Shown piece after piece: positions 1 to 64,000 of a DNA stretch of 64,000 bases. The DNA is from Isoetes taiwanensis. Lineage: Eukaryota; Streptophyta; Lycopodiopsida; Isoetales; Isoetaceae. Every line of letters begins with the position of its first letter. The first letter of the stretch is position 1. The stretch lies in contig JAJEKV010000061.1 in NCBI GenBank assembly GCA_021234155.1, positions 6,676,436 to 6,740,435 of the forward strand. Reading direction: 5' to 3'. The notes under the pieces were generated by a model. It was not told where the DNA came from and searched no databases. It saw only the letters and a program-made list of their open reading frames with translations. Position numbers and translations under genes: made by a program.

Positions 1-1960
1 ATAGACACCTACAAGTGTTATCGTAACTCAGATAATGCCATTATTGCAAAAAGTTATCAACCAGAAGAATATGGAATGGATAAGTGGTTGTCTTATGATC
101 TCGTTCAGGTGTTGGTTGAGTCCCTATTTTTCACTCTGGTGGCCGATGTAGGAACTATCTGAAGCACAAGGACGTTAACGCAGAGAGCAGCGAAATCATG
201 ATGTCTATGGACGTGAAATGTTATGGTGATCAAGATCAGTGATTTCTAAGTGTTGGGAAAAGAAAATTATGAAAAATGTACTGAAATGAAAGAATATGTA
301 TGTTGTCTTCTGAGGACCTCTAGTCGAGAAAGGCACTGCTTGTCCAAATCTGTGTGTGATTGGATGCATCTAAATGGAATGAATGATCTCCAAACTGTTT
401 TATCTTTGCAATCGTTTCTTCATTATTCATGGCTAATGGCACCGTAATTATTAATTATGGACTTCCTTTCTTCAAGGTCATAGGGAACCCTGCACAGATC
501 CCACTCAAGCTACACTCCTACCAAGGCTTTGGGATAAGCTTGTCCCCATTATCGCAGAACCTCAAGAGATGAGGAGGAAAGGAGGAATATTTAAGAGCTC
601 TAGGAACCGCAAAAGATCCTGCAAGCATTGCATGAGATCCACAGAGGTTGGAGAAGAAGCATTTTCGACCCCGCGATTGAAGAAATGATGGTTGGTCAGG
701 CCAGCAGGAGGTTGCTCCCAGAGCTTATAGAAGAAAACAAGATGTCCTACAGATTGTTCCTCTAAGGTGGAAGATCTACCAGGTGGATGTAACCGTAGTG
801 ACAGCATGACTGCCATGGTCTCATCTCCACAGTAATATACATTGTAACCATCTCATTTATGAATAAAAATTCTTTCCGGACTATAACTTTGTTTTGAATG
901 GTAATCCTCGCATAGAAAAACTCGATTTATCGACAGTTAAAGAGCCCGAAAACTTTTCGCATGTCCAAGTTGTTAAGAAAAAAGGGAATCGCATGTGATC
1001 CACTTTAATTAAATGCCACTTAAGAGTTTATAGAATAGTATTTAAAAATGAATACCAAATATCTGAAAAAGTCTGTTTTTGCTGCCAAATGCAAAGAAAC
1101 ATTTACAAAAAGACTTCGGGCATGAAAGCCTTAACGACGGCGATTAGCGTAAAGCATAATGAGAAAAAAAGTATAAAAGGATCGAGAATTTTTGGACAAA
1201 TTATACAGTCAATTGACATCCCTCAAAGCCACAGACCCCAATGATGGTATAGAAGAGAAAAAATCACTTGAGGAGATTAAAAAATCAGAGGATATAAGAA
1301 TGTCGAAAAGAGAAGCAAGACAGGTCTAACATGGCTTAGACAAGCATATAAATAAGTCGCATTTAATTAAAGTAGGACTCCTACTTTTTTTTGAATCTTG
1401 TTATTTCAATCGGGCGTGCAAATCCTTTTTAGACCCCATTGTTATGCGAAAAGAAGACTTATTTCTTGTATGAATAGAAAGCTTAGGGAATAAAAATTTT
1501 CGGCTTCCCGAAAGTATAAGTCAAGAAAATAAAAAACACGTCTAAAACCAATTGAATAGTTTACTTTCTCCAAACAAAGTGCATATATTCAATAATTTTT
1601 TATTCATAAATATAATATCATTATAATTTATTTTATAGTGGACGAAGGGGCCATGGCCACCGTGTTATCACGATGATAACACTCTTTTCACACACGGACC
1701 ATCTAATGGTAACAACTCCTCCAAACTGTTCCACGCCACGGGAGCAACTTAAAGATGATAAAAATCTATACGGGGAAGTGCTTTATGGGCTGTCTAACTG
1801 ATGTCATCACCTTCTTCTCGCCTCCTTTCTTCAATGAAGGGTCTTTCTATTGCTCTCGAGCATGTACTATCTGGTCGGGATAAGGACTGCAAAAGATAAA
1901 ATCAAGTTAGTCAAGTGATGCCGCAGATAAGACAATCAAAATAAAGATCAGTTGTGAAGA
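1..1960. other. Intergenic, no gene recognised
   Basis: Only short reading frames without family resemblance are present. The segment is AT-rich from about 900 onward. A partial copy of the CCATGGCCACCGTG half-palindrome seen elsewhere in the window lies at 1651-1664. I see no splice-supported exon here. Confidence 0.6.
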
Positions 1961-1969
1961 CCATTTTAG

Positions 1970-2413
1970 GTGAAAAATGCAGGTCTGAGGGCCTTTCTCG
2001 ACTTATCGAGTCGAGAAAGGCAACACAGAGTGAAAAATGCAGTTTTGGGGCCCTTCAAAGTGAAAAATGCAGGTCCATCGAGAAAGGCAGCTTAGAGTGA
2101 AAAACACAGTTCTGAGGCCCATTCAAAGTGAAAAATAAAGGTCTGAGACCCTTTCTCGAAGTTGAGAAAGGCATCTCAAAGTAAAAAACACAGTTTTGAG
2201 GCCCTTCAAAGTGAAACATGCAGGTTTGAACTCGCAAGTTAAGAAACATAGCTTAAAGTGAAAAATATAGCTATAAAGCCCTTCAAAATTTCTCGATTCC
2301 CGAGTTGAAAAAGGCAGTTCAGGAGGCCCTTCAAAGTGAAAAACATAGGTCTGAGTCCCTTTCTCGACTTGCGCGTCCAAAAAGGCAACTCAAAGTGAAA
2401 AAGACAGGTTCAG
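1970..2413. repeat. Degenerate tandem array with internal hairpins
   Basis: About five imperfect units of 60-125 bp start with GTGAAAAATGCAGGTCTGAG-like sequence (near 1970, 2060, 2129, 2212, 2336 and 2395). Most units contain the palindromic element CTTTCTCGACTT...GAGAAAGG. Short phrases such as CAAAGTGAAAA and GAGGCCCTTC recur between hairpins. Open frames on the minus strand across this array are by-products of the repeat and not genes. Confidence 0.8.
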
Positions 2414-3840
2414 ATACTCGTTGAGATATAGACTTATATTACACTATAGTTTATTATTTTTCTCATCCCCCCTATCTAAGGTGCCCGGGGCCATTACCCC
2501 ATATGTAGCTATATATAGAGTGATGCCTAATGCACCATGTAAACAATATAAGAACTTATTATAGCTTACTCCATCAACATATAAAAAACTTATGCTTACA
2601 ACTTATAATGCACCATATAAACATTATCACAACTTGCAAGACTTACCCCTATATGACCTTATCATAAAGCTCTTCATCTTTTGCACATTAATACTTTTTA
2701 ATTGTTTCTTATGTCATACCCCGCCTTTTATTCCCGCACATGTTTGAATTTTGAATGTAGTTTTCTATACCCCCTTTTATCTCCCTCCCATCCCCCCCTC
2801 AAATTTGAATTTTGAAATATGGTACACACATGGAGCTTCTTGGAAAGATGCGGAGTTTCTTGGAGGATATCCTGTAAGTCCTCCTTGAAGTTTCTCATAT
2901 CAGAACGTGCCTCTCACAAATAATGGCAGAGCCCATGCCATGGACTCGAAATACTAGCCACATTTTAGCAAAATGAGCATAAGGAGTAAGGATGCAAAGA
3001 TTTGCTCTCTTGCCTTTTCTTAAAGATCTGCAACCCTTTTCTGTATGGAAGATTCAAAGCCCAGAAGGCGGATTTGCAAACCGGTGCTCAACCACGCCAA
3101 TTTCTGGAGGAACAGCAAGGAGGCCGAATCGACAGATCATCCTCTTCTATAGTCATCGAAAGGGGGGAAAACATAAAATATAATAAAAAATGGTGGAGAA
3201 TTGAAGGTGGGCAGGCCGGGATTGAAGCTCCAAACCAGAGAGGGCAAGGGATAAGGATCTGAGAGGGGCGATTAATGGAGGGCCCATGAAGGGCAGAAAA
3301 GAAGGCCTGGCTATGGCAGAATAGGGAAGGAAAAAGCAGAACAGTGGCTCTATTTGCATGCAATCTTTCAAAGCACATGTTTCTAGTTATTGTTATTTTG
3401 TAAAATCTTTCTTTATGAGTTTTGATATACACTAAATATTAGACTTGGCATATAATTTTTTTCAAAATGTTGTTTTGAAACAATTTGGTCGTAAGACATC
3501 TTTGGCATTAGAGAAAATGCATTGAAGAAGGTGCATTTATTTTTAGAATGAGAATGATTTTTTATCGTCCACTGAGGCCAATCAGTCTATGAGAATGATG
3601 TGGATCAAAAGAAAGACAGAAAAATTATTACTGAATGAAGGCAAAATTCGACGAGCTGATGGTTAAGTATATACACACCACGCATCTAATTAGTGTCTAA
3701 CAGAACCCTAACTCTAGCCTAAATCTCAAGAGGCTGTTTCGGCTTTGTTATGGGAGTTGGATGACCACTTTGCCTCTTTCTATCAGTTGCTATGTTGTTC
3801 TCTAAAGCTGCTTTTTGAATGGAAGTCATTTGTTTTCATG
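2414..3840. other. Intergenic, no gene recognised
   Basis: AT-rich sequence with short overlapping reading frames on both strands around 3000-3430. None shows a known domain, splice structure or codon-level conservation that I can recognise. Confidence 0.5.
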
Positions 3841-4089
3841 TCATCAAAGCATATACGATCCTAAACTGAGTTCAAACAGGAAGGATTGCATAGTTTCGAT
3901 CATGAGGATCGAACTTCTGACCATAGCAATGCATATTACTGGTCCGTTCATGAATGTGTAGACCAAGTTATGTGAGAAAGGATTATGGGACATCATTTCT
4001 GAACCTGAACAAAGGGGATGTATATGGCTCGGTACCCAAGTTGTCAAAGGCGGAAGATTTTGCAGTAGTAGAATTTGAATGACAGTGCT

Positions 4090-5095
4090 TGGCTAAATGG
4101 CTACAAAAGGATTGGGTAGCAAGAGTTGAAACTTGAAGTATTTGGATGACACTCTCATTCCCCGTTGAGTGTGAAGCCAATTCACCAAGGAAGCAGCAAA
4201 CAAATTGAGAAGTCTTACAAGAGAAAGCACTTCTTTATTCAAGCCAATCTTTACAATATGGTATCCAATACCAAATTTAAAGAGTGTGATTCTATAGAAG
4301 AATACATGGGTATCATTTGACAAGCAGACTAAGCGATTGCAAGGCATCGCAAGGCTCTAGATGATGATGTAATAGTAGGGGATTGTTGCTTGGATTGCCT
4401 TCTAGTTACAACAATGTGAAAACTAACATTAGATCACAGTAGGGGTAGAACTTGGGGCATGTCAACAACTTTTGCTTGAAGAGAGAAAACCACAATTACC
4501 AAAAGATCTAGTACCAAAGACAATCAGGGCACACATGGGCAATAAATATGAGGGCAAGGAAGAAACTTGAAGATGATACGAGTGTAACAAAGTAGGCCAT
4601 ATAGGGAAACATTGCCCAGAAACGGATAGGAGAAAGAAAATTCAAAAGGGAAGAAGGGCAAGTACAAAGAAGGTCCAAAGAGGAAGAAAGAAGATTCTAA
4701 ATCACACAAATCAACTGGTAAAAATTCGTCTAAAGAAGAGGAAACGAAATCAGGAGATGATTATGTAGTATCTGCTGGAAATGCACTTTTTACCTCATCT
4801 GAACCTACAACAAACATCATTGACAAGGTTATGGTTTATTTAGCTTTCTTATTCCAAATGTTTCAAACCATATAGTTTTGTATTGCGTGGAGAATCAATG
4901 ATGCCATAGCCTCATGCTTCTTAGCTTCAGATATAATCAAAGGAGTATGGTATTTGGATGGAGGAGCAAGTGAATATATGACTCGACAAAGAGATCTCTT
5001 TTCAGATTACACTCCAAACAAGATGGGCGGAAAAGTAAGAATAGGAAAAGGGAAACTTGACATTGTAGGGTTGGCAGAGTAAACCTTGTACTCCT
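4090..5095 (+). pseudogene. Ty1/copia retrotransposon gag-protease relic
   Basis: This is the decayed 5' coding part of a Ty1/copia element. Spread over three frames are the copia Gag helix phrase LLLGLPSSYNNVKTNI (near 4386), a gag zinc knuckle YECNKVGHIGKHCPE (4577-4620), and the pol protease start WYLDGGASEYMT (near 4948). The knuckle's first Cys codon reads TGA. The catalytic Asp-Ser-Gly of the protease reads Asp-Gly-Gly. Frameshifts and stops run throughout, so no active product is possible. No integrase or reverse transcriptase follows and no LTR pair was found, so this is a fragment. Family assignment is firm from the three ordered motifs; exact ends are not known. Confidence 0.85.
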
Positions 5096-5780
5096 CTCCC
5101 CAAACAATCACGCACAGTCGTACAGCCTGGAATGCCAACTATGAGAACTATTGTCAACTGAAGATGACATTCTTATACATGCGCAAACATACACAGAATA
5201 CCACCTTTTAGAGAACAAGGAGCAACAACAAGTTGTAGACACAATACTTCAAAACATCCCATCACTCAACACACAATATCATGATTCACCAAACATTGAA
5301 TAAGAACAGCGGCACCTATATTGAACGCCACACCATCAAACGAGCAAACACACACCTACAAAGCAATTATAAGAGAAATGTAGGGGTTCCATGTCATATC
5401 AGGCACAAATCAGAATCTGAAAAGACTTATCTGATGAAACATATGATATGGTATTTCATCAAAAACAAGGAAGCAGTGCTGCCTATAGCAATTGCAGGAA
5501 TGGCTTTAATAAAGTTATGGAAAGGGGCAACCAGTACGCACTACCAATTTGCAATTCCAAGTAAACATTAGAGGTTTGGTGGAGTCTATTAACGCCCTTG
5601 TAAGCCCTTCCCAAATTTGGATTTTAGTTGGTACCCGAACCTGCAGGTATGGGCAAAAAGCCCCTACGAACCTTAACCGAACCTCAGCCCTGGAGCAACC
5701 AAACCTGTTAAACGTCATTATTACTTGTTGTTTTACTCATTACGCCTAAATCCCTCCTCCCCCCACCTTCCCACCGAACT
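5096..5780. other. Unrecognised sequence between relics
   Basis: A 96-codon plus-strand frame (5281-5571) is open but lysine- and histidine-rich without a recognised domain. It may be the tail of another element. No splice sites or promoter support it. Confidence 0.4.
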
Positions 5781-5789
5781 GAAGCTACA

Positions 5790-8582
5790 GGGAGTACTTC
5801 GAGCGGGACACCTCAAGAAGGGCGCCAAAGCTTTGGAGCATTTCAAATTTAGTATTGATGTCAATCCTCGCCCAAATCCGAAGGAATTCTCTAGTTTTCC
5901 TTCTCAGATTGGCGAAGAATTACATCAACTTGGTCGTCGGACTGGGAGCTCTCGGAAAGCGATCCTTGTGACTCAATTCGATCTATGGCAGAGGTAACTG
6001 TTCTATTAATTTCGGGCAATGACAATGAGTAATTCTTTTTTGAATACAGAAACTGAAAGGCCAATTCCGGGTGGAGGTGCCCAAGAACTGCTTGCCCTAC
6101 AAAAATCAATATAATTGGAAGGAACAGGTCGATGAGAATGCTCTTCGAGCTTCTGGTGCAATGAATATTGATCTCTGGGCGCGTGGGGAACTGTATCCCA
6201 TCGATCCGATCACCAGAAGACATCCTGAATTTCATTCTGCATCGGGGCTTATTCATTTTGCCTGTAAGGGTAATCAAGGTCTGCTTGGCTATTGCAATCT
6301 GATGTGCATTTGAGAACAATGTACAATCAATTGTGTGGAGTGCATTGCAATATGATAGCACACTGTAATTACCTCCAACAGTGTAACTATTTCTTAACCA
6401 ACAGGTCTAAGAATACAGATGAACTGCAAGCTTCCAATCAAAGGTTGCTTATGGAGGTGGAGTCACTCAAACAAGGATTGAAGAGATGCTCTGAGGACAA
6501 TGACAAACTGGAGAGGAAGTTAAAAAGATTGAAAATGACACCACTGAGCATGAGGAAGAGGAAAAAAGAACTGAAGGCCCTAAATGTACTTGCCCCTAGT
6601 GGGTGGGGCTCTAGAAGAAGAATCCACGCTATTAAAAATCTGGTGGATCCTACTATGGCTGAAAAGAAGAAGAGAAAACCTTGTAATATGGCTAGTTTGT
6701 TGAAAAATCTTGTAACTAAAGATGATGTTATAGATATGTTGAAGCTTCCTGGAGCTAACCATTTAAGAAAAGTTGTTGTTGAACATGTGCTTACTGAATT
6801 GGGAAAGAGTCAAAGTGCTGATAGCATGCAAGAATTATGTGACAATGTGGGTATCAGTCGACAAGCTTACATTGCTCTCTTTAGATGTTTGCAGGATGGT
6901 ATCAAGCAACAAGGTATTACGAAGACCATACTGCCAAGGCTCAGTTATGTCAGAGCAAGCAGAACAAAGAGGAATGCAGAAGTACACGAACATTTGGGAG
7001 AGATGTACCAGATCACCACATCCGTGCACTTGGGATCACTAATCACTGGGAAAAGTAAGAAGAAGGGTGGCTCAGGAAATGATCTATTTGTTCTTAATGA
7101 GAAGAATAATTGTTGGATGGATCTATCTAAAATGCTTCTTCTGTTAGTTCGCTTCTATGATATGAAAGTGGAATAATGTGCAGGGAAACTCCAAATTGCT
7201 ATAAAGTTGGATGAGATGGAACTGATCAAAGGTGAAAAGTATGAGAGGGTTTCTTTGACATTAATGAACAGGGCATTGTCAAATTCTGATAATGAGGAAG
7301 GGAAGTTCTCTGTTCAATCAGAGGACCATATTTGGTGGATAGGGATATTTCAAGTTCCGAAAGAAAATCATGGTGTTCTTCAGTGGGTCTTTCAGCATAC
7401 ATCTATTCCTACTATTATTGCGCTAATGGAGTCTCCGGAGAGAAGCTTGTGTTCCCGGCTATGGAGATTACGAGGTTGAATGGCATTTGGCTACTGATCT
7501 AAAGACCATCAAGTGCATGTATAACATGAAACATGGTTCTGGTAAGACTACCCACGTATGTCCTTACTGTTATATGCTAGGGTAGATGATAAGGGGAAGG
7601 GAATGAGTACTCTCGAATGTGACCGGATGTTTGAACCAACGTGAGGAGGAGGGCCTAAACTTTGATCCCCGGGCCTTGCAATTCACGTGAAGAGAGTACA
7701 TATCTGCACTCTCCATGCCTTTCTAAGAATAGTGGATAAGATGGTGTACATGAGCATTCTTTTTGCTTGGAATAAGTCTCCACAATCGGTCGAGAAAAAG
7801 TGTATGAAAGATGTTGAGAACGTACTTTCGATCTTGGTCTTCATGGTGGTGACTATAAAAATCTTGCAAGATCCTAAGAAGGGAGGCAAGGTTCCTTGTA
7901 AACCATCCATGGGTGGGTTGAAAGCCAAAAGATTTCTGCCTTGTACTAAATTACGTAAGAATGGATCATTGCCAACCGTAAAAGTGGGAGGGGTATAAGG
8001 ACTTCTTGGGTAGCGTAAGATGACAAAGCACTTCACGGGGAGGGCAAAACTAAAGAAAATTAAAGCGTGGCGCATCCGGCGATCGGGTAACCTTGATGGC
8101 GAGAAAGAAAATGGTGGGTGGAAAGTTTAGTGAATTCAAAGTAGCAGTAACTGAATTCATGAAGTCGTTTATACAAGCATGGGGAGAATGCAATGTCACA
8201 CATTACATTCATATACTTCACGCCCATGGCTTGTGGTTTGCCAAAGAGTACGGGAGCTTGGGAATATGGAATACGCAGGGAATGGAGAAGTCACATAAGC
8301 AAGCCAAGAATGCTTTTTTCAGGTACGCAACATCGAGGTTCGTGTGGTAACTCATTGCAATAGATGTGCCAATGGTTCTATAGGAGGATTATCTGCAAGC
8401 TAGAGAAAAAAGATAAAGCTAAACAAGACACGACGTTGGCTAAAATATTGAGGAGAAAAGTTGAGCAGGAAAAAAAGAAGCAGATATGGTGTAGCTCTAG
8501 TGCATCAAACAAGTTAAGGCAGTGGCGATCCACAAGGATCAGACAGGGTAGAAGATATACTTCTGGGGTTTCAATTGTATGA
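5790..8582 (+). pseudogene. Decayed multi-exon transposase-like gene A
   Basis: A gene of unnamed family in several exons. Exon 1 (about 5790-5993) encodes ...EELHQLGRRTGSSRKAIL... and ends at an AG|GTAACT donor. Exon 2 (6050-6263) lies between TACAG and CCT|GTAAGG. The long last exon starts at 6405 after CCAACAG. It has a coiled, basic N-terminal part (LMEVESLKQGLKRC...), a middle segment, the phrase EVEWHLATDLKTIKCMYN followed by a CPYC zinc motif (near 7478-7575), LHAFLRIVDKMV (near 7714), and YGSLGIWNTQGMEKSHK (near 8250). A stop at 7174 and frameshifts near 7430 and 8000 break it. From memory, proteins with a WH..DLK...C..C box and a YGSLG..(N/Q)QG(M/F)EK box recur in many eukaryotic genomes, usually in repeats. 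A transposon origin is inference; no catalytic triad was identified. Confidence 0.6.
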
Positions 8583-8652
8583 ACAAATTCATATTAATAG
8601 TATAACTATTGACCATGATGTGCAACTATAATGTTTCAAATATGTTAGGTTG

Positions 8653-8725
8653 GCAGCGTGGGCACGGTGCGAACTTAGTATTCAATTGATGAATGACAAG
8701 TAATCGCACCGTGGCCATGGTGCGA
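8653..8725. repeat. Two copies of the GCACCGTGGCCACGGTGC palindrome
   Basis: Positions 8653-8674 (GCAGCGTGGGCACGGTGCGAA-like) and 8704-8725 (GCACCGTGGCCATGGTGC) are two imperfect copies of a palindrome that recurs at 27.6 and 32.4-32.7 kb. The copy at 8704 is followed by a C3G7 run and TTCACC. The same order, in the opposite orientation, is found at 27.57-27.63 kb. Confidence 0.75.
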
Positions 8726-9208
8726 ATGAAGTTGGAAATTAGTTATGGACCCGGGGGGGTTCACCTTTTTCCCAAAAAAGTACAAAACATGTGGCGATGA
8801 AGGGGTTTTTTTTGCATTTTGAAATGCGATATACCACGTTTTGGCCCGAGCTGCTTTGTATTTCCACGGTTTGAGGCGCTTTTATTTGCGGGGAGGGGAG
8901 GGACTTAGAAATACGTTAAGGGGGCTTAGATGCTTTGATCAATGCCGGACAGATACATTTAAGGGTGCTTGGATTTCCGGAGGTATGTTTTGAATTTTTT
9001 TTTTCCTGTACAGTTTTTGCCTCAGAAAACTTGTTTTTATAGTTTCTTATGAACGAATTAGAAGTACTTTTATCTGAAACACATAAGGCATTGTTGAGGA
9101 TTCGTCTGTTTAGTTTTGTTGCTGAGATTCCCGTGCCTCCATTTCGGCCCTTACAAGTTTTTGGGTCTGGATAAATCTGCTCTAATATTTGATGATTCTT
9201 ATTTGCAG
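8726..9208 (+). promoter_or_regulatory. Probable 5' leader and intron of gene B
   Basis: No reading frame is evident. The segment ends in a TTATTTGCAG acceptor at 9208, ten bases before the ATG of gene B, suggesting a 5' UTR intron. No clear TATA box was found. The leader interpretation is inference. Confidence 0.35.
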
Positions 9209-9218
9209 GTTGACAAAA

Positions 9219-12200
9219 ATGGAGAAGACAGTAGTCATCAAGGTGAATGATGGGTGTGGAGTTGTGACTGACCTTGGCCTTGTCATCGTCTCCCACGAGT
9301 GCACTTATGTGGATGTACGAAACGAAATAAGACGGGACGGGTTACTAGAGGATGAAAAAGAATTTGTATTTCTTGGAGATAGGGAAGTGGCCTTCACACC
9401 AAGGCAGGAGCTAAGGTTTAAGGTTTCTACTGACGAGATTACTATCAAGGTGGTTAGGGAGCATGCACATAAAAGGCAAAGGACTGCAGTTGAAAGCATT
9501 GCATCTCTAAATCACCAATTTGTGATGATAGACCAAACTATCATAGCCGAGGAACAGACCAATGAAGAGGTAAACGATGATGAACTCCATCTAGTTGAAA
9601 ATGCTTCCTTTTTAGATGATGTGCCAGATCTGAATTCAGCAAAGGGCAAGCTGCTATCCAAGTTAGCAACTAAATTTGATGTTGCCAGATGGCAACATGC
9701 CGTGAAGAAGTTGAGCAGGAAGTTGAAGCAAAGAAATCGAAAGGACAGGATCTGCTGAACCAGACCCGAATCAAGGGAATTTGCTTAAGTTTTTTGCAAA
9801 GGGTGCGCTACATTTTATTTGCTACAAGTGTTCATATTCTAGCTTTTTTTTCTTACTGATTTTTACTTTGCCTTGTTTTGCAGCGACCCCTCCATCTACG
9901 AGCAGCCAAGCATCATCAAGTAATAGTTCACGTGAGTATACAAAACTGCCTTGTAACATTTATTGTATTGTAAGTTTGTAGATTATTTAGACTTCGTTGT
10001 CTTTCCCCAACAGAAACATCTTTGGCTTTACTATGTTGGGGCTTTTGGCAAAACAAATATAAGTATGGTGGGAAGTATGGAGATAAAGCCAAGGATTTAA
10101 GACCCTTTCTCGCATGAGCTGAAAATGGGAACAAAATGGTATTGTGAACCTACATTGCAAAGCATACATTACTTGTTGGGCAGATGATGTAATCCATGTT
10201 AGTGGCACGTTTAGGCATCTGGCGTGCAAGAGGATTAGCTTTAGTGGTGAACCCTTTGTTAATTATCAATGTTCACTTTGTGCTTTATTCAAGGAAAAAG
10301 ATTTTTTGAGAGTGCATAGGCAAACCGATGATAAGGTAGCAAGGGGACTTAGAACTACTAAATTACGTATTAGATCAGATTATCCGAATAGCATAGAGGT
10401 TAAAAAAAAATGGCTAGGGTCTCTGGGTCCGGGAGATAAGGAAGTTAAAAGCGAGTTAATGTTTTCCCGAATGAGAGTTGTGGCATTGTCCATGAAGGAA
10501 AGGTCACTTAGAGGATGTTTGGAGGAGTCCATGAACGAAGGATGTGAACAGATTTTGCCAAGACATAGTGGAGGCACATCGGCAAGGAAAAATTTAGTGG
10601 TAGGCTAGCTTTGTGGGATTTTTTAAGGGACATAGCTCAAAACATAATCAGACACGCCATAAAAGAAGATATAGAGAAACCACGAAAAGCATTGTTTGAA
10701 ACAATAAAGATTTGGGAGGGAGAAGAATGCACAATTTTCTTTCTCTAAACTTTGCGTGCCCAAGTATGTCCACCACGATCGCTCTACTACACGAAAGCTT
10801 CTTTTACAAAGTCGGTTATCGTGGAAGACGATTCAAGCATCTTGCTCAAACCTATTCTCGACACATGCAATGCCGCCAGCTTTGATTTGGGTGGAATTCC
10901 AAAGAATTGTGGCGAGGATGAAGACCGTCGTGAAGAGAGGGCTGTTCGTTGGATTCCGAGATGATTGTTTACTTGGCTTTTGTGGAAAGAAGGAAGGACA
11001 TGTCCGCAATGGCACATTTGAGGTGATTGTTGGCTCCAATGAAGAGGGCTACAATGTCATTCGAAGGCCTTCGAGGAGAATGTGATTTCTCACTATGCAA
11101 GAGTTCTTATTGTAAACCCCTTGCACAAGAAGTCTGCCCAACTTGTCCTTGCTATTATTCTTACGCGTAATAGATTTGATCACCTTGAAGTAAGACGTCC
11201 GGTGGAAGCGAATCCGGAGTTGTGGAATGCACACTTGAGAATGGTTGTTGGCCCTCTAATCGGCCACAACTTCGGGATGGAGATTCAAGACGAAGAGCAT
11301 GCATGTTTGAGGACTACACATCAAAGGGGCTCTAAGGACTCTACATTTGAAGTGCCATGGATTGGTTGGCCTTTAAGTGCCTCAATTAATGATGATGTTT
11401 ATGGGCTGCATGATCAAGATTTAGCGGCACAATGGCAAGAAGCTTGTTAATCCGTTGGACGCTGCATCTAGAAGATTGTACTTAGGGAACGAGCTAGTAA
11501 CTCTTAATGACATACACCATGTCTTTGAGTTATGCCGAGGGAGGCATGGGCTGGAACTTGGAGATGTGAAGCACCAAGATAGGCAAAACTGGAGGGCTGC
11601 CCAATGCCTTGCCTCTAGAAAGGTTCAAGGGTGCTTGGGCGACCTCGAAAATGGTACCGCAGCCCACCACCAGCTTCGGAATTTGGGGACAAAAGTTTAT
11701 TTGGAAATTGTGGCGACCTATATTGACATCTTCTTGTCACCTACTATGGACACAGGAGCAAGGGTTAAGGTCTCCGCAACGTTCCCCTTTTTTAGGTGTG
11801 CAAGAATAGCTTTTGCTTCTTTTAGTTTGGATTGTTCACTAAAATTCGAGTTTGCTAATGATTCATCTTTTTATAACAGACTTTGGAGGCTATGGTTGAA
11901 GGACCAAAGCACGATTCGCTTGAGTAGAAACTTCATTAGTCTGAAACCTTCATAGATGTGCAATTGTCATGTCATTTTGTTGTGAAGTATTTCCGGGGAT
12001 AAATTTGGGCATTTAGAGTGCCCTTTACAATTACAAGTGATCCGGACGTGTCACGAAAACTTCTTCTCCAAAGTGGGTGGCATGGTGCGTAATGAAAGGT
12101 CGTATGATGGGGCGTACATGTTGGAGAGTGCCTCGCTTTGAATCATATCTCTGAATTTCAGGCTGCCACGACCCTCTTAATTTTCCGGCAGCTCATGTCA

Positions 12201-13163
12201 AGCAAGAGCACATTTGGCGTGAGTTAGAAAAAAAAGGTAGATACCGATGGTAAAGTGCTGAATTGTGACCTTGCAGTTATAGTGGCGTGGATACCGGGGC
12301 GTGAAGATTGTTGCTTGCTTTAAAGGAAGGGTTTACCGCTGCACAAGAATTGTGCGAGAGTGTCGATATTACATGCAGCACCCATCCATGGTTTAGTGAA
12401 CCATGGAAATTTGAGGATTGGTTTAAAAGTAATTTCTCACTAGACTTGAGTTCTAACACTGTAGGAGATGAGACCGATGTTGTGGAAGAGAGCATGGAGC
12501 CTCAAGGTGAAGAAGTAGTAAGTGAGGCTGATGTGGCCAGCTCTGAATTACGTCATGTATTTGATGAAATGTTGGATGAATGTGAAAGGAGAAAGCCCTC
12601 TCATGTATCTTGGCATGTTGAGATGGAAGGGAAGAGAATCTTTAAGTCAACCATTGTGAGTCATTTGAATGGAAACCCGTGGCTTTCGAAGGATAGGTTG
12701 ACGAGAGTTAGGACTTTGATATATTCCATTGAAGAAAATAATGTTAATGCACTGACTCGACTAGGCATTGGAACAGACTGTGCGGTCTACTTTGAAGAAC
12801 CTGTGGAAGAAATGGTGGTACCACAGACATGCTACAGCCAAAAAGAAGCAGAAATCTGTGTCAATTCAAAAGGTTTGGTACCTTGGAAGGGTATTGAGCA
12901 TGAGGAGGAAATCTGGCAGTGCGTGGAGAGAGAGTAGAGAGCCCGTGGACTTGGTTAAACGCCCGTCCTTTGAAGTTCAGCTAAATCTAGCATATTACAA
13001 AAACACGCTGGCAGGATGCCAAGTCCATGTGGTTTACATACCCATCCGGACCGATAATAGACTCGTAGACCTTGAGCCTATCATATCCCTTGCATGTTTA
13101 AAATATGACCCCCCAAAAAACATTTACAATCCGCATGATAATGATAGGGTACAAATTGAATAA
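9219..13163 (+). pseudogene. Decayed transposase-like gene B (DGDSRRR family)
   Basis: The first coding exon starts at ATG 9219, just after a TTTGCAG acceptor. It encodes a beta-grasp-like N-terminus (MEKTVVIKVNDGCG...) and a basic end at 9757. A short exon at about 9894-9930 follows. Then come a Cys/His-rich segment (10144-10608, CSLCALF), and in shifting frames ISHYARVLIVNPLHKKSAQL (11085), DGDSRRRACMFEDYTSKG (near 11278), LHDQDL (near 11408), NPLDAASRRLYLGN (near 11450), a DRQNWRAAQCLASRKV block (near 11577), YLEIVATYIDIFLSP (near 11700), and STIVSHLNGNPWLSKDRLTRVR (near 12650). Remains continue to 13163. The order SDGDSRRR, QD, NP, DRQNW, DRL.RVR recalls an unnamed eukaryotic repeat-borne protein family (from memory). 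At least six frameshifts make it non-functional. Confidence 0.6.
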
Positions 13164-14320
13164 GTTTGTACGTGAACAAAATAATGGTAGGATAGCCATG
13201 TCATTAGGGCCACTAAATGGTTATAGTCTGCTACTAACTATCTATTATTTTTTGTTGTTTTGTAGGGGACAAGGGAAAGCAAAAGCTTTAGGGAATGCAG
13301 CAGGCTGAGGCAGATATTTGTTGCCACTGTAGTGTATTATCAAACAATATGCAGCTGTTTAATTATAGAAGCAGATACTACTTATGGCAGCATGGTAAGA
13401 CTACATTTTGCCATTTATATTTCAGCCTTAAGAGAAGAAGTATCAGCCTTAAAACAAACCAAGAACTCGGCTTGGTTTACTTTATGAGATTGCAGCTACA
13501 TGATGACCTGAAGGTTTGAAACGAGAAGACAATGGGAAAGATCACAAGAATAATTTTATGTCCTATCTGGCAGCAACTTAGTTTTAAGATAATATTACGG
13601 TTTGAAGTTGCATAACTCGGATGCCTAAAACTCTATGCCTGATTTTGATACATAAAGGCTGGCCTGGGAATGCAATAACAATCTGTTTGCTTAAACATTA
13701 TGTTCAAAATTCCTGCTTAAGGGTTTTACTTGTGATTCTGATATGCTATGGTTGTATTGCATAAACCATGGTTGAAAATATGCTTTATAAAGTTTATGGT
13801 CTTGCTGAAAAATGGCTGCCTGCACTTGTATCTTTCCTTCTGAAAACCAAACAGAGGTATGCAATTATTTTTAGCAAAGCATGAACATTATTACATGGAC
13901 ATTTAAACAGTGATTTAAGCATGAACATTTTTTAGCAATTATAAGGGTTATAAACATTTAAACACAACTCGTAAAGCACTGTATTGATCTGATGTATCAA
14001 ATGAATAACCCTAAACCCTACCTACAGATCTTTAATTTCTTGTAAAGTAATAGATAAAAGAGATTTCATATGATAACTGCACGATTTTTCCTACAAACAA
14101 TACTTCTAAACTATACTTCTAAAAACCATCGTTCAATTAAATTGGGTTTATGTCTTAATTTTGGGACAAATTTCATATTGCATGTTTTTAGTAGCATATT
14201 CAAATTCACACATTTCACCTCAAAATTATGAAAACGTAATATCATGTTATTTACAAAATAGTCAATATTTCACAATATAGCACCATATCATAAAAACGTG
14301 ATAACAAAAATTTACATAGT
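13164..14320. other. AT-rich intergenic DNA
   Basis: No supported gene. Several loosely repeated phrases (AAGCATGAACATT, CATTTAAACA) occur at 13.87-13.97 kb. Only short, low-complexity reading frames are present. Confidence 0.55.
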
Positions 14321-14323
14321 TAT

Positions 14324-17200
14324 TCAACTTTCTTCAAGCACCCCCAATGATATCATAGCCTTCTTCCTGACATCCTGAGGTATTGTAATTCTCGCATTTC
14401 TAGCTGGAATAGTGTTTGGAGTCCATGAGTACAAAACACTTTCATAGTCTAGCCAAAGATCAGGATCACTCGGATTTCTCCTCCATTTCTTTGTCCAACA
14501 ATCTGAGTACCTTTCTTTATCCGATACGTTGGTCAACTGATGCACTGGACACCACCATTCCACCCGCACATGGTTGAAGTTAATATTACCTTCTTCTTTG
14601 CAAATATGAGATAGTGAACCCCAACCACCTTTGGATATGTATCTAAATCTGCTGGGCTTTACTACCACAAATTGGTGGCATTCCAAGTCGTGGAAGGTTC
14701 ATAAGCATCCATGCCTAGAAACTTTGGCCTATTGTTCTTAGGACCAACATAGTGTTTGTCGAAGGGGAGGAGGAGCATATTGCTTGCGAATGCTACTTAC
14801 AGTGTCATCAAAATCCTCGGCCTGCTAAGGTCTTCCACCTAGTTTTAGGCAACCACCCTTCTTTCAATTCATCCGAGGATGTGTCTATCTCCCCAACGGG
14901 TTAATCACCTTCTTCCGGTAAGCCACCAAGGCACTGGTGTCATCCGGATTGGTTTGCCAATGCTTTATATAGTCTTGGATTCCTTCCTTAGTCAATCCCA
15001 ATTGCTTCACTTCTTCAGTAGGTTTTAAAGCTTTTTGGTTGACCTAGAGGTATCATAGGCTTGCCATTCTCATCTCTACGCCTATATTTCCTCCCCTCCT
15101 CTCCACTCATCCTCTCGAAGGTCTCATCTTCCATTGGAAGATTGGAATCCCATCTCTCACCCAAAAAGTGAACTGAGGAGGCACGGAATGACCTTCAAGA
15201 TCCAATGTATAACCATCCACAAAGCTCTTCCAATGGGCACTTCTTCTATGAGAGAAGCTATAGGGTTTGGAGTAGTGCATTCATGCAAGATTTCCATTAG
15301 CCTAGGAAAGTTAGTCCTTTGTTCTTTGCTAAGATACAACTATATTTGCCAAATAATGCATCCACATCCTCATGGGTATGCCCGGGCATAAAAACCCTAA
15401 ATTAACTCTTTCAAATATCCCCACAAATTTAAGTAGGATAGGAAAGAAAACATCCACTGTTCTTATTTTGGCCAGCACAATTATCAAGTTGCAAGAGAAA
15501 CCTTTTGGGTAGATCTTGAGGTTTATAGCACGTGAAGTTGAAGCTCCAACATGTTCATTAGACCCATGCTTCCTAAACCTTGCCTTGCTGAACTTTTCAA
15601 TATTGTTAGGGTTTCCATCTAACAATGCTCTATGTAGTGCCTCAAGGCAGTAAGGTCCGGAGGTGACCATTGTATCCATTTTCATAGTTTCTCAAACACC
15701 TCATGATACTCCCAATATGAAAATGGACCATCACTCCACAACTCCAAACTAAAATGGCCATAGTAGGTTTGATTCTCACGCCCATGCAAGATTGCCCCCA
15801 AATTGAGATCTGTAAAGGGTATGATCTTCCACATGACTTTGGTATGTACTTGAATTGTGGAAGACAAGTCTTTTTTTGGTCCATCTTGTCATGTATAATA
15901 CATAAATAGTTATTGGGTTCCAATGCATAAAGTCCTCCACATCCAATAACATGATCTACATGATAGTTGGTCAATCATATGGTCCTTCATATGCTCCCTT
16001 ATCCTAGCCCTTTGACTAGGTTGCACAGTCTTATCAAGAGTCTCCTTCAACTTAGCACATAAATTGCACTTTGCAAAGTTGTTTGAAGTTGCTATGGTGA
16101 CATGATTGAAATGCTTCTTCCATAACCTACTAAAGCTAGGTTGGGATATTGGAAGAATTCCCAATTCTCGGGTAGGGAATTCACTTCTTCCAAAATACTC
16201 TTTTTGAGTACAATGTGATGGCAACCTTTTCTCAACAACTGCTCTTCCTTTTCATCCCTTCTGCTTTTGTGTGGCATAGACTCTGCATTGAAATCAATAT
16301 ATTTTTCAAATATCTCCCTGGCAGCCCGGGGTCCTAGTTGTTGGTCTCAACAAACCATTATTTCCATGTAAAGCAATCCTGCTCCCCTCTGCTTTTTTTT
16401 TGCCAATTATGCCATGAAGAAGTTGGAATTGCATGGATACTCTGCCATGCTTTTGCACATATCCATTTGCCTAGCAAAGGGTATCTTTTTTCTGTTTGGG
16501 TTTCTTTCATCTTGAAGTGCATGCTTTCAAGATTGTGTACATGTAGGTCCTCCTCTCATCAACGATTATTACTCTTGAAAAGTGGCTCTTGCTTCCACCA
16601 ATTGTTCTATTGTGAAGAAATTGCATACAATCACTCCAACAACAACTGGCCCCTAACCTTCACCATTGTCTCACGTTTGGTGTCACTAATCAACTTGGCT
16701 CTTTTGCTAGGATAATGTCCTGCAACCCGATACTTCTCCCCTTTTGCCTAGGTTTAGAGTTCCAACTGCCCAATGGATCAATATCAAGACAATCATTGTC
16801 CCAACAACCTCGCTGCGGAAAATATAATCCTCCACAAATTGAACACTACTTATAGGCCATGCCATGATGCAAGGAACCTCCAATTGCTTGACACAACCAA
16901 AACATTCCTTGTCACCCAAACCTTTACCTTTCCAGTTGTCTTCCAACATCGAAATTGCAATACCAATATTGTCTTCCCTAGCCTTTCATCATTAATTGAC
17001 TTGACGGGATCTCGCTAGCACAATGACTCCTTGGCCTACTATTTCCTTGTTGCACTTGTGCATGATTCTCACCTTCTTGTTCCTCCATTGCACCCTACTA
17101 TAGAGGACTAATTGTTTTTCTTCAACATTCTTGCTAGGAGTTGGTTTTCATTGATATTGCTCTTTTCACCATCTTGAGTTGAGGGGCACCATTGACCTAG
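14324..17200 (-). pseudogene. Decayed minus-strand gene C (DUF7869-like)
   Basis: Read on the minus strand from about 17.2 kb. An N-terminal part (KRAKLISDTKRETMVKVRG, near 16700) is followed by FSRLWKKHFNHVTIATSNNF with a CNLCAKLKE zinc-type box (near 16100), YLCIIHDKMDQKKTCLPQF (near 15890), an ILHGRENQTYYGHF segment (near 15780), and a C-terminal block WWCPVHQLTNVSDKERYSD to the stop at 14324. Stops and shifts separate every block. The order FakC..C..lk, then I.D.mDq.Kt.lP, then HG, matches from memory a family found in repeats of many eukaryotes (DUF7869-like). I am moderately sure of that likeness and not of function. No transposase triad was identified. Confidence 0.55.
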
Positions 17201-17399
17201 GCAAATTGCACCTTTTTAGTCAATGAGTAAGAAAAATTATTACACCATAAGATAAAAAAAGTCGCATTACATTTATGGAATATGTAGAGGTAAATCAAAT
17301 TTTTTTAAAAGCAAGAAATTCCTTGGAAATAGGTTTAATATAATAATAACAATGGGCTTAAACGAAAATCATTTAAAACAAAAATTTTCATGGCAACAA

Positions 17400-17712
17400 C
17401 AAGGAAATGACATTTATATAAATATATCCAAATTTTAATTATCGAAAATTTGGATATATGATCTAAAAAGACATATAACTAATAGACGTGAGAATTTATT
17501 ATCCATAATAATATACCTAGATAATATAGTCAAGGAATTTAAATGCCTGGCGTGTTATTTGAGGCAATTAATTATTCACGCTAAGAGCTAATTAACCCCC
17601 TATATAAATCCGGTTCACGCTCTCAAGACCATTCTGTCCCAATTTTTTTTTCGCCCGCCATGAAGCGTTACGCCTCGGCATGAAGAACCGAGGTCTCACA
17701 AAGAGACGCTTG
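17400..17712 (+). promoter_or_regulatory. Promoter-like region, copy 1
   Basis: AATTAATTATTCACGCTAAG is followed by CCCTATATAAATCCGGTTCA (TATA at about 17600-17607) and ACGCTCTCAA, about 100 bases ahead of the acidic ORF. The same order recurs at 18.66-18.74 kb. The TATA box and spacing support a pol II promoter; this is inference. Confidence 0.5.
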
Positions 17713-17713
17713 G

Positions 17714-18226
17714 TTGAAAAACCCCCCCCCTCTTTCCCCGCTCATCGATTTCCTTGCCCAATTTTCCTCCCGATTCCATCCAGAGGATGATGCTGATTTT
17801 GAAGAGGAGGAGTTGAGCTCCTCTCGATTCCTCCTGATTACGAAGAGGAGGAAGAGGGAGGAGTTGGAGGAAGAGGAGGAGATGTCCTCCCAAGAGCATG
17901 AAACGCTGCTTGAGGTTGGCTTGACCCTAAAAGAGAATGAAATCTCTCAAGAAGAGGAGGAGGAGGAAGAGGAGGAGGAGGGGAGGAAGAGGATGAGGAG
18001 GAAGGCTCCAGAATTGACCGGTTTTAGAATGGTGAGAGATGAGCCAGTTTGCATGTCCTGCATTTTTTTTTTTTTTTTTCACCTTTCTTTCTTTTCTAAC
18101 ACCTTTCTTTCTTCTTTGTTCCAGAGGGCGTGGAAGATCAATGATCACATCCCTGGCAGATCTTGTAAAGCCTTCAAGCATTTTGTAAAGCCATTCTTGG
18201 CATCCAGACATATCAATTTTGAATGA
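17714..18226 (+). CDS. Acidic low-complexity protein, unknown
   Basis: A 170-codon open frame begins at the in-frame start 17714. Residues 25-100 are glutamate-rich with basic clusters (KRRKREELEEEEE) from purine-rich DNA, followed by a basic RKRMRRKAPEL segment. From about residue 110 a phenylalanine-rich stretch is encoded by a T17 tract that looks intronic. A likely intron runs from about 18048 to TTGTTCCAG at 18124, after which RAWKINDHIPGRS continues. With that intron removed the protein would be about 145 residues. No domain is recognised. It could be a short TE-encoded protein or chance low complexity. Confidence 0.35.
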   Translation: MKNPPPLSPLIDFLAQFSSRFHPEDDADFEEEELSSSRFLLITKRRKREELEEEEEMSSQEHETLLEVGLTLKENEISQEEEEEEEEEEGRKRMRRKAPELTGFRMVRDEPVCMSCIFFFFFHLSFFSNTFLSSLFQRAWKINDHIPGRSCKAFKHFVKPFLASRHINFE

Positions 18227-18234
18227 AATCAAAT

Positions 18235-18440
18235 AGTTTTCTTCACAAACTTTTTCTTCAAAGCAGTTTTCTTCAAACAGTTTTTTCTCAGACATAAAAA
18301 TATTTTGAATGAAATCAAACTGTTTTCTCCAAGCATTTTGTCTCCAAAGTGTTTTCTCCAAAATTTTGTCTCTGCATTTGTGTCAACAAAGTCTCGGGAA
18401 CACTATAAATCAATCACAGCAGTATAGGAAATTTTCCTAT
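18235..18440. repeat. Short duplicated segment and TATAGGAAATTTTCCTATA palindrome
   Basis: The phrase TTTGAATGAAATCAAA occurs twice (near 18219 and 18305), followed in each copy by TTTTCT(T/C)C motifs. A perfect odd-length palindrome, TATAGGAAATTTTCCTATA, lies at about 18422-18440. Confidence 0.6.
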
Positions 18441-18559
18441 ACGACCTAAAACAATTCCCCAACTCAACAAGTCATTTTTTAGCCTTGATAATTTTGCCTT
18501 TAAAATTATTTTTAATTTAGCCTATATAAAATTTCGAAATTCTTTTTTTTTCGAATGCA

Positions 18560-18760
18560 ATGAATGGAATAAAATGCCGTGAGAATTTATTGCATGAAAT
18601 GCAATATTCTCCATATATACCATATACATGTCATATCCGGACGAAGACCGTGCGTAGTTAAATTCAAGCAATCAATTATTCACGCTTAACTTATTTCTAA
18701 TTGTGCCTATATAAATCCATTTTACGCTCTCAAAATTCCTACATTTTCTTCCTTCCTTCA
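18560..18760 (+). promoter_or_regulatory. Promoter-like region, copy 2
   Basis: CAATCAATTATTCACGCTTAA is followed by GCCTATATAAATCCATTTTA and ACGCTCTCAAAATTCC, collinear with copy 1 about 1.1 kb upstream. Both share GTGAGAATTTATT further upstream. The downstream transcript is unclear. The pair may be a duplicated promoter or the remains of an element's terminal repeats. Confidence 0.5.
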
Positions 18761-19610
18761 TAATGATTTGCGGTTAAACCTGCCTCTCACGTGTTTGGAT
18801 CCATGATCCCAAATCTTGGTGAGCAGATTTATATTCATCAATGTTAGATGTTTGGTTTTGGCAATTCCTAACTTACTAAAAGACTCACTTTTGTTCACGT
18901 TAGAGCATCAGAAAGGGTGAGAGGACATCCTGAGACTGGGAATTAAAACCAAAAGCAGAGGACTAAGGTCCTGAATGTAAAAGCCTCACGAATTAAAACC
19001 ACAAGCATCTATCCTCCTTCCGACCTCGAAACTCAAGGTTAGTTTTCATTTAGTTTTAAGTATCATCTCAATGGCAGGTTTAATCCAAGAAGACAAGCTT
19101 TTGCATTTGCTCGAGGGAGGGAAGTGATGATGTTTATGAAAACCGAATAGTTTTTATAAACTTCATCCGCTTCTTTGTTTCGAGTAAATTCTTGAGTTTC
19201 TCTTCTGAATTAATCATGCTATTGCATGCAAGTTTCTATTATGAATGTGTAGTAGAAAGCATTAGAAAAATCTGAAAGATAATATTTGAAACACGCTAAA
19301 AGTGTTTTTAGGTAATCTTAGCCTTCAACATGAATACTGCGGCTTCGTGCATTCAGGAGGGAAAAAAAAAAACCTGCATTTATAGATAAGTAAATAGATA
19401 AAGGCCGGCAATTATTTACACGCCAAGAATGCACGCCTTGGCGTGTATAGTTTTCCTATATAGCGGTTTACACGAGGCGTGCAAAACAATTGTATCCCTA
19501 CTTTCAACTTTTACGCTAAAACACGCAAGTGTCTCTCTTAGTTTCTAAGTTTATAAATAAAGAAATATAACACGCCAGCGCGTGAATACCGATACTCCGC
19601 TCACTTCCTA

Positions 19611-19808
19611 TTGATAGATGCGGTTACATTAATCACCCGGTTGGTGAGCGAAGATGGATTGGAATTACATTTGGGCCAGGCAATCCTTACAGTCGGCTCG
19701 GTTGGCTCCAATCTCGATCCGGTTGAACCGCAGCGTGAAAGCACCGATCTTGCAACCCCGGAGTACTTGGATCAAGTAATGATGATGGCAGCAGAGCGCA
19801 GGCAATGA
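19611..19808 (+). pseudogene. Exon-like fragment, unknown (possible start of gene D)
   Basis: An in-frame stretch of hydrophobic and acidic character (ITRLVSEDGLELHLGQAIL...) ends at a stop at 19808. It lies just downstream of a CCTATATAGCGG and CACGCC-rich region at 19.43-19.60 kb. It has no recognised domain. It could be the first exon of gene D or a separate relic. Confidence 0.3.
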
Positions 19809-21760
19809 TAGATCCGGGCTCGGGGCCCTTGGTAATCGCCGCGGAGGCTCACCTCTTATCTAATCACTTCAAGAATGCAAAGGTATGCATTGATCGAGTG
19901 AATCTCGCATCCAGCTCGAGATTCAAAATGAGGAGAGCTGCGTTTCTTAGTGGTTAGCCTCTATGCCCGGATGCCCCAACATCTAACCACTACCACAGTG
20001 GTATAACGATGCAATGGAGATGGCTCAACCAATGGAACCACTACGCCAGCGCTTATCACGATGCATTGGAGGTTCAACCAATGGGAGGGAGGAGGAGCGG
20101 AGGTGGAGGTGGAGCGTAAGGGGTGGTGGAGCTAGAGCCCGGTGTTTTTGCTGGGGTTTTACCGTAAGAATTCACTATGCCCCGCGAATGGAAATGGAGA
20201 TCGATAATGACTACTCACGATGGGCGGGCTTGAAACAAAGAGTCCGGGATTTTTGTGCGGTTTATCCGGTTTATCCGATTATATACAATTGTAATCTTTT
20301 TCCAATGAATACAACAAATTTTGTCTACTTCTATATTTCTACAATGTAATACATGTTACATACCTTTTTAAAAAGCGGTTTTCTTGGCCATGCAACAAAT
20401 GTTCCAACACTTTCCAACCGTATCCCCACCGGGGTCTGCGAGGTAAAGCTTCATCCATAGCCTTGTGATTAATCACCGTAAATTCGGACATACTTATCCC
20501 CGAATTCCGAATGGCGGTTCTGATCGGATCGATGGAGTCGATCTTGCATAATCCTACTTTCCTTTTCTGATTTGTAGTTAACATGAAACATTCATCTTCG
20601 ACACTGCGAGAAAATTGCTATTCGAACCCCTACTATTGGAAATTAATGTTCAAGCTATTGAATGAGATGAGTACCAGAATTCAGAGCCATTCTTGAGAAG
20701 CTGATTTGAGTCTCTGGGTTGATTTGAGAAGCCGGGGCTTTATGGAAACTCGGGCTCGGAAAAAAATAATTAGAAGAAAGATTAGGTTAACTCACGTTTA
20801 GAAGGGATAAATTTGGTGGGATTTTAAAAACTTAATGAAAGAAGTCGGGCGGACGGGTCTTCGTCATTATTATTTGTATGTGTCAAGAATATTTCGAACC
20901 GTGCATTTTGTGTTTTCTTGAAATTCAAATTTCTCTATTTCTCGCAATGGTAGAAAAGCTATTTCTTCGAAAGCAGAAAGGCCAGATCCGGCGACCAGGC
21001 TCTTGTTACTTCAGGCGACTCGAGATGTCTTCTAAAGAATCGAGGTCGAGGCTGACAGGCAGGAAGCGGTGGAAGAGGAATCTCTAAACCCGGCTCTTCT
21101 CAAGTTTTGAGGACGTTGATCGTAATACCTGAGAATACAATGAACCCTATTCAAGGTATTTAATTTTGCCACGAATACAATAATCGTGTGGAGAGTATTA
21201 TGCTTGCATGAATTTGAGATATTTCCTTTCACTTAATATGCTTTGCATGAGTTTGAGTTATTATGCTTTGCATGAATTTTAAGTATTAACATCAGTTAAT
21301 GCTCTGATTGTCCGTTCTGTAGAACATAATTTTGCTCTGTTTTATATATAGAATATAGCGGTGTTAGACAGTTGGAGATAGCAATGTTCAATGAGGTTAA
21401 ATAGTGTGAAATATGGATTCATGAAGGGTATGTAGCTTAAAATGTGGATGCAAAATAATTTAGTTTCAAATTAACGCATAGCATGGTCAATAATAGGAGA
21501 TACCAACACGCCAGCGTGATTTGTACTAATTTAGGTTTAAATGCATACGCGTGATCTCTTGTTCTGAAAAGTACTCTAAAAAGTGCTCATCTTCATTTGC
21601 GGTGCTCAAAGAGGAAGAAACCCCTACTAATTTAGGGTTCTAATCCCGCCAAAAGAAAGCAAGGGCGACAACCCGATCTTTTCCATATGATCTCACCTTA
21701 GATGATGAAGGGCCGATTCTTATAGCAACCACCGACCTGCACCCATACGAAGAGGAAATG
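19809..21760. other. Unrecognised sequence, some short repeats
   Basis: Two or three short frames exist on each strand (for example 20014-20349 plus, 20339-20584 minus) without recognisable domains. Three tandem, diverged copies of a unit containing ATGCTT(T)GCATGA(A/G)TTT lie at about 21199-21290. A CACGCCAGCGTGATTT motif is at about 21508. Confidence 0.45.
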
Positions 21761-22790
21761 GGCGAGGGTGCCGGAGTGGTACGTTGACCTTGCCAAGACA
21801 AATGGCAAGCTCGACTTAACTCTCTTCTCGAGGAAAAAGGAAGCAGACAAGATGGCCAAACAAGGGATCCTAATCTCTTGTGAGGAAGAGGATGACACCC
21901 ACTGCAAATTGCTCTTGGAGATTACCCGCGTAAGAAAAAAAGATCCGCTCGTGACTTACTCACTCAGAGAGCTATCTGCATACAAGGATACGCTCATGAA
22001 GACGAGATGTGAACGGTGAGACATGTTTTAAGTATGGTTGGCCAACCAATGTAGCGCTTACGCCAATATCTATTTGCCAAGGGGTTACAAATTGTGCGTA
22101 GAGGCATGTTCACTAAAACCGACACCAAGTCACTATTTGCGGCAAGCTTAGGGAATTAGCTGACTTGAAAGCTTCTAAAAGGGTCCTAGATCTAGGGAAG
22201 AATGTTCAACCTGCGGTTAGTCGAAGGCATGGAGGCTTCGCGTTTTTGAGAATGAACAGGACGTGAGTGGCGCAGCTAGAGGCCATGAACAAGCCAATAA
22301 GTCTGCAACCATTATCCATTGGGTCTTAAGGAAACTTTTTGATCCATGTGAAGTCCCTCATCCGTTCACCAAGCTCCATTTATGTTAGCGGGGAGATATG
22401 ATCCAAAGATATGCCATGGAGATTGTTGAGCATGATTAGTAATCCAGGTCAAATGCCTATGCTAGCGGATGTGCTACAGCAGGATATGATCTCGAACAAG
22501 CCTGCTTTGTGGGGGCGAACGTCCGGGAGCTATTATCAAGTGATGATATTAAATATGTCATCATCGGCCCGGCAGCATTCCGTGAGGCACAAAAGGCCAT
22601 CATCGGGCGGCGGGGAACAAACAGGCCAAAAGTGTTCTGCACAATCACTATGCGTATAGGAGGTGTCGTATCTTGGATGCCAATACTTCACTGCATTTGG
22701 CTGAGATTAGTGCAACTTTGAATGAAATCACGGAAGACATTTCTATACAAAAGGTAATCAACCTGGTTTCATAAATTGTATTCACGCGGC

Positions 22791-22939
22791 GTGCTTTCAA
22801 ATCAAACCAATTCACGCCAGGTGTTTTGAAATCAATGAATTCACGCCCGGTGTTTTCAAGTCAACCAATTGATTTGAAAACACGCTGGCGTTCGATGATT
22901 TGAAAACACGCTGGCGGAATTGGTTTGATTTGAAAGCAC
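22791..22939. repeat. Imperfect inverted repeat (foldback), about 70-bp arms
   Basis: The left arm 22791-22862 and right arm 22871-22939 are reverse complements with few mismatches. Both contain two copies of a GCGTGTTTTCAAATCA phrase, and the outer ends are GTGCTTTCAAATCAAACC and its complement. The repeat lies inside the putative gene D intron 22754-23069. Further GCGTG motifs (22971 CACGCCCGGGCGTG, 23018) follow. Confidence 0.8.
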
Positions 22940-25078
22940 CGCTAGGAATTGCATTAGTAACTTTATTCATTTCACGCCCGGGCGTGATTTTTCTCTTCAT
23001 CAATTCTATTCAAATCCGCCCGCGTGTTTCTATTCTATGATACCGATTCAATATGTACTACTATTGCAGTCCATACGTTGAACAACCGCGCCACGCCGTC
23101 AACGATGGGTGGAATATGGCTGCCATTGCCCACCGTGAGGCGAGGCGGTCAAAGTCCGAGGCATTCAAGCTGCCGAGCCGGACTCACATCAGAACAATTA
23201 TCTGAGAAGAAGAAGACTGCAAGAAAATCAAAGAAAAAGGTGGTGATGACATTGCGGATCCTTACAAAGCTCATCGGCCAGTCGGGACCAACAGACTTCA
23301 TTATAAGATTGTGTTTTGTAAGGAGGCAATTATGGCTCAAGTGGAATGAATGCAGGGCGGCTTATGCACAAGGGAAGCTGCCGATACTATGGGTAGGGTG
23401 CCTCCTGATGTAAGCATCTTTGACTTGAATGTGACAGAGATGAGAAAGACTCAGGGGGCTAGGCGACCCAGAGACCATTTGGGTTTTTAGACGGCTTAAA
23501 GAAGGAAGTCTTATACAAGAAGGGTGCTTTCACCAAGGATAGGATGTCCTTCGGTTGAGGCTTTGCTGATCATGTAAAGGATGTACGACAATGAAGTCAA
23601 TTTTGTAGGAGCCGAGTTACAAAGGCTATCGGGGGATGTGGCATTATCACGAAATTGGATTGTTGGACAAATACAAGGTCAAGAATGATGACATCAAGAA
23701 GTTTGTATTCTGGTCAAAGGACTTCCTAAAGAATTGGAAGGCTAAAAATACAAAACATAAGGAGACTCTACCCCCCTAAGGTAATCGGCCGAAGTTGAGA
23801 AGAAAAGTGGCCCTTGTGAAGAAGATTACCGGAGAAGACATCATTAATCGCCCAAATCTCCATTGGGTACAAAGGTCTCTTGCCGATTCAACTTCCGCCT
23901 TAAAAAATATATCACTCTTTGTGTTGGACAGCGAGGGGTGGGAGAGGAGATATGGGCATGAACCGTAAAGGACTACGGTAGCTTCTTTACCAGTACGTAT
24001 AGGATTGACAACCGAGAGGTCCTTCACTATTGTCATCGTTTTGTCCTTCGTGAGTCACATCCGCATGCACTATCCGGCCGCTCATGATCCGGAGTGCCTC
24101 AAAGTTATTAGGAGGGATGCCTAATATATGATGTTAAGGATAATGAGTCACTGCCGACGTAATCCAAGATGGCACATGTGATCTTTATTATGATATCCAT
24201 GCTTTGTCGGACGAGGAATATGATATTGCTAAGGCCAAGGGTGACAATAGCGGTGCATGGGAATGTTTTCTTCTAGATGATCCGACTTAAGAACTATATT
24301 CTTTCATACGGATCGGGGATCGGTCGAACAGATGAGTCGAGAGGATGAGGATCGGACCCCTCCTAAGTGGGGAAATCAAGTCACGAGCTACAAACTAAGG
24401 AGAAGGGCCCCTTAAATAAAAAATGGATTTCCGCCTATGGTCAAGCTTACCTCGCCGGAGCATTTGCTCCAATTGATACAACCCGCTTGGAGCTTCATGT
24501 TGGAGGTTATATTGCCCGAGAGGCTCTTATGGGTGCAAGAAGATGTCATTTGCTTTGTGAGTGATGAGCGGGCCAAAGACTTTCTTGAACCATTCCTCAT
24601 GCATGTGCTTGCCAAGTCCCTAAAGGCCCTTATGGCAACCCGAAATCATCGGCAATCAAAAGTCTCAGACTTGTCCAATTCTCGAAGTGGACGCTGCTCC
24701 CCGAGAGGGAACTAGTAATGTCTATGCCCGATAAGGAAAGCAAGAATGAACAAATAGCTGCCAAACCCAGTTGCTCAAAGTAATGTGATGGCGAACTTAG
24801 GGAATATCCTTGCCCACATTGCGGGTGATGCAAGCAACAATAGAGTAGATTCACGGGTTAACAATGAAATAATTGACAGGGAAAACCAAAAATGAAGGCA
24901 ACGAAAGGCTCTCTAGTGATTCACAGTTTGCCAAATCAATAGTAAAATAATGTCGGCCAGAAGGACGCAGCGGAACTAATAGAAAATAACAATTCTAACA
25001 AATCGAGGAAGAAGACGAAGATTAAGGGTGGCGGAGGGGGAGAATGGCCTTAGATGGCGAAATGGCCCAAGATGATAG

Positions 25079-25296
25079 GTATGGCCTTGCCGACGAAATA
25101 AATAGCGCCAGCGTGATTTAATTTGTATTACCTTTTGAATTAAATCGGCGCCAAAGCGTGCTTTGATTATTTTTCGTTGTCAAACTAAATCACGCCGAAA
25201 TTGATTTGGTTATGACTATTTCAAATCACGCTTTGGCGTTTGTATTGTTTGTGTTATCGTATCTTCTTGACCCGGATACATGTTTGATGTTTCAGC
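25079..25296. repeat. Putative intron with GCGTG inverted-repeat motifs
   Basis: Bounded by ATAG|GTATGG and GTTTCAG. It contains GCGCCAGCGTGATTTAATTTG, CAAACTAAATCACGCCG, and a second pair (CGCCAAAGCGTG / CACGCTTTGGCG), so the intron can fold. The motif type matches the 22.8-kb foldback. Confidence 0.6.
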
Positions 25297-25890
25297 TTCC
25301 ATTGGCGTTTCTAAGAAGGTTGTGGTGTTAGACCTAAACGGAGTCCTTTGCAAGACTTTTCCAAAAAATAAAGTAGGCTAGAGAACGGTTTCATCGTGAC
25401 ACCCGGTAGAATCAAACACCAAGTGGATCTATCCGCGGCGCGACTTGAAGGAGATGCTAGGCGAGGCATTCGGGGTTATTTCGAAGTTGGTATTTGGTCA
25501 TCCATGGAATTAAGGAACATCAAGGATACTTTGGAGGCACTTGGGGAAATCGCGTAGAAATTGGTTGACCCTTTGGGATCAGAACAAATGTGTGAAGTTC
25601 ACTAATCCCAAGGATCCAACAGCAAGCTATCTTCATCAAACACTTGAGTAACATGATGGGCCGAACTTGGTATCGAGAATAAGGATGATATAATCATAGT
25701 GGATGATGATGCTCTCAAATGCTTCTACAATCAAACACAAAGCCCACAATCCACCATCTTACGATCCAAAAACTTTGGGACGATGATTTTTTTTGAAGTT
25801 TGTGTCTATTATGCATAATTTGGCTATGGGGATGACCGTGGGTGAAGTGTTAGATTCGGTACCCCGAGGCGGATAGAACGGTGACATGGA

Positions 25891-26570
25891 ACCACACCTT
25901 GTTAAATCGTGGAAAAACATGGATTGATCCCTTAATGTTTTATTGGAATATATGATATTTTTGTATGATATTTGTGCCATGTATCGATAATTTCGAGTCG
26001 GAATTGCCTGCATAAATAATGCAATTTGTTATTATCAAACCTAATATTATCATCTATTGAGCAAGCAATATTTGTCTCATCTATGTTAGCAACTTGCTCT
26101 TCATTTCTGCATATTTCAATTCGCATATGAAAAGTCACACGTGAATCGCAACCTTATGTTATTTTTGAAGTCCAAAAAAAAAGATTAAAAAAAACAAAAA
26201 CCCCCTAGAAGACAATAGCAGGTTGGCGTGATTTTGGAGTTGACATAATCCCAATTTAATTGGATGATGGTTTAAACAATACTTCCAAACTACCTAACCT
26301 GAAATATATGTTGCAGTCAGAAATCAAGAGACAAAATTTCTGAAACCATATCATATCATATTATGTATTCACATAAAAAGGAACCGTCACAAGCTGCCCA
26401 AGCCAGTTTAATTACATATCGGCCAGTTTACATATCATTCACAAAAAAAAACATCTCGGCCAAAAGTTTACATCAGAGTTTACGGAGTTTACAACATAAG
26501 TTAAGGAGCCCGGGGGATTTCATATACATAGCCGTGAAAGCAAAAACCTAGGATACTATTGAGACCAACA
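25891..26570. other. AT-rich intergenic DNA
   Basis: No supported gene. One GGCGTGATTTT motif at about 26224 is the last of the 17.5-26.2 kb series. Confidence 0.5.
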
Positions 26571-26575
26571 AGCCA

Positions 26576-26874
26576 CTAGACGTGTCCAGGAGGAGGCATC
26601 TTCAGCTCCACGTACAGTTCATTGTCTTCAGCAAAGATTTTCATCTCCAACAGTCGCTCTTCATTGACATGCACCCGATCAACCCACTGCTGAACCTTTT
26701 CAGAAAGGTAAGCTCCTATTTCTCGCATGCGAGACACCTCTGCACAGGAAAATCGAGCCACAATTTTCATTGTGGTGCCAGAACCGCCAGAATGCTCGGA
26801 AGGGTCGGAACCCACAGATCCGGATCCAACAGATTCATCCAGTGGCCTTTTGGCAGTGGCTTGGTCCGGGCCAT
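26576..26874 (-). pseudogene. Small gene G with histone-H3-tail-like start, one frameshift
   Basis: A TATATAT box (26943-26949) lies about 70 bases before ATG 26874. The first codons read MARTK. If one base is missing near 26858, the frame continues as TAKRPLDESVGSGSVGSDPSEH and then a helical segment (MREIGAYLSEKVQQWVDRV) to a stop at 26576, about 97 residues in total. MARTK...TAK resembles the histone H3 N-terminus, but no histone fold follows. Without the inserted base the ATG frame gives only 35 residues. The long frame could instead start at an internal ATG (MKIVARFS). The function is unknown and the H3 likeness may be chance. Confidence 0.4.
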
Positions 26875-26942
26875 TCCGACAGATTGAAAGAAGTAGAAGG
26901 CGGAAGCTGAAAATGGAAACAGAATCGAATGGATGGAGGTCG

Positions 26943-26949
26943 GATATAT
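26943..26949 (-). promoter_or_regulatory. TATA box of gene G
   Basis: TATATAT on the minus strand, about 70 bases upstream of ATG 26874, leaving room for a leader of about 40 nucleotides. Confidence 0.5.
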
Positions 26950-27049
26950 AGTTGCATGCCGAGCCATAATGCCCGCCAAAACCTTAATGATAAATCTTAA
27001 TAAAAAATCTTAATGCCATAATGTAAAATCTGAAAAGGCGTGCCACCCA

Positions 27050-27215
27050 ATAATAAACCCTATTACCCTATATTAACCCTATTAGCCTAACCCTATTAAC
27101 ACAATAATAGAATCTATTAACCCATGAACCAAATAATAAGATCTATTAACGTGCTATTAACCCTATTAACCCTATTAACTATTAACCCAATAAAAAAATC
27201 TATTAACCCTGTTGG
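27050..27215. repeat. CCCTATTAA-type imperfect microsatellite
   Basis: Runs of TATTAACCC / CCCTATTAAC with interruptions (for example at 27163-27185). It resembles but does not match the plant telomere repeat CCCTAAA. Confidence 0.8.
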
Positions 27216-27610
27216 TTGGTGTTCCCTGCTTTTCTTTTTTTCAGTGACCACCATTGAACTAAGGGGGACCATTGAACCATTGAACCCTAAACCTTCATGT
27301 CAAGGAGCTCTACAGTCCTCTAGTCCTATGCAAAATTTGGAGGTTGAATGTAAATATAAGGTAGAGGGTAGGCTACATTAGTGATATACTTGACGTAAAA
27401 ATACGGTTAAGGGTAGGGTCAATAGGGATTGGATTAGCCGTAAAAGTATGGAATCAGGTATTATTTTTCACCAACACTAGACTGTATACATAGGGGTTTC
27501 TATGGGGGGAGGGCCGTATACGGAGGGGTTTCTCCCGACCCCTGGAACGCACATGCCATATCCCCTTTACATAGAGGTGAACCCCCCGGGGTTATGGAAT
27601 AACCAATATT

Positions 27611-27631
27611 TGCACCGTGGCCACGGTGTGA
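27611..27631. repeat. Palindrome GCACCGTGGCCACGGTG
   Basis: An almost perfect copy of the recurring palindrome. GAACCCCCCGGGGTTATGG stands about 25 bases upstream, mirroring the arrangement at 8704-8770 in reverse orientation. Confidence 0.8.
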
Positions 27632-27862
27632 AATAGGCCCTCCCAGACCACTTTATGTTACACATGGAAAATTAGATGGAAATTACTCACATATTAATTG
27701 TAAAATAACTTTGGAATGCTTTTGACGTTCATGTTGTGCAGTTGTTAGAGACAATTCCAACTGTAGCATCATTATTGTTTCTATATACGAGTATATGTAC
27801 AGATACATGTCCAATAATTTGTATGTATATACCATCAATAATTTTGGTGGGTATAACTAGAT

Positions 27863-28141
27863 ATGCATGAAATTGCCAAGGCGTCGACTTTGCCAAGGCT
27901 TATGGCACATTCTGATGATGATCGCGATTCCATTACCTGCAAGATGAAGCATGAGGACCTCTGTAAGTGCCGCTAGTGAAATATAGCACTAGAAGACTGG
28001 CTAGCTGTTGTTACTATGAATCCTGTCCGTTTCTATCTGGATCCCTTCGATGTTGTGATTCACCTTCTATGGAATTCAGAGCATGGTTTGTTCATGATCG
28101 AAAGGATCCCTGGAGCGCCTGTTGATGATGAGTCTGAATGA
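27863..28141 (+). pseudogene. Small coding relic with two in-frame stops
   Basis: From ATG 27863 to TGA 28141 one frame encodes MHEIAKASTLPRLMAHSDDD..., two adjacent stops at about 27974, then LEDWLAVVTMNPVRFYLDPF and WNSEHGLFMIERIPGAP. The second half reads as genuine protein. It is not a family I recognise. Confidence 0.4.
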
Positions 28142-28488
28142 ACATTGTTCAAGTTGGCATTGATGTTGGCACATTATTAGAGATTATATTCTTAAGTTTG
28201 TTTATTTTAGAACTGTAAAATATAATAGATGGTTTATATTCATCTAGAATATGAAATACATGCATAAAGCAGCCAAATTTTAGGAAGATCCCTTTACAAA
28301 ATCACCTGAGGGATATCCTTATATTTGATTCTATAATAGATCAAATATAGTAGCAAGAGAAAGGGGATCACTGACTATTTAAATATTGGGAGTACTTTAG
28401 GTAGAAACGTAAAAACAAGATCGGGAAGACCACGAAGCTCGCTTGGATCGGGATCGCCCAAAATTAAAGAGCTCAATGTTATGCCTCG

Positions 28489-30081
28489 CTAAAGACTGAG
28501 CCGATCATCCGGATCCTCAATCCCGTGGCGTGGTGTTACGAAAGAAGCATCACCGATAAAGCCCCCTCGTCTCTTGCTCACGGAAAGTTTCAAAACCGGT
28601 TTGAGAGAATTATGCCTCCACAACTCCTCCTCCTTTAGGACTCGCTTCAGAGCCTTTCCTCTGGTAATATATGCCTTCAAAGAAACCAAAGTCTCTTCCA
28701 CAGCACGATTATCCATCTCAGCTTCCTGATTGAACATTCTATAAGATCCTTGCGCCCTCAATTTGTTATAATCGAAGCTCGATTTCTCTCTTGCCATTCT
28801 TTGCTCGGGCCTTCAAGACATTCCTTTAGACCTCATTTGCATGCTCCAAGGTTGGTTCAGCCAGTTGCGACTGCATCTCGACCATGGTATTGCCGACTTG
28901 TCTCCTAGTTTCCACCATCTTCCCCCTGGGTTCGCTGCTTCCAAATGAATCAATAAATCTCCCTATGCAATGATGTCAAATTATTAAATATTTTATCCTT
29001 TTGTTTATTTTAGTACTGTAAAATATAATAGATGGTACTGTATAATATAATAGATAGTAATGTCAAGGAAGTAATTTGTCAAGGCAACATCCTGCCTCAT
29101 TATTGTCACTCTCTTTCCATGCACAAAGATTTTCACACTGATCTTGAAGAACGACCATGTGATTCTCGGCGCCTCGTCACTTAGCATCAAGGGCATCTGC
29201 AGTGAATCGAGTCACCTCTTCTGGCATTGGAAAAAGTCTACCAGCATTCCGGTACCTTCTACTATCCCCCCTCATCTTATAGTATCTCTCCTGAACCTCC
29301 TCCCTACATATTCTAGCCATTGTGAGCTTCGGAAGCACCCACTCCACGTGGTTGCGAAGTCTTGGGATTTTCCCCTAATCCATCTATACTTTGGCTTAAA
29401 AGGCTGGCCCTTCTTATTCAGCTTAGGAGGGCCTTTGCAGAGAACCTGTTTCTTCTGCAGCTGCTTAGGCTTAGTAGACTTCCTCTTACGTCTACTGGAT
29501 TCCCCGACCTCTAGAGTCTGCTCAACAACAGGAACCACTCATCAGATGCGGTACTACGGTTTCGGTACAACCATCACGAGTCTGCTATTTTGCCTCTTGT
29601 ACAATGACATTTTACTGCGATTTGAGCATCACGGGGGACACAGACGGGGACACCGGTCATCATATTTCGGGGGGATACATTACGAGCGAGAAGGAACATT
29701 CCGAGAAGGAACATTCGAGTAACATTACGAACAATCCGACAGGGCACATCCTCATCTTTCCCAACATCCTGATGGTCATCCTCATGGGGCTTAGCATTCT
29801 CATTGTCACCCCAAGCAAGGCCGCCCCTCGTTTTACCTCCACCGATCCAATTTCCCCACTCTACGAGGAAGTCCTAGAATGTAATCTATCTCATTAACCC
29901 GGCCAGACAATGTGCCTATTGTTGGTGACAAAGAAGACATCAACCTGGGCCACACGACGAAGGAATGGAGTGCCTCAAGCAAGTTGTCGGCTCCTATCGG
30001 CTGAACAGCCAACTGCGTCTCTAGTGAAACTACTACATCGACGTTAACGGCGATGCAATCATCGAACGCACAGAACTCCAT
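28489..30081 (-). pseudogene. Exon fragments of unknown gene F
   Basis: Minus-strand frames in order: 30081-29833 (FDDCIAVNVDVVVSLETQLAV), 29538-29272 (VEQTLEVGESSRRKRKSTKPK, with an NLS-like basic cluster), a block near 28900 (RQVGNTMVEMQSQLAEPT), and 28797-28489 (MAREKSSFDYNKLRAQGSY...). The blocks are charged, soluble and separated by stops. No domain is recognised. They may be exons of one gene or pieces of several. The neighbouring gene E on the same strand raises the possibility of one large element. Confidence 0.35.
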
Positions 30082-30770
30082 GACGCATACCGCCGCACAA
30101 AAGTTCCTTCTCCCGACTAAATGGCCGCCAGAGAACAGGTAAACACGCCTTGGCTCTAAGATATGTCTCTAAAAATCTCCTCTGCCCCATTGGCAACATT
30201 CTGAACTACAGTGTTCAGACCTGCTTGATGAATGATTTCTAGCTCGGAAGACTGAGCTCTGTTCTGGTTGTTAGAGAAGCACTGACATGGTTAGTGGCAC
30301 TGCCCTCGCTGTCTTGCCCATCATGTGTGCGCGCAGGCGCCTTCTCTTACGTTGTTTGGTTCTTTGGGATGGTTAGATCCGCATTACCGCTATTCTGTGC
30401 CATTGTCTCTGAACTGTAATGCAACAAATGAGTGGACAAGATTGATAAATATGCAATGTAATGTCTTAGAACAAATATCAAAAGCAGACAACATCGATAA
30501 CAAAGATAATTGTATAAAGAGTACCATTGCTATTGTGCGAACACCGCAAAGGATAGCCATGGAAACGAATCGCATATGCACCGCGGGCTACCGGTCGAAT
30601 AACAATTAGTTGTAACCACCGGAAAACAACAGTGTTTTCACCCAAAGGCCCGCAGTGCGAGTAAAATAGAAGCGTGAGACAAATCAAAATGAAAACCGGC
30701 GTGTATGTTCGATATATAACATGAATAGAGATTTAAAACAAGTCTTTGCATTAATTAACAATGGTTACAA
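30082..30770. other. No supported gene
   Basis: A 94-codon plus-strand frame (30325-30609) has overlapping minus-strand frames of similar length. Neither has a recognisable domain. Confidence 0.4.
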
Positions 30771-30772
30771 CT

Positions 30773-33700
30773 TCATTTTCTTAGAAACATGTAAGTCATC
30801 TGAAACTTCTCGACTTCTTCCAATTCGGACTCTGAGGCCGGCATCCAACAGTACATAAGGCGAGGAATCTGGGGCTCCCTCTCTTCCCAAGTCAGTCGAA
30901 TTGTAGCCTTATCCACGCCAGACAAGGCCAATGCAGCTCTCATGGCAGCCATAGAATACATACTAAAGCCACCAAAAACATGCCGTGGCGATATCTCTCC
31001 TAACAGCCACTACTACTCGATCGAAATTGGCGATAATGGGATGTGACTACCAATCAACGAGAGAGGGCCTTGAGTTTCAAAACCTCCTCAGGTCCATATG
31101 GGCTGTGCTTAGAATGGAACACAACGATCTCTCCCTTATAAAGGTAGCCCATATAGTGGGCGATACTTGCATCTCTGCCAAGGGTAACTCTGTCATGTCT
31201 GGCGCAAAAATCGTCCACAAAAAATCTCTTGCGCAATACACAATCGTTCTTAGGCACTTGACAAAATAAGCAAACTTATGGTAGCTTACCTCCACTTCAT
31301 CAGATGCAATAACCCCTTTGGTAGAAATGTTGATCGACGACCTGGAAGAGCTTGATTCGCTCTTTGATACTTGTTTTGCACTATCTTTAGCTTCTGATGA
31401 ACTCGCCTCGAACTTTACTTCTGAGACTTCCTTCAAGCCCATTTCTGCCATCTCCACAACTCTATCAAAAGCAATCTCAGGAGCTATTGAAGTTCCATCA
31501 TAGGTTAAGAGTTCGTGCAGCTCCCTAGGCACTTCCGGCAAAGTCAATGAAGTCGTCTAGACCAACAACGAAAGCATAGATTTGTCCAAGGATCTCATCT
31601 TCCCTCAAACCAGTAATGGAAGATATATCGTGGAGAAGAAGATAGTCCTTCCCTCCTATGTTAACTTGCAAGGCTTCCGTGACACCCCATCTATCAAGAT
31701 TCTCTTCATGCTCATCTACGTCTTCATCCTCGTCCTCGTTGAGCTTTTCCACCAGTTCCTGCTTTTTCTCTGCATCAAATACCTTCTCTACAGGTGACTG
31801 AGGTTCTGCAATAGCCTTCACCTGTGGTTCTTCCCTATCTGTTGGTGGAATGCGTATATATCATGTAAGTAGCAAACATGATGTCAATTGATATAAATTA
31901 TCCTTCCCATCCTTCTCACATAAGTCTACCGGCGGTCTCTTGAACGACGTTCGAACCTTATCATGGTCACCTTTGGGAAAAAGCTTCAGAAAGGACTTTA
32001 GACTCAATACAATCTTCCCAAATGGGAAGGAGAAGGCCGCCTTTACGCCCGCCATGAAGCTCAATGTCGCGACCATACACATCACCGTGTTTTTAGCCTC
32101 GTAGATTATATCTACCGTTGGCGTTTATTGTAGACTACGCGTGGCGCCTACCGGGTTTTCGTGATGTTGAGCCGAACTCATCCGGGTGTGACGGCCGATG
32201 CTCCGGCTTCCTTCCCGACGATCTGGTCATACCATGCCCGAACTGCTCCCCAAGCTTTCTCCGACCGCCGTTTGACATTGGGAATTGTAAGCGCCTCCTT
32301 TAGTGCAATAAAACCCGATGCGCCTATATGTAAAGTGCCTGAAGCTCACAAATAAAACTAAAATGTCTAAGTGTGCTGATGAGGGATATACGCACCGTAC
32401 CGCGGTCTTGAAAACAAACATAAACGCCAAAGGCAACAATACGTTCTTCGCACCGTGGCCACGGTGCGATATTTTGCCAAAAAAAAAAGGCCAAAATTAA
32501 GTTAACTAAAAAATATACTACAAGGCTACCATTGTTAACAAAATACAAGGCTACCATTGTAGTTATGACCTACCCTTCTTCTTTCTGCATATGGTAGTCG
32601 CAACGTGGCCACGTTGCGAAACTACACAACATGACTACACAAACTCCACATGTTTCGCACGGTGGCCACAGTGCTGACTTTGCAAAAGGATATAAGTTAT
32701 TGGCAAACAACACTGGGATTTGAACCCAGTAATACCATTGTTATTTATTTGTTTAACTGTTTTCACTTAAGGAAAGTATAACAGGAGGCATACAGAGCTT
32801 TGTTGTATACAACTCTTCCTACGTTTTCCTACCTTGACACCATCCACAAAAAAATGGAAGAAGTTTAAGTCACATTATGATTCCAAAATAATTCTTACAT
32901 CAAATAAAGACCATGCTTCTTTGACTTTTAAGGTTTTAAACAATTGACCACTTTTAAAGATAGAAATGTCAATGACCGCAGAATGGGTACCATCATCATC
33001 GTCTTGTTCCACTGGAACCCACGTCAATTTGCTCCCTTCTTTTACTTCCCTCCATCTTCTGTATTTGAAGGTAATAAATCTTTGCTTTTCGAATACAATA
33101 CCGATTCGACGCTTTCTTTTTTATCCCGCAATCTACCTTCTCAACTCCTTCATGCGGGCCAGGATGACCATTCATCACATAAAATGTCATCCGAAACAAT
33201 CCGACAATCATTTACGGTAAACATTTTTGATGTCTTCTTGACATTCTCGGCATTTTTAAACAACGCAATAATCATATCGATGGGTACATTTACTTTCACA
33301 TGTCCACAGACTCCACCTTTCTCCTTCAAAGCACTAAAAATTTCTGTGACAATTTCAGCTTGGCAAGAAACACGAGAACTGGAATCCATTGGGCGGGGAA
33401 CTAAGCTCGCGATAATGGGGGCAATGGTAAGTCCACAATTTTGCCTTTCCGAGGATAATACTCATATCTTAGAACCAAATCCCCTTTCCCTTGAATTGCA
33501 CTTCGTTTGACCTTCAAAAAGCAAGGATCCAATATCATAATAGAAAGCATGGAAGATGCTTGTGATAGAACTTCGATGGTTCCGTGTCCAAAGACATCGA
33601 AAATCTGAGCCCCGAGATACGAAAACCCAATTAGTTGATTTCTTCAAAATATAATGAATGAAATTATACAGAGCATACAATGAAACTCACAATTAGCATG

Positions 33701-33997
33701 AAGCTCGGGGAAATTACGCCGAGATCTTATCTTTTTCTTTTCCCATGTCCGTCGGTGTGTATAGGTGTGCGACCCTTGATATATACTTCCCCTCTCACCT
33801 CGAACCCGGCAACAATAGCCTTCCAATGGCATGAAATAACATTTCTCCTGCCTTTGATCACTCGGTGAGGACCTTTGAGTGGTGGTCTGATTGTAATGAA
33901 GCTTCCAAAAATATATTGAAGTAGCGAAATCGTTCTCAATTGTGAGAGGTAATCGCCATCCCGAAATGAACCTAAGCAAAATAATTAGATCAAACAA
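30773..33997 (-). pseudogene. Exon fragments of unknown gene E
   Basis: Minus-strand coherent blocks: 33939-33727 (SFITIRPPLKGPHRVIKGRR, after a TTGCTTAG acceptor at 33973), 33680-33462, 33419-33150 (MDSSSRVSCQAEIVTEIFSA...), 32085-31861, 31821-31525 (acidic linker NEDEDEDVDEHEENL, then DYLLLHDISSITGLREDEI), 31547-31300 with a one-base frame change near 31540, 31257-31054 (CVLRKRFFVDDFCARHDRVT), and 30961-30773. A TATA-like CTATAAGTATC lies upstream at about 34100. No known domain is visible. The spacing fits an intron-rich gene with scattered mutations. Confidence 0.35.
32447..32677. repeat. Three copies of the GCACCGTGGCCACGGTGC palindrome
   Basis: Copies at 32447-32469 (perfect), 32598-32620 (GCAACGTGGCCACGTTGC, with compensating changes that keep the palindrome) and 32654-32677 (imperfect). 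A TACAAGGCTACCATTGT direct repeat sits between the first two. All lie between coding blocks of gene E. Confidence 0.85.
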
Positions 33998-34079
33998 TCC
34001 AATGAGGATGAGCTCGCTTGAGAACTAGAAGGATTGAAAGCATTAGCAAACCTAGGCCGGAGGCTTGAAAAGACGGATT

Positions 34080-34107
34080 GAGGGGGGGGGGGGGAGGGAT
34101 ACTTATA
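34080..34107 (-). promoter_or_regulatory. G-tract and TATA-like box upstream of gene E
   Basis: A G12 run (about 34083-34094) is followed on the plus strand by GATACTTATAG. Read on the minus strand this gives CTATAAGTATC, a TATA-like box about 130 bases upstream of the first gene E acceptor. Promoter function is inference. Confidence 0.3.
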
Positions 34108-34150
34108 GACACCCCAACATTTGGTAATTGGTAGGAATAATTTGTAATTA

Positions 34151-35081
34151 TTGCTTCCCGCCTACCAAACCTCCGTATGTAGTACCTTGGCGACACCGCA
34201 TGGGAAGGCGTGCATGGATGAAGAAAAGGTCATGCAGCTTCATTCTCATTGGCCGCGCGATTTCCATGTTGGCATCGAGGTTGGGACAATAAGTGATCCC
34301 AAAAAAACTCTAATGCACATAAACCAAAAACACGTACTAAAGTTCTCCAACTATACTAACCTCACGCATTATGCAGTAAAAGAACAATGGCCACACAAAA
34401 TCAGGCATATATATGTAAGGCACCAACAGATCCTAGCATTCCAAGTTCTCATCATCGGCGAGATGTCAATGCTCACATTCACCAATCTCAACATGATACT
34501 TAGGCAAATAGAAGAAGTAACAAAGCAACCAATAAGTAGTTCTTGCAAACACGAGCGATAATCCTTGTTGACGACAATGCTCAGCTCAGACCCATATGCA
34601 AATACAAAAAGAGAGACGCCGCCAACGTGCTCAAGCTATGCATCCTCACAAACAACCCTACTTTATGCAAGCAAAGAAGTACAATTTGATGCAGTCAATC
34701 ATGCACTGGTCCCACCTAGAGTACATAACCTTCCTCAATACCACAAGAGTAAGGCCACCGACTCAAAGCAAACTTACAGAACCACTGGGAGCCCACATCA
34801 TCAAAAAGGAAGAAGCAGTCAACCAAATTGACAATAACACCATAGTGTTGTGCATCCACCACGAGGACGCTCGACATTACAATACAATGGATATGGTCAA
34901 AATGTTTCCCAGCAACCACGTGCACAAGATAGTGCACACCAATGCAACAGCAGAAGATAATATGAACAACTGGATTGAAGACCATAATCATTATCAATAT
35001 GGGCATATTGGGAGAAATAGTCAATGGAACAACAGGAATTGTCACAAGAGATACACAAGGCATCATGATTCCCATTGACAA
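34151..35081 (+). other. Open but unrecognised frames
   Basis: Frames 34151-34561 and 34596-35078 are open for 136 and 160 codons and rich in His, Asn and Thr (for example HHEDARHYNTMDMVK). A 121-codon frame is open on the opposite strand over the same DNA, so the openness partly reflects base composition. It may be a degraded TE polyprotein; I cannot assign it. Confidence 0.3.
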
Positions 35082-35099
35082 TTCTCTCTAACACATGTA

Positions 35100-36460
35100 C
35101 GTCAAACGAACACTGGTTGAATATAGACATCAAGGACCCATGACCATCTTCAAGAAAACATTCCCACTTGCACTGACATATGCCTTATAGGATATAAGAG
35201 CCAAAGCTCCACGATAGAAGGCAATGCAATAATGGTTGTGAGAAAGGCATTCACGCCAAGACTATTGTACGTAATGTTGTCATGAATAAATGATAGGAAA
35301 CAAATGTCGATTGTATTGCCAATCACGACATATGACTTTCAACCAAATAAAACACTATTAATGTAGCAACAATTCGACACGACGTTAGCGTCAATCATGA
35401 TAATCTCTAGTAATATCAAGAAATTAAAATTCCACACTTTTTCCTATGGCGTCTCTATATGTATAGCTTGTACTAATTCCTAAACGCTAGGAAACTTTAA
35501 GTTGGTGCTTATCACTTGTAACAATTCATTCGTCATTAAAATTGCAAGGTTGAAAGTATAAGCGATATTGCTATCTGTCTTGTTTCCAAACACCACATAT
35601 TATACACCTCTATTGTTACTACGTTACATTGCACTAAGGCGACGGAGATGGAAGGGATTCATTCATGCTTTACACATCGTATTCTTCTCAACCATTGTAA
35701 TTTAACAATCACAGAAAATAATCCCAAAATCCATGCAACAACTAATAAAACTGCATATAACTTCAAACTCATTAGCAAAATCGTCATAATCTCTACTAAA
35801 ATCAAGTAATTAAGTTAAATATAAGCTCCGTACAGTTAAAGATACATTCACTATGTTTTCTCTCATCTTCAGATGACACTTGTATAAAGTCCACATAGCT
35901 AAACGACAACAGAAGCACACCATCAACCTCCACAACATCATGAAATCTTCTGAAAACACGCTTGATGAATGTAACTTCTCTATTTCGCCTTCCTTCAAAC
36001 TTCTCTAATCCTTTGCCGCAAGCTTGCGTTTCTCCTAGTTAATTTTTTAACTTTAACGGTGGGTGCGAATGGCCCTAGTTTTTAAAGAGTACTCTTAGTT
36101 ACTAATGTGGAATTCACATGCACTAAGTAGGAAATCCTAAACTGGTCCACTATTTTGGATGTTTAGACGATTTAGCATATTGACCCGCTGCAAAATGGTC
36201 ATTCAAACATGACATGGGTGAATCATTTACTACAGGCCTGGCGAGATTCATGCGAACTCTCTGCCCAAATTTATGTCCTCATGCCATGCAACATATATCC
36301 ATCAATGACCACATCACGGGGCCAACATCTCATGCTTGTGATCGTGTTCAAGCCTCCTTAATCTTCTGCAAGATTTCCTGTTCCTGACCGGAAATGATAA
36401 ATTTCCCACCGCTTTAAATGAACCCCTCAAATCCTTGTGATGGGTTTGATACATCGATTC
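35100..36460. other. Intergenic, upstream region of the TMM-type gene
   Basis: AT-rich, without a supported gene. The last few hundred bases are presumably the regulatory region of the gene at 36532. Confidence 0.5.
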
Positions 36461-36467
36461 GACGCAC

Positions 36468-36474
36468 TATATAT
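36468..36474 (+). promoter_or_regulatory. TATA box of the TMM-type gene
   Basis: TATATAT 58 bases before ATG 36532, giving a short leader. Confidence 0.6.
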
Positions 36475-36531
36475 CCTCTACCAAAATCCAAGTAATACTC
36501 AAAGAAGGCAACCAATCTTCTGTTTTCGCAA

Positions 36532-37943
36532 ATGGGCAATCAAATTTTTCTTCTGTTGTTGCATTGCACAGTTCTGGCTATGGCTATTCAAGCAGCAGGG
36601 GAGACAATGGGATTAGGGTTACGTCTGGACCCATCAGCTTATACAGATCCGGAAGAAATCCAAGCGGTTTATGAAATTATGACAGCCACAGGCAATGGCT
36701 GGGTAACTTCTATTCCAGATGTTTGCAGAGGGAGATGGCAAGGTATAGAATGCGTTCCTGATAAAAAAATGTTCTTCATGTAGTTTCACTTTCTTTTGGA
36801 GTTCTGTCTGATGATACGGCCTTTCCTTCCTGTGCGCCCAATTCCACCATATCCCCTTCCGTTGCTAAGCTCAGCCATTTGAAGAGGCTTTTCTTCTACC
36901 AATGTTGCAAGCTCAATCCTCAGCCTATTCCTCCTCAGATTGGCATCCTTGGAAAAAGCCTTGAATCCTTGGTTCTAAGAGATAATGGCCATGTTGGAGC
37001 TCTTCCCACCCAATTGGCCAATCTCACCAGACTTCATACTCTGGATCTTCACCGTAATCATCTGCAACGAAACATCCCTGCTTCATTTGGCAATTTTAGA
37101 TTGATACGAAGGCTAGATTTGAGCGAGAATCAATTGGATGGTCAAATCCCCAGCGGCCTTGGTAACCTTCTCAACCTCAAAATCTTGGATTTGAGCAACA
37201 ATTTTCTGCAAGGATCTATTCCAGCTTCGCTTGGTAGTCTTACTAGCTTGAAAAAAATGATCCTAGATAATAATCGGCTTACAGGAAGCATTCCATCATC
37301 CTTTGGAAGATTGCAAAGCATGCTGCTCATGGATCTAAGCCATAACAATTTGACAGGCAGCATACCTGCTTCATTTGGAGAAATGCAAAATCTGGAAGTG
37401 TTGATTTTAAGAAGTACCAAGATCGCAGCTCCAATTCCAGAGTCTCTAGGCAATTTGATGAATCTTAAGGTACTGGTTGCTTCTTCATCCAGATTGCAGG
37501 GCACAATCCCTTCATCCTTGGGGATGCTCAAAAAATTGAGGGTACTGAGGCTGGACAAGAATAGGTTGAATGGATCAATACCTGGAGAAATTGGAAGATT
37601 GCCATATTTGAATGAGCTGAATGTGGCAACGAATTCCTTGTCAGGAGCCATTCCATTCTCGAAAGAGTTTGTTAACAGGCTTGGCAGGAGGCTACAGCTT
37701 AACAACAATTCTGGTCTATGCTATTCTTCCACAGATCAACAGAAAGAGGCCATCAAATGGCAGACTAAAGCTAGACAATGCCCATTATATGGTATGCCAG
37801 ATGATCCAATGCTTCCCACGCCTCTTATTCCGTCTAGAATTCCTTCCATGACCACGCCAATTCCATCTCATTCATCTGTTCTGGTTGGATCCTTCGCTCT
37901 AACTCTCACGCTAGCTATATGGGTCACCACGTTTATTAGGTAA
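36532..37943 (+). CDS. TMM: TOO MANY MOUTHS-type LRR receptor-like protein (apparent frameshift)
   Basis: In angiosperms TMM is a plasma-membrane LRR protein without a kinase that works with ERECTA-family kinases to read EPF peptides and set stomatal spacing. Here a signal peptide (IFLLLLHCTVLAMAIQA) is followed by the N-terminal region ending DVCRGRWQGIEC, then HVVSLSFGVLSDDTAFPSC and LKRLFFYQCC, about ten plant-type LRRs (LDLSxNxLxGxIPxxLGxL), the C-cap AIPFSKEFVNRLGRRLQLNN, and a hydrophobic C-terminus (VLVGSFALTLTLAIWVTTFI) for membrane or GPI attachment. The gene is intronless, like angiosperm TMM, and the product would be about 470 residues. One base is missing in the A7 run at 36763-36769, which shifts the frame and gives a stop at 36781. 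The remaining 354 codons are clean. An assembly or sequencing error is as likely as a true null allele. A close RLP paralogue is the alternative assignment. Confidence 0.85.
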
Positions 37944-38726
37944 GTTGGTATATATATTACACTAGTATAGAATACAGCAACCTCATAAGAAAGAGGTTAT
38001 TTTGTTGATATTAGAAGGATGTGTTTAATGCAAACAGAACTTACTTTTCTATGTTTTTACATACACATTGCAAAGAGCGTGCTTTCCATGGAATAACACA
38101 ACACAAATATTGTTGCGCATTTCCAGCAGTACCTGTTCCATTCAAGCCTGTTTCAAGATACCTACACTAAAAGAAAAAATAAATTTGTTCACGCAAATAT
38201 AGCCGCTGTAAATGACAGCTCACTTAAAGAGCTGCATCCACCCATAACCTGACCATAGTAGTAAAGACACGACCAACTAAACACGAAATGACAGGACTAA
38301 TGTTCATTTTTAGAACCGTAGAGGTCTTTCAAAAATCAGCAAGTGGATAACTTCTTCATGTGACCATTGTTGTTTATCTTCCATTTAAAACCGGTCACTA
38401 CCCAAAGAAACATAAAGTTCTTCTATGGTAGTTAGAAATTCTCTGCTCCTTTACCTACATTGTGCTCAGCATGTAAAAAAATCATAGGGATGGCATCACT
38501 GAAGCCATATCTATGCTTTGAAATCAATAACTTTATATTCATGTGCAGGCTGTAGTACATAAAAAATGATGGCATTATCTCAACTTTGCTGCAGAACATG
38601 TAATGTTTTCTTCTTTGAGGTATGTCCATTCGGACTAAATAAAGGCTGTACATATCAAATGAGGGTTGCCTATAACATGCCGACTTTTTTGGAAATATGC
38701 CTAAGTCCAAAAAATCCTTCGTGTTT
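37944..38726. other. Intergenic between convergent genes
   Basis: No supported coding sequence. It holds the 3' flanks of the TMM-type gene (plus) and of the three-exon gene tail (minus). Confidence 0.55.
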
Positions 38727-39122
38727 TTATGCCTGGTCCTCATTCACAAGATCTGCCAAAGCAGTATCCACTAGCTGTTGCTTGTTGTATAACTCTATAG
38801 TTGTCTGTGATGCCTGCAAAAATAGTCAGTGTTAGTCTCACTCGATAGAATCTGCAAGCAACTAGATTAGCACTCACATATGTTATTGCGGTGCCAGGGC
38901 AAAAACTTACCAGATATTTGTGAGATCCTGTTGAAACTAAGTAACCCGACTGATAGCATGCCGTTGTGGAGGCTTCCTTCATGTAAAAAGTACCTATAAG
39001 CAGTACATGATTTGCATCCCAATAAATACTGGTAAACGCAAAGAGAAGAAAAGCAAAGACTTGGAGAAGCATTAGTATTTAGGTTATGTCAATTGCTTGA
39101 TTACGTACCTGATGTCCTCTTC
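38727..39122 (-). CDS. Last three exons of an unidentified plant gene
   Basis: Minus-strand exons at 39109-39122 (14-nt micro-exon, CCCTAG|...|GTACGT), 38911-38993 (CTTATAG|...|GTAAGT) and 38727-38813 (TTTTTGCAG|...TAA). All introns are GT-AG and the three exons join in one frame: KRTSGTFYMKEAS, then QSGYLVSTGSHKYL, then ASQTTIELYNKQQLVDTALA to a stop. There are no stops or shifts, so this part looks functional. I do not recognise the family. Upstream exons are not found between 39123 and the PPR gene. Either they lie beyond 41.8 kb, so that the PPR gene and perhaps the Harbinger element sit in an intron, or the gene is a 5'-truncated remnant. Confidence 0.65.
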
Positions 39123-39291
39123 CTAGGGAAAGAAGAAAAAATTCCCCGCATGCAAAATCATGTTCAAAATTTTATCATGTAGGCTTTGTGCAGTTTGGGC
39201 AATCAGTTCTGTCCGTGACCAATGGCCTAAATTCATATGCCAGCTCAATGCCATAGTTTGGGTTTGCCGTATTTTCTGGGTTCCAACAAAT

Positions 39292-41825
39292 CTATCCTTT
39301 CTGCATTACCAGATCTACTTGAAGCATATATATTTGCTTCTTCATATGTTTTCCAAATTCTTTTAGAATGGTACAAACTCTATTATTTTTGTAATTTGCA
39401 ACTCCAGTTATGAAATTCTGCATGTTACTAATAACCTTGAGCCACACTTTTCCATGTCTTTTCCATATGCCTGCATATTTTTCTACAATCTCAAATCCAT
39501 AAATGTTTCTGCCAACTTGGGAATAAGCATAGATGTTTGACATGAGCACATAGCCTGCTGCACATTGAGAATCTAACTGGAGAAGTTCATAGAAACATCG
39601 TCTACCTAATTCCAAATCTCCATAGGTTCTTGAGGCACTAAGCAAAGTCAACCACCCAATAACATCAGGATCAGGATTGTCTTTCAGTAGATTTTCTGCC
39701 TCAGTTAAGCATCCCCCACGGCTCAAAAGGTCAATCATACAGGTATAATGACAAATACCAGGTACTGTGCCGAGATTTTCTCGCATAAATTTAAAATGCT
39801 GCCGGCCCTCATCCATTAAACCTGCACGACTACAGGCAATAAGTATGCTACCAAATGCGGCCTGATCAGCTTTGATCTCGCTGTGTTGCATGCCCTCAAA
39901 ACATTGCCATGCCAACTCAAAATTGCCACTCTGGGCATACCCTGCGATCAGTGCACCCCAGGATACCAAATTCGCTTCTGGTAATTTTCTAAAAGCTTGG
40001 ACTGCATCCTCCAGACTTCCACATTTGGCATACATGTCAATAAGTGCATTTCCTACCACAATGTCCCGCTCCAGCCCATCATGCTTCAACTGCTCGTGAA
40101 TGAACCTTCCCTTATCTATGGCCCCTATAATACCACATGCTTTCAGGACACTCGAATAGATAACTGAGTTTGGTTTCAATCCTCCTTCTTGCATCTTGTC
40201 AAAAAGTTGAAGGGCAGGAAGACCCTCCCCATTTTGAGCATATCCAGTAATCATTGCACCCCACGAGACTACATCCGGATCGACCAACTGACCAAAGATA
40301 TTTTCCGCTTCTTCTAAAGCTCCACATTTGGCATACATATCTACAAGTGCACTCTCAACAACAGCATCAAATGCAATCCCACTTTTAGTCATCTGATCAT
40401 GAATGGTCCGACCCTGATCTATGTCTTCTAAGGAACCACAAGCTTTCAAGGCACTTGAAAAGATAACATTATTAGGCTTCACGTGCTCTTCTTGCATTTG
40501 CTTAAAAAGTACTAGAGCAGAGGCACCTTCTCCATGTTGTGCATATCCTGCTATCATTGCACTCCATGATACCATGTCTCTATTTGGCAAAAGTTCAAAC
40601 ATATTGTTTGCCTCGTGCAGACTTCCACACTTCGCATACATGTCAACAATTGTGCTTCCAATGGCAACATCTGAAATCAGCCCACTTCCAACAATGTGGC
40701 CATGGACTAGCCTCCCTTCCTCTATGGCTCCTATGCAAGCACATGCTTTCAAGCTGCTAAAACATGTAGCCCTGTTTGGAATGAAACCTTCATGTTGCAT
40801 TCTTTGTAACAGCTCTAATGCAACAATGCCATCTCCATTCTGTGCATATCCTGCAATCATTACATTCCAAGAAACAATATCTCTAGCGGATAAACTTTGA
40901 AATAAGTTACATGCCTCTTCTAATTTCCCACACTTTGCATACATGTCAACCAAGGTGCTCCCGACAATAACATTTGACACAAATCCATTCCTAAGTATTT
41001 GATCATGTATGAGCCTACCCTCAGTTAGAGCTCCTGTGACAGCACATGCTTTCAATGCACTTGAAAAGATTACCTCGTGTGGATTTACCATCCTGTTGCA
41101 GTTTTCGAAAAGAAATCTAAGGCACGAGTACCTTGCCCCTGCTGGACATAACCCGTGACCAATGCTCCCCAGGATACAATGTCCCTATTTTTTAAGCTTT
41201 CAAACACGATACGTGCATCAACCAGACTACCACATTTCGCATACATGTCAATGAGAGTGTTACCCAGGATAATGTCAGTAGCCAATCCACTTCTGGCAAC
41301 CTCATGATGTATTGTCTCTCCTTCCTTGAGGGCAGACACAGTTGCACATGCTCTGAGTGCAGCAAGATAGACATGTCTATTGGCATCTATACCCGATTTT
41401 TTCATTTGCTTGTACAGTTTAAGGGCCCTTTCACCTTCACCAAGCTTGGCATTTGCAGAAATAATGGCTGCCCATGTGTAAACAGTTGGCTTTTCAACCT
41501 TGGCAAATGCTTGATTTGCTGCATTTAAACATCTACAGAACGCAAACAAACGTATGATGTGGGTTCCAAGGAAGGGGTTTGACTCAAGCCCACTATGAGT
41601 AATAAGTGTCTGAACTTGCCTGATTTCTCCCTCTTTAGTGCACTCCTGCAGAAGATTGAATGCAGAATGTTCAGACAGGGATCCTCCCGGATATTGGATA
41701 ATCTCATTCAGATTGCTCTCGCCAGACCTTTTGCTGATATTTTTGAATAGTCTAGTATGGGGTGATGCCAAAATGAGAAAATTTGGCACCCCAATCATTT
41801 TCATCGTACCTGGCTGATCTTTCAC
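39292..41825 (-). CDS. PLS-class pentatricopeptide-repeat protein with E/E+ domain (apparent frameshift)
   Basis: PLS-class PPR proteins bind organelle transcripts base-specifically, often to direct C-to-U editing. The ORF starts at 41825 with a basic, Ser-containing leader fitting organelle import, followed by some twenty PPR motifs (DMYAKCGSLxxA, DIVSWGALVTGYVQQGQG, VIFSSALKACG). The tail has an E motif (AAGYVLMSNIYA) and an E+ part (GKVWLKV...GKHMKKQIYMLQVDLV) and stops at 39292 without a DYW domain. Two small indels between 41087 and 41109 (an extra A in an AAAA run, missing bases at GG) split it into 246 and 599 codons. The rest is open, so an error or a recent mutation is likely. The gene is intronless. 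The target transcript cannot be told. Confidence 0.9.
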
Positions 41826-41853
41826 TCCTCATTCCCACCTCGAATTCGAATAT

Positions 41854-42057
41854 GTTGCTGTAAAAGGCAGGAACTATAAACTCAAGCATCAATTTCAAAC
41901 GTTTATTCAATGTGGCCATTCCAAGCAATGAGCTTGAACATCTTGGACGCTCCCATGGAGACTTATTTCGGATACGTTGCTGTAAAAGGCAGGAACTATA
42001 AACTCAAGCATCAATTTCAACGTTTCCAAGAATGAGCTTGAACATCTTGGACGCTCC
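41854..42057. repeat. Tandem duplication upstream of the PPR gene
   Basis: The segment GTTGCTGTAAAAGGCAGGAA...GGACGCTCC is present twice, at 41854-41953 and 41976-42057. The second copy has an 18-base internal deletion. It lies in the putative 5' leader or promoter of the PPR gene. Confidence 0.85.
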
Positions 42058-42244
42058 ATATTCCGAGCAACAAGCAATGAGCTTCAACATAACATCTAAA
42101 CATCGCTCCGATGGACGCCTTAATTATCGCGCCCCCAACCAAATGGGCAATTTAAATGTTGAAGTTTAACCCCCTAGGCCTATATATAGAATATCAATAC
42201 CTACGTAAAGCAATATATTTTGTTCTTAAAAGTTAGATGTCTAA

Positions 42245-42420
42245 GGGCCATTTCACACTCAGGGGTTAAACTCCGTTAGGTTAGAAATGGGGTTCACACA
42301 TGTGCCATTAAGACATGCCGTTAAGTTAGGAGGGGGTTAATATATAACGGTTCAGTTAAGTTAACGGTGTCATTTAGCTGTCCTTCAGACTCACATTTTG
42401 TTAGGTTAAGATTTAACAGC
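42245..42420 (+). repeat. Left TIR and subterminal repeats of the Harbinger element
   Basis: The terminal GGGCCATTTCACACT is followed by CCGTTAGGTTAG, GCCGTTAAGTTAGG and AAGTTAACGG motifs, the same words that make up the right-end array. Such repeats are candidate transposase or Myb-protein binding sites (inference). Confidence 0.75.
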
Positions 42421-42791
42421 TGTTAACGGACGTAAAAATTCCTGTTCAAAGTTAATCCCAGCCTCAGAGCACCCCTTAAGCGCCGTTAAAGATGATCGAA
42501 GGCGGCAAATCGCGTCTTCCGGATCCCAGCAATCGTTTCTATGCATCTCAAAGATTGTTTTCTGAATTATTTTCAGTAGGTTTTGAAGTATCATTTCATA
42601 TCTTCTGTTTACCATTTTGTATCAAATATTTTTTTCTGGATTGTTTTTCATCAGTAGGGTTTTATCTACTTCCTTTTTGTCCACCATTTAAATCTATATT
42701 TCATTCACATTGCTCACATTGCAGTATTCTCATTTATCTTCATAGAATATACATTATGGCAATCTTCCATTTTACTAGATGTTTATACTAG

Positions 42792-43601
42792 ATGTTTATG
42801 CCATGCAGCAATATGTCAGATGCCACAAATAGCACAGGTACAGGTACATGTGCCCCAACAAATGGTACAGTTAACAGTGAGATTGCTGCCTCAAGTAGCA
42901 AGAAGCGCATGCGATCTCCAAATTGGACTTTGCAAGAAGTTTTTACTTTGGTGGAGGCAAAGAAACAAGAAACAGAACTTTGTGATGCTAATGTTGGATC
43001 GCGGGATGTGATGGAGACTGCAAAAAGCAAGTGGCGGAAGATATCTGAATACTTGCATGCTCATGGGTATGAAAGAAATCCTGATCAGTGCCAAAACAAG
43101 TGGGAAAATTTGATTTCTGATTATAAGAGCATAAAAGATCATGATCATCAAACAGGTGTTGCACCGTACTTCACATTGAGTAGGGCTGATCGAAAGAGAG
43201 AAAAGGTGCAGCCTGTCGAGTTTGATCAGCAAGTTTGGCATTTCATTGATGAATTTTATGGTAAGAGACCAGCCATTATCCCACCCCATACTCGTGATAG
43301 TAGTAGAGATATGGAAGCTACTGCTGACTCTAACATTGTTTCACCTACACCTGGTGATAGAGAGCCAGGTTCAAGTGGTAAGAAGAAGAAAAGAGTTACA
43401 ACAAATGAGAGGCTTGTGAAAGTTCTTGAGAACCTTGGAGACAAGAGGCAGGAAATAGATTCCAAGATGTGTGCCATTGAGAAGGAGAAGTGTGATGCAG
43501 AAAGAGAAGAGGCAAGGGCAACAGAAAGGGATAGACAAGCTTTAATTGGTGCACTTGCCTCGATTGCTAAATCATGGGAAAAAATCAGTGATAGGCTGTA
43601 G
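42792..43601 (+). CDS. Myb/SANT-like (trihelix-type) Harbinger ORF1 protein
   Basis: An intact 269-codon frame. PIF/Harbinger elements need two proteins: a DDE nuclease and a Myb-like partner that binds the ends and carries the nuclease into the nucleus. Residues about 38-118 hold a Myb/SANT domain with tryptophans 45, 81 and 104 (SPNWTLQEVFTL, KSKWRKISEYL, QCQNKWENLISDYKSI). A basic KKKKR cluster lies near residue 195 and a charged C-terminal coiled coil (EKEKCDAEREEARATERDRQ) follows. An in-frame stop just upstream supports the start at 42792. It is the only intact gene of this element and its placement just inside the left end is typical. It could also be a domesticated trihelix factor, but the bracketing TIRs favour a transposon gene. 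Confidence 0.8.
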   Translation: MFMPCSNMSDATNSTGTGTCAPTNGTVNSEIAASSSKKRMRSPNWTLQEVFTLVEAKKQETELCDANVGSRDVMETAKSKWRKISEYLHAHGYERNPDQCQNKWENLISDYKSIKDHDHQTGVAPYFTLSRADRKREKVQPVEFDQQVWHFIDEFYGKRPAIIPPHTRDSSRDMEATADSNIVSPTPGDREPGSSGKKKKRVTTNERLVKVLENLGDKRQEIDSKMCAIEKEKCDAEREEARATERDRQALIGALASIAKSWEKISDRL

Positions 43602-44300
43602 ATCGATCTTGAAATGTGTTTTGTATTTTTGTATAACTCTTGTGTTAAGAGTGGTTTGTTTCTGCAGACCACATTTTTGTAATGAAACCACATTTTTGTT
43701 AAGGAATTGAAGTTTTATACCATGAAGCCTCATTTCTTTTGTCTCATGTGTTAGATCTGTAATGCATTGGATGTCTTGTAGACTGTTGAATGAAGTAGAG
43801 GCATTGTTTTCTAGTGTCCAAATCGGTTTTTCCTCCATTGGCTTCTACAGCATATCTAAAAATTTCCCTTAGATTTTACTGTAGATCTTCTCCTGCTACA
43901 TTGATATGGTTTATCAGCGTAGGGATCCTGCTACATTGCTTGTTACTGCCATATTTTACAGCTCTTCCTGCCACTAGTAACCTCGTCCCATCATACTCTG
44001 GTGTCTTCCACCCATGTCCCACTCATTACTTTGTCTCGTCTTAGGCAGAATCCCCTTTGTTATTATTTTATGTTCTATTATGCACTCAAGGTTAATGCTT
44101 AAATGCCTCTATAGCAGTTATGTTATATTACTGTTCAACAATTCCATTTTCCTTGTGCCAACCAACTCGTTAACATTTTGCTCCCTTTATGCTCCCTTAC
44201 CCTTCTCCATATTACTGCATGTTACTGTCATATTTTGCAGCATATCCTACCACATCATTTGTTAGTAGCTGTATGCCAGGTTTTACCCTCATATTATGGT
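43602..44300 (+). other. 3' flank of the Myb ORF within the element
   Basis: AT-rich, with TGTAATG/TTTTGT motifs suited to polyadenylation. No coding sequence is supported. Confidence 0.5.
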
Positions 44301-44340
44301 GCCCACTACCTCTGTTTGTGTGTTTAAATAATCCTCATGG

Positions 44341-44791
44341 GCAATCAACACACAACTACCATTAACATTATTAACACAAACCATTGCATTTAACACATTT
44401 AAATTAAAATCCCCCTTAAACCCCCTTTGGTTTGGGTGCATATTCACACGGGGGGTTACGTAGGGCAGCGAGAGCCCCAAAAAATTTACAATACATGTAC
44501 AAAATTTTCACCATTGAGTACATTCTCTCAAACCTTATAGTATTTTGCAAACTTTAATATACAGTATACAAAAACTTGTACATGCATACCCCACAAACGA
44601 GGATCGCTATGTACGGTCCAGATCTTGGAATAAAGGGTAAATATGCCCATCCGACAGCTCTCGTTGCCCGGAGTAACCCCCCGTGTGAATATGCACCCAA
44701 ACCAAAGGGGGTTTAAGGGGGATTTTAATTTAAATGTGTTAAATGCAATAGTTTGTGTTAATAATGTTAATGGTAGTTGTGTGTTGATTGC
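44341..44791. repeat. Long inverted repeat, about 134-bp arms (MITE or foldback)
   Basis: Arms 44341-44474 and 44658-44791 are nearly perfect reverse complements (outer GCAATCAACACACAACTACC, inner GGTTTGGGTGCATATTCACA). They are separated by a 183-bp spacer. The arms' high identity suggests a young insertion inside the Harbinger element. No clear target duplication was seen. A GGGCCCTTCGGGCCC hairpin lies just outside at about 44808-44823. Confidence 0.85.
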
Positions 44792-45029
44792 TATATTAAA
44801 AATTTTTTTGGGCCCTTCGGGCCCTAACAAAAGCAAACGTAGATAAACTTTAAGGGCCTAAATCATTAAACAACCTACTCGTATGAACAGCAGTTTAGTA
44901 AAACTAATGACAACGACATTTGCCATTACTTGGAAGTTCCAAAAATTTGTCTCCACTACCAACGGCCTATTAATAAAAGCATTTGCTATTTGTGAAGGCA
45001 CATAAAGTGCTCATGTGTGTGTGCTGAAA

Positions 45030-45330
45030 CACTATGAATCCATAACACTATATCTCTATCCAACAACTTGTCAAAAAGCTCTCTCTGCATCCTCTAAGCT
45101 TGCACACTTGGAATACCTATCAAAGTTTATTCCCAAGGACAATGTTCACCTAAAACTTCCGTCCAATAATAAGTTCATGGATGTTCTCTCCCTGCCCTAA
45201 GGGTGTTATCCGGTCTAGCATTATGCCCTCACATTTGCATGTTCTCAAAGAACCGCAAAGCACGATCTTCTTTAGAGTAGCCTTCTGGCTTTGTGCATAT
45301 CCCGAGATCCCATGTTTGACGAGGTTGCGA
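45030..45330 (-). pseudogene. PPR gene fragment inside the Harbinger element
   Basis: Read on the minus strand across frames: GENIHELI, NIVLGNK, YSKCASLEDAERAF and DKLLDRDI, the typical order of PLS-class PPR motifs (compare MYAKCGSLEDA). Stops and shifts interrupt it and only about 100 residues remain. It differs from the PPR gene at 39-42 kb in wording, so it derives from another PPR gene. It is either a captured host fragment or a separate insertion. Confidence 0.75.
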
Positions 45331-46900
45331 TATACCTCTTGCTGATGTCGCCGGACATTGATGTCTTTCTAGTTTAATGTCATTCTAGTTTAGTCAACGC
45401 CCTTAAAAACTAAGGGCACCGGACCTTTGATTACGCAGACCAACAAATCCGCACGCAGTTTGCAACCCCGCTTTGGGCATGGTGCAACCAAAACGAGAAA
45501 ACGTAGAAAGCCAACTAGGAACAAGGGTTGGGAAGGCAATGCCTTCCAAAAACAAGAAGATCAAGTGCTTTGTCTTGAAACTTGATTCTGGTAAACTTGC
45601 TCTTCCCTAACGATATTGTGGTCTTTGACTGAAACAAGAAGAGTGGTAGGGCCAAACCATACTGCACTATTGACCCATATTCCTTGTGCAAGATAAACTG
45701 CATACAATGAAAAACCAAGCATGGACACCAACTTTTTGTCATTTGAAATGACATTAAGAGCTGAACCAGATTGTTACAAAATGGAAAACAATTCAAGAAG
45801 CTTGCTCCATGAATAAAACAATTTAACAAGTTAAACTATGTTAATTAATAAACTTGAAGCTCTTATTTTACTCCTCGGCGGTGCTTGGTCCTCGCTCTAG
45901 CCAGTGTAATTACTTAGTCGGAAGAACAATTCGAGACAGAGCTTTTGCCTTATCTTTGTGCCTTTGCCTTCTTGAAATGGAAGAACAACTTCATGAAGTT
46001 CACATTTATCTCTTAAATTGAGAACCACAAAAAGAAGATGCATTTTGTGAGTCCACTTGTAATTAAGAAAGGGAGGGACCAACCTGAAAGATTTTTATCT
46101 TAGACCTCCCGGAGAAGACAAATGAGGGTCCCGTAAGCGATTTCCCTTAATCCAAAGAGCCGTATTTGCCCCAATCTTCGCATCAACAAAAGGTAACAAG
46201 AAGCAAGAGCTTTCACATGATGGCAATAGCTTCATGCTCCACATACTCCCCGCAACATCGATCAATACGGTATTTGTGCTCGACGGACTTGGTTTGTCCA
46301 ACCTCATCCGGGCGCATGCTTAAGTATCACGGGCTCTGATCGGATAGCAAGATTTAAGTATTGGGCCCATGAATAAAGCATCCGAGATTAGGAATTTGGG
46401 TGAAGTGTCCGGAAACAAGCCGTTCAGTTTAAGCATCTCAAATCCCCATCATAATGAGAACCGATTCTTCTTAAATAAAACCCGAGATCCTCGCATGATC
46501 TCAGAATATTCAACAATCCACAAATCTTTAGTCTTACTTTTAGCAAATCCTCTTTAGTTGCCCATTTGCTTTTGATTTGGCTTGCCCACATCAATTTGAG
46601 CTCCATGACGGTCGATTAGCTCGTCCACAAAACAATTGGAGCTGACCCCGAAGAAACTTCTGCGGAAAAAATCTACCGGGTGTTGACCCATGAAGAAATC
46701 CTGCGGGAATACACGAATGGAAAAATAAAAGGGGAACCGACCTACCCCTTGGATCGAATCGCTTCAAAAACAACGCAAAAAAAACTGCGAAGGACCACCG
46801 GATGGAACGGAGGGAAGAATTAAAGCACGAGGGTGCAACACCACCACGTTAGAATCGACCACAAACCCTAGCAACCGTGCCCCAATTACAGGCATGCTCC
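45331..46900 (-). other. Unrecognised minus-strand fragments
   Basis: Frames at 45829-45515, 46082-45897 and 46307-46095 (NTALWIKGNRLRDPHLSS) look partly protein-like and may belong to a LINE or host fragment. I cannot assign them. Confidence 0.3.
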
Positions 46901-46904
46901 GAAT

Positions 46905-47180
46905 CTCATGAGAAAAGGGCTTTTATTATAAGCCCTTGGATCTTTTGAATTAAAAGAGGCTTTCTTTGTAAGCCCTCTGATCTTTCCATTGAGGAGGATG
47001 AGATAAAAATTGCACAAATTGCATGCAAAAACTTGGTGCACTCTAGATGTACTTGATTAGTATGCCTCGTTTATCGCCCATGAAATCATATAAAACCATG
47101 CCAAAAAAGCGTATAAAATCACAAAAAAAACCCCCTGTTATAATGCTACATATTCAGCTTATGTTCTTGCAGTGCATATT
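46905..47180 (-). repeat. Dispersed repeat copy
   Basis: On the minus strand, GAATATGTAGCATTATAACA-GGGGGTT is followed by TACGCTTTT and ACATCTAGAGTGC. This matches 62.02-62.15 kb on the plus strand. The neighbouring AAAAGAGGCTTT...AGCCCT(C/T).GATC phrase also recurs at 60.91 kb. It is likely the terminal part of an interspersed element. Confidence 0.6.
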
Positions 47181-47540
47181 ACCGCACTCCCTTTGCATCA
47201 CCATTACTTTCATACATTACTTTCATCCCGACCTCAATCGACATCCTCAGATATTCGCGAGCTTTTAATCAGCAGTTTTAATTCGCAACCTAAGTTGCAC
47301 CTGCATGAATTTTTGGAGTTAAAAGATAGAAAATTCAAATCCTTATAGTCCTTTTCTGTATTTTATATGTAAGGTAAGGTAAGCATCATACTCTTTTGAT
47401 CTGTCCACTTTTTAATCTGTCCACTTTGAACTCAATGGCAATCATCACACCACTATTTATCTGAAAGTGGACATTGTAGTATGCATCAATCATTTTGATA
47501 ATTCTTAATATGATCTTTATTATTATTTATTCCTTATGCA

Positions 47541-47654
47541 GCTGTCTCCAGGATCACAACGGCTGCAGCAGAGCCGTCAGTTCCACATCCACCTTCTGTG
47601 ATTGGAAAGCCAACTGCCAATGATGTTGCTTTGAGGTTAGTGGAGGCTGGATGA
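47541..47654 (+). CDS. Putative terminal exon in the element
   Basis: A TTATGCAG acceptor at about 47540 is followed by an open frame AVSRITTAAAEPSVPHPPSV...ALRLVEAG and a stop at 47652-47654. It lies between the Myb ORF and the transposase on the same strand. No domain is recognised. It may be an upstream exon of the transposase transcript or a captured piece. Confidence 0.3.
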   Translation, partial: AVSRITTAAAEPSVPHPPSVIGKPTANDVALRLVEAG

Positions 47655-47757
47655 TTTGTGTAATGCTTCTGTTTCTTTGTTGACTCAAGGAACTTTACTG
47701 CTGCTGCTTCGTTTTAGCTAAAATGAACATCAGCTCTATACAACACATTTGTCCACA

Positions 47758-48873
47758 TCATGTTCCATATAGATCTGACAGGTTTAGATGCATCTGAAGA
47801 CCATCCAGCACTGCTCTGCCACCAGGATGCAACAGAAAATGCTCTACTGCCTTGCTAAAATCTGGCACATAGGACTTGATTTTAGCTTTGAGGAACCTTC
47901 TATGGACTAGATTGGCTAGGTATTTGAACTGCTCAGAATAGGGAAGAATCAAAGGACCCAGTTTTAAGAAATTTAGCTTGAGAGCAGAGGCTGCCACATG
48001 TGCAACATCCTTGGTTAGGGTAATTCCCATGAGCCCTTTATCATCTGCATCTTGCATAACACAGTTGTATGCTATGTCATCTGCTCCCTTGTGGATCCTA
48101 ATAGAGTGAAGCAATCTATACTTGGATCTTGATCTTTCAGATCTCTTGTTTGTAAGAATAGCTCCAGCGCCTCCTACTCTGAACAGACAATTTGTAACAA
48201 GCATAGGACGATGGTTACCAAAGTATGTGTTGTTGGTGACATTTTCAGTGGTCAAAACAACAGCATAGGTGTTTTGTTGGGTTTTCAGTAACTCCTTTGC
48301 AAGGTCCAGTGCAATAACTCCTCCACTGCAGGTCATGCCCGACAGACTATAGGAGAGAACGTGTAATCCAAGCTTGAACTTGTTGACAATCATGGCACTT
48401 AAAGAAGGAATAGAACTAAAGCCACTGCATTGAACAATGAGAATGCCAATGTCTTGAGGATGAATTCCTGTCTTCTTTAGCAGCTCTTCCATGACACCAA
48501 TGAGAACCTCATGTGTTTCAAGCCTCACATATTCTGTTGTCAGCTTGGCTTCTTTTTCTTGGAAGAATGCAGGAGGAACATAGGTCTCATCCCCAATTCC
48601 ACATTTTATCAGCACTCTCTTTTGGAACTCGAGAGATTCAGGAGTATAGACACCAAGTCTTTTTCCAAAGAACTCCACGAGCTGTGCAGGACATTTTCTG
48701 CTCTCATCTGGCTTGAAGCATGCAAAATCTAGCATGTATATTGGAGATGGAGATGCAATGTGGTGCAGCAGGATTAAAAGGCAAACACAAAGCAGCCATG
48801 GAAAAAACTGGCTAACCAAGGCAATGCAGAACTCTGCCATGTGAAGGAGGCTCTCAAGCTCTGGACCAGCCAT
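47758..48873 (-). pseudogene. 3-ketoacyl-CoA synthase, C-terminally truncated
   Basis: KCS enzymes condense malonyl-CoA with long-chain acyl-CoA in the ER membrane, the committing step of very-long-chain fatty acid elongation for waxes, cutin-associated lipids and suberin. The 371-codon frame is intronless and open: a membrane segment at residues 15-40, YMLDFACFKP, the thiolase-like N-domain (IPSLSAMIVNKFKL), catalytic Cys182 in GMTCSGG, NHRPMLVTNCLFRVGGAGA, HKGADD, and catalytic His349 in HPGGRAVLD. It ends at residue 371 (DLYGT). The following RFGNTSSSS(L/I)WYEL region with the catalytic Asn and the C-terminal glycine loop is absent in all downstream frames. Normal KCS proteins have about 450-520 residues, so this lacks roughly the last 90. 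It lies opposite to, and inside, the Harbinger element, suggesting capture. Confidence 0.85.
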
Positions 48874-49551
48874 GTTGAGCCTTCAAGGTATCTGCTAGAT
48901 TTGAAGGCTGTTACATTGGATGTGGCCCAGGGGTCTAACCCATGTGTTTTATTTATTTGGCAGAGAGATGGCTCAGCTCTAGACATTCTTCTGGAATAAT
49001 TTCTGGATATTTAACTTTAGCAATGATTGGACCTAGTTTATAGACATCTATGGGTTGAAAATTATGCAGTTATTGCTGGCAGTAAGGTTATTGACATATA
49101 TGCATGAAGAAGCTCAAGTTCAGCTCCGTTAAGCTAAGTTAAGCTAAGTTTCAAGGGGGCTCTGTTCAGCTCAAGTTGCTTGGACTAGCCTAAGTAAACC
49201 CGGACTCTTAAGGATATAGCATATACTGGCTTTGGGGTAGGCCCCCTTTTTTGCCCAATAGTATTGACCTTAGACTCCATATATATGCTGTATTTGTTCA
49301 TATAGTTTATATTTGTCAACATGTACGATAAATGTGACAATGTAAATGATGTTTTATTGTCTCTCATGCTTATAAAATTTCTGCAGAAACAGATACAAAT
49401 CTATTGGAAGCACTCTATGTTCTAAAGGTTTTGATTATAATGGATAGTACATGTGCGTCATAACAATTATACTTGATTGTACTTTCAGCTTCATTTTCAA
49501 TTCTGAATTTGATTATCTCAATTTGACAATTATACTTTTATTCTCGTGCAG

Positions 49552-50597
49552 CTTCATCTTCAAATCTGTTTGATGACTTCGAGATGACTATAGGAGAGAT
49601 AGAAATTTACAATCTCATGTTGTTTACAATGGTCATGGTTCACACGGTTTTCATGATGCCACAAATGCGTATTCTATACAATAGAAGCCCCAAACGATCT
49701 AGAACACATACTATGTTACAACAAAATGCAATAATGCATGATGATATGATTATGCATACCATTCTTTCGATATTTTTGGGCAGTCCACACACATCTTGGT
49801 GGGTGAAACCAAGGAGCACCTGTATGGTGGGATAGATTTGTGCTTTCGATGTGTATGATGATCCGGCGTTGGAAAGAGAATTTTAGAATGACCGGGAAAC
49901 ATTTGATTGGTTATGTGATAAGTTGGCTCCTATGATCGAAAGAAGAGTACCAATTTTCTGAAACCTCTACCAAGATCTATTCGTGTAGGGGCGGCATTGT
50001 ACAAGCTTGTGAAGGGTTGTGACCTTTTACAAGTTTCCAGCGGTTGCAATTGGAATGAGTACCTACCTCGGTGATACTTAAACAAGTTTGCTATGCAATT
50101 AACGGGAAGTTGGAGCATAAAATTTGGTGGCCAAAGAACCATGAACTTGCTTTCGGGTTGAAGAGGGCTTTAGAGATGCAAGTGGATTACCAAATTGCTA
50201 TGGTGCTATTGATTGATTGCGCGTATGCAGTTATTCCGCCCCTGGATTTGGTGGTGCTGATTATTTTGACGAAAGACAAGTCCATTCTATCATTGTTCAA
50301 GCTGTATGTGATACTAGTAGGAAATTCACTGATATATTTGTTGGATTTCCAGGTTCCACACATGATGCTCGTGTGCTTAGGAATTCAGGTTTGGCACAAA
50401 GAACAAATGCAAGGAAAATCTTGAGGGAACCAACTATGCTCTTAAATGGTAATTCTGAGGTTGCATCCCTATGTTGTTGGAGACAAAAGCGTGTCACAGT
50501 TTCTTCATGGATCATGGCTCCATATGTTGGAAATGTGGCTGATCTAACTCACATTCAGAATTTGTTCAATGAAGGAAGGAAGGAAGTTTATTTTAAC
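49552..50597 (+). pseudogene. Harbinger (HARBI1-like) DDE transposase, 5' part
   Basis: The nuclease of the element. After a CTCGTGCAG acceptor at 49551 one frame gives KPRSTCMVG, stop, ICAFDVYDDPALEREF and ETFDWLCDKLAPM. Other frames give IRVGAALYKLVKGC (near 49980), VCYAINGKLEHKIWWPKNHE (near 50083), LPNCYGAID (Asp 1, codon 50211) and IIVQAVCDTSRKFTDIFVGF with GSTHDARVLRN (Asp 2, codon 50364). A stop directly follows GAID. The match to DDE_Tnp_4 transposases is clear. The coding sequence is cut at about 50597 (NEGRKEVYFN) by the LINE and resumes at 55556. Several stops and shifts make it dead. Confidence 0.85.
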
Positions 50598-51840
50598 GCG
50601 TCCCACGGAGGCGAGAGGCCTATGAGAGACGGTACATGCGGAGAACAGAGCAAAAAGCCAAAAACCCCAACACCAAAACAAACAATGTAATCAGATGCAA
50701 GAGAACCCTACTACCGATGAAAAAACCCCCACTTGGGAGGAAAAACCTAACGATGGGCTCTCAAATACCATGCCCACGAAGAGCAAGTCGGCGGCGAAAT
50801 CTGCGGGATGTAAGCTCGGTCGCTACCATAGGTGATGCGGTGATCCGATGTAGCGATGTGTCGAGCATCTAAGATCGTGTGCCTTTGCTGGACATGGGCA
50901 TATCTTTGAGCATTTGGAGGGCATGGTGCTCATCCTCTATCCGCGTGCATCTCCCAACTGCATATTATCCTCTCCTCCCACAGGGGATCCGTGCCGCCAT
51001 TCACCCCCAGCTGACTGTTTCAATTAGAGGTAATGGGAACCCGTCCTTATGGCGACAATAGCTCTCCGTTTCTTCCGCGAGATGTGTGCTTTCAAGTGCC
51101 GATGGGGTCCATGCTCAAGGCCGGGATTAATCGGCGTGATAGTGCTCTGTCTTGGGCTTTGCAAAGAGTAGAGGCATCCCAGTGGTGGCGGCATAGCCCG
51201 CATCAATTGCCCATTAGCATCGGAATGCGCGGTGCCACCATCTGTTGGTAATCCATAGACCACCTCCTAAACCATCCCTTACAATTGGCTCGTACCATAC
51301 CCTCTTCGGGGCTGGGGCCCTGCGTTTAACAACCACGGCTGTGGGGCAGCGATGCTCATCCATCCCATCCACCTTATGGAAGCAAGTAAGATGCCTCCAA
51401 TAGCGAGAATCTTTGTAAAGGCGAAAACCCGTCTCATACAACAAAATGCGATGCGATGCGGTTCCCTTCACTCCCAAGCTATATGTCAAGAAAGCTTTAC
51501 GCACCCTTTCCAACCTATCCCGCGTGTTTTGCTAACCTTCCGGGCCCCAAACCTCCACCCCATATAGCGTAAGACCGGCGACCAAAGCCCCTAAACAGGT
51601 GTGCTCTCCTCGCCCAAATCCACGTAGATCTATCCCAAGAACACGCGTTTTGCATCGCATATAAAGCCTTCCAGCACGACGGCTCTCCTCTCCACACACT
51701 CATCCCACAAAGATGTTAGTAGTGAAATCAATTCCCGGATACTTGAAGCTCCTTTCCATCTCCACTTCCCGTCCCCCGTAATATAACTCGGGATAGGGTG
51801 TTGCGAGGACGAGGATCGCGAAGCTTAGTTTTGTGCAAGT

Positions 51841-52080
51841 TCACTTTGTCATTCTCGTTGCCCCACAGAACCCACCGAGGGCATCCAAATCTTTTTTGCA
51901 TACTGGCGGCCGCGTGTGGGCTAGCAAAGCTACATCATCCGCATATAGCAACCGGCTCCGCCAGGGTCGCCTCGAGATAATTGCACCCCTCCCCCCATGG
52001 TCTTTGCATCCACGTCTCCAAGCTATCAATGTACAACCCAAAAGCGTTGGAGACAACGGGCAGCTCTGCTTAACTCCCAT
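51841..52080 (-). pseudogene. LINE reverse-transcriptase core (YADD)
   Basis: An 80-codon open piece with GVKQSCPLSPTLLG (finger-palm) and LLYADDVALLAHTR (catalytic Asp pair). Between them the sequence is frame-shifted relative to an intact enzyme. Confidence 0.85.
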
Positions 52081-53097
52081 AGTGCTAGCTACCGCCGATC
52101 TTCATAAAAGCGGTCGCGGCATGAATCCCATCATAAAGGCGGTGCACCCCATTCGCAACTCTGTGGAACTCGCCAAGTCTTGCAACCTCTCCTGACAAAG
52201 ATGTCTCGGGGCGGTATCATATGCGGAGTCTTAAAATCTACAAAGCGACAATACAAGTGGGTGTCGGCGCGTTAAAACTTTGCCTCCATCAACACTCTCA
52301 AAGTGAAGATATGGTCGATTAGGTGGGTGAGGCGGGGCGCTTTGCTGGCCAATTGCCCGCCACCCCTCCCTGGGCCCTTAGTGAGTTTCTTCTCCATCAC
52401 CCCCGGAGCTTTTAGCAAGCTGTGAGCTTACCATAATCATCCGGTAATTTTGGCTCATCCCTTATTACCAGCTTTATGCGGGAACAACCTTACTAACCAT
52501 CCACTCACGGGGGCCCCATTTCGAGCACGGTTGATGATCACCGTCGGGGCCCTACCCACGGATGGGCCACCCCATTTCAACGACTCGACTGCGGCCCCAC
52601 GTAAATCCTTTGCCTTGCCATTCGCGGATGCTCGAGACCTGTTGGACATCCTCCGGCGTGAGCTGCCGACACCTCTCCTACGATGGGGACCTTGGCATTA
52701 GCTCACGGGGGTCATATAACTCCTGCAAGCGGTTGCATCCATTGCTCCACACTTACATTACCGACCACACGCGCTTACGGTATAACACCTTAAGCCAAAA
52801 AGCTTTTGGCTACGCCATGAGCATATCAAGCGAGCTCTGGGTTTTACGCCATGTATCTCCCTTCTTGGCTTTTAGGAAGGCTTATAGTCTTGCGGGGCCT
52901 GTGGCGCAACTGTGGATCTATGACCAAGCGCGGCTGGCTCTTTAGAAACCTTGCAATCAACATCAAACCCGCGGGTTCTCAGGGGGAAAATCGGCGGTGT
53001 CCCTCGCGGAGGCCCTTCCTTCAAAGGAAGCCCGGCGGTTTGCAGCGGCGCCCTCACCAGCCATGCACACTTTTGTCTGCGATTATGTAAAAAGCTA

Positions 53098-53980
53098 TCA
53101 AACCCACAGTAACTCCCGCACCAACACGCATTCATCTGCCCACCACACGATGGCGTGGGATGTATGGTAACCCTCCACGCCCCTTTGCGGTGTCTCCACT
53201 ATTGAGTGCTCCCAATTCCAGGCCAGACATAAAGCGGGTAGGTGATCCGACAAAGCCTCCTCATCCCACAATAGTGCCAATGGAAGTGTGTAACCATATC
53301 AAAGTCTTTGCTACGGGCGAGAAGGTAATCCAACACACTAGCTCCCCATCCCGCCTATCACTCCTGCAAGTAACACCCCCGAAAGGTGGGCCATCGGCCG
53401 CATACCATTACAAATTACCATGTCAAAAAAACGGCGCGAGCTGGACCAGGTACCGCGCCAAATGGTCTAGCCACCATATCTAGGAGTGCCGTATCTTTGA
53501 ATAGCGGCCGCCTCTCAAACCAAAGTGGATCGACATTAAGCGTCACCTTGGAAGGTCACCGAATCAAGCTGCGTCGTCTGAGCATTGAAATCTCCTAGCA
53601 AAAACACCCGTCCCCGCTTGTCTATAGCGGTCTATGTCATCATCTGATTCCTATACGGCATCACGGACATATGGTGCATCATGTACTGGTAGAACTTAGA
53701 GCTCCGCATGGGGAATGTAGCGGCTAGCAAGAAACAATGGGACATGACCAGGGCTCTAATAGCATTACCCACATGTAGCGGTTAAATGCATCGTAATTCA
53801 AGTGTGATCTTGCATGCTAAAGGCGTCCCTAAAGTAGCAAGCCACTCCCACCGCATTCGTCGCCATGGCGCTCATTAGCAAGTGAGAAATGCCGATATCC
53901 TCCGAGAATGTCGGCAATCGATGCCCTTCATACTCCCATGTCTCCTGCCAGAAGGCGATGTCCATGTCCGTCGATCCCAT
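53098..53980 (-). pseudogene. LINE endonuclease domain
   Basis: Motifs in order on the minus strand: AFWQETWEYEG, GRVFLLGDFNAQ, ALSDHLPALCLAW. These are the catalytic signatures of the EEP/APE-type nuclease of plant LINEs. Stops and shifts occur between them. Confidence 0.8.
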
Positions 53981-55555
53981 TCAAGCCATCGCCCATACGC
54001 CACGGAAGCCCCCTTCCGGGGAAACAATGCGAAGACACTTTCCCTATCTTGACCGCGGCCAGGACCCATCGAGTGCACGAGGGGGCTGGCGTGGTTGGAA
54101 TAACTTTCGGGCGACTGGCGATGGGACCACGATGGATGTCTTTGCCAGTTGTGGAAGGCCTCAATCCGCCCTCTCCACGGCTGTCGGCCCGATGTTCTGG
54201 ACCGCTTCGCCCTGCGACGCAGCCTGTTAAGTGGGAATCTTTGCTTCAAGAATCGTCGGCGAGGAGGCACATATACCTTCATCTTGCCATTAACCAAACC
54301 AGCAGCCCCTCGGCAGCCGAATCTCTCTTATCTTGACCAACTCTTGGCTTCTTTCCGGGTTGTTGCGGTGGCGTGAGATCGAGATCGGTATATGGACATA
54401 CCTTTCAAGCGGCGGTGCGGTGCAACAACAAAGATTTTGCCTCCCATTCCAAGGCTGCAAACTTAACTAGCCGAGGTCTCATGCTCGGGTCCTCCCACCC
54501 TGATTGGACTCTTGATAACCAAATCATCAATTGGAGCTTTGCAAGTACCCGGGGTGGTAAGCTTACACGCAAATCCTCGCCTTGCTCCTCCCAATCCCCG
54601 CAAAATAAGGTTGGCGTGCACGGATGTCTTGCTCCTCCGCGAAGTACCGCTGATTCCCCAGAGCCACCTCGGCCTCACGGTATAGGGGTGCTGGTGCCGG
54701 GAATGGCTGTGGTGCACTCGGACTCGTTGCACCTCCATTGAGGTCCTGCATCTCTTCTTTGTAAGTGGGCCATATGGTTCTCTATATGTAAGCATCTTCG
54801 ACATCTCACTGCACATGCGCCTTTGCTTCATCAAGGAATTGGAGCCTGCCCCGCACCTTCCACATCCTTTTCCTTAGCATCTATCCGACCAGCCATGCTT
54901 GTGACTTGTACAATGCTGCTGCGGCAACCCCTTCATGTCGGCCCCGGTTAACTTGCGCCATGTCTTCCATCCACTTCTTGGTGGACCTTATCCAAGCGGT
55001 GCCCCATCTCAAAAAGTGACTAGCTGCGTTGTTGCTTGTATCTCCCCTCTTATCGGTCATTAGCCTTTTGGGCTCCCGCAATCATAATCCCCGAGCGAAC
55101 TTCCACAAGGGAAATTCGGCCTCCTTACGATTGGAAGTCGCTTCTTGGCGCAGCCCACTGGCGAGATGGTCCGTGATGCCTCAAGCTTGCCCGGCAGCAC
55201 GGAGGGAACCGGCCTGTTCTGTACAACCTGATTGCCTCAGCACGATAGCTGCTCTCATGATGGGGACGAGGTATCCAAATTGGCGGGCTCTTTTCTTGGC
55301 GCATGCATCTTTGTCGGGGTCGCCATAGAGGGCCGGGACTGTCAGGTGGATTCCGGCGACTAAAACAGAGGAAACACCATACAAATCATACACCGACGGA
55401 AAGCTCGTTCGATAAGCTTTCCAACGAGCCCAAGAACACCTGAATCTGACACCGGAATCCCGAGTTATGAGCAAAAGAGCAGGGCTGAAACCCTAAGCGC
55501 CAGAGGGCACAGACGGCATTCTATGGATGTGAATAGCATACTATCCAATTCCTAA

Positions 55556-55858
55556 CATGTGAGGGCAAGACTTTTCATTGAGCAAGCATTTGGCATACTA
55601 AAAAGGGGTTTCAGTTGTTTGAAGTCAGTTTTATCTGAAGATGTTGCATTTGTGCCCGAGATGATCTACTCTTGTTGTGTGCTTCATAATCTGTTACTAG
55701 AAAGGAAGCTTATTGATGTAGAAGCAGAGCTGCGTATATTAAGTTTAGAGGAGGATGATGACGACGAAGACCCAGAGGGAGGAGCTGCAGCATTGGCCTT
55801 CGAAGATGGTGAGACAATGCGAAGACACCTTGCAGAATACCTTGTCTTCAACACTTGA
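55556..55858 (+). pseudogene. Harbinger transposase, 3' part
   Basis: VRARLFIEQAFGILKRGFSC (catalytic Glu in IEQAFG), then YSCCVLHNLLLERKLID and an acidic tail (EEDDDDEDPE) to a stop at 55858. It continues the part ending at 50597. Confidence 0.9.
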
Positions 55859-57100
55859 GCAGAATCTCGGTTTGAACTTGGATCTTTCGAACATGCACAG
55901 TGCAGGTTAATTTGGATTTTGGCATTATTTAGGAAAGGCTAATATGTTTTTGTTTGCTAAGTTTCAAGAATAAGGTACTGGTCTACTCTTTTGAGTAAGT
56001 TTCTTTGCTAGGTTGCTTGGTTTTAAGAACCATGAACAGGTCTCCATAAGGCAGGATGTATCAGAAATTTATTTGTTTACTGCTAAGGCATCTTGTGATC
56101 TTTTTTCTGGCCAAGCAAAGCCATAGACATATGAGCAGGTCTCCATATGAGCTAGTTTTTAAGACATATGAGCAGGTCTCCATATGGTAGGAAGTATAAG
56201 AAATTTAATAATTAACTCAGAATGGTATCTAGAGGTCATTTTTAAAGCTAGCAAAGCCATATGTATGGAGCTATCGCGATTTGACACGTGGTTATAGCAT
56301 ATAACTACACAAAGCAGAGGGTATATCTTTAGTTCCTTAGCATTTAGTGTCAAACATTTGCTCATAATGCATGTCTTATAAACGGGACATAGTATGTAAA
56401 GTCGTGGTATGTGCGTAGTATGGGCGGGTTTTTGAACCATGTTTTTAGAAATCCACGGATGAAACGTGGGTAACATTAAAGCTTTTAAAGGTGAGTGTTT
56501 GGCACCCGTAGTCTTAAAATACAAAAGGGGCCTCTGCTGCTCTAGTTGAAGATCAAATCCAGTCATGTAATTATGGTGCATGGAATAACAATTGGGTATA
56601 GTCTGCATAACATCCAGGTGGAGTATATAGACATGGCCCTAAGTGTGGAATAAGGGTAAACCACGCAACACTCTGGATAATAGTAAGCTTGATTAACAAG
56701 AGCATTAAGGACACGATTTTTTAACCAAGTTTTTATGCACAAGATGCATACGGGACGTACTACATATGTACAAGATATTGTTGTGGAATGGTAAGCCCAG
56801 CGGGTTGTCTGCTCTGCTCTACTCAACAGTAGCATGTTGGTAAAGCTTCAATAACGTGAGGATTTGCAACATAGATACATACGGTCTTCTGCATTAGATA
56901 TTTGCTTAAGAGTATAAACAAGAATCGATTTTTTGTTTTTTTACTTAATACAATGGACATTTGCGCTTTCTGCAAGTTTACACAGTTTGCATTTCCAGAA
57001 GTATTAAAATCATTAACTAGGCTTGTCAAGTATCTACCCATCTTGATTGATCGAGAATACAAAGTGCGTAAAGAGTTCCTCTTACTCACCATAGGTTACC
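55859..57100. other. Non-coding 3' part of the Harbinger element
   Basis: AT-rich. A phrase AG(A)CATATGAGCAGGTCTCCATA recurs two or three times at 56.04-56.18 kb. No gene is supported. Confidence 0.5.
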
Positions 57101-57104
57101 ATGG

Positions 57105-57240
57105 GAACAATAGTAAATAGTTAAGCAATAGTTAAAAAGGAACAATAGTTAAGCAAGAGTTAAAAAGGAACAATACTTAAGCAATAGTTAAGCAATAGTT
57201 ATGCTGGTTAAAAAGGAACAATAGTTAAGCAATAGTTAAT
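57105..57240. repeat. AGTTAAGCAATAGTTAAAAAGGAACAAT tandem array
   Basis: About four imperfect copies of a unit near 30 bp made of GTTAAGCAATAGTTAAAAAGG and GAACAATAGTTAAGC. Confidence 0.85.
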
Positions 57241-57338
57241 TATGGTTGCGAACATTTAGAAACCAATGCATATAGCGCGTCATTTCCTCCTTTCTAGTTT
57301 CCTCAATACTCAATTGAGAATTTAATAACGTCTTGCAG

Positions 57339-57679
57339 TGTGAAGTGCTCTATCACGATTTCCGTTATGTTAGTAATTTAACTTAACGACGTCATGTAGT
57401 GTGAAGTGCTTTATAACGGTTTTCGTTAGGTTAGGTGTAACATAACCTAACGGTATCGTGCAGTATGAAGTGTTTTGTAACGGTTTCCGTTAGGTTAGGT
57501 GTAACGTAACCTAACGGTATCATCCAGTGTGAAGTCTTTTGTTAACGGTTTCTGTTATGCTAATTTTTAATCTAATGGAAAGTGTGAAGTGAAATCTTGT
57601 AGTTAGATTATCTTAACATAAAGGAGCATCCGTTAGATTAAAAATTTAACCTAACATAACGGCCAGTGTGGAATGGCCC
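57339..57679. repeat. Right subterminal array and right TIR of the Harbinger element
   Basis: Four units of about 63 bp each begin (A/G)TGTGAAGTG and contain CCGTTAGGTTAGGTGTAACG followed by TAACCTAACGG, an 11-bp inverted repeat. The unit start resembles the TIR itself (AGTGTGGAATG). The terminal TIR is at 57665-57679. Confidence 0.85.
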
Positions 57680-58268
57680 TAATATTCCTGGGCTGAGAAG
57701 AGCCCACAGCTTGACACGTCTATTCATTTCGGTTTTCCTAAATATGAAAGGAAAATTTTTTGTTGCCACATGTGTCATGATCTAAACATCTAAACCTCTT
57801 GCTGGTCGAGAAATTCCAGATAGCCTAGAGCCCGTCGCAATCCACTGCTGCAGATCTTCAATGATTGGGCACTTGAGCTGTTTGGGGACATAGGCATGGC
57901 ATTTTGGCATGCGAAGACTATTCAGAAACACTATTTCTGAGACTATTTCTAATTGATTCTCATCGATTAGACAAACAGATGTCTAATATTCCTGGGCTGA
58001 GAAGAGCCCACAGCTTGATACGTCTATTCATTTCGGTTTTCCTAAATATAAAAGAGGAAAAAATTTTGTTGCACACATGTCATGATCCAAACATCTAAAC
58101 CTCTTGCTGTGTCATGATCCAAACATCTAAACCTCTTGCTGGTCGAGAAATTCCAGATAGCGTAGAGCCTGTCGCAATCCACTGCTGCATATCTTCAATG
58201 ATTGGGCACTTGAGCTGTTTGGGGACATAGCCATGGCATTTTGGCATGCAAAGACTATTCAGAACAGG
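57680..58268. repeat. Tandem duplication flanking the element, including an empty site
   Basis: Copy 1 starts at the TAA beside the element (57680) and ends at about 57930. Copy 2 covers about 57977-58268 with high identity plus an internal 31-bp duplication (GTCATGATCCAAACATCTAA phrase). Copy 2 starts AGATGTC-TAA-TATTCCTGGG, joining the element's left-flank AGATGTCTAA (42235-42244) to its right flank. Confidence 0.9.
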
Positions 58269-58275
58269 GTTCAAC

Positions 58276-59602
58276 TTATAAGGGTAGACCCTACTTTTTT
58301 TTCTAAGGGCATATTTTGAGTTGCCCTTTTTTGGGAAGGTTAAACTTTTATCAGCCCTTTTTATTCCATGGCACAATGTTATCAAAGCACAATTTATAGA
58401 AAACAAAGCTTATATGCATGAGTTCAAGAAAAGATTAGAGTACTAAACAAGACAAGGTGAAGTTAACTGTAAGATCAAATACCAAACAACTTTCTACAAT
58501 TCCCCAATACGCCTCTCCTTTGCATTCATCCATTCCTTGTAAATGGATGACCAATCAACTTCTTCCATGTTCTTCTGTTCTTCAACTTCTTCCATGTGCA
58601 TTGCGCGCTAGCTCCTCTAGTATTCCGAGAGAACATCATATTGATTGTGGCCTGCATTTTGTCATTCTTTGGCCGTCCTAGACGAGGTGCCATCTAAATG
58701 ATAAATAGAGTATCAACAAAGAGTGCATAGCAGGAAAAAATTGAGTTAAAAAAAAAAGGAAATGTTTGTATAATATAATAATCATTATAATACAGTTTTT
58801 TTCATAGCAAAGAGAAAGAAAGATTTTATAAAACAGGAGCTTACCTTTGCCTCTGAATATCAAGACAATTGACGCCAGAATGTAAATAGAATGTAAATCA
58901 TGTTTGTGAATTCAAGCTGTAAAATTTATTGACCATGTATCAGACAATAAGAATGCAAGAAAGAAAGAATGCAAGCAAAAAAATTGGAAGCAAGCACTAA
59001 CTTTTTTTTGAATCGAATGCCATGCACCAATTTCTTAAACTTTTGTCCCCGTCGAATTCAGCTTCCTTCCCTCCTCAAGGTGCATGCCGCTTTTACCCAT
59101 CTTCGTAAATTGCTTCAACACAAAACTCTTTAGATCTTCGAGAGATAGGCTCTGGAATTGGGAAAAAAATGCGGGGAAAGAGAATGGAAGGAGCTAGGAG
59201 CGATCGGAAGGGCGGATTGATCGACATTATACCGAAGGTTGGGTTTTGTTGCACCGATCCAAACCCGGGGGAACTTTTTCTGAGCCCCCGAATTCGCATT
59301 TTCAGAGAGGAAGCGAGGGCCGCTTACATTCCTTCCCCTCTTGATCTTCCCCGCCCGTTTCCCGCAGCCATTCACTCACGCACTATTCATTCCAATTTTT
59401 TCTCCCCTTTTTTTTTCTCTCTCTCTCTCTTTCCTTTTGCTTTTCGAAATTGGATAATATATTTAAATACTATATTTAATATTGACATTAAATAGAATTT
59501 TAAGGGTTTTCCAAATCTTTGCCCTTATGTTAAAGGTTCCATAATTTTTTGCCCTTATTGGGGGAAGGGCATTTTTTTATCTCACCCTTATTTATAATGC
59601 CT
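58276..59602. mobile_element. Possible small non-autonomous DNA element
   Basis: The left ATAAGGGTAGACC (about 58278) and right TCTCACCCTTAT (about 59580-59591) form short inverted ends. Both inner sides carry AAGGGCAT / GCCCTTATT motifs. The interior has no clear gene. Two minus-strand phrases (MEEVDWSSIYKEWMNAKER near 58570 and KSGMHLEEGRKLNS near 59085) might be exon remains. Target duplication is unclear. Confidence 0.3.
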
Positions 59603-59731
59603 ATAATTTTTTTTCCCTTCTGCCTATAATTTTTTTTCCCTTCTTTTGCAGAGGAGGAGACCAGTTTAAGGGCGGGCAGGCAGACAGACAAGTGTATTCT
59701 CAAATTAAACACCCAATGATGAACACACACT

Positions 59732-59837
59732 CTGTTTCATGAGAATCGCTCAATCCATCAAAACTCTGAACTCCTGCCATGATGCTGTTTCATGAGAATC
59801 GCTCAATCCATCAAAACTCTGAACTCTTGCCCTGATG
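59732..59837. repeat. 53-bp direct tandem duplication
   Basis: CTGTTTCATGAGAATCGCTC...CTGCCATGATG occurs at 59732-59784 and again at 59785-59837 with two mismatches. Confidence 0.9.
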
Positions 59838-62010
59838 GGTCTCTTAAAAGACGTTGTTGCAAGAGAAAAATTGTTATATTTTGAGGATACAGAGTTTGGG
59901 ATTTGAACTCAAATTAACCAGTTCTCAGCCTCCTTCTATTGTTTCTTTTTGGACAAGCTAAAAGCCTCTAGCTTCAACCTACATCCACCTTTTCTACCTG
60001 CTGGATTGTTCATAGCAGCCACAGCAGCCGGATCTTCCCATCAAGGCTCACTACCAAATGGATTTCTTAAGCTTGAGTGGATTCCGCACTCTTAAGGATC
60101 TATAAATCTGTCTTTTGGCCTTACAGGCCACAAAGTTCTAATCCAGGCTAACTAGATACTACACCTGATTGACAAACGAAGAAGCTCCTGAGGGCCTGAT
60201 TCTGTTCTTGGGTCTGTAACTGCTTGAGCGGATCTTGACGAGGAGGCAGACTTGCTTGAAAAACTGTAAATTGCAGAACAATGGGTCCTTTGTTTCATCA
60301 TCCATGGCCTGAATCGCCACTTTGATACTCTAGTTCGAATCTAGAAGAATGCTTATGAGAGTCTGACTGCCCTTGGGAAGGTGCTATGGGCCTGTCGGAT
60401 TGGCAGATCCGTGGACTGAGCATTCTATCTAAAAATTCTTTTGCAAGCTAATGGCAATTGCTTGAATGATCTGTGCTATGAGCCGCTTGCTATGGACTCT
60501 GTAGATCTTGCTCAGAATATCAGTAACGCCTTCAGATAATGCTTCACCAGGTTTGAACATAGGCGCAGTAGATTGTTTGGCAGAGAGATCTTGATGGCCT
60601 AGGGTTTGATCATGAATGCTCTTCTATTTGAATCGAATCGAATCGATCTCTGCTATAATCGAATCTGCTCTTCTACTCTTCTACTGCCCAGATGCTCTAA
60701 TCTGAATTCCCTGCTCTGCTCTAGATGATGGTCAGCCGCTCATGAATCTTCCTTTAAATCTGGTCGGCCTCTTCCCTAAATGCTCCCTGAATCCGCTTTG
60801 ATCCGGAATGCCCTTCTGATCCGCTTCCGTGCTCTGATATGTCCCCTCCTCCAACTGTGGCCGCCCTAATCCGTGTCCTCTAATACATATCTTTGTGCCC
60901 TTTCCATTCAAAAGAGGCTTTTGCTCCTAGCCCTTAGATCAAACTTTTTTCCAATCTCAACCCTTAAATTAAATAACCATACTTTCCCTAAACTTGCATT
61001 AATATTGTGCATATGTCTCACAATATATCCTACCATTGTTTGCATTGTCTTTGCCCCTCGCTCTTTATTGTTAATTTTCGTTAGTGGGAATCTCGTGGTC
61101 ATCTATCATAGCAGCCATCTATCATATGGGCACAAAAACACACGGTAATAATACGCGTTCTACTCCTGAATGTTCTTAAATTGATACATACAACTCTAGC
61201 AGTTCTAGCATGCCTGGAACTCACACCAAGTGAGTAAAGAGAAATGTTCGCGGCGGCCTTGGCCGCCGCAATAAATTTCTTGTAATATTTAGGTATATCT
61301 CCCCAAGATCTACTTAAGTGGTCCCCATGGCCCCACAACCATATCACTAGCTCATTCCGCCTCGGCATAATGTTTGGCGCCAAAAAAAACACTTTCCCCC
61401 TTATTCTGCTAAACATGGTAGAGCAGATGATATGATCTCACCTAAATGCCTGAAACAAACATACGAACTTTTACACCAATGACTAGCCAAAGCCCTATTT
61501 TAAGGAGCTCTCTAGCCATCAGCATCCATATACCAGCTTGTAGTTCCTCTTCTTGAGCTAGCAATCCACAATGTAAAGCTCCAAGTAGGCATAAGGATAG
61601 CAATAGATTATTGAACAAGATCACTAGAAGCTCTAGAAGAAGTAGTGGCTTTCTTTAGAATCAGATTTAATAGTGAAGAAGCAAAGTAGTCCATGGACGC
61701 TAAAAAACCTATCTATATGTCTATCTATCCTTCACTGCTTGTGACGTTTCGTCCGTATCTGACTCATATGGATGAAACAAAGAAAGTGCCAATTCGGAAA
61801 CTAGACTTCGAGCTGGTTCCAGAAAAGTAAAATTCGCTAAAATCGGATCTCTGGTTGCGGAGATGTATCCAATTGAAGTTTAGCTTCTATTTATAGATAT
61901 TTCCACGACCTTAGCCCTTTTTTCAAACCTTTGCTCCCAACCATAATATGCTAGCTCTACTTGATTTCGCCTAATGTATAATCATATTGGCCACTCCCCC
62001 GAGCTCATTT
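59838..62010. other. Repeat-rich intergenic DNA, no gene
   Basis: Contains GATCCG/CTCTGATCC-rich low-complexity sequence (60.6-60.9 kb), a copy of the AAAAGAGGCTTTTGCTCC phrase seen near 46.95 kb, and a GCGGCGGCCTTGGCCGCCGC palindrome at 61251-61270. No supported coding sequence. Confidence 0.5.
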
Positions 62011-62019
62011 GTTAAATGT

Positions 62020-62155
62020 TAACCTTGAATATGTAGCATAATAACAGGGGGTTACTTTTGTATTTTTGTACGCTTTTCACTAAGGTTTTGCTATGATTTT
62101 GTGGTGTATTTCAATTGATGTACTAATGCGTACATCTAGAGTGCGCATACGCTTT
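62020..62155 (+). repeat. Dispersed repeat, second copy
   Basis: GAATATGTAGCATAATAACA-GGGGGTTA ... TACGCTTTTC ... ACATCTAGAGTGC is in inverse orientation to the 47-kb copy. Confidence 0.6.
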
Positions 62156-62159
62156 CATT

Positions 62160-63120
62160 GTTTTTTATGGCACTTAGACAATGGTTTAAGTCCTTGAAAA
62201 AAAAAATTTGTAATATAGCATGCAAGGCTCGAGTCGCCACTTTAGGGTTCTCTAGAATTAGGGTGCTTCCGATTCCGTCCTTTGGGTAGATCAAGCCGGG
62301 TTTTGATTAGGGCGGTATTAAGCGGCACTCCTTTGGGAGTTCACGGAATATTTTTTGGCTTCGGAGTTTCGCTATGGCGGCGTAAACAATGGAGGGATTA
62401 GACGGGGTTGGAGGGATTAGACAGGTTGGAGGGATTCGTTTACAATTTTTGGGGGCAAAAGGAAAAAGCGCAGAGTCCCATTTGTTCCTGTGAACTTGTT
62501 AGCATATTTCCCAGAAATTTCGTATGTACTAGAGCGTGCCCCTGCGAAACCCCCAGTGAAGATGCATGTTTTGGTATCAAATGGGTAAGGATTAGAGAAC
62601 CGCCTGTGGGCGGAAAAGAAGGCTGAACCTAAAGTTTTCTGTACTGCATATTTGGATGCAGATTGGTCAGCCCGAGAGTGAATTTGAGATCGCTGTTTGA
62701 TTGAACAGAGAACAGAGATGGGTCGAAACTGTGGGCTGTGAACCTTGGCGAAGCCGAGACCCCTGTTTGAGCAGAGAATGATTCGAAAGTGCCTTGGGCT
62801 GGATTCTTTGGTGAAGCCGAGACTGGAAGTATGTTTTTGGAAATGCTCATTTCTCCTGTAAATAAGGGTCGATTGTACTAAGCATCCTGAGCAAGGTCGT
62901 TCACACTGGAAAGGTTTCTGTCGACGACCATGAAGATATTTGCATTATTTCTCTTTGAATTGCTGGCAATAGTTTTCTATCTGCAAAAAAGTTCTGTCTG
63001 ATGCAACAAGTCATGCTCCTTCTTTCTAGGTATTTTCTTGCATGCACGCTTCTTCCTCTCTAATATATTTTATGTTGTAATGCAAATTGGATTGATTTGA
63101 GAAACTCAATGCTTCTACAG
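62160..63120 (+). other. Possible 5' region of a downstream transcript
   Basis: Moderately GC-rich at 62.25-62.80 kb with GGAGGGATTAGAC repeated three times (62.39-62.43 kb). It ends in a pyrimidine-poor CTTCTACAG acceptor-like site at 63120. No frame is convincing. Confidence 0.3.
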
Positions 63121-63124
63121 GGAT

Positions 63125-63406
63125 ATGGCAGCATCTAGAAAAGACAAAAAAGGATTATGCAGAGTTATATTTTTTAACCGCTTTATGATGTCTTCTATGC
63201 TTCGAGGTCCAACCTGGGATGCGGACTGGACCATTCCGAAGTTGAAGGCCCCTGATTTTTCTGTTTGCCTTTGCAACGTGGTCGCTACACATGTCTCTAT
63301 CAGAAAACTTCAACTTCGCAAATTCAGATATGTATCCACCTTGAGCCTTGGGATGTCAGTAGACAGATTGAGCAGCATTTTCTTCCACGTCGGAGTCTCC
63401 TTATAG
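63125..63406 (+). other. Open frame after an acceptor-like site, unknown
   Basis: A 93-codon frame (MAASRKDKKGLCRVIFFNRF...) begins just after CTTCTACAG and ends at TAG 63406, next to GTAATG. An overlapping frame is also open for part of the length. No domain is recognised. It may be an exon of a gene extending beyond the window or chance. Confidence 0.25.
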
Positions 63407-63489
63407 GTAATGGCAATGGCATGGTGCCACAAAGATTGAAAACAAGTATCTCGCCACTCCGATATTCAAGAAGCTTTATATCGATCTAG

Positions 63490-64000
63490 GATCTCTTTGT
63501 AGAAAGATGCAAGTAAAACAGATGATTCGAGCGGCGATTATTTGATGCTCAAAAAAAAGCCATGAATGATTCTCGATGTTAATACTGACCATATATTGGT
63601 TTGCCGGGATGCTTGGAGATGGTATGAGTCCTATATACTTGACTGCCATGCAACTATTTACTGCCTAAGACAATGCTAGCCTCAACCGTGGAGCCTGATT
63701 GTAAATGTAATGCTATCTCAAATCTTTTTCTGTATAGCACTTTTTCTACTATTCATGATCAAAGTTTGCATCAATGATTAGGGTTTGAGATAGGTTTTAG
63801 AAAACTAGCTTGCTTTCAGATTTATGGTAAACTGAGCTCTGCAGATGCCCGTGCAATGTTTGATAACATATACATGAAGAATATATTATGGATTGTAATG
63901 CTTTCCATGATAACATGCATGCATACTTTTGTTGGATGAAGCTATAAGTGCCCTTGATTATCAACGATATAGTGGATTTTTTACCTTGGGTGTGGCATTG
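63490..64000. other. AT-rich window end
   Basis: No supported gene. Confidence 0.5.

Follow-up and report, generated by a model that had tools for sequence, protein, structure and literature searches.

A PIF/Harbinger transposon family with host-gene fragments between its ends in Isoetes taiwanensis

PIF/Harbinger transposons prefer TWA target sites, and the terminal inverted repeats (TIRs) of many plant PIF elements start with GGGCC. Rice Ping/Pong, maize PIF and zebrafish Harbinger3_DR are characterized, in two accounts (PMC2836001, PMC9710019), by a Myb-like ORF1, a DDE transposase, TIRs and a 3-bp target-site duplication (TSD); for Harbinger3_DR, the same accounts describe a 9-bp subterminal motif that the Myb-like protein recognises. 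Pack-TYPE PIF transposons, as presented in PMC8903248, hold host-gene fragments between PIF ends and multiply them by transposition. They are treated there as non-autonomous, any element with a transposase match being counted as autonomous. That PIF elements capture genes has been published before, and the element described here is a well-preserved example of this known type.

The element lies in a 64,000-nucleotide stretch of Isoetes taiwanensis DNA, which is called the window. It spans positions 42245-57679 (15.4 kb; Table 1) and has the same components as the rice, maize and zebrafish systems, but it differs from them by its own TIR and subterminal sequences, its length and its broken transposase. 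A literature search for Harbinger transposons in Isoetes returned nothing, another for Harbinger gene capture in lycophytes returned nothing beyond one fern transcriptome study, and a third, worded as PIF Harbinger with captured gene fragments, found nothing. The locus and its relatives provide a bounded, gene-carrying PIF/Harbinger family in a lycophyte for which cargo sources and an empty site are available and in which some members have an open transposase frame, and capture by PIF elements becomes open to study outside grasses.

Table 1. Features of the element in the window (positions are those of the window).
Feature	Position	Strand	Remarks
Left TSD, TAA	42242-42244		Only one TAA in the empty site on contig C1094
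Left TIR, GGGCCATTTCACACT	42245-42259	+	
Left subterminal CCGTTAGGTTA-like motifs	42273-42408		Up to 2 mismatches
ORF1, Myb/SANT-like, 269 aa, open	42792-43601	+	PF13837, E 7.3e-16
Nested unrelated repeat, 2.8 kb	44341-47155		135-nt inverted arms in left part; occurs elsewhere without this PIF element
Captured piece matching C1038, the presumed donor locus	47401-47778	+	96.6% identical over 385 columns
Captured 3-ketoacyl-CoA-synthase (KCS) gene fragment, 1,142 bp	47770-48911	-	Donor C60:118854-119995, 97.7%
Transposase, 5' part, broken	49521-50573	+	Stop right after first D motif, further frame breaks
LINE-like insert, antisense, 5.0 kb	~50574-55554	-	Interrupts transposase between second D motif and E motif
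Transposase, 3' part, with E motif region FIEQAFGILKR	55555-55858	+	
Right subterminal region	57312-57663		Tandem units of 64 bp; CCGTTAGGTTA-like motifs, both orientations
Right TIR, GGGCCATTCCACACT	57665-57679	-	Read on the - strand; ends at 57679
Right TSD, TAA	57680-57682		

The transposase of the window copy is recognized as two pieces matching DDE_Tnp_4 (PF13359), at 50217-50690 and 55556-55858 (E 7.3e-10 and 5.6e-8), on the same strand as the Myb ORF. In two relatives, L017 and L016, the transposase frame is open (461 and 454 aa, respectively), and the whole L017 frame matches DDE_Tnp_4 with an E-value of 2.4e-35. The positions taken to be the D, D and E residues were assigned by motif; comparison of the transposase sequence with solved structures gave no match at E-values up to 1. 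A preliminary description of this DNA had placed the element in PIF/Harbinger, with a Myb/SANT ORF and a DDE transposase in one orientation, and both statements are upheld by the two domain matches, their common strand and the 3-bp TSDs.

The length of the element has three sources: the 2.8-kb foreign repeat, the 5.0-kb LINE-like insert and captured DNA. The junctions of the LINE-like insert are approximate, other copies of this repeat starting at 50568 and extending at most to 55504. Once the two nested repeats are subtracted, about 7.6 kb remain, and relatives with both genes measure 7.3-7.8 kb. The element had been described as several times the usual length because of nested and captured DNA; the enlargement and its origin are confirmed, but the factor is reduced to about two, since it is these two-gene relatives that set the scale.

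The TIRs are 15 bp long and identical at 14 of 15 positions, with TAA on either side, as previously described. The whole window was scanned for pairs of 15-mers that lie 0.5-20 kb apart, agree at 14 or more of the 15 positions and have the same flanking TAA or TTA, and this pair was the sole result. The reversed window also gave one pair, and ten mononucleotide shuffles gave one in total; the TIR pair by itself is therefore not beyond chance, and its use as stand-alone proof was dropped. The subterminal repeats noted earlier at both ends are real: with at most one mismatch and in either orientation, CCGTTAGGTTA occurs twice in the left 450 bp and seven times in the right 450 bp, with no occurrence in the interior or in the remaining window. 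With up to two mismatches, the counts are 5 (left), 11 (right), 5 (interior) and 2 (remaining window).

Other loci with the same ends, which the preliminary description proposed to look for, form a family. The degenerate TIR has 74 exact matches in the genome, against 18 in the reversed control. Among 23 related copies, each retrieved with 300 bp of flanking sequence, 20 have identical 3-bp TSDs (10 TAA, 7 TTA, and one each of TTT, TCA and TTC); two of these 20, L030 and L031, have common flanks and represent one event. The TSDs of L013, L017 and L019 are not identical, and L032 is likewise without matching TSDs. In the 20 TSD-matching copies and L032, the paired ends are 1.8-9.6 kb apart. The MITEs expected to share these ends did not appear, the closest inward-facing pair among the 74 exact TIR matches being 1,806 bp apart. 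The window element and its related copies constitute a PIF/Harbinger family.

Host DNA lies between the TIRs of the window copy. The KCS fragment spans most of a fatty-acid-elongation gene, and its source elsewhere in the genome, on contig C60, lies in an open 480-aa frame. An exact TIR match on this same contig (L035) was taken as chance, as blastn gave no similarity to the element. The ORF adjoining the presumed donor segment on C1038 is weakly fn3-like, and five bases, TAGAT, are common to the C1038 and KCS pieces at their join. A second element, on contig C974, has the same cargo in other flanks with TAA on either side; as the site is different, the captured DNA has moved. Across the 525 bp of KCS sequence in common, the donor differs from both carriers at 9 sites, 6 changes are found only in the window copy and 1 only in the C974 copy. 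At the left KCS junction the window and C974 copies do not agree, and later deletions or a second event are needed to account for this.

The organization of the locus is almost certainly that of a single PIF/Harbinger transposon, inserted at a TAA site, with pieces of host loci between its ends and enlarged by the insertion of other repeats. Alternatively, the left and right TIRs could stem from two different PIF elements separated by unrelated DNA, the case named earlier as refuting a paired-TIR element. Such a composite would suit the weak correlation of left and right end identities across 26 copies (Spearman 0.28, from dependent pairs), as well as the strongly diverged left end of the C974 copy, which is 76.5% identical to that of the window, versus 97.6% at the right end. 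These unequal identities indicate that the copies are mosaic, so that a single line of descent fails over the whole length. Against the composite, however, stands contig C1094, where the locus is duplicated without exactly the interval 42245-57679 and with a single TAA in its place. The alignment (L022) covers window positions 41671-42244 and 57679-58113, joining at one CTAA, and the homology extends outward to 35201 and 61762. As this site has neither end, the two ends are parts of a single insertion. The identical TAA at both outer ends, and the lack of any further exact match to the degenerate TIR pattern inside the window, also speak against two elements. This reading, rejected on the empty site, is considered extremely improbable; the same site, together with the existence of further copies bounded by this pair of ends, rules out chance for the TIR pair.

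With a single transposon retained, the question is how the gene fragments came to lie in it and whether they serve a function. Independent insertions, or duplication into a resident element, would dispense with capture by the transposon, and it is true that capture is deduced rather than witnessed and that the junctions have a few bases in common at most. Nevertheless, no termini of a different element were seen by eye in the junction sequences, the right KCS junction is identical in the window and C974 carriers, which occupy different sites, and several family members hold different host-like fragments (kinase and WRKY) between the same ends; independent arrival is thus regarded as unlikely. 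The KCS fragment could also be a selected chimeric gene rather than passive cargo. It is open for 374 codons, and of the nucleotide changes that separate it from the donor over 364 codons, 15 are synonymous and 9 non-synonymous (pN/pS of about 0.18), but the same ratio can arise if the donor's branch was itself under constraint or if the source was a closer gene. Moreover, the fragment is devoid of the C-terminal ACP_syn_III_C domain present in the donor, and the C974 copy is missing 509 bp of its middle, making a selected gene very unlikely.

By analogy with the rice and zebrafish elements, the Myb-like protein and DDE transposase of an intact relative would recognise the terminal and subterminal motifs, excise the element and reinsert it at TWA. 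Gene pieces may be acquired during repair of the excision gap, if other loci are copied and the template is switched at short matching stretches such as the TAGAT shared by the captured pieces. A broader, tentative proposal, possible though on balance doubtful, is that in this plant a transposase-coding PIF/Harbinger lineage, as well as its defective derivatives, has taken up and spread host-gene fragments many times, and that ends are swapped between lineages by template switching, cargo, motor and ends evolving as exchangeable modules.

Like Pack-TYPE PIF elements, as described in PMC8903248, the family has host-gene fragments between PIF ends, multiplied by transposition; unlike them, its cargo is also found in members keeping the Myb and transposase genes, such as L017, where cargo from a WRKY locus lies next to the open transposase frame. 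The transposase gene is absent from Pack-TYPE elements. Because this gene is kept, broken in the window copy and open in L017, the window element works like Pack-TYPE but falls outside that class. This suggests that gene-capture pipelines setting aside transposase-bearing elements would overlook such carriers.

Other candidate cargo was found in two further members. The LRR and PAN-like ORFs of L011 are probably captured fragments; they match other places in the genome (C1025; C925, C590 and C1001), and the PAN domain hits are under Pfam's cut-off. In L003, a DUF4283 block was rejected as a captured gene, its many matching places elsewhere identifying it as another repeat. The same copy also contains a Rad51-like match (E 0.0017), under Pfam's cut-off.

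All components claimed for the PIF/Harbinger element were found at the positions assigned to them: 15-bp ends with TAA on either side, subterminal words, a Myb ORF and pieces of a transposase. Scanning the window for terminal inverted repeats (TIRs) with the same TAA/TTA flanks, at least 14 of 15 matching bases and a spacing of 0.5-20 kb gave one pair. As the same criteria also gave one pair in the reversed window and one in total in 10 mononucleotide shuffles, the TIR pair taken alone is not decisive. The placement of the subterminal motif is good, being concentrated at the element ends: with up to one mismatch, it occurs twice in the left 450 bp, seven times in the right 450 bp, and nowhere in the interior or the rest of the window; with up to two mismatches, these counts are 5, 11, 5 and 2, respectively.

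An empty site was found on contig C1094 of the same assembly (locus L022), which aligns to window 41671-42244 at 96.4% and to 57679-58113 at 97.5%, the two alignments joining at one single CTAA. With small gaps, homology extends leftward to window 35201 (97.5-98.6%) and rightward to 61762 (94-95%), so that C1094 contains a duplicate of the window locus. Either as an allele or as a duplicated segment, this copy is without the 15,435 bp and one TAA, and the interval therefore behaves as one insertion. The element was thus rightly described as a single one, and the alternative, in which the two TIRs come from different elements, is not borne out. C1094 matches window 36069-41671 at 98.6% identity, and two long PPR-type ORFs adjoin the element on the minus strand at 39292-41828 (Pfam was run on the larger ORF only). 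The right flank (57680-58264) is a partial tandem duplication, with 72- and 157-nt blocks at spacings of 304 and 337 and 96-97% identity; parts of it match many other places in the genome.

Used as genome queries, the left 456 bp and the right 430 bp gave at least 69 and at least 41 matching pieces, respectively, the window included. Copies were defined by pairing the ends by position, and 23 were fetched with 300-bp flanks (L001-L020, L029-L031). This search for same-ended loci, proposed in the preliminary description together with a comparison of sizes and duplications, recovered a family in which 20 of the 23 copies carry identical 3-bp target duplications (TAA in 10, TTA in 7, and TTT, TCA and TTC in one each). 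The duplications do not match in L013, L017 and L019; L032, the 24th copy, was taken with shorter flanks and shows TTA on one side and TAA on the other. L030 and L031, about 12 kb apart on C1097, have the same flanks and duplication and represent one insertion duplicated along with its surroundings. The fetched copies range from 1,806 to 9,570 bp, and three with both genes and no LINE-like interruption (L016, L017, L020) measure 7.3 to 7.8 kb. At C949:117162-132723, a right end and an exact TIR facing it lie about 15.6 kb apart, possibly a second very long family member.

Insertions and captured pieces of the window element, and the second carrier of its cargo
Feature	Location	Match or pattern
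Nested other repeat	window 44341-47155	matches elsewhere in genome
Captured piece X	window 47401-47778	96.6% to C1038
Captured 3-ketoacyl-CoA-synthase (KCS) fragment	window 47770-48911	97.7% to C60:118854-119995
LINE-like insert	window ~50574-55554	common start base, varied other ends among matches
Second carrier	C974:13215865-13260455	right end 97.6% to that of the window element; TAA both sides; flanks different

The attribution of the extra length to nested and captured DNA holds (window features in the table); without the nested repeat and the LINE-like insert, the window element measures about 7.6 kb. From about 44657 onward, the nested repeat is found nearly whole at 11 other places (89-93%). 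Among the other pieces matching the LINE-like insert, 31 of 37 share a start at window 50568, while their opposite-side stops vary widely, the pattern of 5'-truncated LINEs; the label rests on this pattern and on a motif that we take to be that of a reverse transcriptase, and Pfam gave no match on the one fragment submitted. The longest other copies extend to window 55504, leaving the final 50 bp of the insert unaccounted for. The insertion site is uninterrupted in L016, L017, L020, L013 and the C974 copy. The KCS donor sits within an open 480-aa frame on C60, where five KCS-like matches, the donor among them, span 32791-158125, probably a gene cluster. The C1038 locus is the presumed donor of piece X; a nearby ORF there has a weak fn3 likeness, below Pfam's cut-off, and by eye an intron border seems to lie within the piece.

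The captured cargo has moved. The C974 copy is 94% identical to the window element in the transposase region, 97% in piece X and 98% in the KCS piece, and has the identical right KCS junction. It is 44.6 kb long because of additional gaps of about 17, 13 and 8 kb relative to the window. Identity to the window element is no more than 76-83% in its left end and Myb region, which makes it a mosaic. Across the 525 bp of KCS in common, the donor differs from both carriers at nine sites, six are unique to the window and one to C974, consistent with a single capture that preceded the separation of the two copies. The X-KCS join differs between the carriers, each retaining donor bases absent from the other, a difference that requires later deletions or a second event there. 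L008 (C1083:1038124-1043108), a family member with no KCS, shares at 97.8% the 179 bp that adjoin the KCS junction on the right, possibly the pre-capture flank. The left ends of L014 and L020 are 74.6% identical and their right ends 98.8%, as if family members' ends had been exchanged between lineages.

Cargo with an examined source locus was found in 7 of 26 copies (window and C974 included), scanned unevenly, with Pfam run on ORFs of L001-L020 only. L004 and L007 have in common a kinase fragment that matches loci on C1084 and C1060 at 95-98%. A different fragment, common to L015, L017 and L018, is 90-98% identical to a C1059 locus that has a WRKY domain end, and is joined to a C1019 fragment; the WRKY match is above Pfam's cut-off in L015 and L018, and below it in the donor ORF. 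ORFs of L011 show LRR and weak PAN-like matches and have counterparts elsewhere in the genome; the PAN part recurs in L020 and the LRR part in L020 and L032, making these three probable further carriers.

PIF/Harbinger elements, and gene-fragment-carrying ones in maize and rice surveys, are already published (PMC8903248). No report on such elements in Isoetes was found in the literature searched, with its limited journal coverage; new here are the family, its cargo, and the riding of that cargo in transposase-bearing copies. The "non-autonomous" criterion of Pack-TYPE elements does not describe the window element.

The gene pieces may have been captured by gap repair with template switching, with which the five bases (TAGAT) common to both pieces where X meets KCS would weakly agree. 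The window Myb ORF is open (269 aa). With the catalytic residues (D, D, E) presumed from their motif, a stop immediately follows the first D motif of the transposase, the frame is broken at additional points, and the LINE-like insert lies between the second D and the E motif; the window copy could therefore move only with its relatives' proteins. Two proteins are needed for transposition in the rice and zebrafish elements. In the latter, the Myb-like protein binds TIRs or subterminal sites, as described in PMC2836001 and PMC9710019. Transposase frames are open in L016 (454 aa) and L017 (461 aa), and in each of L016, L017 and L011 a single in-frame stop divides the Myb region into two ORFs. L017 (C107:13060-21372) combines its open transposase with the WRKY-locus and C1019 fragments, between target duplications that do not match.
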